Positions 1-33,678 of a stretch of 33,678 bases of DNA are shown piece by piece. The notes under the pieces are model-generated. The model was given only the letters and a program-made list of their open reading frames with translations, was not told the origin of the DNA and made no database searches. How positions within the stretch are numbered: the stretch's first letter is position 1; every line of letters begins with the position of its first letter. The translations under genes and the position numbers were made by a program. Where the stretch lies: contig NZ_JACVQL010000170.1 in assembly GCF_019733465.1 (NCBI RefSeq), positions 1 to 33,678 of the forward strand, given 5' to 3'. The stretch is from Actinotalea ferrariae. Its GTDB lineage: Bacteria > Actinomycetota > Actinomycetes > Actinomycetales > Cellulomonadaceae.

Positions 1-573
1 TTGAGAGCCTCCACGGAAGCCGGGGCGGTTCATTCGGCGGGCACCGGGTGCCTGCCCGACCTGGGCGCCGACGCCGACGGCGTGTCCGTCCCCTTAGCGA
101 CTCCCCCCGACGTCGCGACCGCCGTGACCACAGCCCTCTCCTACGTCGGGGTCACCTCCGGCTGGGACGGACTGTGCGACCGGCTCGCGTGCCGCGCCTA
201 CGGGTACGCCTCGTCGGGGTACTTCTCGGCCGCGGACCACTGGGCCGCCATGGTGGACGCCGGCCAGGCACACCCCGCAGATCGGTGCCCACCGCTGGGG
301 TCATTCGTGTTCTTCAACACGGGGCGCGTCTACGGGCACGTCTCCGTCATCGTGAAAACCTCACCTACCTGCGACTGGGACCACACCATGGTGACCTCAA
401 ACGGCGCATTCGACGCAGCGACCGGCAACCACGGCGGGGTATACCTGCTCTCCCTGGCCCGCCTCAACTCGTTCTATCTCGGTGGCACCGGGTATCTAGG
501 CTGGTCAACGCCCGTCTGCCAGGGCGCACAGCTGCCACCCGGCACCCTCCACCCGATTCCGGCGGGGCGTTGA
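1..573 (+). CDS. C-terminal part of a secreted, cysteine-rich CHAP/NlpC-like hydrolase (partial at window edge)
   Basis: The frame is open from base 1 (a TTG codon) and stops with TGA at 571-573, so the gene very probably begins outside the window. The 190 visible residues contain a compact domain from about residue 40 to 175. It has a GLCDRLAC segment (Cys 58 and 63) and a later PPLGSFVFFNTGRVYGHVSVIV segment split by one loop, the layout of CHAP or amidase-like wall hydrolases in which a glycine-flanked GH motif carries the catalytic histidine. Further cysteines (DRCPP, TCDWDH, PVCQG) suggest disulfides and export. Proteins of this kind often close the mating-pore cluster of actinobacterial conjugative elements, which fits the relaxase downstream. 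The hydrolase assignment is inference from motif shape; the exact family is not certain. Confidence 0.6.
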   Translation: MRASTEAGAVHSAGTGCLPDLGADADGVSVPLATPPDVATAVTTALSYVGVTSGWDGLCDRLACRAYGYASSGYFSAADHWAAMVDAGQAHPADRCPPLGSFVFFNTGRVYGHVSVIVKTSPTCDWDHTMVTSNGAFDAATGNHGGVYLLSLARLNSFYLGGTGYLGWSTPVCQGAQLPPGTLHPIPAGR

Positions 574-1230
574 AACCAGGGCCGGAGCACCGCCCGGCGT
601 CCGAGCGCTGACGACCGCTCGCGGCCGCCCAGATCGTTGGTCTTCGAGGACCCAGTCGGCCCCGATCGCCGAGACGTCCGGGCCACGCCCAGTGAAGCGG
701 ACCACGCACGAGGCCCCAGGGCTTCTCCGCGCCGCGGCCACTGCGAGCGCAGCCGAATGACTGCACGGTCTTGCCGATGACCGTGCGTCCATGAAGTACA
801 GGTGCCGCTGATGTCTCTGTGGCGGCTGGGCGGTAGTGAGCGCCGCGTAGCCGTTGCCCATGGTTGGGGCGAAGCTGCAGCGGTCTGGCGAGACGGCGAT
901 GACCTTGTCCTCGATGATGTGTCGCTCAAGGCTGGGACCACGAGTGGCTGGCAGGCGTCCGCTGGGTTCGGCGCCTGATGTATGAGTGAAGCGCCTCCAG
1001 GAGCCCGTCACGGTGCCGGTCGTTGAGGTACGTCTCGCATGTGGTCGCTTGCCACGACAACGCACGCGACTCCGCGCCGCCGGACCCATCGAGGCCGTCG
1101 TGATGACCACTCGCTGAGCCTTGTGCCATCGCTCGCACCATGCACTCGATGGGTCACACGCAGCGCCCAGCGTGACGGCCGCGTCGTGCGAGGCGGTTCA
1201 CGTGCTCCTCGACACCGGTACATTCGCGTC
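574..1230. other. 657-bp stretch without a supportable gene
   Basis: Several open frames cross this stretch on both strands, but they are arginine-rich, start inside one another and show no domain I recognise. Short minus-strand pieces look protein-like (near 900-950 and 960-1030) but lie in different frames and are not joined, so the region may hold a decayed gene. No convincing terminator, tRNA or repeat was seen. Confidence 0.4.
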
Positions 1231-1674
1231 ATGCCCGAAGAGGTTGCGTTCTACGAGGCGTCCGCTCAGATCCTTCCTGTGCTGTTTCTGGCCATCGTGC
1301 TGGAGCCCCGGTTCAGACCACCTGTACCGGCCGGCACCCAGCGACGGACCTCGCTTGGCCCGACTAAGGGATCGGCACGCCTTGCGGCGTTCATTGTGCA
1401 GTGGTGGCCAAGGATGACGGTCTTGGCGTTGGTTGCGGGCGAGATAATCGCGGTCGGCACTATCGCGACGGGCGAGCCGCCCCTCGACGGCGGCAAGGGG
1501 CTAGTTCTGGCGGCGTACATCGCCGCGACGCCCCAGCTCCTCATCCCGTTGCTCCCCGAGCTCCAGGCACCCGATACCGGAAAGGGAGAGTGGTGGGCTC
1601 TCGTCGCGGTGGTGGCTGTCGGGTTCCTTTCAGTCGTTGGCGGTGCCGTCTGGTTGAGCGCCTACACCAAGTAG
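1231..1674 (+). CDS. small multi-pass membrane protein of unknown function
   Basis: A 147-residue protein starting at ATG 1231 (MPEEVAFYEASAQ). The frame is open further upstream, but the preceding residues are arginine-rich and low in hydrophobics, so this ATG is the best start. Hydrophobic segments lie at about residues 12-25, 60-80, 90-110 and 122-142, giving three or four membrane spans with a short proline- and arginine-containing loop after the first. No catalytic motif is visible. No family is recognised. It precedes the TIR gene by 284 bases on the same strand, but nothing ties the two functionally. Confidence 0.6.
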   Translation: MPEEVAFYEASAQILPVLFLAIVLEPRFRPPVPAGTQRRTSLGPTKGSARLAAFIVQWWPRMTVLALVAGEIIAVGTIATGEPPLDGGKGLVLAAYIAATPQLLIPLLPELQAPDTGKGEWWALVAVVAVGFLSVVGGAVWLSAYTK

Positions 1675-1946
1675 TCGGGTCCTGCCGCGCCATCTACCTG
1701 GCACGTTTGTGGGCGTGCACGCAAACGCAGTCCTTGGGTGCGTCTCGCCGCGCCGTCGCGCAGGTTGCTGCGTGGCTCGCCAAAGGCGCCGCCTCAAGGC
1801 CGGCACCGCCCTGGTGCTGGCCACGCCGATGGGGCGAACCTGTGCACGTCCGACGACGCGGCAGCACAGTTCACACTCGACGACTACCCCAACGTCCACG
1901 GTCCCCGAGGCGCCGAATGACAGGGGCGCCGCGATCGTTCAAACGG

Positions 1947-1957
1947 TAGCCTAGGCT
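1947..1957 (+). promoter_or_regulatory. putative -10 box of a leaderless promoter for the TIR gene
   Basis: Two overlapping TANNNT hexamers, TAGCCT (1947-1952) and TAGGCT (1952-1957), stand directly before the ATG at 1959. TAGCCT ends six bases before the start codon, the spacing seen when transcription begins at the A of ATG. No Shine-Dalgarno sequence is present. Leaderless initiation is inferred. Confidence 0.45.
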
Positions 1958-1958
1958 A

Positions 1959-2864
1959 ATGCCGAAGAAGCGGAAGAAGCGCGGCGGCAAACCCCCCGCC
2001 CGCACCGACCAGCGAACAACGCGAACCACCACCCCTCAATCGGAGCCACCGGCAGCACAGACGAGCGCTCCGGCATTCACTGAGGATCCGCCTACACTAA
2101 GGCCTCGAACCCGCACCTTCGTATCGCACGCGTCAGAAGACAAGTGGTTCGTCAAGAATCTGGTCGACACACTCATTCGGTATGGTGTCGACGCGTGGTA
2201 TGACGACTACGAGATCGAAGTTGGCGACAGTATTCGCGGCAAGATCAACGAAGGTCTGCTCACCAGTGACTACGGGATTGTCGTCCTAAGTCAGCACTTT
2301 TTCGCGAAAAAATGGCCCAAGCAAGAGCTGGCCGCGTTAGCCAACATCCTGTCCGACGATCGAGTCCTGCCGTTGATGCACAGGATCACACCCGCCGAAG
2401 TCGCGGGTTGGGACCCGTTGCTCTCCGACATAAAGGCACTTCGCGTCCGGGGGAACATTCGGAATGTCGTCGCGCCGATCGCCAAGAAGATCCTCGGGTC
2501 GGGCGAGAAGGAGAACGGCCGAAGCGTCTACAGGTCACAGACGATTAGCATTAGGGACGTTCCAATGAACGTCCGTGGAACCATTGAAAACGTCACGTTC
2601 GAAGACTGCGTAGTACAAGGAATAGCGCTGCTGAACGTGAACTCAGGTGTAGGCTGGGACGATTGCATCTTCAACGGCCCGGAAGTCTTCATGCCCGCAC
2701 CCCATTTCGGCCCGTTCATTGGCCTTGTTGGCCTTGAAAACGTTACCTTTGTCCGGTGTCGCTTCAAAGACATCGGATTCCTAGTCCCACCTGAGTGGAT
2801 CCCAAGCCTGAACGGGATGCCAACCCTGCCGCCTGGTTTCGACATCCCAGCGCACCTCCGCTGA
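1959..2864 (+). CDS. TIR-domain protein with a C-terminal beta-helix-like segment
   Basis: A 301-residue protein. Residues 1-50 are lysine- and proline-rich and probably disordered. Residues 52-175 form a bacterial TIR (TIR_2-type) domain: TFVSHASEDKWF gives the first strand and loop, AWYDDYEIEVGDSI the second, and W119-x3-E123 (WPKQEL) places the glutamate that in this family cleaves NAD+. Residues 190-275 carry two related strands, ENVTFEDCVV (210-219) and ENVTFVRCRF (260-269), suggesting a short right-handed beta-helix in place of the usual STAND or SAVED sensor. The gene is visibly richer in A/T than its neighbours, which suggests separate acquisition. An NADase role in anti-phage defence is inferred from the family. 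The start is ATG 1959 with no ribosome-binding site. Confidence 0.8.
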   Translation: MPKKRKKRGGKPPARTDQRTTRTTTPQSEPPAAQTSAPAFTEDPPTLRPRTRTFVSHASEDKWFVKNLVDTLIRYGVDAWYDDYEIEVGDSIRGKINEGLLTSDYGIVVLSQHFFAKKWPKQELAALANILSDDRVLPLMHRITPAEVAGWDPLLSDIKALRVRGNIRNVVAPIAKKILGSGEKENGRSVYRSQTISIRDVPMNVRGTIENVTFEDCVVQGIALLNVNSGVGWDDCIFNGPEVFMPAPHFGPFIGLVGLENVTFVRCRFKDIGFLVPPEWIPSLNGMPTLPPGFDIPAHLR

Positions 2865-2920
2865 CTAGCAGGCGTGCGGCGCCTTCGCCCCTCCTCCTAG
2901 CCGAACCTCGGCAGGCTCCT

Positions 2921-2944
2921 CGCACGGTCATGCCGCTGACCGGG
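2921..2944. repeat. 24-bp direct repeat, copy 1, containing a hairpin
   Basis: The 24 bases here recur exactly at 3663-3686. Each copy contains the inverted repeat CGGTCA - 6 nt - TGACCG (2925-2930 and 2937-2942). This copy lies between the convergent 3' ends of the TIR gene and the two-TM gene and could act as a weak terminator. Confidence 0.7.
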
Positions 2945-2972
2945 GGCTTGCGCTTGCTAGCGCGCGGACCGG

Positions 2973-3575
2973 TCAGAAGTGTGGCAACTCCTGGTCAGCG
3001 ACTCGCGCGCGCTTCGAGTAGCGAGCCGTGAACCGGCGCCAGAGCAGCCCCGTCCAGCAGCCGACTGCGCCGAGGGAGAGCCACCACGGGATCCCGTAGC
3101 GGTCTCGAACCACCAGGCCGGCGACGACGAGTGCCACACATCCCAGGACGTACAGGTTCAACCACAGCCGTCCCTCGAGGAAGCCCCCGTAGGTGCGGGG
3201 GCGATGCTTGAACTCGAGCCCGAAAGCGTTCGGGCCAAGGGCGTCCCATACGTCCTGCGCCGCACTGATGACGTCGGGATCGTCGTCGGCGCCTGATCGC
3301 AGCACGATGGTCTGCCACGAGCTCCACGACGTCGTCGAGTCCGCGCCTTCCAGGGCTTGCAACCTGGCGACGAGGTCGTCGTCCGACGTGATCCTGCGCC
3401 GCACCAACCCACTCAGTGCCGCGTAGGACTCTTCCACCATGGCGTCGGATGCACCGTTGAGCCGTGGCCCCCGTCCCACCAGAGCTGCCGACCTGCCCAG
3501 AGCAAGTGCAGACGCGATCAGCTCATCAGCCGCGACCGGGATCTGCCACGGTCGTCGAGGCTGCACCTGCCGCAT
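2973..3575 (-). CDS. two-TM protein with an N-terminal helical domain
   Basis: A 200-residue protein starting at ATG 3575. Residues 15-112 form a helical, soluble domain: AADELIASALALG, then VEESYAALSGLVRRR, then a GADDDPDVISAAQDVWDAL stretch. The pattern resembles a small N-terminal module I associate with uncharacterised actinobacterial proteins, some encoded near signalling or defence genes. Two membrane helices follow at about 138-156 and 163-178, and the tail is basic. It is convergent with the TIR gene, 108 bases apart. A membrane effector role is speculation from layout only. A TANNNT box seven bases before the ATG suggests a leaderless transcript. Confidence 0.65.
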   Translation of the reverse strand: MRQVQPRRPWQIPVAADELIASALALGRSAALVGRGPRLNGASDAMVEESYAALSGLVRRRITSDDDLVARLQALEGADSTTSWSSWQTIVLRSGADDDPDVISAAQDVWDALGPNAFGLEFKHRPRTYGGFLEGRLWLNLYVLGCVALVVAGLVVRDRYGIPWWLSLGAVGCWTGLLWRRFTARYSKRARVADQELPHF

Positions 3576-3582
3576 GGCATGG

Positions 3583-3588
3583 AGCGTA
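3583..3588 (-). promoter_or_regulatory. putative leaderless -10 box for the two-TM gene
   Basis: On the minus strand TACGCT ends seven bases before the ATG at 3575, the same arrangement as at the TIR gene. No Shine-Dalgarno sequence is visible between it and the start. Confidence 0.4.
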
Positions 3589-3662
3589 GGGACCGCCGCG
3601 GGTGTCAGGCGCTATACCGCGCACATGACGGCCGATGATCTGGCTGACCGGTGGGCTCCGAC

Positions 3663-3686
3663 CGCACGGTCATGCCGCTGACCGGG
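3663..3686. repeat. 24-bp direct repeat, copy 2
   Basis: An exact copy of 2921-2944 in the same orientation, so the two copies bracket the two-TM gene. The internal CGGTCA/TGACCG inverted repeat is conserved. Confidence 0.7.
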
Positions 3687-3929
3687 TGGTCACTGCGTCT
3701 CCGCAGGCCTTCCCCACCACGGCGCGTCTGCCAGCACATGGGCAGGGTCAGCCACGGAGCCGCGCACTTGCTGCGACATGTCGGAACCCTTGGGAGCCAG
3801 CCCAGGGCGCCTTTCCTGAAAGCGGCGACTTCTCGTCGGCGTCCACCAACGTGCCCGCAGTGAAGGCAGTCGGGTGAACTCCTCACCGGTCTGCCAGCCC
3901 GGCCCACGGCGTCCGGCACGATGCTGTGC

Positions 3930-4898
3930 ATGAGCGCGGTGACCGTGGTTCGGTGGCGGAGGTTCGGCAAGGACCGTCTGTACGTGAACGGGCCCGACGA
4001 GCGGCGCCTGGGCTGGTGCGATCTGCTCACCGGCGCCGTCACGGTCGAGGACCACGCCGACCGCGAAACGGTTGAGGCAGCGCTTGAGTCGTGGCGCACA
4101 CTCGCGGAGGTGCCGGTTGCGGCCACGGCAACCTCACCGCCGCCGCGCGCCGCCGAAGCCGGCGTGCGCCACGAAACGCCATCGGTGCCCACGCCCGCCG
4201 CTGCCGTGTTCGGCGAGCCGAGCCTGCCGACACTCGAGCGCACCCGACCGGTCGAGCCGGAGTGGGAGGACCTTGCAGGGCGGCGCGCGGGCCAGGCGGC
4301 GCGCGAGCAGGCGCTCGCCCTGAAGGAGGCCGCGCCGGTCCGGACGTTCCTGGCGCGGGTTCTGCGGGTGCACACCGACGAGCGCGCCTGGCGCATCGGC
4401 GCCGACGGGGAGGAGAAGGTCGCCGCCCAGGTGGCCAAGCTGACCGCCAAGGACCCCCGCTGGCGGGTGCTCCACGCCGTCCCCGTCGGAGAGAACGGCT
4501 CCGACATCGACCACGTCGTCATCGGCCCGCCTGGGGTGTTCACCCTCAACGCCAAGCACCACCCAGGCGCGAAGATCTGGGTCGCCGGCAACACGTTCAT
4601 GGTGAACGGGCAGAAGCAGCCGTACCTGCGCAACAGCCGGCACGAGGCACAGCGCGCAGCGAAGCTCCTTACGGCAGCGGCCGGCATCCCGCTGCACGCC
4701 GTCGGGGTCGTGGTACCCGTCGGCGCCCAGGACGTGACCATCAAGACCGAGCCCGAGGGCGTTCACGTCGTCTACCGCAAGGCACTCGTGAAGTGGCTCC
4801 AGCGACAGCCCGAGCAGCTCGACGAGGCCACCGTCGAGCGCATCTACGTTGCCGCCCGCCGCTCGACCACCTGGCAGACCGCGACCGCTCAACGCTGA
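3930..4898 (+). CDS. NERD (nuclease-related) domain protein
   Basis: A 322-residue protein; ATG 3930 is preferred, with an in-frame ATG at 3921 as the alternative. Residues 1-50 form a small beta-rich N-domain (VRWRRFGKDRLYVNG). A low-complexity Ala/Pro/Glu linker spans about 60-120. The NERD core runs from about 145 to 300: GADGEEKVAAQV supplies the first acidic residues, and SDIDHVVIGPPGVFTLNAK followed by HH is the diagnostic strand with the D-x(n)-K arrangement of PD-(D/E)XK-like folds. The family is thought to include DNA-processing nucleases and occurs in plasmids and defence islands. No catalytic activity can be proved from sequence. It starts divergently from the two-TM gene and has no clear Shine-Dalgarno. 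Confidence 0.8.
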   Translation: MSAVTVVRWRRFGKDRLYVNGPDERRLGWCDLLTGAVTVEDHADRETVEAALESWRTLAEVPVAATATSPPPRAAEAGVRHETPSVPTPAAAVFGEPSLPTLERTRPVEPEWEDLAGRRAGQAAREQALALKEAAPVRTFLARVLRVHTDERAWRIGADGEEKVAAQVAKLTAKDPRWRVLHAVPVGENGSDIDHVVIGPPGVFTLNAKHHPGAKIWVAGNTFMVNGQKQPYLRNSRHEAQRAAKLLTAAAGIPLHAVGVVVPVGAQDVTIKTEPEGVHVVYRKALVKWLQRQPEQLDEATVERIYVAARRSTTWQTATAQR

Positions 4899-5028
4899 GC
4901 CTGATCGGCGGAACGCCCGGGGATGCCGACCGGGCGCTCATTCCGATGACCACGCGGTCGCCACGCCGTCCTCAGCCTTCGAGTGACGGGTTGACCGCTC
5001 GATCGAGAGATGCGGCCGCTTTCGAAAG

Positions 5029-5400
5029 TCACCGATGCTCTGTCGCGCGGCATCCGCTCCGGGCGACGGCGTCCCCGAGGCGCTGGCGGGCGAGGTTGAA
5101 GTGTTCGTGCCACAACAGTGGCGCGTCGCCGTGGGCAAGGTGGCCGTAGGCGGCTTGCCAGGCCAGGTGCAGGGCGGCGAGCTCCTCGATGAGCTCGCCG
5201 TGCTCGATCCAGCAGGGCGGGATGGTCCGGTGGTCCATCCGGTAGCGGTCGGTGAGCCAGTCGACCCAGTCGCCGAGGAGCTCCAGCAGGTGGGCTTGCT
5301 CGTCGGGTCGTTTGGCGGTCAGGACGGTCGGCGGCGGCGCCCCGGTGGGTTGGACGACGGGAGTGGGCTCGAAGCCGTCGTCGGTGTCGTGCAGGGTCAT
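5029..5400 (-). CDS. DUF4913-like mobile-element protein
   Basis: A 123-residue acidic protein beginning 15 bases after the relaxase stop on the same strand, with an AAGGAG ribosome-binding site before ATG 5400, so the two are very probably co-transcribed. The N-terminal 40 residues are proline-rich and disordered. The rest is a helical block with regularly spaced tryptophans (DWVDWL, CWIEH, LAWQAAYGHL, LWHEH), the layout of the DUF4913 proteins found beside relaxases on actinobacterial plasmids and ICEs. The role is unknown; an accessory function in mobilization is inferred from position. The family assignment is by pattern and moderately sure. Confidence 0.6.
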   Translation of the reverse strand: MTLHDTDDGFEPTPVVQPTGAPPPTVLTAKRPDEQAHLLELLGDWVDWLTDRYRMDHRTIPPCWIEHGELIEELAALHLAWQAAYGHLAHGDAPLLWHEHFNLARQRLGDAVARSGCRATEHR

Positions 5401-5415
5401 CGGACGCTCCTTGGC

Positions 5416-8400
5416 TCAGCGGACTGCAACGGGCGGTGGCGTGGTCGCCAGGGTCGGGGTTGTGGCGGGCGCGGGGCTGCGGTCCAGGCGGACGGCGGTT
5501 GCAGCGACGGCGTCCAGCCACGCGGTGCGCGCTTCGGGGCCGGACGGTTCGGGGCCGAGCGCGGCGAGCCAGGTGGGGCGGTCGGTCAGGACCTGCCCGG
5601 TCAGTGCAGCGATCCGGGCGGCGATCGCGTCGTCGACCTGGGTCAGCAGGGCCCTCCCGTCGTCGTCCATGCCGTGGGTGCTCGTGTCGGGGTGGATGTC
5701 GTGGGGGTCGGGCATGTGCCGGTCGAGCCAGTCCATTGCCGCGAACCGCAGGCGGACGGCGTGGTCGAGCCCGGGCTCGTCGGAGGCCGCGGCGACCAGC
5801 TGACGCAGGACGGGGGCGACGTCGCCGGTAACGGTGTCGATTCGGCCTAGGGCCACGACAAGCGCGCCGGCGTTCGGTGAGGTCATCGCCGCCCGCGCGG
5901 CCTGAGGGTCAAGGCCGGCGTCGATCAGGGCGGTGGCCCAGCGGGTGTGCGCGGTGTCGGCGAGCAGGGTGCGGCGGATCGGCTCGAGGCGGCGCAAGGA
6001 CTCGACCTGGTCCTGGCGGGCCGCGATTGTGGCGGTGGCGGACTGCTGCGCGCCGGGAGTGGTCAGGATGTCGGTCAGAAGCTGGTGGGCGTCGGTCGGG
6101 GCGTGCACGTCGGGCAGGGCGTCGCAGTCGGGGTCGATCGCGTCGATCGCCACGTAGAGGTGGTTCGCGGCCCGGCCGCGGGTCATCGCGACGTACAGGT
6201 TCTCCCGAGTCATCCCCGCGTGCGCAAGGACGTGCGCGGTGGTGGTCGTGATCCCTTGGGCGCGGTGGGTGGTGGTCGCGTACCCGTGCTCGACGTGGTC
6301 GGCGGCGTAGTCGGGTGGGACCCGCACCCTCGTCGGTGCGCCGGGGCGCTCCGCGTGCGCGCTGGTGCGGGTCAGCGTTAGTGCGGCGTCGGCGTGTACA
6401 GCGGTCACGTTCCACAGATCGCCGTTGCGGACCCACCCACCGGCCTCGGTGCGCAGACGCCGGGCGTTGGCGCGGGTCACCACCCGATCCCCAACGCCGA
6501 TCTGCGCGCCGGCGCGAGTGGTGATCCCGTCAGGGGCGACAAGGCCGTCGGTGACGCGGTCGCGGTGGGCGCGCGCGTTCAGCGCGGCGACCGACGCGGC
6601 GTCGGGTGCGATCAGGACCGAGGTGATCCCACGTTCGGTGTCGGAGGTCCAGGCGGTGTAGGCGTCCTCGAGCATCGCCTCTGACGGGCCGTCGTGGATC
6701 CGCCCGTGGTCGGCGTACTCCTCCAGCACCCGCGGGTTCCCCCGGCGCAGGGCCATGGTCGCCTCGGCCTCCCAGGGGTGGATGAACCGCCACAGCGACG
6801 TCAACCGAGCCGGGCCACAGCGCTCGGCGAGCAGGGCGAACGCACCACCGGCGTCCACCGCGGACAGCTGGGCGCCGTCGCCGACCAGAAGCACCTTTGC
6901 ACCGGCCGACACGGCCTGGGCCACGACGGCGTCCAGGCTGGCTGTCGAGGCCAAGGAAGCCTCGTCGACGATGACCAGCTGACCCTCGCGCATCGTCCAC
7001 GAGTCGACTTGCGCGCTCAACGTGCGGATCGCCGAGTCCGCGGTCCGCGCCCTTGCCTGGTCACCCTCCGTCAGGGCGGTGGCGCGAATGGTGTGCAGGT
7101 CGGCGAGAAGGGCGGCGCGGGTGCTTGCGGCGGGCCCGCTTGACTCGTGCAGCCATTTGGCGGTGTTCTCACACGTGATGCCGAGCGCGGTGGCGAGCTG
7201 CGCCGCGGCGCTCGAGGACGGCGCTAGGCCCAGGACCGACCCGCGGCCGTGGGTCTGCTCCCACAGCCGCCGCAGCGACAAGACAGTGGTGGTCTTGCCC
7301 GACCCGGCTGGGCCGACGAGGACGTCCACCCGTCGGCCGGACGTGGCCACGGCGCGCACAGCGTGCGCCTGGTCCGCGGCGAGCCGCGGGACTCCGGCGC
7401 CAGCCGCTATCGGGATGCCTGACGCTGCGGCGGCGCGCGGAGCCGTGATGTCCTGGGTCGCGGCGAGTAGGCGGGCCTCGGCGGCCAGGACCGCCGGGTG
7501 GGTGTGGGCTTCCTCCCCGACCCGGTCGAACACCGAGGTCCCATCCGGGCGGGCGTATCGGCCCGTCACGCTCAGGATTGCAGGGGCCTCGACCGACAGG
7601 CACGAGGCCAGGACGGCATCAGTGACCCGGTCGAGCAGGGCGAGACGATCGGCGGGGGTGGCCATCGTCAGCGCCCGGGTGGTGCGGGCGACCTCGGCGT
7701 GCACGTTCCACCGGGTCCACGTCGAGCGGCGCGCCATCACCTGCGTAAGGACCGGCCCGGCGAGGTGCTCGATCACCGCGTCAGGCACCTCCACACTCGC
7801 CTGGGGTTGCACCTGTGCCTGACGCAGCACCCGCGCGGTCAGCTCCGCTGGCGTCAGGCCGGTCCGGGCGGTCGCCCGCTCACGCCAGGCGACGAGCAGC
7901 TCAGACAGCGGGCGGACCGTCTTGCCGGGGCGGGTCGCGCGGGTCACCTGAGCGCGCAGCCGCACCACCTCGACCCGGTTCGGGCCTCGGCCGTGGGCGG
8001 CGTAGAACTCGGCCAGGCGGGCGGTCATCGCCTCGTCGATCTGCGTCGTGCGCGAGGAGAACTCCGACAGCAACACCGGGTCTGTGCCGTCGAGCTCCAG
8101 TCCGATCGAGCGGCGAGGCCCCTTGAAGATCCACTCCCAACGCACCGGCAACGCCCGCGACAACGCGTCGGCGAACAGCGCGTCGTAGGTCTCCGAGGCG
8201 GCGACCACCGCGTGATGCAGTGCCCGGGAGTCCACCGACCGCCAGGCCCCATCGGTCCCGCGGACCTTGTTCGCGACCACCACGTGCGTGTGCAGGTTCG
8301 GGTCACCCGCCCGGGAGTGCCAGTGGTCGAACGCCGCGGCGATCACCCCCGCCGTGCGCTCCTGACGACACCCCGCACGCCCCGTCCGCGTGAACAAGGC

Positions 8401-8757
8401 CCGCTCCTCCACAAACGCCAACGTCTGCTCGACGGCAGCGCGGTGCGCCGCGTGAACAGCGGCCTGAGTGCGCCGGTCGCCCAACGCCCACAACGTCGAG
8501 ACCGACTTCGGCGGGGTGAAGGTCAGATCGAACCCCGCCACCGCCTTCGGCACCGCCCGAGCCATCTCGACCTTCGTGATGGTGTCGCGCGCGGCGTGAC
8601 GGGCCTCACCGGTCAGGGTCGGCGGCAGCTTGGCGACGCTCGCGGCGATCCGCTCCGCCACCGGCACAACCTTCGGATACGCGCGCCCCAGCAACGCGCC
8701 GGTGACCGGGTGGCGTCCGGCGCCGAAGAGATGCGCCATCGCCCCTTCGGTCACCAC
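5416..8757 (-). CDS. MobF-family relaxase-helicase (TraA/TrwC type), main open frame
   Basis: This protein nicks and unwinds mobile-element DNA at oriT for transfer. The visible 1113 residues from GTG 8757 hold the second part of the relaxase domain, GFDLTFTPPKSVS (about 75-87), and the metal-binding three-histidine motif, HWHSRAGDPNLHTHVVV (H145, H147, H156, H158). A RecD/TraI-like helicase follows: Walker A GPAGSGKTTT near residue 490, Walker B-like LVIVDEAS further on, and the late YATTTHRAQGITTTT and NLYVAMTRGR helicase motifs. Relaxases of this family start with a tyrosine-bearing segment; here that segment lies just upstream in another frame (8859-8957). GTG 8757 is therefore not the natural start and the gene is probably inactive, unless the frameshift is a sequencing error. 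The DUF4913-like gene follows in the same operon. Confidence 0.9.
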   Translation of the reverse strand: MVTEGAMAHLFGAGRHPVTGALLGRAYPKVVPVAERIAASVAKLPPTLTGEARHAARDTITKVEMARAVPKAVAGFDLTFTPPKSVSTLWALGDRRTQAAVHAAHRAAVEQTLAFVEERALFTRTGRAGCRQERTAGVIAAAFDHWHSRAGDPNLHTHVVVANKVRGTDGAWRSVDSRALHHAVVAASETYDALFADALSRALPVRWEWIFKGPRRSIGLELDGTDPVLLSEFSSRTTQIDEAMTARLAEFYAAHGRGPNRVEVVRLRAQVTRATRPGKTVRPLSELLVAWRERATARTGLTPAELTARVLRQAQVQPQASVEVPDAVIEHLAGPVLTQVMARRSTWTRWNVHAEVARTTRALTMATPADRLALLDRVTDAVLASCLSVEAPAILSVTGRYARPDGTSVFDRVGEEAHTHPAVLAAEARLLAATQDITAPRAAAASGIPIAAGAGVPRLAADQAHAVRAVATSGRRVDVLVGPAGSGKTTTVLSLRRLWEQTHGRGSVLGLAPSSSAAAQLATALGITCENTAKWLHESSGPAASTRAALLADLHTIRATALTEGDQARARTADSAIRTLSAQVDSWTMREGQLVIVDEASLASTASLDAVVAQAVSAGAKVLLVGDGAQLSAVDAGGAFALLAERCGPARLTSLWRFIHPWEAEATMALRRGNPRVLEEYADHGRIHDGPSEAMLEDAYTAWTSDTERGITSVLIAPDAASVAALNARAHRDRVTDGLVAPDGITTRAGAQIGVGDRVVTRANARRLRTEAGGWVRNGDLWNVTAVHADAALTLTRTSAHAERPGAPTRVRVPPDYAADHVEHGYATTTHRAQGITTTTAHVLAHAGMTRENLYVAMTRGRAANHLYVAIDAIDPDCDALPDVHAPTDAHQLLTDILTTPGAQQSATATIAARQDQVESLRRLEPIRRTLLADTAHTRWATALIDAGLDPQAARAAMTSPNAGALVVALGRIDTVTGDVAPVLRQLVAAASDEPGLDHAVRLRFAAMDWLDRHMPDPHDIHPDTSTHGMDDDGRALLTQVDDAIAARIAALTGQVLTDRPTWLAALGPEPSGPEARTAWLDAVAATAVRLDRSPAPATTPTLATTPPPVAVR

Positions 8758-8804
8758 GGCGCCGGTCGCGATCCCGCCCGCGCCGGTCGCGTCGTTCAGG
8801 GAAG

Positions 8805-8957
8805 TCAGGCCGGAGCCGAGCCACCGCCCAGGTGGGTTGCCCGACGCGGCGTAGTACGCACCAACGGCTGCGAACCCGACCGGTCACAGTCCCCCGACGC
8901 CGTGTGCTTGAGCAGGTAGGCGTACCCCGCGCCGGCCGTCAACCGGTGCAGACCCAT
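8805..8957 (-). pseudogene. displaced N-terminus of the MobF relaxase (frameshifted)
   Basis: From ATG 8957 (or GTG 8960) the minus strand encodes MGLHRLTAGAGYAYLLKHTA and continues to about residue 33. This is the expected start of actinobacterial MobF relaxases, with the Y12/Y14 pair where the nicking tyrosine sits. The frame then stops at 8805. Shifting by -1 near 8859-8864 gives AYYAASGNPPGRWLGSG, which runs without interruption into the main frame. The join PLV / AYY fits loss of a single base. No slippery heptamer of the X XXY YYZ type is present, so programmed frameshifting is unlikely. Confidence 0.8.
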
Positions 8958-8982
8958 CACCGGCGCTCACCCCGGTCCGAAG

Positions 8983-9021
8983 TCCCCATACATCTCTGGG
9001 TGCGCGAAGACGACCAACATG
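8983..9021 (+). repeat. 39-bp imperfect repeat, copy A (partner at 28795-28833, inverted)
   Basis: The last 36 bases here (8986-9021) match the minus strand at 28830-28795 at 29 positions without gaps. In one frame both read PIHxxVREDDQH, and two of the differences are synonymous (CAT/CAC, GAA/GAG). It lies in the 294-bp gap between the relaxase start and the gene at 9252, the usual place for an oriT, but no nic-like inverted repeat was recognised. Confidence 0.6.
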
Positions 9022-9251
9022 GTTGGCGAGCACGCATCGGCGAGCGAACAGTGGCGGGCGGTAGGCCACGCACTCGGGCGTCGGTCAAGGTCGCAGATGC
9101 CCGCCGGGTTAGCCGACAACTCGGCCGTCGTCTCGGCCGTCGTCGTCCAGGGCCTACCCGATCGGGTGATCGGGCCAGTGTCGACAGGGGGACCCGCCGG
9201 CCCCTACGTTGATGATCACCTTGAGGTCGGGCCCGGAAGGGGCGCACTGAA

Positions 9252-9767
9252 ATGGACGACCACCGAGCTCCGATCACTCCCGTGCACAAGACCCTTCTGA
9301 ACTCCACGACCTGGGGAAACCTGATCCACGCAGGTCAACGCAGCGACTGGTACGGCGTGGCGCTCGCCCGCATCCTGTTGCTCCTTGGAGGCGGCGAAGT
9401 TCGGTACACGACCGGGCGGTTTGATGGTGACGCGGAGCGCTACGAGGGCGACATCTACGTCTTCACCGACGAGACCGTGATCACCGCATCCGTCGGAGGG
9501 ACGGACTACGCCTGGCCTGAACGCTTCGACGTCGAGTCGGCGCCGAGGCGGTCGCTTCGTTCCATCGAGGCCGAGACGGGAGACTCCATCTTCGGACCCG
9601 AAGTCAGCTACGCGGGATGGCCGCCGGCCGATGTGAAGGTCACGGCGGTGTACGAGAGCGGACGCCGACTGGACCTGCCCTTGGAGCCTGGCTCGAGCGA
9701 GACGAGGGCTGCCCTCGCGGAGTTCCTCCCGTCGCTGCTGGCCGACCTCAGCGCCGGCAAGCGGTAG
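9252..9767 (+). CDS. uncharacterised protein, probably beta-rich
   Basis: A 171-residue soluble protein from ATG 9252, preceded by a good GGAAGGGG ribosome-binding site. After a helical N-terminus (TLLNSTTWGNLIHAGQRSDW) it has a run of predicted strands around DIYVFTDETVITASVGG and VKVTAVYESGRRLDLPL, then a C-terminal helix. The layout suggests a PH-like or lipocalin-like barrel, but no family is recognised. The next gene begins ten bases after its stop, so the two are likely one operon. It lies in the mobile-element backbone beside the relaxase, divergent from it. Confidence 0.65.
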   Translation: MDDHRAPITPVHKTLLNSTTWGNLIHAGQRSDWYGVALARILLLLGGGEVRYTTGRFDGDAERYEGDIYVFTDETVITASVGGTDYAWPERFDVESAPRRSLRSIEAETGDSIFGPEVSYAGWPPADVKVTAVYESGRRLDLPLEPGSSETRAALAEFLPSLLADLSAGKR

Positions 9768-9777
9768 GCGCCCCCAG

Positions 9778-10362
9778 GTGGACGCCAGCGTTTGGGCAGC
9801 CTGGGCTGGCGCAGCTGTCTCGGCCGCAGGTGCCGGGATCGTCCTGTGGGTCCGGTGGCGTGACCGGCCCGAAGTGACGTGGCACTTCGGGCTCGACGGT
9901 CTCGCTGGCTCACGCGCCACCACCGCCAAGTTCCGCAAGCAGGGCCGGGACCCATACCGGCTGGTACGCCTCACCAACGTCGGTGACGGCGCCGCCTACG
10001 CCGTAACCGTCGCGGGCCTGACCGACTCCGTCGACACAAGCCTGTTCGAGCTCGACGCGAGCGACGTGCGTGGCTTCACCACCCCGCCGATCGCAGGCCG
10101 AGTTGCTCCCAACGACTACCTTCTCGCGCTCACCTGGGTCACGCCCGACCAAACAGAGGGCGACGTCGGGATGCGCGTCGAGTGGACCGAGGGACCCGTC
10201 CGCCACCGCCGTCACAGGTCTCAAACGCTCGTCTTGGCAGGCAATCCTCCCGGGCCGCAGCCGGCAATCGCGATCTCCGCGAGGCCGGACGTGGCACCGG
10301 GAGCAACACCGAGCCCGCGCACCTTGCCCTGGCGACGCCGTCGACAGACCGGCGGCGACTAG
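9778..10362 (+). CDS. single-TM protein of unknown function
   Basis: A 194-residue protein starting at GTG 9778, ten bases after the preceding stop. One hydrophobic segment at residues 6-26 (AAWAGAAVSAAGAGIVLWV) is followed by basic residues, so it is probably an N-anchored membrane protein. A beta-rich domain of about 100 residues follows (RLVRLTNVGDGAAYAVTVAGL, then LALTWVTPDQTEGDVGMRVEW), reminiscent of immunoglobulin-like folds. The C-terminal 30 residues are proline/arginine-rich and disordered. I recognise no family. The operon with the 9252 gene suggests a shared role. Confidence 0.6.
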   Translation: MDASVWAAWAGAAVSAAGAGIVLWVRWRDRPEVTWHFGLDGLAGSRATTAKFRKQGRDPYRLVRLTNVGDGAAYAVTVAGLTDSVDTSLFELDASDVRGFTTPPIAGRVAPNDYLLALTWVTPDQTEGDVGMRVEWTEGPVRHRRHRSQTLVLAGNPPGPQPAIAISARPDVAPGATPSPRTLPWRRRRQTGGD

Positions 10363-10398
10363 CCAGCTCCCTCACGGCTGCCGCCGACGCTCCGTGAG

Positions 10399-10794
10399 TT
10401 AGTCACGGAGCTGCTGCGGCGTCGTGGCAGCACCAGCACCACGCGTCGCCGACGCCAGCGCCGCCTCGAGCTGACGAGCAACGCCGCGATCGCCGACCCC
10501 AGTGTCGAGCGCCGGGAAGTCCAGACGCTTGGCGAGCACGAGGAACGCCTGCCCGAGTCGTGCTGTCGAGCCGGCTGACCTCCTCGAGCGCCCGGGCCGT
10601 CTCGGCGCACACCGCGCCGCCCTGGTGCAGAGCGTCCGCCGGGCTCCGGAGCCGCGACCGGCAGCGCCTTCACGTCCGCGAGCGCGTCCGCCTTGCCCTT
10701 CCGCTTCCGGCACCGGTCCGAGCAGTAGCGCGCCTTCGCGTGCCGCGCTCGAAGACCTTGCCGCAGGCGCGGCGTGACGTCCACGGGGCATCAC
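10399..10794 (-). pseudogene. decayed zinc-finger protein gene with several frameshifts
   Basis: Reading the minus strand across frames gives one coherent protein: RACGKVFERGT, then KARYCSDRCRKRKGKADAL, then CAETARALEEVSRLDS, then ARLGQAFLVLAKRLDFPAL ending at the TAA at 10399-10401. The first two pieces make a C-x2-C / C-x3-C zinc ribbon, and the rest is a helical tail like small proteins near phage or ICE genes. At least three, probably four, frame changes separate the pieces, so this is a broken gene and not a single sequencing slip. The parent family is not firmly identified. Confidence 0.6.
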
Positions 10795-10939
10795 CGTCCT
10801 GGCCGATCCCGGATCGTGGGCACCGCGGAGGGAGCATGGGGATCACGGGCGGGGTCACCTGGTGATCGCGGCAAGAGAGTGCCTGGCCCCCGGGTGGCCC
10901 CCGACCGGTCCGGCCCTGTCGGCGACCAGGCGTCATCGC

Positions 10940-10945
10940 TACCGT
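10940..10945 (+). promoter_or_regulatory. putative leaderless -10 box
   Basis: TACCGT ends seven bases before ATG 10953 with no ribosome-binding site between, as at the TIR gene. Confidence 0.4.
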
Positions 10946-10952
10946 GCGGATC

Positions 10953-11147
10953 ATGGGCATTGGACGTGCATGGCGAGAGGGCCGTGAGTTCCGGCGGGCT
11001 GCTGCGGCGGCCGGTCTCGATCGGCACCTGTCCGACGAGGAGAGCGTCGTGCTGATGAATAAGTGGGCCGAGATCCGAGAGCGCACGGGTGTGCAGGTCT
11101 CTGCCGAGGTGTTCATCGCCCGTTTCCTCGAGGCGAGCGACCGCTAG
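10953..11147 (+). CDS. small conserved-looking basic protein
   Basis: A 64-residue protein from ATG 10953; an in-frame GTG at 10944 is possible but overlaps the -10 box. The sequence is mainly helical: GRAWREGREFRRAAAAAGL then EESVVLMNKWAEIRERTG and a VFIARFLEAS end. Amphipathic spacing and the absence of stops support a real gene. No domain is recognised. It stands alone between the zinc-finger remnant and the convergent prepilin peptidase gene. Confidence 0.55.
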   Translation: MGIGRAWREGREFRRAAAAAGLDRHLSDEESVVLMNKWAEIRERTGVQVSAEVFIARFLEASDR

Positions 11148-11305
11148 GGACGGACGGATGGGCGCACGCCCCGCTCCGTTGGACACATGGTCGCGCCGCG
11201 ACTCAAATGGCATCGATCTCCACAAGTGCCAGAGGTGTTCCGGACATTCGATCTTCGTCGCCTGGCCCACATCGGCCCGCGGCCGACGCGGTCTACCCAC
11301 AGCCC

Positions 11306-11809
11306 CTACGGCGTGTTGAGAATCGGCTCGATGACGGCCAGCACAGCTCCGATGACCATGAACGGACCGAAGGCGAGACGGTCCTGCACTGTCGCCCGCC
11401 GAGTCGCGACCAGCACGGCGGCCGTCAAGCCGGCAAGCACAAACGTCATCACCGTGGCAAGCACCACCCGGTCCCAGCCGAACCATCCGGTGAGCAGCCC
11501 GACGATCGCCGCGAGCTTGACGTCACCGAAGCCCAATTCGCCGACCGCGATCCAGGCGACGAGGAAGTAACCGGTGAAGAGGGCAGCGCCCGCAGTCGCT
11601 GAGCGCAGAAGACCTCCCGGCTCCGACGCCGCGAGAGCGGCCGCGACGAGAGGCAGTACGACTCCCGCGGACAGCGTGAGCAAGAGCTTGGACGGAAGCC
11701 GGTGCGTGCGGACGTCGATGACGCTCGCAGCGCCGCCGACCACCACGAACCAGAGCAGGGCGACAACCACCGCGGCGTCCCCAATTCGCTCGCCACTCAT
11801 GGCGGCCAT
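11306..11809 (-). CDS. prepilin peptidase, A24 family (short, CpaA/TadV-like)
   Basis: A 167-residue integral membrane aspartyl protease that in this family trims leader peptides of type IV/Tad prepilins. Both catalytic aspartate motifs are visible: SVIDVRTHRLPS near residue 32 and GFGDVKL near residue 90. About six membrane helices are present and the N-terminal methyltransferase domain of PilD is absent, as usual in the short form. The start is set at ATG 11809; ATG 11800 is an alternative, and the frame upstream is not protein-like. No pilin or pilus ATPase gene is in the window, so it is an orphan here. It is convergent with the small gene at 10953 and divergent from the copper ATPase. 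Confidence 0.85.
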   Translation of the reverse strand: MAAMSGERIGDAAVVVALLWFVVVGGAASVIDVRTHRLPSKLLLTLSAGVVLPLVAAALAASEPGGLLRSATAGAALFTGYFLVAWIAVGELGFGDVKLAAIVGLLTGWFGWDRVVLATVMTFVLAGLTAAVLVATRRATVQDRLAFGPFMVIGAVLAVIEPILNTP

Positions 11810-12208
11810 GGTGCGCGCCGGGCGCGCGGGCGTCAGTACGGCGCAGCAAGGTTGTGTGAGGCGCGAGTCCTGAGCCGTACCTGTGGACAGCGAAGGGAGA
11901 CCTCGCCTCATGGGCCACTCGACGAGAGGCTTCGGCTGCCGGTAGCGCCAAGGTCGAGATGCTCCTCCATGCCGGACCCAGCGGGGTCTGCCCTCTGGTC
12001 GCCATCACCCACCTGCTCGCGATCGGTCCTCCGCGAGGGAGAAGGTCGTGAGCGTGGGCGGGTCCGGACCGCCGAGGCCATGAGATCGAGGCACCGCCGG
12101 GCTGGCGAGGCGTGTGGTCGCTGAAGTCGGCATGTCGCGGTTGGCCGTGCAGGTGGCAGCGATGAGCTCGTGTGCCGAGACCCGGTCGTCGCCCCTCAGA
12201 AGACAGAC
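11810..12208. other. roughly 400-bp intergenic stretch upstream of the copper ATPase
   Basis: It lies between the divergent prepilin peptidase and ATPase genes. Open frames here are short shadows and no domain is recognised. The regulatory sites begin at 12209. Confidence 0.45.
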
Positions 12209-12227
12209 GATGAAGGTTCGATGAAGG
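12209..12227 (+). promoter_or_regulatory. CopR-type direct repeat upstream of copB-like gene
   Basis: GATGAAGG - TTC - GATGAAGG is a perfect direct repeat with 11-bp period, the helical spacing used by OmpR-family response regulators. The core TGAAG pair resembles the CopR site reported for Corynebacterium glutamicum. It lies about 77 bases before the ATPase start, and related repeats occur near three other loci of the island. Confidence 0.7.
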
Positions 12228-12271
12228 CTGGTGCGACGGGAACAGCCGGCGCGGCATTCTGGTTCCCACGG

Positions 12272-12288
12272 GTACCCCCCAGGGGTAT
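12272..12288. promoter_or_regulatory. CsoR-type operator
   Basis: GTACCC - 5 nt - GGGTAT is a near-perfect palindrome with the architecture of CsoR copper-repressor boxes. It matches the two boxes at 24734 and 24768 except for one outer base. It ends 15 bases before ATG 12304, where a bound repressor would block the transcript start. Confidence 0.75.
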
Positions 12289-12303
12289 CGAGAGAAGTAG
12301 GTG

Positions 12304-14520
12304 ATGAGCGAGCACCAGCACCACCACGGGCAGGACGAACACAACGGTCAACCGCATGCCGACCACGGTGTGACCGCGGCGTCGACGGTGGAAGACAGCA
12401 CGCGTACCGCCCCAGTTGGGTCGGAGACGGACAGCCCGCCGCGCACCGACGGACACCACGCACACCACGGCACCGCCACGGGGCATGCGGCGGCGGGCCA
12501 CGAGGCGGGCGCCATGGCTGCGCACGCCGGCCATGGAGACACCGGCCACGGGGATCACGCAGCGACGTTCCGCGACCGGTTCTGGGTCAGCCTGGCGCTG
12601 GCGGTCCCGGTCGTGGTCTTCAGCCACATGTTCGCCGATCTCCTGGGCTACACCCCGCCCACCTTCCCGGGCTCAGCCTGGATCTCGCCGGTGCTCGGCA
12701 CGGTGGTGTACCTGTACGGCGGGTGGCCGTTCCTCACCGGCGCGGTCACCGAGGTCCGCGCCCGCAAGCCGGGGATGATGCTGCTGGTCGCCACGGCGAT
12801 CACCGTCGCCTTCGTCGCGTCGTGGGCCACCACCCTCGGCGCGGCCATGGCGCTGGACTTCTGGTGGGAGCTGGCGCTCCTGGTCGTCATCATGCTGCTC
12901 GGCCACTGGCTCGAGATGCGCGCCCTCGGCGCCGCGTCAGGCGCTCTGGACGCCCTGGCTGCCCTGCTGCCCGACCTCGCCGAGAAGGTCTCCGAGACCG
13001 GCACCGTTGAGGTGCCACTCGACCAGCTGCGCACGGGGGACGTCGTCTTGGTTCGCGCCGGCGGCCGCGTCCCGGCGGACGGGGTCGTCGTCGACGGCGC
13101 CGCGCACCTGGACGAGGCCATGATCACGGGCGAGTCCAAGGCCGTGCGCCGCGGCGTCGGCGACCAGGTCGTGGCTGGGACGGTCTCGACCGACTCCACC
13201 ATCCGCGTCCGGGTCACCGCGGTCGGCGCCGACACCGCGCTGGCCGGCATCCAGCGCCTGGTAGCCGACGCGCAGGCATCGAGCTCGCGCGCGCAGGCGT
13301 TGGCCGACCGCGCGGCCGGGTTCCTGTTCTGGTTCGCCCTGGTCGCCGGTGTGCTCACGTTCATCGTCTGGGCCGCACTCGGCGACATGCCCGACGCCGT
13401 CGAGCGCACCGTGACGGTCCTGGTCATCGCCTGCCCCCACGCCTTGGGTTTGGCGATCCCGCTCGTGATCGCGATCTCCACCGAGCGCGCCGCCCGCGCC
13501 GGCCTGCTGGTCAAGGACCGCCTGGCCCTGGAGCGGATGCGCACCGTCGACACCGTCCTGTTCGACAAGACCGGCACCCTGACCGTCGGACGCCCGACAG
13601 TCACCGACGTGTCCGCGGTGCCTGGCGAGGACCGCGACGCGCTGCTCGCCCTCGCGGCGGCGGTCGAGTCCGACAGCGAGCACCCGGTAGCACGCGCGAT
13701 CGTCAGCGCCGGCGCCAGCTCGGCCCGCCCGCAGGTGTCGGACTTCGCAGTCCTGCCCGGTCGTGGGGTGCGTGCCGTCGTCGAGGGACTTCAGGTGCAC
13801 GTCGGTGGACCGGCGCTCCTCGCCGAGCTCGGCGCGACCGTTCCCGCCGACCTTGAGGCCGCGGCCCGTCCGTGGGCCCAGCGAGGCGCGTCCGTCCTGC
13901 ACGTCGTCCGTGACGGTCAGGTGCTCGGCGCGATCGCCGTGGAGGACGCGGTCCGACCCGAGTCGCGGGAGGCGGTCGCCGCCCTGCGGCGCCGCGGCGT
14001 GCACGTGGCCATGGTCACCGGTGACGCGCAGAACGTCGCCGACGCGGTCGCCGCCGACCTGGGCATCGACGAGGTCTTCGCCCAGGTGTTGCCCGCTGAC
14101 AAGGACAAGAAGGTCGCCGAGCTGCAGGCGCGCGGCCGCCGGGTCGCCATGCTCGGCGACGGTGTCAACGACGCCCCAGCCCTGGCACGCGCCGAGGTCG
14201 GCATCGCGATCGGCGCGGGGACCGACGTGGCGGTGGAGTCCGCAGGGGTAGTTCTAGCCTCCGACGATCCGCGTGGGGTGCTGTCGGTGATCGAGCTGTC
14301 GCAGGCGTCTTACCGCAAGATGTGGCAGAACCTGGCCTGGGCAACCGGGTACAACCTCATCGCCGTCCCGCTCGCTGCCGGTGTCCTTGCCGGGATCGGG
14401 TTCGTCCTGTCTCCGGCCGTCGGAGCGGTGCTCATGTCGGTGTCCACGATCGTCGTGGCGCTTAACGCCCAGCTCCTGCGTCGGCTGGACCTGGATCCGG
14501 CGGCGGTCGCGACCCGCTGA
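12304..14520 (+). CDS. copB: P1B-type copper-exporting ATPase, CPH class (CopB-like)
   Basis: A 738-residue membrane pump that hydrolyses ATP to export copper ions. The first 86 residues are histidine-rich (HQHHHG, HHAHHG, HGDTGHGDH), replacing the CxxC metal-binding domain of CopA. Motifs in order are TGES (about 276), the membrane CPH metal site (about 378), DKTGT with the phosphorylated Asp (about 421), SEHP in the nucleotide domain, and [11 protein letters not shown] places it in the P1B-3 group with Enterococcus CopB, described as exporting Cu2+/Cu+ (a few members Ag+). The start is ATG 12304 after GAGAAG; GTG 12301 is also in frame. It is preceded by both a CopR-type repeat and a CsoR-type box, implying dual copper control. 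A strong hairpin follows its stop. Confidence 0.92.
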   Translation: MSEHQHHHGQDEHNGQPHADHGVTAASTVEDSTRTAPVGSETDSPPRTDGHHAHHGTATGHAAAGHEAGAMAAHAGHGDTGHGDHAATFRDRFWVSLALAVPVVVFSHMFADLLGYTPPTFPGSAWISPVLGTVVYLYGGWPFLTGAVTEVRARKPGMMLLVATAITVAFVASWATTLGAAMALDFWWELALLVVIMLLGHWLEMRALGAASGALDALAALLPDLAEKVSETGTVEVPLDQLRTGDVVLVRAGGRVPADGVVVDGAAHLDEAMITGESKAVRRGVGDQVVAGTVSTDSTIRVRVTAVGADTALAGIQRLVADAQASSSRAQALADRAAGFLFWFALVAGVLTFIVWAALGDMPDAVERTVTVLVIACPHALGLAIPLVIAISTERAARAGLLVKDRLALERMRTVDTVLFDKTGTLTVGRPTVTDVSAVPGEDRDALLALAAAVESDSEHPVARAIVSAGASSARPQVSDFAVLPGRGVRAVVEGLQVHVGGPALLAELGATVPADLEAAARPWAQRGASVLHVVRDGQVLGAIAVEDAVRPESREAVAALRRRGVHVAMVTGDAQNVADAVAADLGIDEVFAQVLPADKDKKVAELQARGRRVAMLGDGVNDAPALARAEVGIAIGAGTDVAVESAGVVLASDDPRGVLSVIELSQASYRKMWQNLAWATGYNLIAVPLAAGVLAGIGFVLSPAVGAVLMSVSTIVVALNAQLLRRLDLDPAAVATR

Positions 14521-14526
14521 CCCGAC

Positions 14527-14565
14527 GCACGATGGCCCGCCACCGACAGGGGCGGGCCATCGTGC
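14527..14565. terminator. strong bidirectional hairpin terminator
   Basis: A perfect 15-bp stem (14527-14541 with 14551-14565) and 9-base loop lie between the convergent ends of the ATPase and the ferredoxin-like gene. There is no long U-tract, as is common in GC-rich actinobacteria. Confidence 0.8.
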
Positions 14566-14580
14566 TGCGCGGGGGGACGG

Positions 14581-14997
14581 CTACGCGGTGTGGACGTGCG
14601 CGTCGTCCTGTGCAGGCGCGGATCGGTCGATCACCAGCTCATCCAGCGGCGCCGGTGGTCGGCCCGCGCCCGGTCCGCCGGCACGCAACCAGGTCGCCAG
14701 GGCGTCGGTCGCGTCGTCGCCGGCGAGCCGTTCGAACCAGACCGGCGCGACCCCGGCACGTCGGCAATGCGCGGTCGGACGGGCGACGACGACGTCGCCG
14801 CGTTCACACTCGTCCAGGCACTCGACGAAGGTCAGGCGCGCGACGCCCTCGTCTGCGAGGCGGCGCAGTCGCTCCGCTTGACCGCCGGGCAACGGGTCGA
14901 TGCCGACCAGGGTTTCCCCGGCGCACAGGCTGCACGCCGTCAGGCCCGGCACCTCTGCCGCGCCTGACGCAGCCCGCTGGTTATCGGGCGCTCTCAC
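14581..14997 (-). CDS. thioredoxin-fold [2Fe-2S] ferredoxin-like protein
   Basis: A 138-residue soluble protein from GTG 14997, whose start overlaps the exporter stop as GTGA, a sign of translational coupling. Four cysteines are placed as C22-x2-C25 and C60-x3-C64 with a VECLDECERGDVVV core, the arrangement of thioredoxin-like [2Fe-2S] ferredoxins; C78 is extra. The C-terminal half (VAPVWFERLAGDDATDALATW) matches the helical end of that group. The tail ends in DDAHVHTA. In this operon it could serve in metal handling instead of electron transfer, but that is inference. It is the last gene of the kmtR-CDF operon and faces the terminator at 14527. Confidence 0.7.
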   Translation of the reverse strand: MRAPDNQRAASGAAEVPGLTACSLCAGETLVGIDPLPGGQAERLRRLADEGVARLTFVECLDECERGDVVVARPTAHCRRAGVAPVWFERLAGDDATDALATWLRAGGPGAGRPPAPLDELVIDRSAPAQDDAHVHTA

Positions 14998-16019
14998 TTG
15001 TGCACCGGGGCGGGAGTGATGACGACCTCGCCCACGTTGGGCAGCACGGCGCGCACACGCTGCTCGGCGTCACGAGTGATGGCCGCGGCCGCAGCCAGCG
15101 GCGCGGTGGCGCAGGTCCCGATCGTCGCGTCGACGTGCAGGTGGTGTCCCACCCACCTGGCGCGGATCCGGTCGACCTCCTCCACCCCCGGGGCGGCGGC
15201 CAGTGCAGCGCGGGCGTCCTGGATCAGGCCGGGATCGACGCCGTCCATGAGGCGTCCGACGACATCCCGGAGGGTCCCGCGCAGCAGCACCAGGATCATG
15301 GCGGTGATGAGCAGACCGACGAGCGGGTCGGCCAGCGGGAACCCGGCTGCGACGCCGAGCGCGCCCGCGAGCACGGCCAGGGACGTCAGCCCGTCAGTGC
15401 GGGCGTGCACGCCGTCAGCAACCAGAGCGGCCGAGCCGATGCGCCGTCCGACCCGGATGCGGTAGACCGCCACCGCCTCGTTGCCGGCGAACCCGACGAG
15501 GCCGGCGGCCGCGACCCACCAAACCTGCTCGATGGCCACCGGGTCGACCAGGCGGCGGACCGACTGCGCGCCGGCGACCACGGCGGACAGGGCGATCATG
15601 GCGACGATGAACAGGCCGGCGAGGTCCTCGGCGCGCCCGTACCCGTAAGTGAACCGGGTGGTCGGTGCACGCCGGCCGAGCGCGAACGCCAGCCACAGCG
15701 GGAGGGCGGTCAGGGCATCGGAGGCGTTGTGGACGGTGTCGGCCAGCAGCGCCACCGACCCGGTGACAGCGACGATCGCGAGCTGGACCAGGGCCGTCAG
15801 ACCCAGGCCTACCAGGCTGACCTTGACCGCCCGGATGCCCGCGGCGCTGCTCTCCAGGGCGCCGTCGATGGAGTCGGCCGGGTCGTGCGAATGCGGGGAG
15901 AACAGCCCGCGGAGCACGCCTCGTAGACCGCCGTGATGGTCGTGCCCGTGATGGTCAGGGCCGTGGTCGTGGTCGTGGTGCTCGTCGATCGCGTGACCGG
16001 CGTGGTGGTGGCCGGTCAC
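14994..16019 (-). CDS. cation diffusion facilitator (CDF) metal exporter
   Basis: A 341-residue proton-coupled metal exporter from GTG 16019, which overlaps the repressor stop as GTGA; the frame upstream of it is arginine-rich shadow. The N-terminal 45 residues are histidine-rich (HHHAGH, HHDHDHG, HHGHDHH). Six membrane helices follow. The transport site is made by H97-x3-D101 in TM2 (DTVHNASD) and H205-x3-D209 in TM5 (DGVHARTD), an HD/HD site. A cytoplasmic ferredoxin-like domain ends the protein (VDRIRARWVGHHLHVDATIG). The HD/HD pair is usual in Zn/Cd transporters, yet the coupled regulator carries the KmtR nickel/cobalt ligand set, so Ni or Co export is a real possibility. The substrate cannot be settled from sequence. 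Confidence 0.9.
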   Translation of the reverse strand: MTGHHHAGHAIDEHHDHDHGPDHHGHDHHGGLRGVLRGLFSPHSHDPADSIDGALESSAAGIRAVKVSLVGLGLTALVQLAIVAVTGSVALLADTVHNASDALTALPLWLAFALGRRAPTTRFTYGYGRAEDLAGLFIVAMIALSAVVAGAQSVRRLVDPVAIEQVWWVAAAGLVGFAGNEAVAVYRIRVGRRIGSAALVADGVHARTDGLTSLAVLAGALGVAAGFPLADPLVGLLITAMILVLLRGTLRDVVGRLMDGVDPGLIQDARAALAAAPGVEEVDRIRARWVGHHLHVDATIGTCATAPLAAAAAITRDAEQRVRAVLPNVGEVVITPAPVHK

Positions 16020-16384
16020 GCGTCGGCCTGCCCGGCGATCAGACGCGGGCGATGGTGGGCGGGGTGGTCGGAGGCGACGTGCTCGGCGTTGTACACCGCG
16101 TCGGTGACCAGCTGCTCGACGTGGTCGTTGGCCGGCCGGTAGTACACGCTCGTGCCGACCCGACGGGTCTGCACCAGCCGTGCCAGGCGCAGCTTGGCCA
16201 GGTGCTGGGAGACCGTGGGACCCGGCTTGCCGGTGTGAACGATGAGCTCGTTCACCGACATCTCCCGGCCCACCAGGGCCCACAGCAGCCGAACCCTGGT
16301 CGGGTCGGCGAGCATCCGGAACACCTCGGCGGCGAGCTCGGCCTGGTCCTCCTCGAGCGGCGTCTGCTCGCTATCTGCACGCAT
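16016..16384 (-). CDS. kmtR: ArsR/SmtB-family repressor, KmtR-like nickel/cobalt sensor
   Basis: A 122-residue winged-helix repressor. The DNA-reading helices are MSVNELIVHTGKPGPTVSQH and the following wing TRRVGTSVYYRP. In the C-terminal helix and tail, H88, E101, H102, H110 and H111 coincide in number and spacing with the five ligands reported for Mycobacterium tuberculosis KmtR. That protein senses Ni/Co and controls a CDF exporter, as is encoded directly downstream here. The start is ATG 16384. A TAACAT -10 box six bases upstream implies a leaderless transcript, and an inverted repeat overlaps the start, consistent with autorepression. First gene of a three-gene operon. Confidence 0.85.
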   Translation of the reverse strand: MRADSEQTPLEEDQAELAAEVFRMLADPTRVRLLWALVGREMSVNELIVHTGKPGPTVSQHLAKLRLARLVQTRRVGTSVYYRPANDHVEQLVTDAVYNAEHVASDHPAHHRPRLIAGQADA

Positions 16385-16396
16385 GCGCAGATGTTA
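16373..16396 (-). promoter_or_regulatory. promoter/operator of the kmtR-CDF operon
   Basis: The inverted repeat ATCTGC - 8 nt - GCAGAT (16373-16378 and 16387-16392) overlaps the kmtR start codon and the TAACAT -10 box (16391-16396, minus strand). The patch just upstream (ATTATTAAAG) is strikingly A/T-rich for this DNA. A repressor bound here would cover the transcription start. Confidence 0.5.
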
Positions 16397-16464
16397 CTTT
16401 AATAATGCTGGTGCACCGCGCCGGGGCCACCGCGGAGGTCACGCGATCGCCCCGGCTTGAATGT

Positions 16465-17079
16465 TCACAGCTTGCCGAGCATCTCCTGCATCTCGTCGAT
16501 CTCCGCGGTCTGGGCGTCGATGATCGCTCGAGCCAGGTTCAGTGCGTCAGGGCTGGCCCCGTCCTCGAGCTGCTCCTCGGCCATCTCGATCGCGCCCTGG
16601 TGGTGGGCGGTCATCAGGTCGAGGAACGACCGGTCGAAGTCGACGCCCTCGAGCTGCTCGAGGGACGCCATGGCTCCCTCTTGGTCCATGCCCTCCATGT
16701 CCATCCCCCCGTGGTCCATCGCGTCGGACTGCTCCTCTCCCCAGGCTTCCAGCCATCCGGACATCTGCTGGATCTCGGGGTCCTGCGCGTCGTAGATCCG
16801 CTGTGCGAGGTCGCGGACGTCGTCGGTGCTGGCCTTGTCCAGCGCGAGCTCAGCCATCTCCAGGGCGCCCTGGTGGTGCACGATCATCATCTGGGCGAAC
16901 TCGGTGTCCGCGTCGTTGTGCTCGTCTGCCGCCTCGGTAGCGGCGTCCTGCTCGGTCGCGGTCGCGGTCCCGTCGGTGGGCTGCCCCGCCGGTTCGTCAG
17001 CGCCGGAGCACGCGGCGACCGTCAGGGCGAGGGCCACGGCCGCGGTCGTGGCGGTCAGGCGGCGGGTGGTGGTGCGCAT
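16465..17079 (-). CDS. DUF305 copper-binding lipoprotein (CopM-like)
   Basis: A 204-residue exported lipoprotein from ATG 17079, after an AAGGAC ribosome-binding site. The signal peptide ends in the lipobox LTVAAC (C24), followed by a disordered acidic linker. The DUF305 core is two homologous helical halves, each with the HHQGA metal motif (H68-H69 and H159-H160). A methionine/histidine loop, DAMDHGGMDMEGMDQ, joins them at about 119-133. DUF305 proteins are ferritin-like four-helix bundles; CopM of cyanobacteria binds periplasmic copper. Placed divergently from copR, with a CopR-type repeat between, it probably buffers copper outside the membrane. Confidence 0.88.
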   Translation of the reverse strand: MRTTTRRLTATTAAVALALTVAACSGADEPAGQPTDGTATATEQDAATEAADEHNDADTEFAQMMIVHHQGALEMAELALDKASTDDVRDLAQRIYDAQDPEIQQMSGWLEAWGEEQSDAMDHGGMDMEGMDQEGAMASLEQLEGVDFDRSFLDLMTAHHQGAIEMAEEQLEDGASPDALNLARAIIDAQTAEIDEMQEMLGKL

Positions 17080-17185
17080 GAGGTCCTTCCCTAGGAGTGG
17101 GTCGTGGTGGTGCGGTCAGTCGGTGCTAGTCGCTCATCGGACACCTCACTGTCGGTAGCCGGCTCTGTACGCACGCTGGCCGTTG

Positions 17186-17204
17186 GGTCAAGGTTCGATG
17201 AAGG
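17186..17204 (+). promoter_or_regulatory. CopR-type direct repeat before copR
   Basis: GGTCAAGG - TTC - GATGAAGG keeps the 11-bp period and even the TTC spacer of the copB site, with a weaker first half. It lies between the divergent DUF305 and copR genes and could serve autoregulation. Confidence 0.65.
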
Positions 17205-17254
17205 TCGCCGCGCGGGCCGGGCGCGGGGACCGCTCGCGAGCGGCGCCAGACAAG

Positions 17255-17989
17255 ATGGGTCCTGTGAGCACCGCGTCCGCCCCGCCTGCCCGCAGTGCTG
17301 TCGTCGTGGACGACGAGGAGCCACTGGCCCGACTGGTCGCCGGCTACCTCGAGCGTGAGGGGTACACCACGACCCTGTGCCACGACGGCGCCCGTGCCAT
17401 CGCCCTGCTGCGGGAGGTCGGCCCGGACCTGGTGATCCTGGACCTCGGCCTGCCCGGGCTGGACGGGGTGGAGGTGTGCCGGCAGCTGCGGACGTTCTCC
17501 GACTGCTACGTCGTGATGCTCACGGCACGCACCGACGAGGTCGACACCCTCATCGGTCTGTCCGTGGGCGCCGACGACTACCTGACCAAGCCGTTCAGCC
17601 CGCGCGAGCTCATGGCCCGCGTCGCGGCCCTCATGCGACGGCCACGACGTGCGGCCTCGGTCGCCGCCGCCCCGCCGGCGGCGCCCGCACTGGAGGTCGG
17701 CGACCTGAGCATCGACGTCGACGCGCGCGAGGTGCACCGCGACGGGCATCTGGTGGCGCTGACTCGCACCGAGTTCGACGTCATCGCTGCGATGGCGGCC
17801 AGGCCAGGGCGGGTGTTCAGCCGACGCGCCCTCATCGACACCGTCTGGGGGCCGGGGTGGGTCGGGGACGAGCACTTGGTCGACGTCCACGTGCTGCACG
17901 TGCGCCAGAAGCTCGGCGACACCGCCGACGCCCAGCGGTACATCCGCACCGTTCGCGGCGTCGGCTACCGCATCGGGACCGGCGCATGA
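17255..17989 (+). CDS. copR: OmpR-family response regulator, CopR-like
   Basis: A 244-residue regulator. The receiver domain (about 14-130) has the acidic pair D19-D20, phosphoacceptor D63 in VILDLGLPG, the signalling Thr in MLTART and K112 in LTKPF. The winged-helix DNA-binding domain (about 150-242) ends in the typical RYIRTVRGVGYRI. ATG 17255 or GTG 17264 are the plausible starts; the open frame upstream is not protein-like. It overlaps the kinase gene by ATGA. Its position in the copper island and the four TGAAG direct repeats nearby make it the likely regulator of these genes. The copper signal is inferred from context. Confidence 0.88.
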   Translation: MGPVSTASAPPARSAVVVDDEEPLARLVAGYLEREGYTTTLCHDGARAIALLREVGPDLVILDLGLPGLDGVEVCRQLRTFSDCYVVMLTARTDEVDTLIGLSVGADDYLTKPFSPRELMARVAALMRRPRRAASVAAAPPAAPALEVGDLSIDVDAREVHRDGHLVALTRTEFDVIAAMAARPGRVFSRRALIDTVWGPGWVGDEHLVDVHVLHVRQKLGDTADAQRYIRTVRGVGYRIGTGA

Positions 17990-19113
17990 CCGCGGCCGGC
18001 GAGACGCGTCCCGCGGGGGCGGCGTGGGGCCTGGGTGCCCGGCTGCTCGCCGGCCTGGTCATCGTGCTGGCGACGGCCGCTGTCACGGCGTGGCTGGTCG
18101 CGTCCGCCGTCGGGCCGGGTGTGTTCCACGACCACATGCTCCGCGCCGGGCTGGAGGACCACGACGCCGCGGTCGTCCACGCCGAGCAGGCGTTCCAGGA
18201 CGCCAGCACGATGTCCCTCGCGCTGGCCATGGGTGCCGCCGCCCTCGCTGCCGCGGCAGTCAGCCTGGTCCTGACCCGCCGCATCGGCCGTTCCCTCGCC
18301 GCGGTCTCCACCGCAGCGGCCCGGGTCGGGGCCGGCGCCTACGAGTCCCGGGTGCCCGACCCGGGGCTGGGCGCTGAGTTCGACGACCTCGCGCGGTCCT
18401 TCAACGCGATGGCTGACCGGCTGCACGAGGCCGACCGGCTACGCGCACGCCTGCTGGCGGACGTCGCCCACGAGGTCCGCACCCCGGTCGCGACCATCAC
18501 CGGGTACCTCGAGGCGGTTGAGGACGGCATCCAACCTCTCGACGAGACGACGATCGCCGTCCTGCGGGAACAGGCCACACGCCTCACGCGCCTGGCCCGA
18601 GACCTCGCCGCCGTCACGCACGCCGAAGCCGGCGACCTCACTCTGGACCTGGCGATCGTGCCGGCCCCCGACCTGCTGCGCGCGGCGACTGCCGCGGCCG
18701 GGGAACGCGCCGCGGCCGCCGGCGTCAGCCTCGTACTGGACGTCGCCGAGGGCGTGCCGCCGGTCTTCGTGGACCGCACCCGCATCGCGCAAGTGCTCGA
18801 CAACCTCGTGGCGAACGCGGTCCGTCACACCCCGCCCGGCGGCACCATCGTGCTGTCGGCGGAGCCGGCCGCGGACGGTCAGGTGGCGTTCGTCGTCACC
18901 GACACCGGGGAGGGCATTGCGGCCGAGCACCTGCCGCACCTCTTCGAGCGCTTCTACCGAGCCGACACCGCCCGGGACCGAACCCGCGGCGGATCGGGCA
19001 TCGGCCTGGCGATCAGCAAGGCGCTGACGCTCGCCCACGGCGGCAGGATCTCGGTGACCAGCGACGGCGTCGGCCACGGCGCCACGTTCACCATCACCCT
19101 GCCGGCAGCCTGA
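17986..19113 (+). CDS. copS: sensor histidine kinase, CopS-like
   Basis: A 375-residue membrane kinase, translationally coupled to copR (ATGA, 17986-17989). TM1 is at 19-41 and TM2 at 77-97, leaving only about 35 residues outside. That loop holds H48, H50, H59, H65 and M51 (FHDHM, EDHDAAVVHAEQ), credible copper ligands. A HAMP linker (about 98-150), the phosphorylated H162 (DVAHEVRTP) and an HATPase domain with N-box DNLVANAVRHTP, G1 DTGEG and G2 GGSGIGLAI follow. It would phosphorylate CopR when extracytoplasmic copper rises; the metal is inferred. The gene ends 40 bases before the convergent DUF6803-like gene. Confidence 0.88.
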   Translation: MTAAGETRPAGAAWGLGARLLAGLVIVLATAAVTAWLVASAVGPGVFHDHMLRAGLEDHDAAVVHAEQAFQDASTMSLALAMGAAALAAAAVSLVLTRRIGRSLAAVSTAAARVGAGAYESRVPDPGLGAEFDDLARSFNAMADRLHEADRLRARLLADVAHEVRTPVATITGYLEAVEDGIQPLDETTIAVLREQATRLTRLARDLAAVTHAEAGDLTLDLAIVPAPDLLRAATAAAGERAAAAGVSLVLDVAEGVPPVFVDRTRIAQVLDNLVANAVRHTPPGGTIVLSAEPAADGQVAFVVTDTGEGIAAEHLPHLFERFYRADTARDRTRGGSGIGLAISKALTLAHGGRISVTSDGVGHGATFTITLPAA

Positions 19114-19153
19114 GACCCACCGCGGGCACCGTCGCGCCGAGCGCGTGGCGGCG

Positions 19154-19825
19154 TCACGGCGTCATGCCGTCCATTGTCGAGCCGTCGTTCATGACGTGGG
19201 TGGCGTCCCACCCAACGACGGCCGGGTCCAGCATGCCGGCGATCATCGCGATGTGGGCCACGACGAGGAAGAGGCCCACCATCGTGGCGTGCACCTTCAG
19301 GCGGCGCTGGTCGTGCCAGTCGGCGCCCAGGGCGCGGGTCTCGAGCAGGCTCATGCCGAGCAGCGGGACGATGCCGAGCAGGTAGAACCCCACCGCGACA
19401 ACGTCGGCCCAGCCGCGCCAGCCACCGGACGTGGTCAGCGGGATGACGGCGTGCTTCGTGAGGTAGACAAGGACGCCGAGGAAATAGAACCCGGCCACCA
19501 GGCCCGCATACCGGTTCACGCCCGCGACGACCGGGGCGACGGTGCGGCGGAACAGGATCGCCAGCTCGGACACGGCGATCGTCTCGGCCAGGACGACCGG
19601 GACCGCCATGAACAGCAGCAGGTTCCACGGCTGGTTTGCGGCGAGCAAGCCCATGTAGTGGGTCGAGCCCATGTCGTCGCCCGCGGGCCAGGCCGGCAGG
19701 AGCAGGCCGATGACGGCGATGGCGAGGCTGACGATGGTGACGACCGCGATGCGGACGTGGCGCCCGCGCGCGGCGGCGAGCGGGGAACCGGCCAGGCCGG
19801 CGGTGGTAGGTGCGGTGGCGACCAT
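19154..19825 (-). CDS. DUF6803-like multi-pass membrane protein
   Basis: A 223-residue protein from ATG 19825, with a GAAGGGAT ribosome-binding site; the frame is open further upstream but only with low-complexity sequence. About five membrane helices are present. The sequence THYMGLLAANQPWNLLLFMA, the later KHAVIPLTTSGGWRG and LVVAHIAMIAGMLDP match the pattern I recall for DUF6803 permease-like proteins of Gram-positive bacteria. Several buried His and Met residues, and an end rich in Met, suggest metal contact. Function is unknown. A CopR-type repeat lies about 85 bases upstream of the start, between it and the divergent hydrolase. Confidence 0.7.
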   Translation of the reverse strand: MVATAPTTAGLAGSPLAAARGRHVRIAVVTIVSLAIAVIGLLLPAWPAGDDMGSTHYMGLLAANQPWNLLLFMAVPVVLAETIAVSELAILFRRTVAPVVAGVNRYAGLVAGFYFLGVLVYLTKHAVIPLTTSGGWRGWADVVAVGFYLLGIVPLLGMSLLETRALGADWHDQRRLKVHATMVGLFLVVAHIAMIAGMLDPAVVGWDATHVMNDGSTMDGMTP

Positions 19826-19907
19826 GAGGATCCCTTCGATGAGCGCGCCGGACCGTCCGACGCCCCCATCACCGTCGGCGCGTTCGACAGACGTTCGGCA
19901 GATGAGC

Positions 19908-19926
19908 GATGAAGAGCCGATGAAGG
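19908..19926 (+). promoter_or_regulatory. CopR-type direct repeat between DUF6803-like and hydrolase genes
   Basis: GATGAAGA - GCC - GATGAAGG, again with 11-bp period. A partial third copy (GATGAGCG) precedes it at 19901. It could control either or both divergent genes. Confidence 0.65.
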
Positions 19927-20125
19927 CGGCCGCTGAGGCGACCGCCGTGGGCCTCATCCGGGACCTGAGACCTACTGCGCCTCGCGCCCACGCAGGTCGA
20001 GGCGGGCAGCGGGAGCGTCTGCGCATTGCATGCCACCAGCCGGCGCCCCGGGGTGCGTGCCCGCGGTGCCCGCTCCCACGAGCGGTGTCTTCCAAGGCGG
20101 GCCCAGAGATCAGTACGGTCGGCAG

Positions 20126-21424
20126 GTGGCAGACGACGCCGTCCCGCGGCCGCAGGGCACTGCCGCCCGATCGAGAGGGCGCCTCGGTCGGGTCGTGGCC
20201 TTGTCCCTGCTGGCTGGGTTGGTCGCCGCCGCCTTCCTAGTCTTCGCGCCTTTCATCCCGGCGACCGAAGCCGGGATCACCGGCGCGCTGCTGTGCGGGC
20301 TCGCCATCGGTTGGGCGCTGTTGACCGTCCTGTCCGTCCGGTTCACCGACCAGCCGCAGCGGTGGGCGGCGGCCCCAGCCCTGTTCATGGGCGTCGGTGG
20401 CCTGCTGCTTCTCACGGCGGGATCTGCGGTGCTCGAGCCGCTGGCGTGGGTGTGGCCTCCGGTCCTGCTGGCGCTGGTCATCTGGATGTTCCTGCGGGTC
20501 CGTCGGGACGCGCGCAGCGGCGGGGGTCGCGCACTCCTCTACCCGGTGCTCGTCGTGCTCGCGCTCGCCTCGGTAGGCGGCGGGTACCAGACCGTGCAGG
20601 GGGCAGTCGACTCCTCGCGTGCCATGCCCGGGCAGCTCATCGACGTCGGCGACCACCGCCTGCACCTGAGTTGCGCCGGATCAGGAAGCCCCACGGTGGT
20701 CCTGGACCCCGGTGCCGGCATGGTCTCCGCCCAGCTCGACCTCGTCGCCCCAGTCGTCGCTGAGCAGACCCAGGTCTGCATCTACGACCGGGCAGGGCGC
20801 GGCTGGAGCGAGCCGGCCATGACCCGCCAGGACGCCACGCAGATCGCCGCCGACCTGCACACACTGCTTGAGGCCGGTGAAGTCCCGGGACCGTACGTGC
20901 TGGCCGGGCACTCCTTCGGCGGCCTGTACGCCCTGACCTTCGCCGCCCGCTACCCCGACGACGTCGCCGGGATGGTCCTGATCGACACCACACCCCCGGC
21001 ATCCACACAAGCCTCCACCGGAGAGCCTGCTGGTGACGAGGGTGCCGCCATCGGCGACCGGCTCGCGACCTTGGTGTCGATCTCCGCCCGCCTCGGCGTC
21101 ACTCGCCTGATCGACCAGCCCACCCCCGACAGCGTACGCAGCACGCTCCACGAGTACGGCCAAGGCGGCGCCTCGGCGCAGGAAGCGGCCGCCCTACACG
21201 ACTTCGCGGACAAGCCGCTCGTCGTCCTCACCGCCGGGATCGGTCAGGACCCGCAGGACGCCGCGGCGCACCAGGTCCTCGCGGGGCTGTCCACCAACGG
21301 TGTCCACAGAGTCGTCGAAGGCGCCGATCACGGTGGGATGGTCACCGACTCGACCGGTGCGGCCGCGACCAGCCGCGCCATCCTCGACGTCGTGGCATCG
21401 CTTCGGAGCGGCCAGTCGCTGTAA
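20126..21424 (+). CDS. membrane-anchored alpha/beta hydrolase
   Basis: A 432-residue protein with GTG 20126 as preferred start; earlier codons give a proline-rich, unlikely N-terminus. Residues 20-160 contain four or five membrane helices (VVALSLLAGLVAAAFLVFAP onward). The hydrolase domain follows: the oxyanion-loop region VVLDPGAGM, CIYDRAGRGWSEP, the nucleophile elbow GHSFGG, the acid in a later strand (VVLTAGIGQD region) and the histidine in EGADHGGM. Substrate is unknown; lipid or ester hydrolysis at the membrane is likely for this fold. Its place beside the CopR-type repeat suggests a link to envelope stress under copper, which is inference. Confidence 0.82.
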   Translation: MADDAVPRPQGTAARSRGRLGRVVALSLLAGLVAAAFLVFAPFIPATEAGITGALLCGLAIGWALLTVLSVRFTDQPQRWAAAPALFMGVGGLLLLTAGSAVLEPLAWVWPPVLLALVIWMFLRVRRDARSGGGRALLYPVLVVLALASVGGGYQTVQGAVDSSRAMPGQLIDVGDHRLHLSCAGSGSPTVVLDPGAGMVSAQLDLVAPVVAEQTQVCIYDRAGRGWSEPAMTRQDATQIAADLHTLLEAGEVPGPYVLAGHSFGGLYALTFAARYPDDVAGMVLIDTTPPASTQASTGEPAGDEGAAIGDRLATLVSISARLGVTRLIDQPTPDSVRSTLHEYGQGGASAQEAAALHDFADKPLVVLTAGIGQDPQDAAAHQVLAGLSTNGVHRVVEGADHGGMVTDSTGAAATSRAILDVVASLRSGQSL

Positions 21425-21598
21425 CCGGCGCCCCTGGGCACGCAGCCGGGACGCGGGGTGTTGGGATGAGGAGTGCGCAAGACGACGACTGACTCTCGTC
21501 GGACGAGGAGCCGTCCCCTTCACCACACCTGCCTGCCCCACGCGGCGAGGTGGGATGCGATGCCACCGCAATGCAGGCACGCTCTGCACCGAACCTGA

Positions 21599-22516
21599 TC
21601 AGGCGCGAGGTCCGAACGACGCACCTCCGTCGGTGGAGGTGAGGACGCCGGACGACGTGACCACGACGATCTCGAGCCGCGTCGCGAGGTGACGGGCCGC
21701 GATGGCTTGCGGAACGTCGCCGACCTCGCCTGCATAGGTCCATGAGTCGGCGGCGTCAGAGCTGACGTACACGGCCCCGTCGGGGTTCACCGCGACCACC
21801 GTCGTCGCGTCGACAAAGTGGCTGAGCATCAAGAGCGGTCCGTCGGGGTCGAGCTCCCAGGACGCACCCGCGTCCCGCGAGCGCAGCACGCCCTCGGGGG
21901 TCGTCGCCACCAGGACTGTGCCGTCCGGGCTCGCAGCAAGTGCGTGGATGCCGCTCGGTGCCTGAGCTGCGTGCCATGTCCGACCGTCCGGTGACGTCAG
22001 GAGGTCCGACCCGTCGAACCCGACCACGCCAGCTGATGTGACCGCCAAGGCGTGGAAGTCAGTGAGGCCCTCCCGCGAGACACCGGTCCAGGAATCCCCT
22101 CCGTCGGACGACGCGATCAGCCCGACCGGGTTCGGCAGCGCCAGATTCGGCCCTGGATGACCAGAGGCGTAGAAGCGGTCGGGGCCCTCCACCGCGAAGC
22201 CCATGAGGTCGATCTGGGGGCCGACGCGTACGAACCCATCCGTCTCGTCGCGGAACAGACCATCGTGTGTCGCCAGGTAGAGGTCACCGTCTGCGGGATT
22301 AAACGCGGCCCCGTGCACGTGCTCGCTGGGGACGAGACGCTCCTCGTCGCCAGCGGACGCGGAAGGGGAAGGCGCACCCGTGCCGGAACTCCGGTCGGGC
22401 GCCGCGGGGGCGGCGCAGGAGCTGAGGACGACGATTGCCAGTGCGAGCGCCCCGCTTCCACTGAGCCGGAAGAGCGCCTTGCCACGGGCGTCAACCCGAG
22501 TGGTTCTAGCTCTCAT
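21599..22516 (-). CDS. F510_1955-like beta-propeller lipoprotein (sialidase/BNR fold)
   Basis: A 305-residue exported lipoprotein from ATG 22516 (GAGAGGA upstream); TTG 22525 is a weaker alternative. The signal peptide ends in the lipobox VVLSSC (C34), followed by a Ser/Pro linker. The rest is a seven-blade-type propeller with BNR/Asp-box turns: SSDGGDSWTG, TSPDGRTWHA, SRDAGASWEL, SSDAADSWTY and STDGGASFGP. The opening blade HVHGAAFNPADGDLYLATHDG is typical of the proteins named F510_1955-family glycosylhydrolase. Catalytic sialidase residues are not evident, so enzyme activity is doubtful. It follows copZ on the same strand after 197 bases. Confidence 0.8.
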   Translation of the reverse strand: MRARTTRVDARGKALFRLSGSGALALAIVVLSSCAAPAAPDRSSGTGAPSPSASAGDEERLVPSEHVHGAAFNPADGDLYLATHDGLFRDETDGFVRVGPQIDLMGFAVEGPDRFYASGHPGPNLALPNPVGLIASSDGGDSWTGVSREGLTDFHALAVTSAGVVGFDGSDLLTSPDGRTWHAAQAPSGIHALAASPDGTVLVATTPEGVLRSRDAGASWELDPDGPLLMLSHFVDATTVVAVNPDGAVYVSSDAADSWTYAGEVGDVPQAIAARHLATRLEIVVVTSSGVLTSTDGGASFGPRA

Positions 22517-22713
22517 GTCGTCCAAGTCCTCTCTCGTCGCCGACCGCTACCCGGAGCAGCAGCTGCCGGTGCGAGAGAGACGATGGCCGGCCACCGCCCG
22601 AGCACTCGGCATCCGAACGTGGGGCCTGAAGAGGCGTTCTGCGCCTCGCGGGAATGCTCGGCGACCAGCTGTTTCGCCGGAGCAGGCGAAGGTTGGCCCT
22701 ACCGCGCCTGCGC

Positions 22714-22926
22714 TCATGCGGGGTGACCGCTGAAGGCGTAACCGGCCTGCGACACGGCATGGGCCACCACTGCCTCGTCCAGGACGTCGCGGCTCGCGAT
22801 CGTCACGGTTCCTGAGGCGACGTCGACGGTGACGTCCTGAACCTCGGGGACCTTGCGGAGCTCGGCGGTGACGGACGAGGCGCAGTGGCCGCATGTCATG
22901 CCCTCGACGCCGTAAGTGATCTCCAT
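22714..22926 (-). CDS. copZ: CopZ-like copper chaperone (HMA domain)
   Basis: A 70-residue single heavy-metal-associated domain. The copper-binding loop is GMTCGHC near residues 9-15, and the ferredoxin-like beta-alpha-beta-beta-alpha-beta pattern runs to the end (VTVDVASGTVTIA, then AVSQAGYAF). It shuttles Cu(I) in the cytoplasm to exporting ATPases. The start is ATG 22926 with a GAGGAGC ribosome-binding site. A CopR-type repeat about 120 bases upstream on the same strand suggests control by the two-component system, unlike the second copZ, which follows CsoR boxes. The frame open upstream is not protein-like. Confidence 0.9.
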   Translation of the reverse strand: MEITYGVEGMTCGHCASSVTAELRKVPEVQDVTVDVASGTVTIASRDVLDEAVVAHAVSQAGYAFSGHPA

Positions 22927-23043
22927 CGCGGTGCTCCTCGTCTCGTCATGATCCGACCAGGTCGCGGCCGACTGCGCCGTGACGCCCGACCCTAGCCAGC
23001 GAGGCTGCAGCCGTCGGGCCCGGAACCGCTCGGTCGTTCTCTT

Positions 23044-23060
23044 CTTCAGCAACTCTTCAT
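23044..23060 (-). promoter_or_regulatory. CopR-type direct repeat before copZ
   Basis: On the minus strand TGAAG recurs at 23059-23055 and 23048-23044 with 11-bp period (ATGAAGAGTTGCTGAAG). A second, imperfect plus-strand pair (CGAAG 23095, TGAAG 23105; 10-bp period) lies nearby. Confidence 0.6.
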
Positions 23061-23150
23061 GAACTGCCGAACCGCCCGTGGTCCGCGCGGTCATCGAAGG
23101 TCGATGAAGGGCCTGACTGGGCGGCGGCTGCGCGGCCGTGCCGGAGCGCG

Positions 23151-23186
23151 CGCATGGCCCAGCACCCTGAGGTACTGGGCCATGCG
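23151..23186 (-). terminator. hairpin terminator of the NlpC/P60 gene
   Basis: A perfect 12-bp stem (23151-23162 with 23175-23186) with a 12-base loop stands about 55 bases after the NlpC/P60 stop and before the copZ promoter region. It would keep riboswitch-controlled transcription from running into copZ. No U-tract follows. Confidence 0.75.
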
Positions 23187-23240
23187 GTGGCGGCGCGGTG
23201 CGCCCTCCGCGCGATACGCGGCCGGGGCTGACGCCCGCTG

Positions 23241-24008
23241 TCAGCCGACGCGGATGAACACCGGGTTCGACTGCCAGATCTCCCTGATCTGGATCGTCTT
23301 GCCCGGGACAGGCGCGTCGACCTGCAGGTTCCCGCCGGCGTAGATGGAGATGTGACCTGGAGACCAAATCAGGTCGCCCGGCTGAGCCTGCTCGAACGGC
23401 ACTGCGGTGCCCGCATACCGCTGATCGGCGGAGGTGCGAGGCAGCGTGATGCCCACCTGGGCGTAGACGTAGGAGGTGAAGCCGGAGCAGTCGAACCCGT
23501 CAGGCGTCGTCCCGCCCCACACGTAGGGCACACCCACGTACCGGGAGGCGATCTCGACGATGGCACTGCCGTTGGCGCTCGCCGGCGCCGGAGCGCCGAT
23601 CTCGGCCTCCCGGGCCGGGGCGGCCCGCTCCGCGCTTCGGGACGCGGGCTCCGGCTCCGGCTCCGGGGGCGGAGGCGGCGGATCGGCGACGACGCTGATC
23701 GCCGGGACGTCGAAAGTCCATGCGGCATCGCTCGGGACCGAGACAGGGGCGGACACCGCGAGCGCTCGCTGCGCCTCGACGGTCAACGAGGCAGTGTCGA
23801 CGGACGGCAGACTGGGGTGCTCCGCCGGAGCGGCGGCCGCGGCAGGGCTGGCCAGCATAGAGACGATCAGGCTCGAGGCGCTCGCGGCGACCGCTGCCCT
23901 CCGCCCGGTGCCGTCCAGGCTTCGTGCGGTCGAGGCGAGGACGTCGTGGATCGGGGTATGCGGGGCGCCCGGGGCGCGGTGACGCGCGGCGGCCGAGAGT
24001 TCAGGCAT
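23241..24008 (-). CDS. NlpC/P60 peptidoglycan endopeptidase
   Basis: A 255-residue secreted wall hydrolase from ATG 24008, with a GGAGAGG ribosome-binding site. The N-terminus has an atypically long, Arg-containing n-region before the hydrophobic segment ASASSLIVSMLASPAAAAAP (about 43-62). A Pro/Glu-rich spacer covers about 105-145. The NlpC/P60 domain holds the catalytic Cys in DGFDCSGFTSYVYA (about C174), the His in WSPGHISIY (about H219) and a polar third residue. It cleaves peptide stems of peptidoglycan. It is preceded by a c-di-AMP riboswitch, as is common for actinobacterial wall hydrolases, and ends at a hairpin. It is the only cell-wall gene inside the copper island. Confidence 0.9.
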   Translation of the reverse strand: MPELSAAARHRAPGAPHTPIHDVLASTARSLDGTGRRAAVAASASSLIVSMLASPAAAAAPAEHPSLPSVDTASLTVEAQRALAVSAPVSVPSDAAWTFDVPAISVVADPPPPPPEPEPEPASRSAERAAPAREAEIGAPAPASANGSAIVEIASRYVGVPYVWGGTTPDGFDCSGFTSYVYAQVGITLPRTSADQRYAGTAVPFEQAQPGDLIWSPGHISIYAGGNLQVDAPVPGKTIQIREIWQSNPVFIRVG

Positions 24009-24021
24009 CAAAACCTCTCCA

Positions 24022-24185
24022 AACGCCTACGAGGTGAGCTGTCGGGTTCGGGCCGGAGTAGGCCCGGCCGGACGCGTGTCCGGCTTCACCCCAAGGACGC
24101 CGACACGTCGGCGCCCGCGATGTGGTTCCCCCGCTCCTGCCAGCGAGTTGCTTGCGACCGTCGGCGGTGGCAGGACTCGGCGGTC
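24022..24185 (-). promoter_or_regulatory. cyclic di-AMP riboswitch (ydaO-yuaA class)
   Basis: The leader RNA of the NlpC/P60 gene contains the hallmark blocks in order: GCAGGAGCGGGGGAACCA, then GGGGTGAAGCC, then the GGCCGGGCC...GGCCCG arm and AACCCGACAGCTCACC followed by TCGTAGGCG (24048-24024). The ribosome-binding site starts four bases after the last block, so control could be at translation or early termination. In this class c-di-AMP turns wall-hydrolase expression off. Confidence 0.9.
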
Positions 24186-24219
24186 CACCTCGGGCGTCCC
24201 GGGAGGTCCGGGCGGGCAC

Positions 24220-24249
24220 ATCCTAAGCAGACGCCGGCCTGCATGTCAC
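24220..24249 (-). promoter_or_regulatory. promoter of the riboswitch-NlpC/P60 transcript
   Basis: GTGACA (24249-24244) as -35 and TAGGAT (24225-24220) as -10, 18 bases apart, fit the housekeeping actinobacterial consensus. They place the transcript start about 30 bases before the riboswitch core. Confidence 0.6.
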
Positions 24250-24299
24250 GGAAAGGTCACGGAGCGCGTCTCGCCGTGTCCCGCGGGCTGGGCTGCGGC

Positions 24300-24722
24300 C
24301 CGGCCGCACCGAGCGGTGGTGCGACCAAGCGGTCTCCAGCGGCAGGCCCGCTTGAGGCAGGCAGCCACCACGTCGACGTCAATCTCGTGCTTCGCGAGGA
24401 GCCGGCGCACGCCGGGATCCTGGAGCAGGCAGAGCAGCAGACGGCACGTCTGCAGACCTGACTCGTCGCGTGGCGGGACGGTCTCGACGACGAGCGGCGG
24501 GAAGTCTTCTCCGCGGCGCAGACCGCGACCGTACGCAGCTGCTCCCCGCAAAGGGCACGCCGCGCAGGTCCGAGCCGACGGCGCGGATGAGCACCCGGTA
24601 GACGCCTGGCGTGGTCGTGTGCAGCGTCGCCGTGTACACGCCGTCGTCGGTGATCGGCGGCGAGAAGGGCACGACGGAGGCGATGCCGGCGGGATCGGTG
24701 ACTGCGGCCTCGACTGACTCGC
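24300..24722 (-). pseudogene. decayed, 5'-truncated gene remnant
   Basis: The minus strand shows three joined pieces in different frames: VEAAVTDPAGIASVVPF and GVYRVLIRAVGSDLRGVPFA; then GEQLRTVAV; then GEDFPPLVVETVPPRDESGL through LLAKHEIDVDVVAACLKRACR. The first piece looks like the immunoglobulin-like end of vWA-type or caspase-associated proteins, and the last like a short helical module. At least two frame changes and a missing N-terminus, cut off where the CsoR-box promoter begins, mark it as a remnant. The parent gene is uncertain. Confidence 0.5.
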
Positions 24723-24733
24723 ACGTTCGGGAA

Positions 24734-24750
24734 ATACCCGCGGGGGGTAT
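24734..24750. promoter_or_regulatory. CsoR-type operator 1 of the copZ-copA operon
   Basis: ATACCC - GCGGG - GGGTAT is a perfect-arm palindrome of 17 bp. Its centre is 34 bp from that of the next box, so two repressor assemblies could sit on neighbouring faces of the promoter. Confidence 0.8.
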
Positions 24751-24767
24751 AGCGTTTAGCGCCGTGG

Positions 24768-24784
24768 ATACCCACCGGGGGTAT
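24768..24784. promoter_or_regulatory. CsoR-type operator 2 of the copZ-copA operon
   Basis: ATACCC - ACCGG - GGGTAT has the same length and spacer as box 1. It lies 21 bases before the copZ start codon. Confidence 0.8.
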
Positions 24785-24805
24785 CGCGTACCAGGGGAGT
24801 CGACC

Positions 24806-25015
24806 ATGACCACGACTGAGTTCCAGGTGACCGGGATGACTTGCGGGCACTGCGAGATGTCAGTCCGCAAGGAGGTTGCCCAGGTGCCGAACGTCACGGG
24901 CATCGAGGTCAGCGCGCAGACGGGCACGCTAGTCGTCACCGGCTCTGGCCCGGTCGACGACGCGGCGGTACTCGCGGCCGTCGACGAGGCGGGGTACTCG
25001 GCGGTGCGAGCCTGA
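24806..25015 (+). CDS. copZ: second CopZ-like copper chaperone
   Basis: A 69-residue HMA domain from ATG 24806 with an AGGGGAG ribosome-binding site. GMTCGHC near residue 10 is the Cu(I) loop, and the end VDEAGYSAVRA closes the fold. It differs clearly from the other chaperone in the window outside the motif, so it is not a recent duplicate. It leads an operon controlled by two CsoR-type boxes; its stop overlaps the next start by one base (TGATG). It probably hands copper to the CopA encoded two genes downstream. Confidence 0.92.
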   Translation: MTTTEFQVTGMTCGHCEMSVRKEVAQVPNVTGIEVSAQTGTLVVTGSGPVDDAAVLAAVDEAGYSAVRA

Positions 25016-25944
25016 TGAACGCGGCAGGGCGCCTCTCGGCCTACGGGGCGGGGCTGGTGCTGGTCTTCGGCGGCGCGTTCGCGGTCGCGACGGTGGTCGC
25101 GCCGGATGACGCCGCGGCAGCCTGGCAGGCCTCGACCGCGCAGGAGCACGGCGGGACCTCGGCGGCCACAGACGCGCTTCGCGGACTGGGTCTCGCCCAG
25201 GACGGCTTCGCGCTCTCACCGGTCGCAGCGCCGGGCGAGGTCGACCAGCAGGGCGAGATTTCCTTCCAGATCCTCGACGACACGGGCGGCCCGCTCACCG
25301 CGTTCGCGACATCGCACGACAAGGACCTGCACCTGATCGTGGTCCGCTCGGACGGCAGCCAATACCGGCACGTGCACCCTGAGCTGGACCGCTCGACCGG
25401 CACGTGGTCGCTGCCCTGGGTCTGGGACGCGCCAGGGTCCTACCGGGTGTTCGCGGACTTCGTGCCCGGGGACGAGGAAGGCACCAAGGTCACGCTGAGC
25501 CGCACGCTCGAGGTCAGCGGGCCCTTCACGCCTGCGCAGTCGCACGAGCTGGTGACCACCCACACCGTCGACGGCTTCCAGGTGTCGATCGCCGGCGACC
25601 TCATCGCTGGGTCGACGGCCGAGCTGACGATCTCCATTGCGCGCGACGGAGAGCCCGTCACGACGCTCCAGCCCTACCTCGGTGCGTTCGGGCACCTGGT
25701 CGCGCTTCGCGAGGGCGACCTCGGCTACCTGCACGTGCACGCCGAGGGGAGCGAGCCGCAGCCGGGCGACGTCGCTGGCCCGTCGATCACGTTCGCGACC
25801 CAGGCGCCGACCTCGGGCCGCTACCTGCTCTACCTGGACTTCCAGGTAGACGGACAGGTCCACACCGCGCAGTTCGTCCTGGACGCCGCCCCCGGCGACG
25901 GCACGAGCGACCAGATGAACGACATGGACTCCAACGAGCACTGA
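25015..25944 (+). CDS. exported, membrane-anchored copper-island protein
   Basis: A 309-residue protein from ATG 25015, coupled to copZ by a one-base overlap. One N-terminal membrane segment (about 8-30, YGAGLVLVFGGAFAVATVV) anchors it outside the cell. The rest is two beta-sandwich-like halves: the first contains HDKDLHLIVVRSDGSQYRHV followed by HP, the second LGAFGHLVALREGDLGYLHV and HAEG. The conserved H/D/Y clusters look like metal sites. Proteins of this type are common between copZ and copA in actinobacteria and lack an experimental role as far as I know. Binding or handing over extracytoplasmic copper is inferred from the clusters and operon. Confidence 0.75.
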   Translation: MNAAGRLSAYGAGLVLVFGGAFAVATVVAPDDAAAAWQASTAQEHGGTSAATDALRGLGLAQDGFALSPVAAPGEVDQQGEISFQILDDTGGPLTAFATSHDKDLHLIVVRSDGSQYRHVHPELDRSTGTWSLPWVWDAPGSYRVFADFVPGDEEGTKVTLSRTLEVSGPFTPAQSHELVTTHTVDGFQVSIAGDLIAGSTAELTISIARDGEPVTTLQPYLGAFGHLVALREGDLGYLHVHAEGSEPQPGDVAGPSITFATQAPTSGRYLLYLDFQVDGQVHTAQFVLDAAPGDGTSDQMNDMDSNEH

Positions 25945-25986
25945 CCCACGGGTCGGCTTCGCGGACGAGCTGAGAGGAATGTGCTG

Positions 25987-28254
25987 ATGAGCACCACAGC
26001 GCCCCCGTCCACGGGGACGAGCGTCGAGCTCGAGATCGGCGGGATGACGTGCGCCTCCTGCGCGATGCGGATCGAGAAGAAGCTGAACAAGCTCGACGGG
26101 GTCGCTGCGACGGTCAACTACGCCACCGAGAAGGCGAAGGTCACCGTCCCGGAGGGGTACGACCCCGCGCAGCTCATCGCCGAGGTCGAGAAGACCGGCT
26201 ACACGGCGGCGCTGCCCGCGCCCAAGGAGCCCCACGCGGGCGCCGACACGGCACCGGGCGACCGGGCCGAGGATCGAGAGCTCACCTCCTTGCATCACCG
26301 GCTCGTCGGCGCCGTGACCCTGTCGGTGCCGGTCATCGCGATGGCGATGATCCCGGCCATGCAGTTCACGTACTGGCAGTGGGCCTCGCTCGCGCTGGCT
26401 GCACCCGTGATCGTGTGGGCGGCGTGGCCGTTCCACAAGGCGGCGTGGACGAACCTCAAGCACGGCGCCGCAACGATGGACACGCTCGTTTCGCTGGGCA
26501 CCGGCGCGGCGTTCCTGTGGTCGCTGTACGCGCTCTTCTTCGGCACCGCCGGCACGCCTGGGATGACCCACCCGTTCGAGTTCGCGCTCGCTCCGTCCGA
26601 CGGCGCCGCCAACATCTACTTCGAGGTGGCAGCCGGGGTCACGATGTTCATCCTCGCCGGCCGATACTTCGAGAAGCGCTCGAAGCGCCAGGCCGGCGCA
26701 GCACTTCGCGCGCTGCTCGAGCTCGGCGCCAAGGAGGTCTCGGTCCTGCGCAACGGCGTCGAGACGAAGATCGCGGTAGAGGACCTCACTGTTGGCGCCG
26801 AGTTCGTCGTGCGGCCCGGGGAGAAGATCGCTACCGACGGCATCGTGGTCTCCGGCACCTCCGCCGTCGACGCTTCCATGCTGACCGGCGAGTCGGTCCC
26901 TGTGGAGGTTGCCGAGGGCGACACCGTCACCGGCGCCACCGTCAACGCCGGCGGACGCCTGGTCCTGCGGGCCACCCGCGTCGGTTCGGACACCCAGCTC
27001 GCGCAGATGGCCAAGCTCGTCGAGGACGCCCAGACCGGCAAGGCCGAGGTTCAGCGCCTGGCCGACCGCATCTCCGGCGTGTTCGTCCCGATCGTCATCG
27101 CAATCGCGGTCGCCGCGCTCGGCGCCTGGCTGGGGGCCGGCTTCCCGGTCACCGCGGCCTTCACCGCCGCCGTCGCCGTACTCGTGATCGCCTGCCCCTG
27201 CGCCCTTGGTCTGGCCACCCCGACCGCCCTGCTTGTCGGCACCGGTCGGGGCGCGCAGATGGGCATCCTCATCAAGGGCCCCGAAGTGCTGGAATCGACC
27301 CGCACAGTCGACACCGTCGTGCTGGACAAGACGGGAACTGTGACCACCGGGAAGATGACTCTCGTCGACGTCGTCGTCGAGCCGGGTACCGACCGCGTCG
27401 AGCTCCTGCGCCTGGCCGGTGCCCTCGAGGACGCTTCTGAGCACCCGATCGCGCAGGCGATCGCCAAGGGCGCCACGCAGGAGATCGGCACCCTCCCCAC
27501 GCCCGAGGACTTTGCCAACGTCGATGGCATGGGTGTGCAGGGCGTCGTCGAGGGACACGCTGTGCTCGTAGGACGCCCGTCCCTGCTCGCCGAGTGGTCG
27601 CAGTACCTCAGCGACGGGCTCGTCGAAGCCAAGACCCGCGCCGAGACGCAGGGCAAGACCGTCGTCGCGGTCGGCTGGGACGGTCACTCCCGGGGCTTGC
27701 TCGTGGTGGCGGACACCGTCAAGCCGACCAGCGCCCAGGCGATCGCCCAGCTCAAGGAACTCGGTCTAACCCCTGTGCTCCTCACTGGCGACAACGAGGC
27801 GGTCGCACGCCAGATTGCCGCCGAGGTCGGCATCGACGAGGTCGTCGCCGAGGTCCTGCCCAAGGACAAGGTCGACGTCGTGACCCGCCTGCAGTCCCAG
27901 GGCAAGGTTGTGGCGATGGTCGGTGACGGCGTCAACGACGCCCCTGCTCTCGCCCAGGCCGACCTCGGCCTGGCGATGGGCACTGGCACCGACGTCGCAA
28001 TCGAGGCCTCCGACATCACCCTGGTGCGCGGCGACCTGCGCAGTGCACCCGATGCGATCCGGCTCTCGCGCCGCACCCTCGGCACGATCAGGACCAACCT
28101 GTTCTGGGCTTTCGCCTACAACGTCGCCGCCATCCCGGTCGCAGCTCTCGGGATGCTCAACCCGATGCTCGCCGGCGCGGCGATGGCGTTCTCCAGCGTC
28201 TTCGTCGTCGGCAACAGCCTGCGCCTGCGCAGCTTCCGCAGCACCGCGATCTGA
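25987..28254 (+). CDS. copA: P1B-1-type Cu(I)-exporting ATPase CopA
   Basis: A 755-residue copper pump from ATG 25987 after GAGAGGA; GTG 25981 is also in frame. One N-terminal HMA domain has GMTCASC near residue 20. Eight membrane helices surround the actuator domain (LTGES), the metal site CPC with the following ALGLATPTA, the phosphorylated Asp in DKTGT, the nucleotide-binding SEHP and the hinge GDGVNDAP. The end has the YN and MxxSS signatures ([21 protein letters not shown]) that define Cu(I) transport. It exports cytoplasmic Cu(I), receiving it from CopZ. Third gene of the CsoR-box operon. Together with copB it gives the island two different copper pumps. Confidence 0.95.
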
Positions 28255-28429
28255 GCCGTCTACCCGACTGCGCCTTCGAGGGCCTCCCCGTCCAGCCACA
28301 TGAGCGTCACGCCGATGAAGGGCACGCCCAAAGGGCTCTCGTGACCGTGCACGCCGACCGGCCGAGGCTGGCCTGGGCATGGCGGGGGGCCATGTTCGGA
28401 GGACCTTCGCGGCCGGCCTCTCGGGGCGG

Positions 28430-28816
28430 TCAGCGCCTTCGTACGTCCTGCGCTGCGAGCCACACCCCGAGGACGGGGAGGCGGACGTCATTGATGGCGA
28501 CGAGGACGTCGCCGTCGGCCCAGGCTTGGGCGGTGGTGTCCACGAGCTCGAGGCCGTCGAGGGCCCACACGATCCAGGCGGTGACCTCGATCGGCGACTT
28601 CGCGGCGGTCTGACGTCCCCCGGATGGGATCGGACGGGCGTTGCGGATGGCCTGGTGTTGGTGGGCGTTGACGTGCGGTCCGAGCACCTCCTGGGCGCGG
28701 AGGAACGCCTCCAGATCCTCGCCCACCTCCACCTGTAGACGACTCCACGTCGGGGCGCCAGCACGTTCCGGGCGGCCCTCTCGGGGTGGCCCTTCATGTT
28801 GGTCGTCCTCGCGCAC
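28430..28816 (-). CDS. mobile-element protein of unknown function
   Basis: About 128 residues if GTG 28816 is the start. The frame is VREDDQHEG..., then TWSRLQVEVGEDLEAFLRAQ, a His-rich LGPHVNAHQHQAI, and a closing beta/alpha part ITAW-like IEVTAWIVWALDGLELVD with LVAINDVRLPVLGVWL. The start is uncertain: an ATG at 28797 lies in another frame and reaches only MKGHPERAARNVLAP before diverging. The upstream reading PIHVQVREDDQH recurs near the relaxase (8983-9021), which supports the GTG frame or an even earlier start. No family is recognised. It is divergent from the gene at 28893. Confidence 0.55.
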   Translation of the reverse strand: MREDDQHEGPPREGRPERAGAPTWSRLQVEVGEDLEAFLRAQEVLGPHVNAHQHQAIRNARPIPSGGRQTAAKSPIEVTAWIVWALDGLELVDTTAQAWADGDVLVAINDVRLPVLGVWLAAQDVRRR

Positions 28817-28833
28817 CTGTACGTGTATGGGGA
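28795..28833 (-). repeat. 39-bp imperfect repeat, copy B (partner at 8983-9021)
   Basis: Inverted relative to copy A; 29 of 36 aligned bases agree without gaps. The differences are compatible with coding (PIHxxVREDDQH). Confidence 0.6.
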
Positions 28834-28892
28834 TCCAACCTTCCGACCCCAGAAGGCCAGCAGTGCGGGCAGCGCGGGACGAGGAGGACGGG

Positions 28893-29321
28893 ATGGACAC
28901 GATCGCGTGGCCGGCGGCCAGCGCTCTAGACGCCGCCGCAGGGTCGGGGTGGGGTGGGCTGTGGTCGGTGTTGTTCACCGCGCAGCGCGCGGTCGGGGCG
29001 CTGGTGCAGGTCACGTCGTTCGCCGAGGGCCTGGACCTGATCTGGCTCGGTGAGGAGCTGCGTGCCGCGTGCGACGACGTCGCGACCCGCCATTTTGGTG
29101 CCGTCGCAGAGGCGGTCGCCGCGGACCTGGGCCCGCTGCCCGGCCTGGCACACGCGGCCGCCGGGCGGGCGGTCGTCGCGGGACTTCTCTCGGCGGTGAT
29201 CTGCCGGGCGGACGAGCTGCTCGCCGAGGACCTGACCGGCCCGGACGCCCGGTGGTTGGCGGGCATGACGTCGCTGCTGTTCGCCGCACGGGTTCATCTG
29301 AGTGTGGCCGGTGCCCGGTGA
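28893..29321 (+). CDS. helical mobile-element protein of unknown function
   Basis: A 142-residue protein from ATG 28893 with a strong GAGGAGGA ribosome-binding site. It is almost wholly helical and alanine-rich (WPAASALDAAAG, FTAQRAVGALVQVTSFAEGL, HAAAGRAVVAGLLSAVICRA). No signal peptide or clear membrane span is visible. Its stop overlaps the next start by GTGA, so the two are translationally coupled and likely act together. I do not recognise the family; the pair stands directly before the integrase module. Confidence 0.65.
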   Translation: MDTIAWPAASALDAAAGSGWGGLWSVLFTAQRAVGALVQVTSFAEGLDLIWLGEELRAACDDVATRHFGAVAEAVAADLGPLPGLAHAAAGRAVVAGLLSAVICRADELLAEDLTGPDARWLAGMTSLLFAARVHLSVAGAR

Positions 29322-30688
29322 CCGGGGTCACCTACGCCGACCTGATCACCACCGCCGGCCAGCACGTGACCACCGGCGCCCTGCAGGTTCGCCAGCGCCC
29401 GTTCGACCGGGCTGACGACGCCCGGACCGCCCTGCAGGACTTCCACGCGGTCCTGGACGCGATCGAGACGCACACCCGGGCGCTGATCGGTCCGTCCCGC
29501 CTGGCCGGGATCAGCCCCACCACCCGCCTCGAGCCCGTCGTTGACCATGCCCTGGCGATGGTCGACGGGCTCCGCGACCTCGTCGGCGCCGACCGGCCCC
29601 ATCCCACCAGCCTGCAGATGTCCGACCGGGCCTGGGCCCAGGCCGCCCTGCAGCTGCGCGGGGCGTCCGACCTGCTTGCGGTCCACCTCGACGCGTGGGG
29701 CCGGCAACGCTCCCCCGACGCAGCCATCATCGGTGACCCGGCGGCGCGCGACGGCGCCCTGATCCGGGTCGCGGGGCACCTGGACACTCTCCTGGCCGCC
29801 GAGTCCACCCTGGGACTGCGGAGCCTGCAGGCCGGCCTGCGCAAGGTCGAGGTCAGCCGGACGCTGCCGGGCCTGGACACCAACCGCTCCCACGCCGCCC
29901 ACCTGACCCGCCACCCGGGCGGGGCGGTCTCACGGGCGCTGGACGGGCTGCGGCTGGTCGGCGAACCCGTCCGCACCGACGACCCCGTGCTGCACGCCGG
30001 CGACCTGATCCACCGGCTCCGCCAGGCGACCTGGGCCCTGCGTACCCACCCCGATTACTCCGTCGCGACCCTGTCCGACCTTGCCACCGCCGGCCTGGCG
30101 ATCCACGCCCACACCGCCACCGCCCGCGGCGCCAACCTCACCCGCAACCCGCCGGTCCGCCCCGAAGACACCGCCGCCCTGCTCAGCCGCGCGGCGGCGT
30201 GGCGGGACCTGCGCACCGACCTCGCCGAGTACCAAGCCCCCGGACCCGCCGACCCGCACATCCGCGCCGACGTCCTTGCCGTACGGGACCTGCTCGCCCG
30301 GATCGCACCCCTGGACGGGAGCCGACAAGCCGACCCGCGGACCACCGGCCTACTCCTGGCCGCCATCCACGCGACCGAGGAGATCGCCACCACTGCAGGC
30401 GAGGCATTCGGCTGGCTCGCCGCAGCCGGTCACGTCCGGATCCAGGCCCGGCACCTGACCAGTGACCAGCTCGGCACCGACCCCGCCCTGATCAGCGCCC
30501 ACGTCACCGGCACCACGACCGTGGCCCCACCCGCTCGATGGCAGATCACCACGCACCTGTGGTCAGCCGCCGCCGGTCACGCCGACCTGCGCTACACCCC
30601 CGTCGAACAGGCCATCGCCGCCGCCCACCAGCGCACGGAGACCGCCCACGTCCTGACCCGCACACCGCTTGAGAGGAGCACGCCATGA
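29318..30688 (+). CDS. large helical mobile-element protein of unknown function
   Basis: A 456-residue protein from GTG 29318, coupled to the preceding gene. It is predicted helical throughout, with repeated blocks of leucine/alanine heptads (RLEPVVDHALAMVDGLRDLV, LAAESTLGLRSLQAGLRKVE, SVATLSDLATAGLAIHAH). A conserved-looking C-terminal helix ends LRYTPVEQAIAAAHQ. No ATPase, nuclease or recombinase motif is visible. Coiled-coil or scaffold roles are possible. Its last codons overlap a seven-codon frame (ATGA), suggesting that a further gene of the operon has been lost. Confidence 0.65.
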   Translation: MTGVTYADLITTAGQHVTTGALQVRQRPFDRADDARTALQDFHAVLDAIETHTRALIGPSRLAGISPTTRLEPVVDHALAMVDGLRDLVGADRPHPTSLQMSDRAWAQAALQLRGASDLLAVHLDAWGRQRSPDAAIIGDPAARDGALIRVAGHLDTLLAAESTLGLRSLQAGLRKVEVSRTLPGLDTNRSHAAHLTRHPGGAVSRALDGLRLVGEPVRTDDPVLHAGDLIHRLRQATWALRTHPDYSVATLSDLATAGLAIHAHTATARGANLTRNPPVRPEDTAALLSRAAAWRDLRTDLAEYQAPGPADPHIRADVLAVRDLLARIAPLDGSRQADPRTTGLLLAAIHATEEIATTAGEAFGWLAAAGHVRIQARHLTSDQLGTDPALISAHVTGTTTVAPPARWQITTHLWSAAAGHADLRYTPVEQAIAAAHQRTETAHVLTRTPLERSTP

Positions 30689-30708
30689 GCATCGAACCCG
30701 ACCCGTGA
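30685..30708 (+). other. seven-codon frame with a strong ribosome-binding site
   Basis: GAGAGGAG precedes ATG 30685, which overlaps the stop of the large helical gene by ATGA, yet the frame MSIEPDP ends at 30708. It looks like the start of a truncated third operon gene, or a leader peptide upstream of the excisionase. Confidence 0.4.
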
Positions 30709-30831
30709 CGTGCGCTTCGTCGCGGTCGGGTCGGCGCACCCGTGGCCACCGCGACTCGAGGCGAGCTCCGATCGACTTGGCGCACCGGGCGCCCTTGCCC
30801 CTCGGCCCCACCACCATCTAGGGAGGACCTC

Positions 30832-31050
30832 ATGGCTATCCAGCCACTGGACGGGACCCGAGGCACGCGCCCGGAACCCGCGCGCCGGTTCTACCGGGTG
30901 AAGGAAGCTGCCGCCGTTCTCGGCATCCCCCAGCGCACCCTCTACCACCTGGCCGAGACGGAACAGATCCCGTGCCGGCGCCTCGGCAACGTGATCCTGT
31001 TGCCAAAGTCGTGGGTAGAGAGCGACGCACCACCGCCTCGGCGGCGCTGA
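30832..31050 (+). CDS. xis: excisionase-like helix-turn-helix protein
   Basis: A 72-residue protein from ATG 30832 with a GGGAGGA ribosome-binding site. Residues 19-60 form the winged-helix excisionase fold: FYRVKEAAAVLGIPQRTLYH, then QIPCRRLGNVILLPKSWV. The tail is proline/arginine-rich. In integrative elements this protein bends att DNA and directs the integrase to excision. The integrase gene starts within its stop codon (TGATG), as is usual for actinobacterial xis-int pairs. Confidence 0.85.
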   Translation: MAIQPLDGTRGTRPEPARRFYRVKEAAAVLGIPQRTLYHLAETEQIPCRRLGNVILLPKSWVESDAPPPRRR

Positions 31051-32189
31051 TGGCCGTAGTCCGACGAGTGCTGGACTCGGGCTCGGTCCAATGGCGCGCC
31101 CGGGTCTACTTCAAGGGCCGCATCGTCGCGCAGCGGTCGTTTGATCGACGAACCGATGCAAGGCAGTGGGAGGCCGACCAGATCGCTCGGTTGCGGGAAG
31201 GCACCTGGATCGACCCAGCTCGCGGCAGGGTCGCTTTCGACAAGATCGCCGAGGACTGGCAGCAGTCTCGGCAGCACCTCGCGATGCGTAGCCAAGAGAC
31301 CACCCGGTTCCTGCTGGACGCCTACATCCTTCCCGCGCTCGGTCGCGTACCGATCGGCTCCATCGCCCCGCTCGACGTTGAGCGTCTGCTCACTGAGTTG
31401 ACCGCGCGCGGACTCGCGACCGCGACTCGACGCCGAGTGCTCTCGGTGATCCGACTCGTGCTTGATCACGCGATACGTGATCGCCGGCTGGGCGAGAACG
31501 TCGCTCGTGACGTCGAGCTTCCACGCGGCCGCACCAAGCGCGAGCCGCACTGGTTGCGCGCCGAGGAACTGAAGCGTCTTGCAGACACCACGCCAGCGAC
31601 CTGCCGGCCGGTCGTGCTGTTCCTGGGTCTGTCCGGTTGCCGCTTCTCCGAGATGGCTGCACTCCGCGTGGACGACGTCATCCAGACCCAGCATGGTCTC
31701 GGCGTCCGCGTGCACCGAGCCGCGCCCCAGTCCAAGCAGACCCACGCGGCGGTGATCGGGTCTACCAAGACACACCGAACCCGGACCGTGCCCGTGCCCG
31801 TCGCGGTCGAGCGGTACGTCGTCGACCGAGTCGCCCAGGCAGCGCCGGGCGATTACCTCTTCCCGAGCCCTACCGGCGTCATCTGGACGAACACGAACTT
31901 TCGGCACCGCGCCAAGTGGCACCAGACGACGGCCGCAGCCGGGCTCGCCGGCACGACTATCCACGACCTTCGCCACACAGCGGCGACCTTGCTCATCGCC
32001 TCAGGCGCCGACCTCAAGGCTGTCCAAACGATCCTCGGCCACGCGTCCGCGACGATGACGATGGACCTCTATGGGCACATGTTCTCCGACGCGCCCTGGC
32101 TGGCGATGGCACGGATGCCGACCTGGCAGGACGACTCGGCAGCCGGCGGCGAACGGTCCGGAGAGAAGACTGATGGCGCCGCTCAGTGA
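31050..32189 (+). CDS. int: tyrosine-type site-specific integrase
   Basis: A 379-residue recombinase from ATG 31050. The N-terminal arm-type binding domain (about 1-60, VLDSGSVQWRARVYFKGRIV) is followed by a SAM-like core-binding domain (about 65-160). The catalytic domain holds Arg in SGCRFSEMAAL, Lys in the beta-hairpin STKTHRTRTV, HDLRHTAATLLI with H and R, and the closing LGHASATMTMDLYGH with the nucleophilic Tyr. It integrates and excises the mobile element at an attachment site. No tRNA or recognisable att core is visible in the 149 bases between its stop and the IS; insertion of the IS may have displaced or covered it. Confidence 0.93.
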   Translation: MAVVRRVLDSGSVQWRARVYFKGRIVAQRSFDRRTDARQWEADQIARLREGTWIDPARGRVAFDKIAEDWQQSRQHLAMRSQETTRFLLDAYILPALGRVPIGSIAPLDVERLLTELTARGLATATRRRVLSVIRLVLDHAIRDRRLGENVARDVELPRGRTKREPHWLRAEELKRLADTTPATCRPVVLFLGLSGCRFSEMAALRVDDVIQTQHGLGVRVHRAAPQSKQTHAAVIGSTKTHRTRTVPVPVAVERYVVDRVAQAAPGDYLFPSPTGVIWTNTNFRHRAKWHQTTAAAGLAGTTIHDLRHTAATLLIASGADLKAVQTILGHASATMTMDLYGHMFSDAPWLAMARMPTWQDDSAAGGERSGEKTDGAAQ

Positions 32190-32346
32190 GGTCTCGCTCG
32201 GGGCCGTCGGCGCATTCCGCGCAAGGGCTCCGGAAAGCGCTGGGACCCGATACGGACCCGATGTGCCGATTCGTGCCCGGAGCGCTTGCATCCCTTGCAT
32301 CCTGAAGGGCGCTGACCTGCGCAAACACTCTGTGCGCCTGTCCGGC

Positions 32347-32381
32347 TTCGCCTGATGGTTGACGTTTCTGCTTCGGGTGAT
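32347..32381 (+). repeat. left-end subterminal repeats of the IS
   Basis: Two related decamers, TTCGCCTGAT (32347-32356) and TTCGGGTGAT (32372-32381), spaced 25 bp. Each is followed by a TTGACG-like run. They mirror the right-end array. Confidence 0.65.
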
Positions 32382-32396
32382 GCTTGACGCTCTGGT

Positions 32397-33575
32397 TCAG
32401 TCTCGCTTGCGGGTCTTGGTCAGGGAACCTCCTAGGGCTCGCTTGTTGCGGACGGGGCCGGTGCTGGTGCGGGCGACGGTGCGCAGGAGCTCGTTGCCGA
32501 TCCAGAACTGCAGGGTGTCGGGGCCGACGAGGACGTCGCAGCGTTCGCCGGCGCGGTGGATCCCGACCGAGACCTGCTGCCAGGACACGCAGACGACCCC
32601 GTTGGTCGCGACCTTGCGGGCCACCCAGTCCGGGCCCGAGCGGTCCGGGACCGCGACCGGCTCCCGGCGGGCGGCGGTCGTGAACCGGGCGGCGGGCGTG
32701 GCCATGCCCAGCGACTGGTGAGGCCGGTCGCAGTTGTAGTGCTCGACCCAGGCGTCGACCTCGCGCTGCGCGGTGGCCAGGTCGGCGAACAGCGTGCCGC
32801 TGAGCAGCTCGGCGCGCATCGTGCGGTGGAACCGCTCGATCTTGCCCGTGGTCGTCGGCGAGCGAGGCTGGGTCAGCAGGTGCTCGATCCCGTTGCGCCG
32901 GCAGATCGCGTCGAACAGCACCTCGGTCGGCGGATGGTTGAACCGCCCGGTGAACACCTTCCCGTTGTCCGTCAGGACCTGCTCGGGGCAGCCGTAGCGC
33001 TCCAACGCCGCGGTGAACGCGTCACAGACCCGCTGCGTGCGCTCTCGAGTCATCAGCGTCGCGACCACGCAGAACCGCGAGTGATCATCGATACCGGTCA
33101 GGCACTTGCAGCTGGTCCCGTCCGCCAACGCGATCGCACCGACGGTGTCCATCTGCCACAGCTCCATCGCCGCGCCGCGCTCCCAGCGCCGCCAGTGCTC
33201 GGCGCGTCGACGCCGACCACCCGGCTCGATCAGCCCCGCCCGACGCAACGCCCGATAGACGCCCGACTGTGAGACCACCAGCCCGCGCCGACCCAGCTCG
33301 TGGACGATCCGCCGCGGACCCCACCCCGGATGGGCCCGCCGCGCCTCCAACACCTCGACCTCGACCCGAGGATCGAGCTGGTGCGGGCAGCTGGCCGGAC
33401 GGTGCGAACGGTCCGCCAACGCCTCCAGGCCGCCCTGCTCCCACCGCAACAACCACGTATGCAGCGTCTGACGCGAGATGCCCCACGACGCCGCGACCTC
33501 GGTGATCGACCGGCCATCGCCGATGACCGCGAGCACCGCCTTGTACCTCTGCTCGGCCACGCTCAGCTCCCTCAT
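32397..33575 (-). CDS. IS481-family transposase
   Basis: A 392-residue DDE transposase from ATG 33575. An N-terminal helix-turn-helix (SITEVAASWGISRQTLHTWL, about 23-43) and a second HTH-like region (GWGPRRIVHELGRRGLVVSQ) bind the IS ends. The rve catalytic core carries D in WQMDTVGAI, D in VLTDNGKVF and E in TGKIERFHRTMR, the DDE triad. A beta-rich C-terminal domain typical of long IS481 proteins follows (GPDTLQFWIGNELLRTV). It is full length and looks active. It lies next to the integrase gene in opposite orientation. Confidence 0.93.
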   Translation of the reverse strand: MRELSVAEQRYKAVLAVIGDGRSITEVAASWGISRQTLHTWLLRWEQGGLEALADRSHRPASCPHQLDPRVEVEVLEARRAHPGWGPRRIVHELGRRGLVVSQSGVYRALRRAGLIEPGGRRRRAEHWRRWERGAAMELWQMDTVGAIALADGTSCKCLTGIDDHSRFCVVATLMTRERTQRVCDAFTAALERYGCPEQVLTDNGKVFTGRFNHPPTEVLFDAICRRNGIEHLLTQPRSPTTTGKIERFHRTMRAELLSGTLFADLATAQREVDAWVEHYNCDRPHQSLGMATPAARFTTAARREPVAVPDRSGPDWVARKVATNGVVCVSWQQVSVGIHRAGERCDVLVGPDTLQFWIGNELLRTVARTSTGPVRNKRALGGSLTKTRKRD

Positions 33576-33590
33576 GAGCGAGCGTCAAAC

Positions 33591-33670
33591 ATCAGCCGAC
33601 ACAGGTGTCAAGCATCAGCCGAAACACCGTCAACGATCAGCCGAAGACCAAACGTCCAGGATCAGCCGAA
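33591..33670 (-). repeat. right-end subterminal repeats of the IS (four copies)
   Basis: ATCAGCCGA recurs at 33591, 33614, 33636 and 33661, with spacings of 23, 22 and 25 bp. On the minus strand each reads TCGGCTGAT followed by an imperfect TTGAC. They are probably transposase-binding sites; the outermost copy lies in the inverted repeat. Confidence 0.75.
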
Positions 33671-33678
33671 GTACTACA

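Follow-up and report, generated by a model that had tools for sequence, protein, structure and literature searches.

The TGAAG direct repeats in a copper island of Actinotalea ferrariae are very probably binding boxes of the island's CopR, through which copper would act via CopS and CopR to activate copRS, copB, copZ and a DUF6803 gene, with CsoR repression added at copB. Judged by sequence comparison, the boxes mark a real, conserved regulon. We analysed a window of 33,678 nucleotides, the whole stretch of DNA under study (contig C80), together with the genome to which it belongs (4.26 Mb, 426 contigs) and related loci in other genomes and plasmids.

Probable CopR boxes in the window and in a second copper island

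Boxes were scored with a matrix of 192 distinct sites from 62 loci at a cut of 14 bits; its training and scoring loci overlapped, but 16 of the 23 full-length DUF6803 loci lay outside the training set. The putative boxes and the features around them were as follows.

12208..12227, + strand: CopR box of copB, CGATGAAGGTTCGATGAAGG; 36.6 bits, 0 mismatches to the consensus
17185..17204, + strand: CopR box of copR, first half TCAAG; 30.1 bits
19907..19926, + strand: CopR box of DUF6803, inverted relative to that gene and also upstream of the hydrolase gene; 29.8 bits
23044..23059, - strand: CopR box of copZ, TGAAGAGTTGCTGAAG; 28.8 bits
23094..23109, + strand: weak box-like sequence; 13.3 bits, below the 14-bit cut
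12304..14520, + strand: copB, P1B-type copper ATPase (TIGR01511)
16465..17079, - strand: DUF305/CopM-type protein, divergent from copR
17251..17256, + strand: candidate -10 element CAAGAT of a putative leaderless copR promoter, 63 bp from the box start
17264..17989, + strand: copR, OmpR-family response regulator
17986..19113, + strand: copS, sensor histidine kinase
19154..19825, - strand: DUF6803 membrane protein (PF20617)
19847..19861, no strand: dyad GCCGGRNNNYCCGGC in the DUF6803 leader, conserved in 19 of 22 loci
20129..21424, + strand: membrane alpha/beta hydrolase, possibly under CopR control
22714..22926, - strand: copZ-like copper chaperone; CopZ models match below their curated cut-offs
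12273..12287, no strand: CsoR-operator-type palindrome TACCCCCCAGGGGTA between the CopR box and copB; matches the C. glutamicum CsoR box
24735..24749, no strand: CsoR-type palindrome upstream of an HMA chaperone gene (24806) and copA
24769..24783, no strand: second CsoR-type palindrome of the HMA chaperone (24806)/copA promoter

The initial annotation had placed four TGAAG pairs with an 11-bp period in this island, and all four were found as direct repeats of two half-sites, three of them exact (12211+, 19910+ and 23044-) and one as TCAAG..TGAAG (17188+). The perfect repeat claimed before copB was also present, as CGATGAAGG/CGATGAAGG at 12208-12227. With up to one mismatch, TGAAGN6TGAAG matched five times in the window against 0.41 expected, including a weak additional match at 976+, and none of 100 shuffles reached five. 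A box-like sequence at 915-930 (20.4 bits, halves TGATG and TCAAG) had no clear target gene.

The known CopR site of C. glutamicum, TGAAGATTTgaTGAAGATTT, has been tested by EMSA and mutation and lies at -59..-78 of copR, according to the available text of PMC3140484; the available text of a review agrees on the site (PMC3353115). The form given in the initial annotation, TGAAGATTTnnTGAAGATTT, was correct by the same text of PMC3140484. As far as that text describes the C. glutamicum CopRS regulon (Schelder et al. 2011), it resembles the present one in its TGAAG half-sites and 11-bp period, in box position (here -76..-57 of the GTG of copR), in the inclusion of copB and in a related CopR. It differs in that a single site serves two divergent operons, whereas here there are two islands with several boxes each, the further targets DUF6803 and copZ, and a CsoR palindrome at copB. 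The full 9-bp repeats of C. glutamicum, TGAAGATTT, were absent from the window boxes, where TGAAG is followed by R-TTCG and not by ATTT. Since the TGAAGR core and the period are kept and the 9-bp repeat is not, the box (consensus CGATGAAGRTTCGMTGAAGR) would be a variant of the C. glutamicum site and not identical to it. In the corynebacterial plasmid pLEW279b, TGAAGATTTGATGAAG precedes the conserved part of CopR, a protein 51% identical to the window CopR. The annotated copR coding sequence of this plasmid (L206:688-1494) contains the box; its start has probably been placed too far upstream. With a related OmpR-family CopR encoded in the genome, a box just upstream of its gene, the same core, period and place as in C. 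glutamicum and the same box in the same position in pLEW279b, the proposal of the initial annotation that these are CopR sites is well supported.

Contig C124 carries a paralogous copper island (L031:4579-19637), which has a separate copRS pair and five CopR boxes. Identity to the window was 75% for copR, 70% for copS and 78% for the hydrolase. The island encodes CopRS, DUF305 proteins, a DUF326 (four-helix) protein, CopB, an NlpC/P60 protein and the hydrolase, and its copR is also preceded by a TCAAG-variant box. A strong box at L031:14140, between the convergent copB and NlpC/P60 genes, had no obvious target. Where the Cellulomonas C5510 plasmid has genes for glutaredoxin and CcdA, this island has a gene with a weak match to glutaredoxin and one for a membrane protein; the protein in the CcdA position had no Pfam match. 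Both islands bear the same boxes, and the acting regulator may be the CopR of either.

Several neighbouring genes were also recorded. An NlpC/P60 protein, about 70% conserved, stands beside both islands (23241-24011 and L031:14337-15356). The small protein of 14581-14997 had no Pfam match; it has a relative in C124 (69%), and a protein at L100:1212-1775 begins like it and ends in a YHS domain. The protein of 21599-22516 showed a weak Sortilin match, and in Rhodococcus and Gordonia plasmid copper islands an F510_1955 family glycosylhydrolase gene lies near copB and copZ-like genes. The C124 island is adjoined by a gene for a phage-type integrase (L031:3379-4524). The window contig itself carries genes for a TrwC-type relaxase/helicase (5416-8739), a phage-type integrase (30972-32189) and a transposase-like integrase-core protein (32397-33575), which suggests that it belongs to a plasmid or integrative element. 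When 12001-33678 was compared with plasmids, 116 records shared a stretch, 47 of them from Sinorhizobium, mostly at 90-95% overall identity in the band.

DUF6803 and the membrane hydrolase

The DUF6803 protein of the window matched PF20617 with 229.7 bits against a Pfam gathering cut-off of 27. This family was rare, occurring in 2 genomes of a phylum sample of 396 and in 22 of 221 genomes and 3 of 25 genera of the bacterial family, with a single genus contributing 18 of the 22. We collected 23 full-length loci, two of which are duplicate contigs of one genome, and left out the fragments L237 and L240. A box lay upstream in all 23 (23-37 bits), always inverted relative to the gene, and 16 of the 23 loci were outside the matrix training loci. 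The sole DUF6803 locus outside the family (L124) had no box of at least 10 bits in 1969 bp.

CopR (E<=1e-70) was encoded in all 22 genomes with DUF6803, compared with 43 of 150 family genomes. Six DUF6803 loci in five genomes (G545 twice, G557, G560, G566 and G574) had no copR at this threshold within 100 kb on the same contig, and tblastn of the 15-20 kb around them (5-10 kb per side) gave no CopR at E<=1e-8. The DUF6803 box was the sole box of at least 14 bits in five of these six regions; that of G560 retained a 63-residue piece of copS with a second box. Because DUF6803 is boxed even where no copR is near, its link to the CopR box is more than a matter of neighbourhood.

About five hydrophobic stretches were seen in the protein, and H56, H179, H191, H210 and several Met were invariant in 19 sequences. 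Judged by the positive charges, the D51-M58 loop and the His/Met tail appear to lie on the outer side, which would fit a role in copper handling at the outer face. A DUF6803 profile had 0 matches among PDB sequences, and a search of the PMC literature returned no paper on DUF6803. The dyad GCCGGRNNNYCCGGC occupied the same slot in the DUF6803 leaders as the CsoR palindrome in copB promoters, with a different sequence.

The box at 19910 lies between DUF6803 and the membrane hydrolase gene, and we think it somewhat probable that it serves DUF6803 alone, with the hydrolase a bystander. DUF6803 is boxed at every full-length locus and would suffice to explain this box without the hydrolase. Among the 219 genomes searched for the hydrolase, 8 contained 10 homologues, and a box was upstream of two, both of them the copies of the A. 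ferrariae genome; the eight homologues in other genomes had none, and the hydrolase was rejected as a conserved CopR target. Against a service to DUF6803 alone stands the second hydrolase copy, which has no DUF6803 beside it and is boxed upstream (L031:15384, 34.1 bits). The hydrolase is thus weakly linked to CopR at most, and of the two genes that the initial annotation had tied to copper signalling through these boxes, DUF6803 is strongly upheld and the hydrolase is not upheld beyond this genome.

Specificity of the boxes in the genome and among CopR relatives

The regulator that reads the boxes could in principle be another OmpR-family protein, or the CopR of the second island alone, with the adjoining copRS incidental; we regard this as improbable. 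OmpR-family regulators often use 11-bp direct repeats, which lends this explanation some weight, as does the C124 CopR with its same boxes. It is opposed by the C. glutamicum CopR site, which is identical in kind, and by a comparison of spacing and box position around copR in the family.

CopR was searched in 150 family genomes. The scores fell continuously (256, 246, 231, 226 and 220 bits), with no sharp gap between CopR and MtrA-like proteins. We took 60 regions (1.07 Mb) around the best matches, which by hand count are 60 of the 62 places with at least 279 bits outside the window genome; their CopRs were 56-84% identical. The count of TGAAG-Nk-TGAAG was 75 for k=6 and between 0 and 6 for each other k from 0 to 39, and the reversed pentamer at k=6 did not occur. 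An exact pair was present in 46 of the 60 regions and absent from 14. At 73 loci of other response regulators k=6 was not enriched (8 occurrences; 0-20 at other k up to 19), which argues against a different reader, as does a box before copR with a readable -10 at 41 of the 62 loci. The matrix gave 43 matches of at least 14 bits in the 1.19 Mb of these 73 loci; this count was set aside, and spacing alone used, since many of the genomes are AT-richer and misfit the background model.

In the 62 loci the matrix found 237 sites of at least 14 bits and one in reversed sequence, and only 2 of the 237 lay within called genes (about 145 expected). Seven named genome loci of CopR relatives (52-67%) included four with a box of at least 20 bits, directly before copR in two. 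Plasmid records with a CopR match numbered 57, of which 12 were examined; the best plasmid match to the window CopR (70%) suggests a relationship to Cellulomonas. A box of at least 14 bits preceded copR in seven (Cellulomonas, pLEW279b, Rhodococcus, Mycolicibacterium, Rothia, Tsukamurella and Gordonia) and was absent there in five (C. halotolerans, Cryobacterium, Kocuria, Streptomyces and Chlorohelix). Within 500 bp upstream of genes of several protein clusters (L063-L122 and L031), boxes were also seen for glutaredoxin-like (28/28, mostly the shared divergent copR box), DUF326 (11/13), SHOCT-like (11/12) and DUF2933 (10/12) proteins, names that rest on one member each, with glutaredoxin and SHOCT matches below the Pfam cut-off.

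In the whole genome, the loose pattern (up to one mismatch) matched 33 times and 28 times in the reversed control. It was rejected as a genome-wide test for being unspecific, and a 20-mer consensus, the matrix and strict spacing were used in its place. Seven of eight exact genome matches lay in the two island contigs (3 in C80, 4 in C124); the eighth (C168) was rejected as a site, with merely 0.9 bits by the family matrix. The 20-mer CGATGAAGRTTCGATGAAGR at up to three mismatches gave eight matches, in C80 (3) and C124 (5), and none in the reversed control. The copZ site fell outside this cut, yet scored 28.8 bits by matrix. Among the matches with up to one mismatch outside the islands that were scored, C71:5069 exceeded the 14-bit cut (1 mismatch, 18.2 bits); its surroundings contained no readable target. 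The initial annotation had proposed that a motif as frequent as background would speak against a regulon: the loose pattern came near its control, and the 20-mer did not. Chance matches or an interspersed repeat element, to which the loose counts alone give any footing, can be dismissed as highly improbable, since none of the eight consensus boxes lies outside the copper islands, the pairs concentrate at spacing 6 in the family, box flanks differ among promoters, and related promoters retain box and spacing.

Promoter architecture and a proposed CsoR layer

The copR promoters consisted of a box, a -10-like element (ACAAT, AAGAT or similar) and a start codon about 7 nt further on, from which we infer that they are leaderless. 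From 43 copR loci, L083 and L104 were dropped as regex artefacts. In the remaining 41 the distance from box to -10 was 42-43 bp (15 loci), 52 (5), 58 (1), 62-66 (18), 74 (1) and 86 (1), so that 38 of the 41 have the box at 42-43, 52 or 62-66 bp, approximately one helical turn apart. De-duplication left 29 promoters (3 more lost, 9 merged as near-duplicates), with resultant lengths of 0.80 at 10.5 bp, 0.81 at 11, 0.26 at 8 and 0.56 at 7; because the promoters are related, a p-value for this phase is merely indicative. A box on a preferred DNA face upstream of the -10 would fit an upstream activator. Of 43 copR boxes, 27 had TCAAG as their first half, against 23 of 194 other boxes, which suggests a tuned autoregulatory site.

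The palindrome TACCCCCCAGGGGTA at 12273, 46 bp past the CopR box of copB, matches both the CsoR box that PMC5057107 quotes for C. glutamicum and the S. lividans CsoR sites of PMC3902906, in the available text of both papers. It has the TACCCC-N3-GGGGTA form of the type 2 CsoR operator described there. The TACCC-N5-GGGTA dyad occurred at eight places in the genome and nowhere in the control: three in the window, two in C124, one before csoR, and two in C387 and C396. As in known CsoR systems, the genome has a csoR gene with its own palindrome; this one CsoR gene (C198, 106 bits) has it about 36 bp upstream. Unlike the CsoR operators described there, the copB palindrome has a CopR box as partner at a fixed distance; no box accompanies those at 24735 and 24769. 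The 62 loci contained 45 palindromes, 24 with a CopR box within 300 bp, and 17 of these at a gap of 43-50 bp, compared with 0.8 for random local shifts (maximum 4 in 300). A helical period in these gaps was rejected, 10.5 bp being no better than other periods, and we claim clustering only. No description of a joint CopR/CsoR promoter was found in the literature searched, which is weak evidence of absence.

We propose that CopS senses copper outside the membrane and phosphorylates CopR, which would then bind in tandem, as a dimer, to a pair of TGAAG half-sites with an 11-bp period and activate copR-copS, copB, copZ and DUF6803. At copR it would do so from the preferred face upstream of the -10 of the leaderless promoter. 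At copB, the palindrome would add CsoR repression, lifted by cytoplasmic copper, and the exporter gene would read copper on both sides of the membrane. Such a two-sensor exporter promoter (CopR box for the outside, CsoR palindrome for the inside, at a fixed distance), together with DUF6803 as a dedicated CopR-controlled handler of copper at the outer face, is a tentative proposal to which we give slightly less than an even chance.

With these boxes, a regulon known as single-site and from one species becomes a conserved code that spans several promoters and is legible in the sequence. The copper islands described here sit near relaxase, integrase or transposase genes. DUF6803 thereby gains a regulon and hence a testable role, and the pairing of sites at copB suggests that the gene of the copper exporter combines inputs from either side of the membrane.
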